Assembly (NCBI RefSeq): GCF_005925345.1
Contig: NZ_SSHJ01000040.1
Span: forward strand, 1-15,703
DNA length: 15,703 bases
From: Pedobacter ureilyticus
Lineage (GTDB): Bacteria > Bacteroidota > Bacteroidia > Sphingobacteriales > Sphingobacteriaceae
Reading direction: 5' to 3'
Shown: positions 1 through 15,703 of the stretch, one piece after another
How positions within the stretch are numbered: position 1 is the first letter of the stretch
How the letters are laid out: each line of letters starts with the position of its first letter
Translations under genes and position numbers: made by a program
The notes under the pieces: generated by a model
Databases searched by the model: none
The model's input: only the letters and a program-made list of their open reading frames with translations
Told to the model about the DNA's origin: nothing

Positions 1-122
1 CTTTTAAGCAAAATAATGTAAAGTAGGATTGCTGAAAAATGCTGTAGTCAGCACAATAACGCAGTCCACTTTACATTATCTATTACTTTCCATAACCCTT
101 ATTATGTAAAGCTTTACATAAT
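1..122. mobile_element. Non-coding end of an inserted mobile element (family unknown)
   Basis: This stretch does not continue the DUF932 reading frame that begins at about 123; the frame meets a stop at 93-95. It carries four copies of a WTWATGTAAAG-like half-site: ATAATGTAAAGT (13-24), its exact reverse complement ACTTTACATTAT (68-79), and two more copies back to back in a perfect palindrome (99-124). Between the first pair lies a small hairpin, TGCTG-tagt-CAGCA (40-53). Repeated inverted half-sites of about 10 bp around a 6-bp centre are what tyrosine-recombinase binding sites look like, but terminal repeats of a transposase-type element would also fit. No recombinase or transposase gene is visible; it would lie to the left of the window. 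Confidence 0.6.
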
Positions 123-124
123 AA
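99..124. repeat. 26-bp perfect palindrome at the element/DUF932 junction
   Basis: The arms are TTATTATGTAAAG (99-111) and its exact reverse complement (112-124), with no unpaired centre. Read as 10-bp arms TTATTATGTA / TACATAATAA around a 6-bp core AAGCTT, the geometry resembles a Xer/dif-type site. The last bases coincide with the point where DUF932-like coding sequence resumes, so this is probably the extreme end of the inserted element. The palindrome is certain; the recombination role is inferred. Confidence 0.75.
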
Positions 125-803
125 AGGAGAACGTATTTTTATCACCGCCAAATTACCCGACTATATCCGAGTTGGGAATGGCGATGACGTTACGGAAAAA
201 TACATTTTCCTAACCACTTCGCACGATGGTAGCGGAAGTATCACAGCCGCATTTACACCTATCAGAATTGTTTGCCAAAACACCTTAAATGCTTCGTTAC
301 GCAGTATGACAAATGTTGTCCGCATCAAACACACTTCGGGAGCAAAACAACGTGTTGAGAATGCCCATAAGATTATGGGACTTGCCAATACATTTAGCAA
401 CCAATTAGAGGGAATTTTCAATGAATGGGCAAAAGTAAAGGTCACAGACCGAGAGGTAAAAAAGCTAATTCAATTGGCACTTTGCCCGAATAAGGAAACC
501 TTTGATTTAATCAAAAAAGGTGCGGAAGATGAAATTTCAACCCTTTTTAAAAATACCGTTGAGGACGCATTTGCATACGCAATGATAAGCGATACACAAC
601 AAATGGACACAACAAAAGGCACTTTGTTCGGAGCGTATAACGCTGTCACAGGCTACTATCAGAACGTGAGAAATTACAAGAATGACGAAGCCAAATTGCA
701 GAGCATTGTATTGGGTGGTACTGCCCAACTGAAATCGCAAAAAGCATTTGAACTGTGTACCGCATTTGCTTTGGACGGTGCGGAAATCCTAAACCTTAAT
801 TAA
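123..803 (+). pseudogene. 5'-truncated DUF932 (phage/plasmid-like TIGR03299) protein
   Basis: The frame runs from about 123 to the stop at 803 (about 226 residues). It starts KGERIFITAKLPDYIRVG and contains the hallmark TPIRIVCQNTLNASL stretch of DUF932/TIGR03299 proteins, which are usually well over 300 residues long. The N-terminal part is missing: upstream the frame runs only to a stop at 93-95, through palindromic non-coding DNA. The first internal ATG is at 306, in the middle of the conserved domain, so it is not a natural start. DUF932 proteins are common on plasmids and phages and are of unknown biochemical function. The gene stands in front of the PRTRC operon and was probably its neighbour before the insertion. 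It may be non-functional, or it may produce only a C-terminal fragment. Confidence 0.8.
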
Positions 804-811
804 ATAACAAC

Positions 812-839
812 AGGCTACCGCCTTAATCGGTGGTAGCCT
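812..839 (+). terminator. Hairpin after the DUF932 gene
   Basis: AGGCTACCGCC (812-822) pairs with GGTGGTAGCCT (829-839) over 11 bp, with one G-U pair and a 6-nt loop. It starts 9 bases after the stop codon and is followed by an A/T-rich stretch but no long T-run. It could be a terminator or attenuator between DUF932 and the following operon, or an RNA processing/stability hairpin. Confidence 0.55.
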
Positions 840-855
840 ACTAAAAATATTCATT

Positions 856-1332
856 ATGGCAAATTGGTGCAGTAACACGGTTGTATTCGAGGGAACTCCC
901 GAAGCAATCACAGCAATACAAGAACTTTTCCAATCAATGAAGGAAAAGGAAGAAAAAACCGAAGAAGGGCAACTACCCGAATTTATGGAAGATACCAACG
1001 GTGGGTATTTCTTCAATATCTATTGGAACGAGGGCGATGAAGGGCAATTTCAATATGAAACAAAATGGTCGCCCAATATTGAAATTATTCAAAAGATAGC
1101 AGAATACTACCAAGTGGATTTTGTACAGGACTATGAAGAAATGGGAAACCTTGTTTACGGGAGAGCAACTTATCGGGATGGCATACTCAGCGATATATTT
1201 TTGGGCGATGATGATTTTGAAGCCTACGAACAGGATGAAGAAACAGACCTCTACCACTTTGAGGGAGAAGAGTACGAAAGTGATTATGAGATATTGGAAA
1301 CTCTTTTGGAACGCAAAATTGTAACACTATGA
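856..1332 (+). CDS. Api92/YubB-like (DUF1281-type) ferredoxin-fold protein
   Basis: This is a 158-residue acidic protein. It begins MANWCSN, followed by a short beta strand (TVVFEG) and a helix. That opening is typical of plasmid- and phage-borne proteins with the DUF1281/YubB or Api92-like ferredoxin-like domain. The middle has aromatic-rich segments (GGYFFNIYWNEGDEGQFQYETKWSPNIE region, residues about 50-76) that match the usual 'W..KW.P' part of the family. The C-terminal 50 residues are strongly acidic. No catalytic motif is seen and the role is unknown. It is the first gene of the PRTRC-containing operon, and its stop overlaps the next start (ATGA). The family assignment comes from recognition of the N-terminal motif and general layout, so it is moderately sure. 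Confidence 0.65.
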   Translation: MANWCSNTVVFEGTPEAITAIQELFQSMKEKEEKTEEGQLPEFMEDTNGGYFFNIYWNEGDEGQFQYETKWSPNIEIIQKIAEYYQVDFVQDYEEMGNLVYGRATYRDGILSDIFLGDDDFEAYEQDEETDLYHFEGEEYESDYEILETLLERKIVTL

Positions 1333-1529
1333 AAGTAACGGATTTGAACGGTTACGAAATTGAAGTAACCGACCTAAAAGAAGCTATCCGTATTGCGAAG
1401 CGAAATACAGGATATAGCCACGAGGACAAAAGTTTTTCAGACTTCGATAAAAGGCAAAATGCCTATTGGACGGATATACACAAGAAATTGATAGCAATCA
1501 AAAAACAATCTTCAACAATTAAAATTTAA
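1329..1529 (+). CDS. Small conserved-looking hypothetical protein in the PRTRC operon
   Basis: A 66-residue protein, not recognised. Its start is coupled to the preceding gene by a 4-base ATGA overlap, and it ends 5 bases before the next start, which supports real translation. The N-terminus (MKVTDLNGYEIEVTDLKEAI) looks like a beta hairpin followed by a helix; the C-terminus is Lys-rich. There is no membrane segment, no cysteine and no known motif. Being between the ferredoxin-fold protein and PRTRC E, it is probably co-translated with the cassette. Confidence 0.65.
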   Translation: MKVTDLNGYEIEVTDLKEAIRIAKRNTGYSHEDKSFSDFDKRQNAYWTDIHKKLIAIKKQSSTIKI

Positions 1530-1534
1530 GAACG

Positions 1535-2137
1535 ATGAATACAAATTTTTTCAATCAGATACAGCAGTTGGACTTTACAGGAGTTTTACAACTGAACATT
1601 TCAAAAGGAATAGAAAGCAACCTAATTGTAACAGTATTGCTTAACAACGAACAATGCGGAGATAGTGCCAAAAACGGTATTCCCCCATTGACATTCAACG
1701 CCACACCCCAAGAGTTTGACGAGGGATTTTTTGAGCAGATAACAACACCTATACAAAAGGTATCGGGCTTAATGGTGGATATGGAAAAATTTCAAAAGCA
1801 ACTTGATGAAGCCAAAGCACAATCGGCAATCGAGAAAGCAAAAACCGAAAAAGAGAAAAAAGAAAAAGAAGCCAAAGACAAGAAGTTTAAAGATGCAATG
1901 GCAAAGGCGGATGAGTTGGAAAAAGAGGGCAAATTCCGTGAAGCGTGGATAAAAGTTCCCGATATAACGGAGTTCTCCGAAAAAGCGGACGAGATACGCA
2001 AACGCAAAACATCATTGTCCGACAAGTTCGCAACACCGAGCCTTTTCGGAGCAATGGAAGAAGCAACGCCCGAACCGCCAAAGGTGGAAGAACTTACTGC
2101 CGATTATCCCATTGATGAAGCGGACGAGGAAGAATAA
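1535..2137 (+). CDS. PRTRC system protein E
   Basis: A 200-residue protein matching the PRTRC protein E pattern (TIGR03741-like): an N-terminal domain starting MNTNFFNQIQQLDFTGVLQLNI and containing the 'PPLTFNATPQEFDEGFF' stretch (about residues 50-66), a Lys/Glu-rich probable coiled coil at about residues 85-130, and a variable acidic tail ending DEADEEE. PRTRC means ParB-related, ThiF-related cassette, a conserved set of plasmid and island genes with no proven function. The short A-rich leader before the ATG (aattaaaatttaagaacg) resembles those of the neighbouring PRTRC genes. The 3' neighbours C, F-like, B and ThiF confirm the context. Confidence 0.85.
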   Translation: MNTNFFNQIQQLDFTGVLQLNISKGIESNLIVTVLLNNEQCGDSAKNGIPPLTFNATPQEFDEGFFEQITTPIQKVSGLMVDMEKFQKQLDEAKAQSAIEKAKTEKEKKEKEAKDKKFKDAMAKADELEKEGKFREAWIKVPDITEFSEKADEIRKRKTSLSDKFATPSLFGAMEEATPEPPKVEELTADYPIDEADEEE

Positions 2138-2164
2138 AAGTGTTAACCCAAAAATTAGAAAGTT

Positions 2165-2383
2165 ATGTTATTAGCAACACAGTTAGAACGAGTTTTCATA
2201 CTCAAAGATAAAGGACAGGACATCAGGCTGACCGACCCCGAACCACGTTGGAGCGTGGAAGCCGTAATGAATTTTTACGCCAATATGTACCCGATTTTGA
2301 CAACTGCAAAAGCATCTGCACCACAGATAAAAGATGATGCAGTCGAGTACAAATTTGAGAGCGTAATGGGTACGAAAGGTTAA
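2165..2383 (+). CDS. PRTRC system protein C
   Basis: A 72-residue protein matching PRTRC protein C (TIGR03738-like), which is usually about 70 residues. It opens MLLATQLERVFILKDKGQDIRLTDP and continues with the conserved 'MNFYANMYPILTTA' region (about residues 35-49) and a C-terminal strand (VEYKFESVMGTKG). The original family name refers to resemblance to a short ThiS/UBL-like beta-grasp layout in some descriptions, but no terminal Gly-Gly is present here (it ends GTKG). The molecular role is unknown. It lies 27 bases after protein E and 17 bases before the next gene, in the same operon. Confidence 0.85.
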   Translation: MLLATQLERVFILKDKGQDIRLTDPEPRWSVEAVMNFYANMYPILTTAKASAPQIKDDAVEYKFESVMGTKG

Positions 2384-2400
2384 ACCAAAATTTTAAAACG

Positions 2401-3567
2401 ATGAATTATGCAACGCAATATCATATCGGGAATAATCAACATACCCGAACAGAAACGACAACAGCAGTTACACCGACAGTTGGGCGAGTTCGCCAATTGG
2501 ATGCAAAGACCAAAGGACGCCAACCAAGTGCAGAAAGACAAACAGAAATCCGTACCGATAGCAATGTTGCCAATGCTATTCTAAAATGTACATTTCTGCC
2601 TAAACTGAAAACAGCACAATCCGTACAGGCTTGTCAGAAAACGGAGAGGGATTTTTACAAGTCCCTTTCCCGACTTGCCGAGCATTACAGCATTGAGCCA
2701 ATGCAAACCCAAGATTTTGAGTTTCCCTACAATATAACATTGTCTATGTGGGATATGGAAACTAAATTGAAGCGTACCAATATCAATTGGGATGGTTTCA
2801 AATTGATACAGAATAGCGGTAAAACCTATTTTGTGAGTGAGGAACGATACAATACAGGTACAACTTTGTACTATATTCCCATTAAGCCACTGTTTAAAAT
2901 GCTCAAAGACCCGAAGCGTAAAAAGACCGCACAACTTTTACTGTCGGTATGCAGTTATCTGTACCACATCGTCCTAATTCCCTATTACAGGCAGGAAGAA
3001 AGTTATTTGTATTGGCTTTACGAAACGATGAATGATTGGGTGGAACAGGATGAGGAAACGGAAGAAACAGAAACCAACAAACGTGAATTGAGAAAAGCCG
3101 AATACATTGGCGATAAGATAGAACAGAAGTTATTCAACCGCATCAATCTAAAGATATTTGAACAGCGTTTGAACCGATTTAAAAGTGTTGATACGTTCGA
3201 TAAGGAATGTTGGCAAGTGGCTTGTAATGCGTTTGCCCTTTGTACAGAATATCCGAACGCAACTATTTTCAGAAACGCCACATTGCCCGAAAAAGACCTT
3301 TATAATGATGATTACGAAAATGAAATAATCGGAATGGAAAAATACATTTCATTTATTGCAGACACTAAAGGTTGGTTATACGAAAACCTTTCAGATACCA
3401 TCAACAATGAATTTAACGAGTACGGAGCAATGGAAGAACCAACTATTTCCAAGCGGTTTGACGGAAGCGAAATACCAACAACCGACCTTGATTTTGAGAA
3501 CCGTTTGTTTGATTTATTGAATGATTTGAGTGGATTATTATACGAATACAAAACGATAGAAAAATGA
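2401..3567 (+). CDS. Probable PRTRC system protein F
   Basis: A 388-residue soluble protein lying where PRTRC F is expected, between C and B. Core segments include FEFPYNITLSMWDMETKLK (about residues 101-120), a Phe/Tyr-rich region with LYYIPIKPLFKMLKDP (about 152-167), a hydrophobic helix LLLSVCSYLYHIVLIPYY (about 180-197) and an acidic patch. The identification rests on position and partial resemblance, so it is less sure than for E, C and B. Its start is supported by the AAAATTTTAAAACG leader, which is like that of protein E. The first about 60 codons are Gln/Thr-rich and overlap a second open frame (2408-2584). The stop overlaps the start of protein B (ATGA). Confidence 0.65.
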   Translation: MNYATQYHIGNNQHTRTETTTAVTPTVGRVRQLDAKTKGRQPSAERQTEIRTDSNVANAILKCTFLPKLKTAQSVQACQKTERDFYKSLSRLAEHYSIEPMQTQDFEFPYNITLSMWDMETKLKRTNINWDGFKLIQNSGKTYFVSEERYNTGTTLYYIPIKPLFKMLKDPKRKKTAQLLLSVCSYLYHIVLIPYYRQEESYLYWLYETMNDWVEQDEETEETETNKRELRKAEYIGDKIEQKLFNRINLKIFEQRLNRFKSVDTFDKECWQVACNAFALCTEYPNATIFRNATLPEKDLYNDDYENEIIGMEKYISFIADTKGWLYENLSDTINNEFNEYGAMEEPTISKRFDGSEIPTTDLDFENRLFDLLNDLSGLLYEYKTIEK

Positions 3568-4286
3568 ACACAACAACAGATATAACAAACCATTTTGGCA
3601 GTATGTACTATCCAAAATCCGCTTTGGTTTTCTATGAAACCAAAGGAACGGAAACCGATGTGTATGTGGAGCATTTTGATATGGATAGCAACGGAACGCC
3701 TATCAATGCCCACCCATTGACGGTAAAAGAAGCCAATGTATTGGCAAAAGCTTTAAAGACCGATGAAGAAAAGAACGCAGCTTTTTTAAAGCCAAAAGGA
3801 ATTTTGCCGACCAATATTCTGCATATCAATCCGAATGCTGAAAAAGGTACTGTGCTTTGGTACACCAAAGCACAGCAACGGAAACTGTATTTTGTGGAAA
3901 GTTTGGGCATACCCAACGGAATGGCACAAGTACCGCCAATGCTTTGGTTAGCGAACAAAAACAGTCTTACCGTATTTGCTTTGGCAAATGATAGAAGACC
4001 CACCGAGAAAACGCCATTGTATTACGCACCTTTCTTCAATATCTACGAAAAGGGCAATGTATGTATGGGTACGGTAAGTATTGATATTAAAAATTCTGCT
4101 TCGGTTGAGGAATTTATGCAAGCGTGGGAACATTATTTTTTCAATTCCTATTTCAGTCATTCATTGAGTGCAAATTTGACAAAAAAGAACATCGTAAGTC
4201 TATGGAAAGACCTTATTGGTACGGATAAACCCTTTCCAAAAGAAGTATTGAAAAAGAACAACAAAACCCTTAAAAATCTATTGTGA
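3564..4286 (+). CDS. PRTRC system protein B
   Basis: A 240-residue protein matching PRTRC protein B (TIGR03737-like). The N-terminal part (FGSMYYPKSALVFYET), 'LTVKEANVLAKAL', 'KGILPTNILHINPNAEKGTVLWYTKAQQRKLYFVESLGIPNG' (split across about residues 77-120), 'VPPMLWLANKNSLTVFAL' and 'PLYYAPFFNIYEKGNVCMGTV' are features of the family. It is tied to the previous gene by a 4-base overlap and to the ThiF gene by a TGATG overlap, so the three are translationally coupled. Function unknown; no catalytic residues can be named. Confidence 0.85.
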   Translation: MNTTTDITNHFGSMYYPKSALVFYETKGTETDVYVEHFDMDSNGTPINAHPLTVKEANVLAKALKTDEEKNAAFLKPKGILPTNILHINPNAEKGTVLWYTKAQQRKLYFVESLGIPNGMAQVPPMLWLANKNSLTVFALANDRRPTEKTPLYYAPFFNIYEKGNVCMGTVSIDIKNSASVEEFMQAWEHYFFNSYFSHSLSANLTKKNIVSLWKDLIGTDKPFPKEVLKKNNKTLKNLL

Positions 4287-5092
4287 TGAACACAGCAAAA
4301 ACAGCAATCCATTTTACAGACAATTATCTGCTCAATCCGACAAACCCGATTTCGATAAACCTTATCGGAGCAGGTGGCACAGGCTCAAAAGTATTGACCG
4401 CTTTAATGGAAATAAACGAAAGTTTGATAGCATTGGAACACGCAGGGTTGCAAGTCCGCCTTTGGGATGATGATGTTATCACGAGTGCCAATTTAGGCAG
4501 ACAACGATTTGCAGAAAGTGAAACAGGATTGTACAAATCCGTTGCTTTAATCAATCGTTGCAACCGTTGGGCAGGTACAAATTGGAAAGCCGAAACGGTA
4601 AAATTTGAAAAGGACAATTTTGAAAGACCGCCCGAAAAAGCAAAGGCAATCATTACCATTACGTGTGTGGACAATGTACAGTCGAGGTTTGGCGTTGCTG
4701 AAATTCTTAAAGAAATAAGCTACCGCAGACACTACCAAGACGAGCCAAAATATTGGCTGGACTTTGGCAACAGCCGAGATATTGGACAAGTGCTACTATC
4801 TACTATCGGAGAGATAAAGCAACCCAATTCAGAGAAATACCAAACGGTGGCAAGCCTGCCATTTGTTACCGATGAATTTGGCGAATTACTGAAGCAATCC
4901 GAACAGGAAGACAACACGCCAAGTTGCTCACTTGCAGAAGCATTGGAACACCAGGATTTGTTTATCAATTCATCATTAACACAAATGGGGTGTTCTTTGC
5001 TATGGAACTTGTTCCGCAGGGGAATGACCGAATACAAAGGATTTTTTCACAACCTGAAAGATTTCCGCACCCACCCGATAAAAGTTGCCTAA
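4286..5092 (+). CDS. PRTRC system ThiF family protein (E1-like fold)
   Basis: A 268-residue Rossmann-type E1-like protein. The nucleotide-binding loop GAGGTGS starts at residue 28, and the E1 signature WDDDVITSANLGRQRF follows (Asp61-63, Asn69, Arg72, Gln73). These are the residues that bind ATP-Mg and activate a C-terminal carboxylate in ThiF/MoeB/Uba proteins. A C-terminal candidate active cysteine lies in the DNTPSCSLAEAL segment. I chose the ATG at 4286, which shares its A with the TGA of protein B (TGATG coupling), rather than the GTG one codon earlier. It is the last gene of the PRTRC operon and is followed by a hairpin. The partner that would be adenylated is unknown. Confidence 0.9.
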   Translation: MNTAKTAIHFTDNYLLNPTNPISINLIGAGGTGSKVLTALMEINESLIALEHAGLQVRLWDDDVITSANLGRQRFAESETGLYKSVALINRCNRWAGTNWKAETVKFEKDNFERPPEKAKAIITITCVDNVQSRFGVAEILKEISYRRHYQDEPKYWLDFGNSRDIGQVLLSTIGEIKQPNSEKYQTVASLPFVTDEFGELLKQSEQEDNTPSCSLAEALEHQDLFINSSLTQMGCSLLWNLFRRGMTEYKGFFHNLKDFRTHPIKVA

Positions 5093-5108
5093 AAGCCTAA
5101 GTCGGCGG

Positions 5109-5151
5109 GCAAAAATGCAATTCCTCGCTTCGGTCGGAAACGCATTTTTGC
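5109..5151 (+). terminator. Hairpin ending the PRTRC operon
   Basis: GCAAAAATGC (5109-5118) pairs perfectly with GCATTTTTGC (5142-5151). Inside it a second stem, TTCC (5121-5124)/GGAA (5136-5139), closes a GC-rich loop. It begins 17 bases after the ThiF stop. There is no T-run immediately after it, so it may be a terminator, an mRNA 3'-end stabiliser or a dispersed palindromic repeat. Confidence 0.6.
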
Positions 5152-5361
5152 GGTTTAAAGCGGATGCAACCACTTTGCCAAAATGCACCACTTCACAATT
5201 CCCTTTCTTCACATTTTACCAAACAGGTTGCGAGTTTTTTGCGTGGGATATTCATTATCCCATTTGTTGTATTTACCACTGACTTTTTTTTTTCCAGACT
5301 GCGACCAAAGAAAAGATTCTGTGTTGTGAAACAATTTTTTTTAGTTTTTTTTGGTGTTAAA
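5152..5361. other. Intergenic stretch without a gene; one more hairpin and T-tracts
   Basis: No convincing coding region is seen here: the open frames have no family features and poor protein-like composition. A 7-bp hairpin TGGGATA-ttcat-TATCCCA (5244-5262), followed by TTTGTTGTATTT, could act as a second weak terminator. Long T-tracts lie at about 5282-5292 and 5334-5352. The stretch probably contains the junction between the PRTRC backbone and the resistance cargo. Confidence 0.5.
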
Positions 5362-5392
5362 TTGTCTACAATAACTATAAATTGTACTTTTG
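5362..5392 (+). promoter_or_regulatory. Bacteroidota-type promoter for the SulP gene
   Basis: TTG at 5362-5364 and TACTTTTG at 5385-5392, separated by 20 bases, match the Bacteroidota consensus TTG-N17-23-TAnnTTTG exactly. Transcription should begin near 5398-5400, giving a leader of about 170 nt before the SulP start. Confidence 0.75.
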
Positions 5393-5401
5393 CACCACTC
5401 A

Positions 5402-5446
5402 ATGAAAAGAACAGTACAAATATCATCCCAAGTTACTCCGCCTTGA
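5402..5446 (+). CDS. Possible 14-residue leader peptide upstream of the SulP gene
   Basis: ATG at 5402, a few bases after the predicted transcription start, opens a 14-codon frame (MKRTVQISSQVTPP) ending in TGA at 5444-5446. The stop lies inside a small hairpin, GCCT (5440-5443)/AGGC (5451-5454). The position just downstream of the promoter and the pairing at the stop suggest a leader peptide, but a short frame like this can arise by chance and no run of a regulatory amino acid is present. Confidence 0.3.
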   Translation: MKRTVQISSQVTPP

Positions 5447-5497
5447 TCTTAGGCTAACTGTTATATTTCCCAATTTTAATTTATTGGCTTCTCTGTC

Positions 5498-5524
5498 GTA
5501 CCCGAAGGTTTTGCTTTCGTGTAC
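5498..5524 (+). promoter_or_regulatory. Leader hairpin upstream of the SulP gene
   Basis: GTACCCGAAGG (5498-5508) pairs with CTTTCGTGTAC (5514-5524): an 11-bp stem with one mismatch, one G-U pair and a 5-nt loop. It lies 44 bases before the SulP ATG, in the transcribed leader. The following bases (ATACTTTTCTATTTAC) are T-rich but not a clean T-run, so this may be an attenuator or only a structured 5' UTR. Confidence 0.45.
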
Positions 5525-5568
5525 ATACTTTTCTATTTACATTTTTACCACTTTAAACATAAATTTTT

Positions 5569-7104
5569 ATGCAGAAAATTATCAATTTGTTTGATTTCAA
5601 ACAGAAAATTAATTACAAAAACGAAATTCTTGCGGGTCTTGCGGTGGCTATGACCATGATACCTGAGTCTTTATCCTTTGCTATTCTGGCAGGGCTTTCG
5701 CCTTTGACAGGGCTTTATGCAGCTTTTTTAATGGGTATTGTTACTGCAATTTTGGGAGGCAGACCCGGAATGGTTTCTGGGGGAGCCGGAGCAACGGTAG
5801 TAGTACTTATCGCATTGGCAGCATCACACGGTGTGGAATATCTTTTTGCTGCGGTTATATTAGCAGGTGTACTGCAATTTTCAGTAGGAATTTTTAAACT
5901 GGGTAAATTTGTCCGCCTGATCCCACAACCAGTAATGTATGGTTTTTTAAACGGCCTTGCAGTAATCATTTTCATGGCACAGGTAGCTCAATTTAAAGTT
6001 GTAGAAAACGGGATAGAAGGTTGGATGCAGGGGCCGGCGCTTTATCTAATGGCTGGATTGACATTATTAACTATAGCCATCGTATTTATATTGCCAAAAT
6101 TTACAAAAGCGGTTCCTGCATCTTTAGTAGCAATAATAGTTGTCTTTGGTATTGTATATTTTTTCGGCATCGATACTAAAAAAGTTATTGATATCGCCTC
6201 TGTAGGAGGCTCTTTACCTTCATTTCACATCCCTTCTATTCCTTTTACTCTGGAAACATTGAAAATTATTTTCCCTTATGCCTTGGTAATGGCAGGGGTT
6301 GGATTGATTGAAAGTCTGTTAACGCTTAATATGGTTGATGAAATAACCAGCACAAAGGGACAATCTAACCGTGAGGCTGCGGCGCAAGGTATAGCCAATA
6401 TCACCAACGGTTTCTTCGGCGGAATGGGTGGATGTGCAATGGTTGCCCAAACTTTAGTGAATATCGGAGCTGGAGGAAGAGCCAGACTTTCTGCAATAGT
6501 TGCAGCTATAGCAATTTTATTAATCATTCTGGTTGCAGGTCCTGTAATCGAGCAAATTCCAATGGCGGCATTAGTCGGGGTGATGATGATGGTAGCTATA
6601 GGCACATTTGAGTGGGTCAGCTTTCGAATCATTAATAAAATGCCTCGTCACGATATTTTTATTGGTATGCTGGTAGCAGTTATAACTGTATTATTACACA
6701 ACTTAGCTTTAGCCGTTTTGATAGGTGTAGTTATTTCGGCTCTTGTATTTGCTTGGGAAAGTGCCAAACGAATACGTGCTAGAAAGTATGTAGATGAAGA
6801 TGGTGTAAAGCATTACGAAATTTTTGGCCCGCTTTTCTTTGGCTCTGCTATGGCATTTACCGAAAAATTTGATGTTAAAAACGATCCCGATGAGGTGATA
6901 ATAGATTTCAAGGAAAGCAAAGTTGTAGATATGTCCGCAATTGAAGCCTTGAATAAAATTACGGAGAAGTATCACAAGGAAGGTAAAAAACTACATTTAC
7001 GTCATTTAAGCCAAGATTGCAGGCAATTACTTAAAAATGCAGAAACAGTTATTGATGTGAATATTATTGAAGATCCTACCTACAAAGTAATGACTAATAA
7101 ATAG
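5569..7104 (+). CDS. SulP family inorganic anion transporter with STAS domain
   Basis: A 511-residue inner-membrane protein. The N-terminal region has the SulP signature (GLAVAMTMIPESLSFAILAGLSP then LTGLYAAFLMG, about residues 24-60), followed by many hydrophobic membrane segments to about residue 400 and a C-terminal cytoplasmic STAS domain (about 420-505) with the DMSAIEAL motif. SulP proteins move sulfate, bicarbonate or other anions; short bacterial forms of this layout are often annotated as sulfate permeases. The substrate cannot be decided from sequence. It has its own promoter and leader and a strong hairpin after the stop, so it is a single-gene unit next to the arsenic operon. Its presence beside chromate and arsenite transporters suggests oxyanion handling. 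Confidence 0.9.
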   Translation: MQKIINLFDFKQKINYKNEILAGLAVAMTMIPESLSFAILAGLSPLTGLYAAFLMGIVTAILGGRPGMVSGGAGATVVVLIALAASHGVEYLFAAVILAGVLQFSVGIFKLGKFVRLIPQPVMYGFLNGLAVIIFMAQVAQFKVVENGIEGWMQGPALYLMAGLTLLTIAIVFILPKFTKAVPASLVAIIVVFGIVYFFGIDTKKVIDIASVGGSLPSFHIPSIPFTLETLKIIFPYALVMAGVGLIESLLTLNMVDEITSTKGQSNREAAAQGIANITNGFFGGMGGCAMVAQTLVNIGAGGRARLSAIVAAIAILLIILVAGPVIEQIPMAALVGVMMMVAIGTFEWVSFRIINKMPRHDIFIGMLVAVITVLLHNLALAVLIGVVISALVFAWESAKRIRARKYVDEDGVKHYEIFGPLFFGSAMAFTEKFDVKNDPDEVIIDFKESKVVDMSAIEALNKITEKYHKEGKKLHLRHLSQDCRQLLKNAETVIDVNIIEDPTYKVMTNK

Positions 7105-7135
7105 CATTGGATTATACAAGTTTAATATTACAACT

Positions 7136-7166
7136 ACAGCAATAATTTTTTAAAAATTATTGCTGT
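7136..7166 (+). terminator. Terminator of the SulP gene
   Basis: ACAGCAATAATTTTT (7136-7150) is the exact reverse complement of AAAAATTATTGCTGT (7152-7166). In RNA this gives a long perfect stem with a T/A-rich tip, about 30 bases after the SulP stop, followed by TTAAATTTATT. The A/T symmetry would let it work on either strand. Confidence 0.75.
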
Positions 7167-7194
7167 TTAAATTTATTATCGTAATATTGCGATA
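7160..7194 (+). promoter_or_regulatory. arsR promoter with ArsR-type operator (box 1)
   Basis: TATCGTAATATTGCGATA (7177-7194) is a palindrome except for one base pair, of the kind bound by ArsR/SmtB dimers. A promoter TTG (7160-7162)-N19-TAATATTG (7182-7189; seven of eight match TAnnTTTG) overlaps it, so a bound repressor would cover the -7 element. The TTG lies in the 3' arm of the preceding terminator. The start codon of arsR is 20 bases downstream. Confidence 0.7.
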
Positions 7195-7213
7195 TATTTA
7201 TTTTTTTAAACTG

Positions 7214-7543
7214 ATGGGTGTCACAAAAACCGAAATTTTTACAGAACAGCAGAACCATTTAGCTGGTATTTTAAAGGCACTGGCTCATCCTGCCCGTATA
7301 GCTATACTGCAACATATCATTAAACAAAATGCCTGCATCTGTAATGATCTGGTAGAAGAATTGGGATTGGCACAAGCGACAATTTCACAACACTTGAAAG
7401 AGCTGAAAAATATTGGTATCATTAAAGGAAATATAGAAGGAACTAGTGTATGTTACTGTATTAATGAAACAGTCTGGAATGAGGTTAAGAAGGAACTCAA
7501 TAGCTTTTTTGTCGAGAATGTAAATAGTAAAGAATGCTGTTAA
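7214..7543 (+). CDS. arsR: ArsR family metalloregulator
   Basis: A 109-residue winged-helix repressor. LAHPARIAILQHI (about residues 23-35) is the family's first conserved helix. ACICNDL carries Cys41 and Cys43, matching the CxC of the classical As(III) site in the ELCVCDL helix. QATISQHLKELKNIGII (about 54-70) is the recognition helix. Extra cysteines occur at 80 and 82 (VCYC) and the protein ends in Cys108-Cys109, both of which could join metal binding. The frame is open further upstream to 7160, but those 18 residues would read through the operator and are hydrophobic and A/T-driven, so the ATG at 7214 is preferred. It should repress its own operon until arsenite binds. Confidence 0.92.
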   Translation: MGVTKTEIFTEQQNHLAGILKALAHPARIAILQHIIKQNACICNDLVEELGLAQATISQHLKELKNIGIIKGNIEGTSVCYCINETVWNEVKKELNSFFVENVNSKECC

Positions 7544-7565
7544 GCGTTTTTTTTTAACACCAAAA

Positions 7566-7583
7566 CATCGTAACATTGCAATA
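7566..7583 (+). promoter_or_regulatory. Second ArsR-type box, upstream of the DUF6428 gene
   Basis: CATCGTAACATTGCAATA matches box 1 at 15 of 18 positions in the same orientation, and again has TAACATTG in the register of a -7 element. It lies in the 68-base gap between arsR and the DUF6428 gene, after a T-run at 7547-7555. It may be a second operator, possibly with an internal promoter, although no good TTG element stands upstream. Confidence 0.55.
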
Positions 7584-7611
7584 TAACATTTATTGAATTA
7601 ATATCAGAAAT

Positions 7612-8085
7612 ATGAAGTTATCAAAAATTAAAGAAATCCTGCCAACATTAGTAAATGTTGGATTTCAATTAGAAAACGGAACTTTAGTTCCAGAACATTT
7701 CCACGTTACCGAAGTGGGACAAATTACTAAAAACTTTATAGACTGTGGTGGCGTAATCCGGTCAGAAAAAGTTGTAAACTTCCAATTATGGAATGCGGAC
7801 GATTTCGAGCACAAATTAAAGCCAGTTAAACTATTAAACATCATCAAGCTATCCGAAGAAAAATTAGGTATTGAAGATGCGGAAATTGAGGTGGAATACC
7901 AAAGCGAAACTATTGGCAAGTATGATTTGGATTTCAACGGAGAGACATTTGTACTGAAAAATAAAACAACAGCCTGCTTGGCTCAAGATGCCTGCGGGAT
8001 TCCTTCAGATAAACAAAAGAAAAATTTGGCGGAACTGCCTGTAAATAATGCTAATGCTTGTACTCCAGGTGGCGGATGTTGTTAA
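7612..8085 (+). CDS. DUF6428 family protein (arsenic-island protein)
   Basis: A 157-residue soluble protein matching the DUF6428 family, commonly found beside arsR in Bacteroidota arsenic islands. It begins MKLSKIKEILPTLVNVGFQLENGTLVPEHFHVTEVG (split over residues 1-36), with His-Phe-His and the FIDCGG motif (Cys46). The C-terminal third has further cysteines (TACLAQDACG) and ends NACTPGGGCC, a glycine-cysteine tail that could bind As(III) or a metal. The PEHFHVTEVG and GG segments resemble a small cupin-like or beta-rich fold, but this is only an impression. Function is unknown. Twelve bases separate it from DoxX, so the genes are co-transcribed under the ArsR boxes. Confidence 0.8.
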   Translation: MKLSKIKEILPTLVNVGFQLENGTLVPEHFHVTEVGQITKNFIDCGGVIRSEKVVNFQLWNADDFEHKLKPVKLLNIIKLSEEKLGIEDAEIEVEYQSETIGKYDLDFNGETFVLKNKTTACLAQDACGIPSDKQKKNLAELPVNNANACTPGGGCC

Positions 8086-8097
8086 AATTGAATTTAT

Positions 8098-8529
8098 ATG
8101 TTTTCAAAAATCATTCATACAGATAATTCAAAGACAACAATCATAATCCGACTGATTGTTGGAGGTGTTTTTTTATCGGAGGGCATTCAGAAATTTCTAT
8201 TTCCTACTTTACGGGGAGCCGGGCGGTTTGAAAAAATTGGCTTGCCATCTCCTGAATTTCTTGGAAGTTTTGTAGGCATATTTGAAATCCTTTGCGGAGC
8301 ACTTATTTTGCTCGGGTTGCTTACAAGGTTAGCAAGTATTCCGCTCATCATCATTATGCTGGTTGCCATTGCCACGACCAAAACATCTATTTTGGCTAAT
8401 GAGGGTATTTGGGAATTGCTGCACGGTAGCCGTACGGATTGGGCGATGCTTTTGGGAAGTATGTTTTTGTTAATCAAAGGTGCAGGTAATTGGTCTATTG
8501 ATAAAATCGTAATGAGAAATGGAGCGTGA
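8098..8529 (+). CDS. DoxX family membrane protein
   Basis: A 143-residue protein with four predicted membrane helices. IIIRLIVGGVFLSEGIQKFLFP (about residues 15-36) is the typical DoxX opening (Arg, then the G..F...G..K pattern), and FVGIFEILCGALILLGLLTRLASIPLIIIMLVAI follows (about 53-86). DoxX proteins are linked to thiosulfate:quinone oxidoreductase in archaea and to redox or thiol stress in bacteria; the specific role here is unknown. Its 3' end overlaps the chrA start by 11 bases, so the two are coupled. Confidence 0.88.
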   Translation: MFSKIIHTDNSKTTIIIRLIVGGVFLSEGIQKFLFPTLRGAGRFEKIGLPSPEFLGSFVGIFEILCGALILLGLLTRLASIPLIIIMLVAIATTKTSILANEGIWELLHGSRTDWAMLLGSMFLLIKGAGNWSIDKIVMRNGA

Positions 8530-9646
8530 TATTCAAATAAAGGAAATTGCCAAGCTCTTTCTCAAGCTTGGTTTTATTGGCTTCGGAGGTCCCGCGGCTC
8601 ATATTGCTATGATGCAGCAGGAAGTTGTTGTCAAAAAGAAATGGATGAGCGAACAGCATTTTTTGGATTTGTTGGGAGCTACTAATCTCATTCCTGGCCC
8701 CAACAGTACAGAAATGGCGATACACATCGGCTATGACAAAGGCAGTTGGAAAGGGTTAATTGTTGCGGGGTTATGCTTTATTTTACCTGCGGTTTTCATT
8801 ACCGGGATATTTGCATGGTTGTATCAGCAATACGGACAATTGCCCGAAGTACAGCCCTTTATTTACGGTATCAAACCTGCAATCATCGCTATTATCATAG
8901 GAGCTGTTTTTCCATTAGCAAAGAAATCTGTCAAGTCCACATTCTTGGCGGTTGTAGGTATTCTTGTTTTGGTACTGTCATTATTCGGCATTAGTGAAAT
9001 CTATTTGATGTTTGGAGCGGGATTGCTGGCAATGGGTTTGTATTCTATTCAGAGCAAAAGAAATACGCTCCAAAGTTTTATCCCGCTCGCATTCTTACAA
9101 ATCGCACAAAGCCCCTTACTCTCTGAAACAAATACCAAATTATTTTGGATATTCCTGAAAATTGGTGCTATCCTCTATGGAAGTGGTTATGTTCTTTTCG
9201 CCTTTTTAGATACGGAGTTAGTTGCAACGGGCTTACTCACCCGGCAGCAATTAATGGATGCTATTGCTGTTGGACAGTTTACCCCAGGTCCTGTTTTTTC
9301 TTCAGTTACGTTTATTGGCTATCAAATCAACGGACTATCCGGAGCAGTTATTTCTACGATTGCTATTTTTCTGCCGTCGTTTATTTTAGTAGCATTGCTA
9401 AATCCCTTGATGAAAAAAATGCGCCAATCTAAAGGACTGTCCATTTTTCTCGATGCGGTCAATGTGGCATCTGTTGCAATCATAGTCGCTATTTGTCTTA
9501 CAATGGGCAAAGAAACTATTACTGATTGGCGGACGATATTAATTGCAATGATAAGTGCGATCGTAGTTTTCAAATTCAAAAAAATAAATAGTGCCTTTGT
9601 GGTTATTGGAGGAGCATTATTAGGGTATTTATTTAATCTTATCTAA
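8519..9646 (+). CDS. chrA: Chromate efflux transporter ChrA (CHR family)
   Basis: A 375-residue membrane protein with two homologous CHR halves. The first has FLKLGFIGFGGPAAHIAMMQQEVV (about residues 11-34) and NLIPGPNSTEMAIHIGY (about 55-71). The second has FLKIGAILYGSGYVLFAFL (about 210-228), then AVGQFTPGPVFSSVTFIGYQI (about 249-269). The GFGGP and PGPN/TPGP motifs in each half are the CHR family hallmarks. The protein exports chromate, probably by proton exchange, and full length fits a long-chain bidomain ChrA. It is translationally coupled to DoxX and sits inside the ArsR-led operon rather than with a ChrB regulator. The substrate could be another oxyanion. Confidence 0.9.
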   Translation: MERDIQIKEIAKLFLKLGFIGFGGPAAHIAMMQQEVVVKKKWMSEQHFLDLLGATNLIPGPNSTEMAIHIGYDKGSWKGLIVAGLCFILPAVFITGIFAWLYQQYGQLPEVQPFIYGIKPAIIAIIIGAVFPLAKKSVKSTFLAVVGILVLVLSLFGISEIYLMFGAGLLAMGLYSIQSKRNTLQSFIPLAFLQIAQSPLLSETNTKLFWIFLKIGAILYGSGYVLFAFLDTELVATGLLTRQQLMDAIAVGQFTPGPVFSSVTFIGYQINGLSGAVISTIAIFLPSFILVALLNPLMKKMRQSKGLSIFLDAVNVASVAIIVAICLTMGKETITDWRTILIAMISAIVVFKFKKINSAFVVIGGALLGYLFNLI

Positions 9647-9689
9647 AGTTATCTTAAACAAAATATTTAAACAATAAAAATCAGACAAA

Positions 9690-10463
9690 ATGAAAATAGC
9701 ATTATTCAGTGATATTCACGCCAATTTACCTGCATTAGAAGCATTTTTTGAAGATGTTGAAAAAAGAAAACCAGACAGTATTTATTGTTTGGGCGATTTG
9801 GTGGGCTATAATATTTGGCCAAACGAAGTGGTAAACGAAATCCGTAAAAGGAGAATACCAACCATTGCCGGAAATTACGATTTTGGCATTGGCAGAATGA
9901 GCAACGAATGCGGTTGTGCCTACAAAACAGACAGTGAAAAAGATAACGGAAATATTTCTATTTCATTCACAAATTCTTTGATGAAAGATGAAGAAAGAGC
10001 GTATTTGCGTACACTTCCAGCCCATATCAAAGTAGAATTTCAACTGAATGAAGATAAATTGAATTTGCTTTTGGTACACGGAAGTCCGAGAAAAATAAAC
10101 GAATATCTTTTTGAAGACCGTGAGGAAAAAAGTATGCTTCGCATTATGGAGCAAGCCGATGCAGACATTATGTGCTTCGGACACACACACAAACCTTATC
10201 ACAGAGTTTTAAATTCGGGTATTGACGGTCAAAATCATTTCAGACACGCCATTAATATCGGTTCGGTTGGTAAACCGAAGGACAGCGATGTAAGAGGCGG
10301 TTATGTAATGCTTACGATTAATGAAAACAGTTCTGTGTTGGATAAAGATAGTATCAGTGTAGAATTTATACGCTTTGATTATGATATTGAAAGGGCTGCA
10401 AAAGCAGTTGAAGAAAGCATTTTACCAAACGAATACGCAGAAAATTTAAGAAGAGGTTACTAA
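9690..10463 (+). CDS. Calcineurin-like metallophosphoesterase
   Basis: A 257-residue cytoplasmic protein with the metal-binding motifs of the metallophosphoesterase fold in order: SDIHAN (Asp8, His10), LGDLVGY (Asp36), GNYD (Asn62, Asp64, in place of the usual GNHD), LLLVHGSP (one His) and CFGHTHKPY (two His), then NIGSVGKP. The layout is like YfcE/MJ0936-type phosphodiesterases, and the family member in this size class often ends in a C-terminal helix as here. The missing His of GNHD is a common variation in this subgroup. The substrate is unknown. It lies 43 bases after chrA and 16 before gcvH in the arsenic operon. Confidence 0.85.
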   Translation: MKIALFSDIHANLPALEAFFEDVEKRKPDSIYCLGDLVGYNIWPNEVVNEIRKRRIPTIAGNYDFGIGRMSNECGCAYKTDSEKDNGNISISFTNSLMKDEERAYLRTLPAHIKVEFQLNEDKLNLLLVHGSPRKINEYLFEDREEKSMLRIMEQADADIMCFGHTHKPYHRVLNSGIDGQNHFRHAINIGSVGKPKDSDVRGGYVMLTINENSSVLDKDSISVEFIRFDYDIERAAKAVEESILPNEYAENLRRGY

Positions 10464-10479
10464 TCTAAAATTTATAAAA

Positions 10480-10857
10480 ATGGAATTTCCAACCGATAGA
10501 AAGTATTCAAAAGAACATACCTGGATAAGCATACAGGACAACACAGGTACAATAGGCATTACAGAATTTGCGCAAAGTGAATTGGGCGAAATCGTATATG
10601 CGGATTTACCAAACGTTGGATATAGTTTTCAGCAGGACGAAGTATTCGGCTCTGTTGAAGCAGTTAAAACGGTCAGTGATTTATTTATGCCTGTATCGGG
10701 TAAAATCACTGAAACGAACGAACTACTTTTGAAAGCACCCACACTCATAAACGACAATCCTTATAAAGACGGTTGGATGATAAAAATTGAAATAAAAGAC
10801 ATTACAGAATTAGAAGACTTATTGACATCAAACCAATATAAAGAACTTACAAATTAG
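10480..10857 (+). CDS. gcvH: Glycine cleavage system H protein (lipoyl carrier)
   Basis: A 125-residue protein of normal H-protein length. [11 protein letters not shown] (residues 8-18), [25 protein letters not shown] strands (about 23-44), and the lipoylation hairpin [19 protein letters not shown] (56-74) with Lys63 as the lipoyl attachment site are all intact. [13 protein letters not shown] is the conserved C-terminal strand. In metabolism the H protein carries an aminomethyl group between GcvP, GcvT and Lpd, but none of those genes is in the window. Here it stands between a phosphoesterase and the acr3 gene (2-base gap to acr3), so it looks recruited to the arsenic operon. Reduced lipoyl groups are known to bind arsenite. 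Confidence 0.93.
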
Positions 10858-10859
10858 CC

Positions 10860-11900
10860 ATGCAACCAAAATTAAAATTCTTAGACAGATACCTTACTTT
10901 ATGGATATTCCTTGCAATGGCAATTGGCGTGGGTTTGGGTCATTTCTTTCCCAAAATCTCTAATGTTACCAACAGCTTATCTGTTGGCACTACCAATATT
11001 CCATTGGCAATAGGATTGATATTGATGATGTATCCACCCTTGGCAAAGGTTGATTATTCCTTATTGCCCAAAGCATTTAGAGATAAAAAAGTAATTGGCA
11101 TATCCTTATTGCTCAATTGGGTAATCGGCACGGTATTGATGTTTGGATTAGCGGTTTTGTTTTTACGTAACGAACCCGATTACATGACAGGCTTAATTCT
11201 TATCGGTTTGGCAAGATGTATTGCCATGGTCATCGTTTGGAGTGACTTAGCTAAAGCAAACAGAGAATATACAGCTATGTTAGTTGCATTAAACAGCATC
11301 TTCCAGATATTTACTTACAGCTTTTTAGTTTGGTTATTCATCAACGTATTACCTGCAAAATTAGGATTAGCCAATTTCAATGTAAGCGTATCCATGAAAG
11401 ATGTTACCGAAAGCGTATTGATATATTTGGGTATTCCATTCCTGGCAGGTTTTTTAAGCCGTTACTTCCTTATAAAATCAAAAGGTATAGAATGGTATAA
11501 CCGAAAATTCGTCCCCGCAATATCGCCAATTACCTTATACGCTTTATTGTTTACGATAGTATTAATGTTCAGCTTGAAAGGCGATAAAATACTGGAATTA
11601 CCAATGGATGTAGTAAAAGTAGCCATACCGCTAATCATCTATTTTGTGTTGATGTTTTTCGTGAGCTTCTTTATCAATAAATCTCTTAAAGTTCCTTACG
11701 ACAAAAACGCATCCATCGCATTTACAGCCACAGGAAACAATTTTGAATTGGCAATAGCCGTAGCAATATCGATTTTCGGCATTCATTCGCCACAGGCATT
11801 TGTAGGTGTTATCGGCCCACTGGTAGAAGTTCCTGTACTCATATTATTGGTAAGGGCAAGTTTATGGCTAAAGGAGAAATATTATAGTAAAAAAGACTGA
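10860..11900 (+). CDS. acr3: ACR3 family arsenite efflux transporter
   Basis: A 346-residue membrane protein with about ten hydrophobic segments. [36 protein letters not shown] (split across about residues 117-152) contains the conserved cysteine and the 'MV.VW..LA' pattern of ACR3. [21 protein letters not shown] (about 286-306) and [12 protein letters not shown] (about 322-333) are C-terminal hallmarks. ACR3 exports As(III) at the cytoplasmic membrane, driven by the proton gradient. It starts 2 bases after gcvH, is last in the ArsR-led operon, and its stop lies within a shared terminator. No arsA is near, so it should work without an ATPase. Confidence 0.93.
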
Positions 11901-11917
11901 ATTTAAATTTCAGTCTT
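11893..11917. terminator. Bidirectional terminator shared by acr3 and nhaA
   Basis: AAGACTGAA (11893-11901) pairs with TTCAGTCTT (11909-11917) around a 7-nt loop. It contains the TGA of acr3 (11898-11900) and the TAA of the minus-strand nhaA (11903-11905). On the minus strand it is followed by six T's; on the plus strand by CTTACCCTTTCTT. It is therefore a better terminator for nhaA, weaker for acr3. Confidence 0.75.
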
Positions 11918-13090
11918 CTTACCCTTTCTTCTACTGGATAAATTCAAAATCACATATCCTAAGATACCCGCAATGAGTGATGTTATTAAAACAGATAGCT
12001 TGGCCTCTTCAATGAAAACCTGATTGTCAAATGAAAGCATAGATATAAATATGGACATTGTAAAACCTATTCCAGCTAATAATCCTAAGCCAATAATGTG
12101 AATAAGGTTACTGTTTGCAGGAAGTTGACCTATCCCTAATTTAGAACATATCAAAGAGGTTGCAACAATGCCAATGGGCTTACCAAAAATTAATCCCAGT
12201 GAAATACCTAAACCTAACGGGGAAGTCAGTCCTTCTATCATTTCCTGATGAATTGTAATATTTGTATTAGCGAATGCAAAAATGGGAATAATCAGAAAAT
12301 TTACCGGTTTTACAAGTGCATGTTCTAGTTTCTCTAACGGAGATTCAACTTCTGTATCATTGGTTGGCAAGGTCATAGCTACCAGTACACCTGCTATAGT
12401 GGCATGAATGCCAGAATGATGCACAAAATACCATACAAAAACTCCTGGTATTAGATATAGATAGGGATTTTTAACATTAAAACGGTTCATCAAAATCAGT
12501 ACTAGCATTCCAATTCCGGCATAGCCTAGATAGCCTAACTCAATTCCGGATGAATAGAAAATTGCAATGACTAAAATGGCAATCAAGTCATCCACAATCG
12601 CTAAAGCCGCTAAAAATATTTTTAAACTGGTTGGTACTCTTTTGTCTAACAGCGAAATTACGGCCAATGCAAAAGCAATATCCGTAGCCATAGGAATACC
12701 CCAGCCGGAAGCTGTTTCACTACCGGAATTAAAACTTACATAAATCAATGCGGGTACTACTGCTCCACCGATAGCAGCAAGGATAGGCAAAATAGCTTTC
12801 TTGGGAGAAGAGAGTTCTCCTTCAACAATTTCTCTTTTAATTTCCAGACCTACCAACAGAAAAAAGATTGCCATCAATCCGTCGTTGATCCACATACTTA
12901 CGGAATAATTGAGGTGTATGGCTTCATTTTCATACCCCAGCTTTGTGTCCAATAAATTTTGTAGCGGAGCGGCCATTGATGTATTTGCCACTATCATTGA
13001 AATCACTACGCATAAAAAAAGGAGGAAACCTCCAAAATTACTTGATTCAACAAAGTCTTTGAAAATCTTTAGATTGATTTTTTTCGGCAT
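11903..13090 (-). CDS. nhaA: Na+/H+ antiporter NhaA
   Basis: A 395-residue membrane protein of normal NhaA length. Hallmarks: WINDGLMAIFFLLVGLEIKREIVEGEL (about residues 67-93), GWGIPMATDIAFALAVISLLDKRVP (about 128-152), and ALAIVDDLIAILVIAIFYS (about 162-180) with the paired aspartates that carry protons and sodium. The C-terminal part has GKPIGI and GIGFTMSIFI. It imports protons in exchange for Na+ or Li+. It converges with acr3 and lies in a separate minus-strand unit, but an ArsR-like box covers its promoter region, so it may belong to the arsenic regulon. Confidence 0.93.
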   Translation of the reverse strand: MPKKINLKIFKDFVESSNFGGFLLFLCVVISMIVANTSMAAPLQNLLDTKLGYENEAIHLNYSVSMWINDGLMAIFFLLVGLEIKREIVEGELSSPKKAILPILAAIGGAVVPALIYVSFNSGSETASGWGIPMATDIAFALAVISLLDKRVPTSLKIFLAALAIVDDLIAILVIAIFYSSGIELGYLGYAGIGMLVLILMNRFNVKNPYLYLIPGVFVWYFVHHSGIHATIAGVLVAMTLPTNDTEVESPLEKLEHALVKPVNFLIIPIFAFANTNITIHQEMIEGLTSPLGLGISLGLIFGKPIGIVATSLICSKLGIGQLPANSNLIHIIGLGLLAGIGFTMSIFISMLSFDNQVFIEEAKLSVLITSLIAGILGYVILNLSSRRKGKKTEI

Positions 13091-13110
13091 ATTTATCTGT
13101 AAAAATTAAA

Positions 13111-13149
13111 TATCGCAATATACGAATAATGTTGCGAATGAGCTAGCAA
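13111..13149 (-). promoter_or_regulatory. nhaA promoter region with ArsR-like box (box 3)
   Basis: Read on the minus strand, 13128-13111 gives TATTCGTATATTGCGATA; its last 11 bases are identical to box 1 of arsR and the left half-site TCGTA is shifted by one base. A further TTCGCA half-site lies just upstream (13132-13138 region). The likely -7 element (TATATTG, 13122-13116) is inside the box, and a TTG lies at 13149-13147 (24-base spacing, somewhat long). The nhaA ATG is 20 bases downstream of the box, the same distance as for arsR. Confidence 0.55.
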
Positions 13150-13216
13150 AAGGGATAATTACTGCTTAAATTACAGAATAAGTTTTTTCCCATTATGAAG
13201 AATATGGCTGAAATAA

Positions 13217-13232
13217 AACTTATTAATAAGTT
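13217..13232 (-). terminator. Palindrome after the receiver-domain gene
   Basis: AACTTATTAATAAGTT is a perfect 16-bp palindrome starting 17 bases after the minus-strand stop at 13249. On the minus strand it is followed by TTATTTC. It is A/T-rich and weak, so it is only a possible terminator. Confidence 0.35.
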
Positions 13233-13248
13233 AGTAGAAGGAATTACT

Positions 13249-13710
13249 TTATTCACTATGAAAATCATTATTAAAATATTCCTGCGCGATTTTTGCTACT
13301 CCCACACTAAAATATCTTCCGCCATTGATAACAACTTCAATGGCTTTCTTGAAATCGTCTGTATCGCTACCAATGAGCAAATAACTAGAAAAACCAATTT
13401 CAAAAAGAGGTTTTACGACTTTTTCAGCATCAATATCACTATGAGCAATAAGCTTTATGGTTGGATATTCTGTCCTTAATTCTTGAACCTGTGCCAGCAC
13501 ATTCTTGTCGTAAAAATCAAGGTCAATAATACAAACATAGGGAAGTTCATTCAATGAAAACAATTGTGATAGTCCATCTTTAATGCTTTCCGAACGAAAT
13601 AAGACTTCAGTTCCTGAAGCAATGAAATCATTGCAAATCAAATCTAAAATTGGGCTTTTATCATTGATAAAGGAGAGGGTGATTTTTTGTTGTGTTGTAC
13701 CAGATTCCAT
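13249..13710 (-). CDS. Stand-alone receiver (REC)-domain protein
   Basis: A 153-residue protein with the response-regulator receiver fold only: strand KITLSFINDKSP (9-20), strand YVCIIDLDFYDKN (58-70) with Asp63 (or Asp65) at the phosphoacceptor place, TIKLIAHSD with Ser in the switch position, and the C-terminal helices DDFKKAIEVVINGGRYFSV. The usual acidic pair of the first strand is reduced to one Asp17, and the conserved Lys near the end of the fifth strand is not apparent (SSYLLIGSD). No DNA-binding domain follows, although IxxGGRYFS resembles the linker of LuxR-type regulators, so it may be a C-terminally shortened member of that group. I chose ATG 13710 (MESGTTQQ); the 19 extra codons upstream read through leader hairpins. 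It has its own promoter and a long structured leader. Confidence 0.75.
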   Translation of the reverse strand: MESGTTQQKITLSFINDKSPILDLICNDFIASGTEVLFRSESIKDGLSQLFSLNELPYVCIIDLDFYDKNVLAQVQELRTEYPTIKLIAHSDIDAEKVVKPLFEIGFSSYLLIGSDTDDFKKAIEVVINGGRYFSVGVAKIAQEYFNNDFHSE

Positions 13711-13741
13711 AATATTGTCAGATTTTGAGTTAATGGAGTTT

Positions 13742-13915
13742 CCTGCACAAAAAGAAAGCGCAGGCAACTACACTTACCGCACATTGAGGTACTGGTATAC
13801 CCGACAACGAATAAGCGAGCGCCCACGCCTATGGCATGAGCGTTCTTCCTTATTGTCCCGTTGTCTAAAAATTACCAGTTTTCAATGTGGGACTTAAAGC
13901 AAAAACACTTTAAGT
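13742..13915 (-). ncRNA. Structured leader RNA of the receiver-domain gene
   Basis: On the minus strand, three structures lie between promoter and start codon. First, ACTTAAAG (13915-13908)/CTTTAAGT (13899-13892). Second, a long stacked hairpin: CACATTGA/TCAATGTG (13889-13882 with 13787-13780), ACTGGTA/TACCAGT (13879-13873 with 13797-13791), GACAACG/CGTTGTC (13865-13859 with 13809-13803), AATAAG/CTTATT (13854-13849 with 13815-13810), and an apical CGCTCATGCC-ATA-GGCGTGGGCG stem (13842-13820) of 10 bp. Third, CCTGC/GCAGG (13764-13742). The apical stem has two G-U pairs on the minus strand that become C-A mismatches on the plus strand, favouring a minus-strand RNA. It could be a riboswitch-like leader, a processed sRNA, or a DNA palindrome. 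Confidence 0.6.
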
Positions 13916-13934
13916 ATTTCTATATTTAATAAAG

Positions 13935-13965
13935 CAAATGTACGAATGTTACAGATTATATACAA
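13935..13965 (-). promoter_or_regulatory. Bacteroidota-type promoter of the receiver-domain gene
   Basis: On the minus strand, TTG (13965-13963) and TACATTTG (13942-13935) are 20 bases apart, an exact fit to TTG-N17-23-TAnnTTTG. Transcription should begin near 13930, giving a leader of about 220 nt before the ATG at 13710. Confidence 0.7.
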
Positions 13966-13990
13966 TTATGAACAAAGGGCAACAGCAATT

Positions 13991-14004
13991 TTGTAAATTT
14001 ACAA
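13991..14004. promoter_or_regulatory. 14-bp palindrome before the YoaK-family gene
   Basis: TTGTAAATTTACAA is a perfect palindrome 13 bases before the ATG at 14018. It could be an operator, but its A/T composition makes chance possible. No clear plus-strand promoter was found for the gene. Confidence 0.3.
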
Positions 14005-14017
14005 CAAAAGGAAGCAA

Positions 14018-14755
14018 ATGTTTAGACATAAAGGCAAAGGTCGTACTTATACACACAACCTAAAATTAGCCTCAATATTATCCGGTGTAGCAGGTGTCGT
14101 AAACATTACCGGTGTTTTAGAATTACATACGCTAACTACTAATGTAACAGGTCATTTTGCTTTTTTTTCTGAGGAACTTGTTTTAAGAAATTACAGAATG
14201 GCTTTTGCATATTTATTTTACATTTTGTTTTTTCTGTTTGGAGCGTTTGTTTCAAGTCTTATTATGGAGTGGGTTTCAAAATACAAACCACAAACACCTT
14301 ATATTATACCCATATTCCTTGAAATAATCATATTATTGGCGGTGAGTTTTTCAGCATTTTTACTACCGAATGAATATGCCAGGTTTTCAATTCTATTATC
14401 GTCAGCTCTACTTTTTTCTATGGGATTACAGAATGCATTGGTAACAAGGGTATCCCAATCGGTGGTAAGAACTACCCACCTGACGGGTTTGTTCACGGAT
14501 CTGGGAATAGAACTGTCACAGCTGTTCTTTTACAGAGATCGGCCAGAACGGATACAGTTGAATAAAAGTATATTCTTAAAGCTGGCAATCATCTGTTGTT
14601 TCTTTTTGGGTTGTATAATAGGTGGCTTTACTTATTCATATCTTGAATTAAGAACTCTTTTGCTTCCGGTAGGATTGTTATTTTTCGCTTTATGGTATGA
14701 CCGGTTATTGTTTCGGTACTATTATCTGAAAAGAAAGTTCAGAAACCATCATTGA
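14018..14755 (+). CDS. YoaK/DUF1275 family membrane protein
   Basis: A 245-residue membrane protein with about six hydrophobic segments. The DUF1275 features are near the N-terminus: LASILSGVAGVVNITGVLEL (about residues 18-37) and LTTNVTGHFAFFSEEL (about 39-54). They are followed by FLFGAFVSSLIMEW (about 72-85), the MGLQNALVTRVSQSVVRTTHLTGLFTDLGIELSQLFF stretch (split over about 135-171), in which the 'G.QNA...R......RTT..TG..TDLG' pattern is the family hallmark. The function is unknown. It is transcribed divergently from the receiver-domain gene and its 3' end overlaps the end of the minus-strand HTH gene by 17 bases. Confidence 0.85.
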   Translation: MFRHKGKGRTYTHNLKLASILSGVAGVVNITGVLELHTLTTNVTGHFAFFSEELVLRNYRMAFAYLFYILFFLFGAFVSSLIMEWVSKYKPQTPYIIPIFLEIIILLAVSFSAFLLPNEYARFSILLSSALLFSMGLQNALVTRVSQSVVRTTHLTGLFTDLGIELSQLFFYRDRPERIQLNKSIFLKLAIICCFFLGCIIGGFTYSYLELRTLLLPVGLLFFALWYDRLLFRYYYLKRKFRNHH

Positions 14756-15050
14756 CCGTATTTTTCCCGGTATAGTTCTCTTCCAGTATCCTTACCAGAT
14801 CTGTTTCCTTATAAATTATCTTACCTCCAATTTGTATAAATGGCAGGATATTATCATCACGATATTGCTGTAAAGTCCGTTTGCTGATATGTAACAGCTT
14901 GCAAATATCTTCGCCCGAAAGATATATCTCTCCGTTCATTACGGGACGGTAGTTTTTCAGTATTTCTTCGATACAGTTTCTCAACTGCATTATCATTTCC
15001 TGATGGACGACGATTTCATCAGCTTCATTCGTCAGTAAATTCATTGTCAT
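14739..15050 (-). CDS. Excisionase-like helix-turn-helix protein (HTH_17 type), copy 2
   Basis: A 103-residue protein. The N-terminal half is a probable coiled helix (IVVHQEMIMQLRNCIEEILKNY, about residues 13-34); the C-terminal half is a winged MerR/excisionase-type domain: YLSGEDICKLLHISKRTLQQYRDDNILPFIQIGGKIIYKETDLVRILEENY (about 43-93, the key residues being the SKRTLQQYR recognition helix and the IYK wing). Proteins like this come in pairs in Bacteroidota conjugative elements, where they regulate excision (Xis2c/Xis2d of CTnDOT are examples). It overlaps the end of the upstream paralogue by 26 bases, so it is translated from the same mRNA. Confidence 0.85.
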   Translation of the reverse strand: MTMNLLTNEADEIVVHQEMIMQLRNCIEEILKNYRPVMNGEIYLSGEDICKLLHISKRTLQQYRDDNILPFIQIGGKIIYKETDLVRILEENYTGKNTVNDGF

Positions 15051-15336
15051 TTGTATTATACGGCAGTCCGGCTTCGAGTAAAGCCTGTACGTCCGAGCGT
15101 TTGTAATAATTCTTGCGGTTCAGTTTGGAATAAGGCAATAAGCCTTTGTCCTTGTAGGTCTGCAAAGTCCGTTTGGTAATGTTCATCATCAAACACACTT
15201 CCTGGTTATCGAGCCATTGCTCTTCTTTGAAAATCGGGGTGTATTTCCTTACAGCATTTTCGGTCATTTCCAAAAGTTCCCTTAGCTCATTTTTCATTCC
15301 GTCCAATGCGGATTTTTGTATTGCGATAACTTCCAT
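15025..15336 (-). CDS. Excisionase-like helix-turn-helix protein (HTH_17 type), copy 1
   Basis: A 103-residue paralogue of the next gene, with the same order: coiled N-terminal helix (LDGMKNELRELLEMTENAVRKY, about residues 11-32), then EEQWLDNQEVCLMMNITKRTLQTYKDKGLLPYSKLNRKNYYKRSDVQALLEAG (about 38-90; key parts are TKRTLQTYKDKG and the YYK wing). Both copies are exactly 103 residues and share the RTLQ.Y+D..LP pattern, which points to an old tandem duplication. It is the first gene of the pair; its promoter should lie in 15337-15455. Confidence 0.87.
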   Translation of the reverse strand: MEVIAIQKSALDGMKNELRELLEMTENAVRKYTPIFKEEQWLDNQEVCLMMNITKRTLQTYKDKGLLPYSKLNRKNYYKRSDVQALLEAGLPYNTNDNEFTDE

Positions 15337-15455
15337 TTTTTGCTCATTTTTTCTGTGGAAGTCGAAGATATTAAGGGGTGTTACAGGGTTGGAAAATGTA
15401 GTATTGATTGGCGTTGAAAGGTAGTGTTTGGCGTTTTACGTTTGCTACAAACGAA
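15337..15455 (-). promoter_or_regulatory. Upstream region of the HTH pair
   Basis: On the minus strand TACCTTTC (15423-15416) is a seven-of-eight match to TAnnTTTG, and TTG lies at 15450-15448, 24 bases upstream (slightly long). An inverted repeat CGTTTG-cta-CAAACG (15439-15453) overlaps that TTG and could be an operator for one of the HTH proteins. The rest of the stretch shows nothing recognisable. Confidence 0.35.
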
Positions 15456-15486
15456 AAATCGGATAACCTTTTGGGCTATCCGATTT
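15456..15486 (-). terminator. Terminator, better on the minus strand
   Basis: AAATCGGATA (15456-15465) pairs with TATCCGATTT (15477-15486), with an extra CC/GG pairing in the loop. On the minus strand the stem is followed by TTTTTCG, so it would stop transcripts coming from the right, before the HTH promoter. Confidence 0.65.
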
Positions 15487-15510
15487 ATTCAAAATATTGT
15501 TAGAAAAAAG

Positions 15511-15567
15511 TCAGTGTTGAGCAGGTTGCTCTGTCTTTACTTCCTGTTTTTCCTTATCCTTTTTCAT
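15511..15567 (-). CDS. Possible small or truncated minus-strand ORF
   Basis: ATG at 15567 opens an 18-codon Lys/Glu/Gln-rich frame (MKKDKEKQEVKTEQPAQH) ending at 15511, 25 bases before the terminator. The same frame is open upstream to a stop at 15628-15630, passing through the repeats at 15593-15626. The charged composition looks like the tail of a real protein whose front was replaced by an insertion, or like a tiny gene. No family can be named. Confidence 0.3.
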   Translation of the reverse strand: MKKDKEKQEVKTEQPAQH

Positions 15568-15592
15568 TTGGCTGTAAGTGTATATTTCGGAG

Positions 15593-15626
15593 AAACTGAC
15601 CATGTGATTCCGTGGCAAACTGACCA
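15593..15626. repeat. Direct repeat AAACTGACCA x2 (24-bp period), IS-end-like
   Basis: AAACTGACCA occurs at 15593-15602 and again at 15617-15626, exactly 24 bases apart. Multiple short direct repeats of a TGACCA-containing unit near the ends are characteristic of IS21-family elements, and the pattern of GGTGGTCAGTTTG on the minus strand looks like those ends. No transposase gene is in the window, so the family is a guess. Confidence 0.45.
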
Positions 15627-15673
15627 CCTAATTTGCTGGCGAACGAACGTATCAAATGCTATAGAAGCGTTAA

Positions 15674-15681
15674 CAAAAGTA
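15674..15681 (-). promoter_or_regulatory. Possible -7 element at the right edge
   Basis: On the minus strand TACTTTTG (15681-15674) matches TAnnTTTG exactly. The window ends before a complete -33 search can be made and no TTG is visible in the remaining bases at the right distance. If real, it would drive the small ORF at 15567-15511. The rest of 15627-15703 shows nothing recognisable. Confidence 0.25.
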
Positions 15682-15703
15682 GTGATTTAAAGTTGTTTTA
15701 TTG

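Follow-up and report, generated by a model that had tools for sequence, protein, structure and literature searches.

A putative lipoyl carrier in ars operons of Bacteroidota points to a role of protein-bound lipoic acid in arsenic detoxification

The operon and its genomic setting

The stretch of DNA that was analysed, called the window in the following, comprises 15,703 nucleotides and forms part of contig 35 of the 4.98 Mb genome of Pedobacter ureilyticus. On a single strand (5569-11900) it carries genes for a SulP permease, ArsR, a DUF6428 protein, DoxX, a chromate transporter, a metallophosphoesterase, a GcvH-family protein and ACR3, and this run of genes is opposed by the gene of an NhaA antiporter. 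The gene of the ArsR/SmtB-family metalloregulator (7214..7543, on the + strand like the six genes that follow it) scores 41.5 bits with Pfam HTH_5 and 71.5 bits with NF033788 (cut-off 55); it starts at the ATG at 7214, the mechanically defined open reading frame beginning at a TTG at 7160. The DUF6428 protein (7612..8085; PF20001, 221 bits) has a C-terminal Cys-Cys and is an ars-operon companion that occurs in 33 of the 37 gcvH-bearing and 13 of the 20 gcvH-less rows that were scored. The DoxX-family membrane protein (8098..8529; PF07681, 68.4 bits) and the chromate transporter ChrA (8519..9646; TIGR00937, 320.7 bits, cut-off 171.7) are optional cargo of this version of the operon, each being encoded in 8 of the 37 scored gcvH-bearing rows. 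Then follow a Car1-type calcineurin-like metallophosphoesterase (9690..10463; PF12850, 76.6 bits), the operon-type GcvH, a putative lipoyl carrier (10480..10857), and the arsenite efflux transporter ACR3 (10860..11900), which scores at equivalog level with TIGR00832 (442.2 bits, cut-off 282.8). The first two of these genes are 16 bases apart, and the stop codon of gcvH, ending at 10857, leaves 2 bases before acr3.

An initial annotation of this DNA had described an intact GcvH with Lys63, 2 bases in front of acr3 and with an arsR gene upstream on the same strand, in a window devoid of gcvP, gcvT and lpd. Open reading frame coordinates and profile scores confirm this arrangement, and none of the three genes is found among the window genes scanned. 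The H protein was, in the strict sense wrongly, called fused into the operon, of which gcvH is a separate gene, and the gene directly upstream of it, for a CxC metallophosphoesterase of the arsenate reductase type, was not singled out.

The operon has been on the move. Positions 1406-15585 of the window, at least 14,180 bases that include the operon, recur with 99.93% identity in G1066, a genome that belongs to a different family, and the match begins where the fetched stretch of that genome begins and may extend further. The operon is flanked by PRTRC-type genes (1535-5092) and by two excisionase-like HTH genes (14739-15336), which, in combination with the near identity across families, suggests that it sits on a recently moved integrative element. 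Spread on known plasmids is unsupported, as none of the 162 matching records in a plasmid collection reached 60% identity.

The genes that an H protein normally serves are located elsewhere in the genome. A second gcvH, 51% identical to the operon GcvH at the protein level, lies on contig 51 together with gcvT, and gcvP lies on contig 1; lipA, lipB and two lpd genes scoring over the cut-off are present outside the window as well. The separate gcv set that the initial annotation had envisaged for operon-bearing genomes thus exists here, and gcvP, gcvT and lipA were found in all seven genomes checked, six of which are other carriers of an operon gcvH.

The operon-type GcvH protein

The protein of 125 amino acids encoded at 10480-10857 on the + strand scores 137.3 bits with Pfam GCV_H (PF01597, cut-off 22.2) and 144.2 bits with the whole-length family profile TIGR00527 (gcvH, cut-off 115.85). 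Its predicted lipoyl lysine, Lys63 (10666-10668), sits in the motif EAVKTVSD. As the initial annotation would lead one to expect, this lysine is invariant in H proteins linked to ars genes (32/32 rows), and it is likewise found in 93/93 unlinked rows and in each of the 120 database relatives listed; Ser66 and Asp67 are also kept in the operon protein. Position 14 (10519-10521), on the other hand, is Thr in the window protein and in 31 of the 32 linked rows, the exception being a Dyadobacter locus (L092), whereas it is Glu in 93/93 unlinked rows. Among the 120 listed database relatives, 116 have Thr and two have Glu at this position, and two are truncated. Glu12 is retained in the window protein. 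Cysteine is found neither there nor in any of the 32 linked rows. In these counts one locus is included twice among the linked rows (L040/L203), and unlinked, or housekeeping, means that no metallophosphoesterase gene was present in the fetched flank, which was often only 1.5 kb.

Molecular dynamics of the E. coli protein H indicated that Glu-12 and Glu-14 bond the amine of the aminomethyl-lipoate arm, according to PMC7733448. With Lys63 kept and Glu14 lost, the lipoyl arm appears to be retained while the glycine intermediate would be held less completely, so that the operon protein is a GcvH by descent but a doubtful one by function.

A tree of 74 GcvH rows unites 31 of the 32 linked rows with 4 database relatives in one clade (bootstrap 98, SH-aLRT 93) and 35 of the 36 unlinked rows in another (96/90); the linked Dyadobacter protein and a protein from Rhodothermaceae (L049) are placed outside both, on long branches. 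The tree samples about one in three of the unlinked rows, together with 4 of 20 rows taken from the database, and leaves out L041, L196 and L204, which have a stop inside gcvH, as well as L210, which is the same place as L117. The ars-linked H proteins thus have a clade of their own and do not group with housekeeping H proteins, an outcome on which the initial annotation had made its reading depend. A housekeeping gcvH that came to lie beside acr3 by chance is ruled out by this tree and by position 14.

The operon gcvH is under purifying selection, with a median dN/dS of 0.14 (155 pairs) as compared to 0.034 for the metallophosphoesterase gene (206 pairs) and 0.056 for acr3 (141 pairs), the pairs not being independent. 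Of 33 distinct loci, 31 have an open gcvH reading frame, and identity to the window protein goes down to 60% within the clade. The other two distinct loci have an in-frame TGA inside gcvH, at codon 15 in L196 and at codon 74 in L204 (same sequence as L041), with the reductase and acr3 frames open.

Recurrence of the linkage and gene order

The association of gcvH with acr3 and arsR, which would have lost its meaning if found only once, is recurrent. In the family of the window's genome, 5 of 301 genomes (the window's own included) encode a GcvH that is at least 98% identical and has the same gene order, and a sixth genome carries a 60% identical GcvH inside an ars operon (G066). In a further family, 18 of 246 genomes have matches at E<=1e-46 in 19 places, and in each of these a metallophosphoesterase gene precedes and an ACR3 gene follows gcvH; the locus of one member of this family, G1062, is identical with L040, from Soonwooa buanensis. 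The order of another carrier, G457, yielded that genome itself out of 248. A collection of named genomes gave 574 confirmed relatives, and 13 of the best 80 are linked. Eleven of these head that list, being all those there at 63% identity or more, and come from Sphingobacterium, Niabella, Soonwooa, Epilithonimonas and several metagenome-assembled genomes, including one of Ignavibacteriales; the other two are a Bacteroidetes metagenome-assembled genome (L050) and the Dyadobacter locus. A protein database contained 350 relatives at E<=1e-44 among 8000 candidates scored, and the 120 that were listed are 70-98% identical. Recurrence in the two families, in the named genomes and in the scored loci rules out a chance or single occurrence.

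Genes for the metallophosphoesterase, GcvH and ACR3 are all present in 37/37 scored rows (38 given), which represent 33 distinct loci since four were fetched twice (L034/L235, L039/L237, L040/L227 and L041/L228). Scoring of gene order excluded L236, where the contig begins inside the reductase gene, and L252, where the motif was not found, but included L036, of which the reductase has Phe at position 74; neighbours at other loci were labelled by ars-operon queries only. In each of the 37 rows gcvH lies 3' of the metallophosphoesterase gene on the same strand, mostly separated from it by no more than 20 bases or overlapping with it as open frames. The spacing is wider in L221 (65 bases) and L042 (427 bases), and in L211 and L092 a second metallophosphoesterase copy, without CxC, lies between the CxC copy and gcvH. 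Tandem metallophosphoesterases, one with Cys-Gly-Cys and one without, are present in L092, L115, L116, L118, L137 and L211, and in L115, L116 and L137 the cysteine-less copy is directly behind the other. The position of acr3 is less constant: it is downstream of gcvH in most rows, but upstream in four (L211, L043, L050 and L092), it is split into two frames in L033 and L037, and in L042, L043, L050, L092 and L117 the transporter is only 63-66% identical to that of the window. Pairwise distances of GcvH correlate with those of ACR3 (r 0.87) and of the reductase (r 0.80), and thus do not single out the reductase.

The reverse association is much looser. A metallophosphoesterase match at 1e-40 was found in 24 of 395 genomes sampled from the phylum, and one at 1e-80 in 30 of 395 genomes sampled from the class; gcvH is beside it in the same two genomes of both samples (G000 and G457), which share genomes. 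Operons with ACR3 but without gcvH are common in both samples. When 63 metallophosphoesterases are placed in a tree, the 32 with a neighbouring gcvH do not form one clade (5 changes; a single clade is rejected with p-AU 1e-78), and the starred branches force 2 changes, L211 being represented by its CxC copy. Since 31 of the 32 linked GcvHs do form one clade, one GcvH type joined, or stayed in, several reductase lineages.

The one type of ArsC sought was found within 6 kb in 0/37 gcvH-bearing as opposed to 5/20 gcvH-less rows, the rows being related; Fisher's test gives p 0.005 on 33 versus 20 of these related and hand-chosen loci. For this comparison 21 gcvH-less loci were chosen from the phylum and class samples instead of being drawn at random, ArsC was sought by one query, and thioredoxin by motif only. 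Such a contrast would follow if the gcvH-bearing operons relied mainly on the metallophosphoesterase as their reductase, for which it is a weak indication. The genome G000 possesses a second ars operon without gcvH (L216, G000:C50:83000-100000), with ArsC, ACR3 and both CxC and CxC-less metallophosphoesterases. In L114 (G570:C3), where the reductase is 91% identical to that of the window, ArsC-like and ArsN-like genes occupy the place of gcvH between the metallophosphoesterase gene and acr3.

A proposed lipoyl partner for a probable arsenate reductase

The metallophosphoesterase of the window contains Cys74-Gly-Cys76 (9909-9911 and 9915-9917), and both cysteines are invariant in 13 aligned proteins. 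The same two positions, Cys74 and Cys76, were reported to be essential in Car1, which acts as an As(V) reductase in Rufibacter tibetensis, and a Paraclostridium metallophosphoesterase is given as about 40% identical to Car1 in the same paper, where the legend of Figure 6 also names a thioredoxin family gene for the depicted operons (PMC12124457). The ars operons listed in the genome announcement of Mucilaginibacter gossypii P3 include two metallophosphoesterases described as uncharacterised, and no gcvH is listed. By its family and cysteines, the window metallophosphoesterase is a probable arsenate reductase. The cysteine pair of such an enzyme needs to be reduced again in every turnover.

Because the metallophosphoesterase gene precedes gcvH in all scored loci, whereas ACR3 is of a more divergent type in some and encoded upstream in four, the arsenate reductase, a partner not considered at first, is likelier than ACR3 to be what the lipoyl protein works with. 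According to PMC4486171, Ohr, a two-cysteine peroxidase, receives its electrons primarily from lipoylated proteins. Since a dihydrolipoyl group can thus reduce another two-cysteine enzyme, a lipoyl protein fed by dihydrolipoamide dehydrogenase (Lpd) and NADH would be a natural partner of the reductase. In the mechanism that we propose, Lpd and NADH would reduce a lipoyl arm presumed to be carried by Lys63, and the dihydrolipoyl arm would restore the Cys74-Cys76 thiols from the disulfide formed by each putative As(V) reduction; it may also accept the As(III) released, which ACR3 would then export. It seems likely to us that the operons encode a lipoyl carrier whose specialised task is the detoxification of arsenic. 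The narrower reading, of a GcvH-derived carrier that left glycine cleavage and became the dithiol partner of the adjoining Car1-type arsenate reductase, is advanced tentatively, with chances that we put slightly below even. The complete scheme, in which a mobile lipoyl carrier with a cavity remodelled at Glu14 powers the reductase by way of Lpd and NADH and also relays As(III) to ACR3, is more speculative still, and we regard it as possible, though doubtful in one or other of its parts.

Several observations count against an electron-donating role. Most genomes with the metallophosphoesterase have no adjacent gcvH, the distances to ACR3 give a slightly better fit, gcvH contains a TGA at two loci, and in L036 the reductase beside an open gcvH has Phe instead of Cys74. 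Furthermore, Car1 is reportedly coupled to thioredoxin, and a lipoyl donor would then not be strictly needed.

Other explanations have to be weighed against the same data. The initial annotation favoured an As(III) carrier, with a dihydrolipoyl arm that binds As(III) and passes it to ACR3; taken without any redox role, this seems unlikely to us but stays a serious rival. Tight binding of As(III) by dithiols is established chemistry, acr3 is present in 37/37 scored rows and mostly directly downstream, and the correlation of 0.87 is the one just mentioned as the better fit. What has shifted is the likelier partner, the constant neighbour being the metallophosphoesterase: the reductase gene separates the upstream acr3 from gcvH in four loci, gcvH stays behind the metallophosphoesterase gene in the five loci where the ACR3 is only 63-66% identical, acr3 is split at two others, and ACR3 operons do without gcvH in many sampled genomes. 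That gcvH is a passenger, carried along by a successful mobile arsenic operon that once captured it and of little or no use for resistance, is improbable. The 99.93% identity over at least 14.2 kb shared with a genome from another family, the many metallophosphoesterase genomes without adjacent gcvH and the stop inside gcvH in 2/33 distinct loci would all agree with it; against it stands the open frame of gcvH in 31/33 distinct loci at identities down to 60%, under purifying selection and in operons that differ in their layout and in the type of their ACR3.

The protein could also act as a decoy, an abundant arsenic-induced lipoyl protein that absorbs As(III) and shields the central lipoyl enzymes. 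Conservation of Lys63 and its surroundings is all that this would require, and it would fit the faster evolution of gcvH than of its neighbours (0.14 versus 0.034 and 0.056), but neither the unvarying position of gcvH after the reductase gene nor the many fixed residues specific to the clade are explained, and we consider this quite improbable. A spare H protein, which replaces an arsenic-poisoned housekeeping GcvH in glycine cleavage, is very improbable. It is true that the operon protein is full-length, scores above the TIGR00527 equivalog cut-off and keeps Lys63, Ser66 and Asp67, and that arsenite induces gcvH3 in Pseudomonas pseudoalcaligenes, which is connected to folate metabolism by the authors of that study (PMC10138600). 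This replacement, also suggested by the initial annotation, is disfavoured because Glu14 is lost (Thr in 31/32 linked rows) and a second gcvH is present in the genome; the separate clade also speaks against it, and a spare H protein would be as sensitive to As(III) as the housekeeping one.

Arsenite is notorious for poisoning lipoyl groups. If these operons indeed enlist such a group for arsenic resistance, a target of arsenite would have been turned into a tool of resistance, and lipoate would have acquired a new task next to carbon metabolism and sulfur oxidation. It would also account for a gene for "glycine cleavage" travelling on mobile arsenic islands, and would mean that automatic annotation, by TIGR00527 scores above the cut-off, misnames a whole clade. 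The change of Glu14 to Thr and the order of reductase gene and gcvH provide a simple signature for its recognition. Among open-licence PMC papers, no report of gcvH in an ars operon was found among the matches listed, by which its absence from the literature is unproven, and two surveys of ars genes or transporters contain no words beginning with "gcv" in their main text.

Comparison with known systems

The operon protein resembles a housekeeping GcvH in its full length, its family scores above the cut-off and the conservation of Lys63, Ser66 and Asp67, and differs from it by its own clade, by Thr14 (31/32) and by the location of its gene, which belongs to an ars operon and is remote from gcvP and gcvT. 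If it carried As(III) to ACR3 it would resemble ArsD, which delivers As(III) to an efflux system. ArsD, however, uses its own cysteines for arsenic binding, which the window protein lacks, and serves ArsA, for which no gene is found among the window genes scanned. As compared to Car1, of which the partner is reportedly thioredoxin, the reductase gene is followed here by that of a lipoyl protein. Both enzymes belong to the calcineurin-like family, possess Cys74 and Cys76 and are encoded beside acr3, as far as Car1 is described in PMC12124457.

A closer analogy for the carrier is LbpA, the lipoate-binding protein of the Hdr-like pathway of sulfur oxidation, which is also a GcvH-like lipoyl protein that was shifted to an inorganic task by operon linkage (PMC6067878). 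LbpA acts on sulfur instead of arsenic, and the same paper describes two conserved cysteines near its N- and C-terminus, with some archaeal exceptions, that are absent from GcvH. Membership of the LbpA group is ruled out for the operon proteins, as 0/32 linked rows have a cysteine, and neither hdr-like genes nor a lipoate ligase gene are found among the window genes scanned. For the proposed reaction the nearest parallel is Ohr with Lpd and SucB, where a lipoylated protein likewise reduces a two-cysteine enzyme (PMC4486171). The donor in that system is one of the subunits that make up a central dehydrogenase, whereas here it would be a dedicated operon protein, and the reduced enzymes are unrelated.

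A plasmid of Priestia megaterium (Bacillota; L188) has gcvH flanked on one side by a gene annotated as "arsenate reductase family protein" and on the other, at some distance, by a thioredoxin family gene, which is perhaps a parallel link between a lipoyl protein and thiol redox chemistry. What is new in the operons described here is the constant metallophosphoesterase gene in front of gcvH and the Thr14 clade of operon GcvHs.
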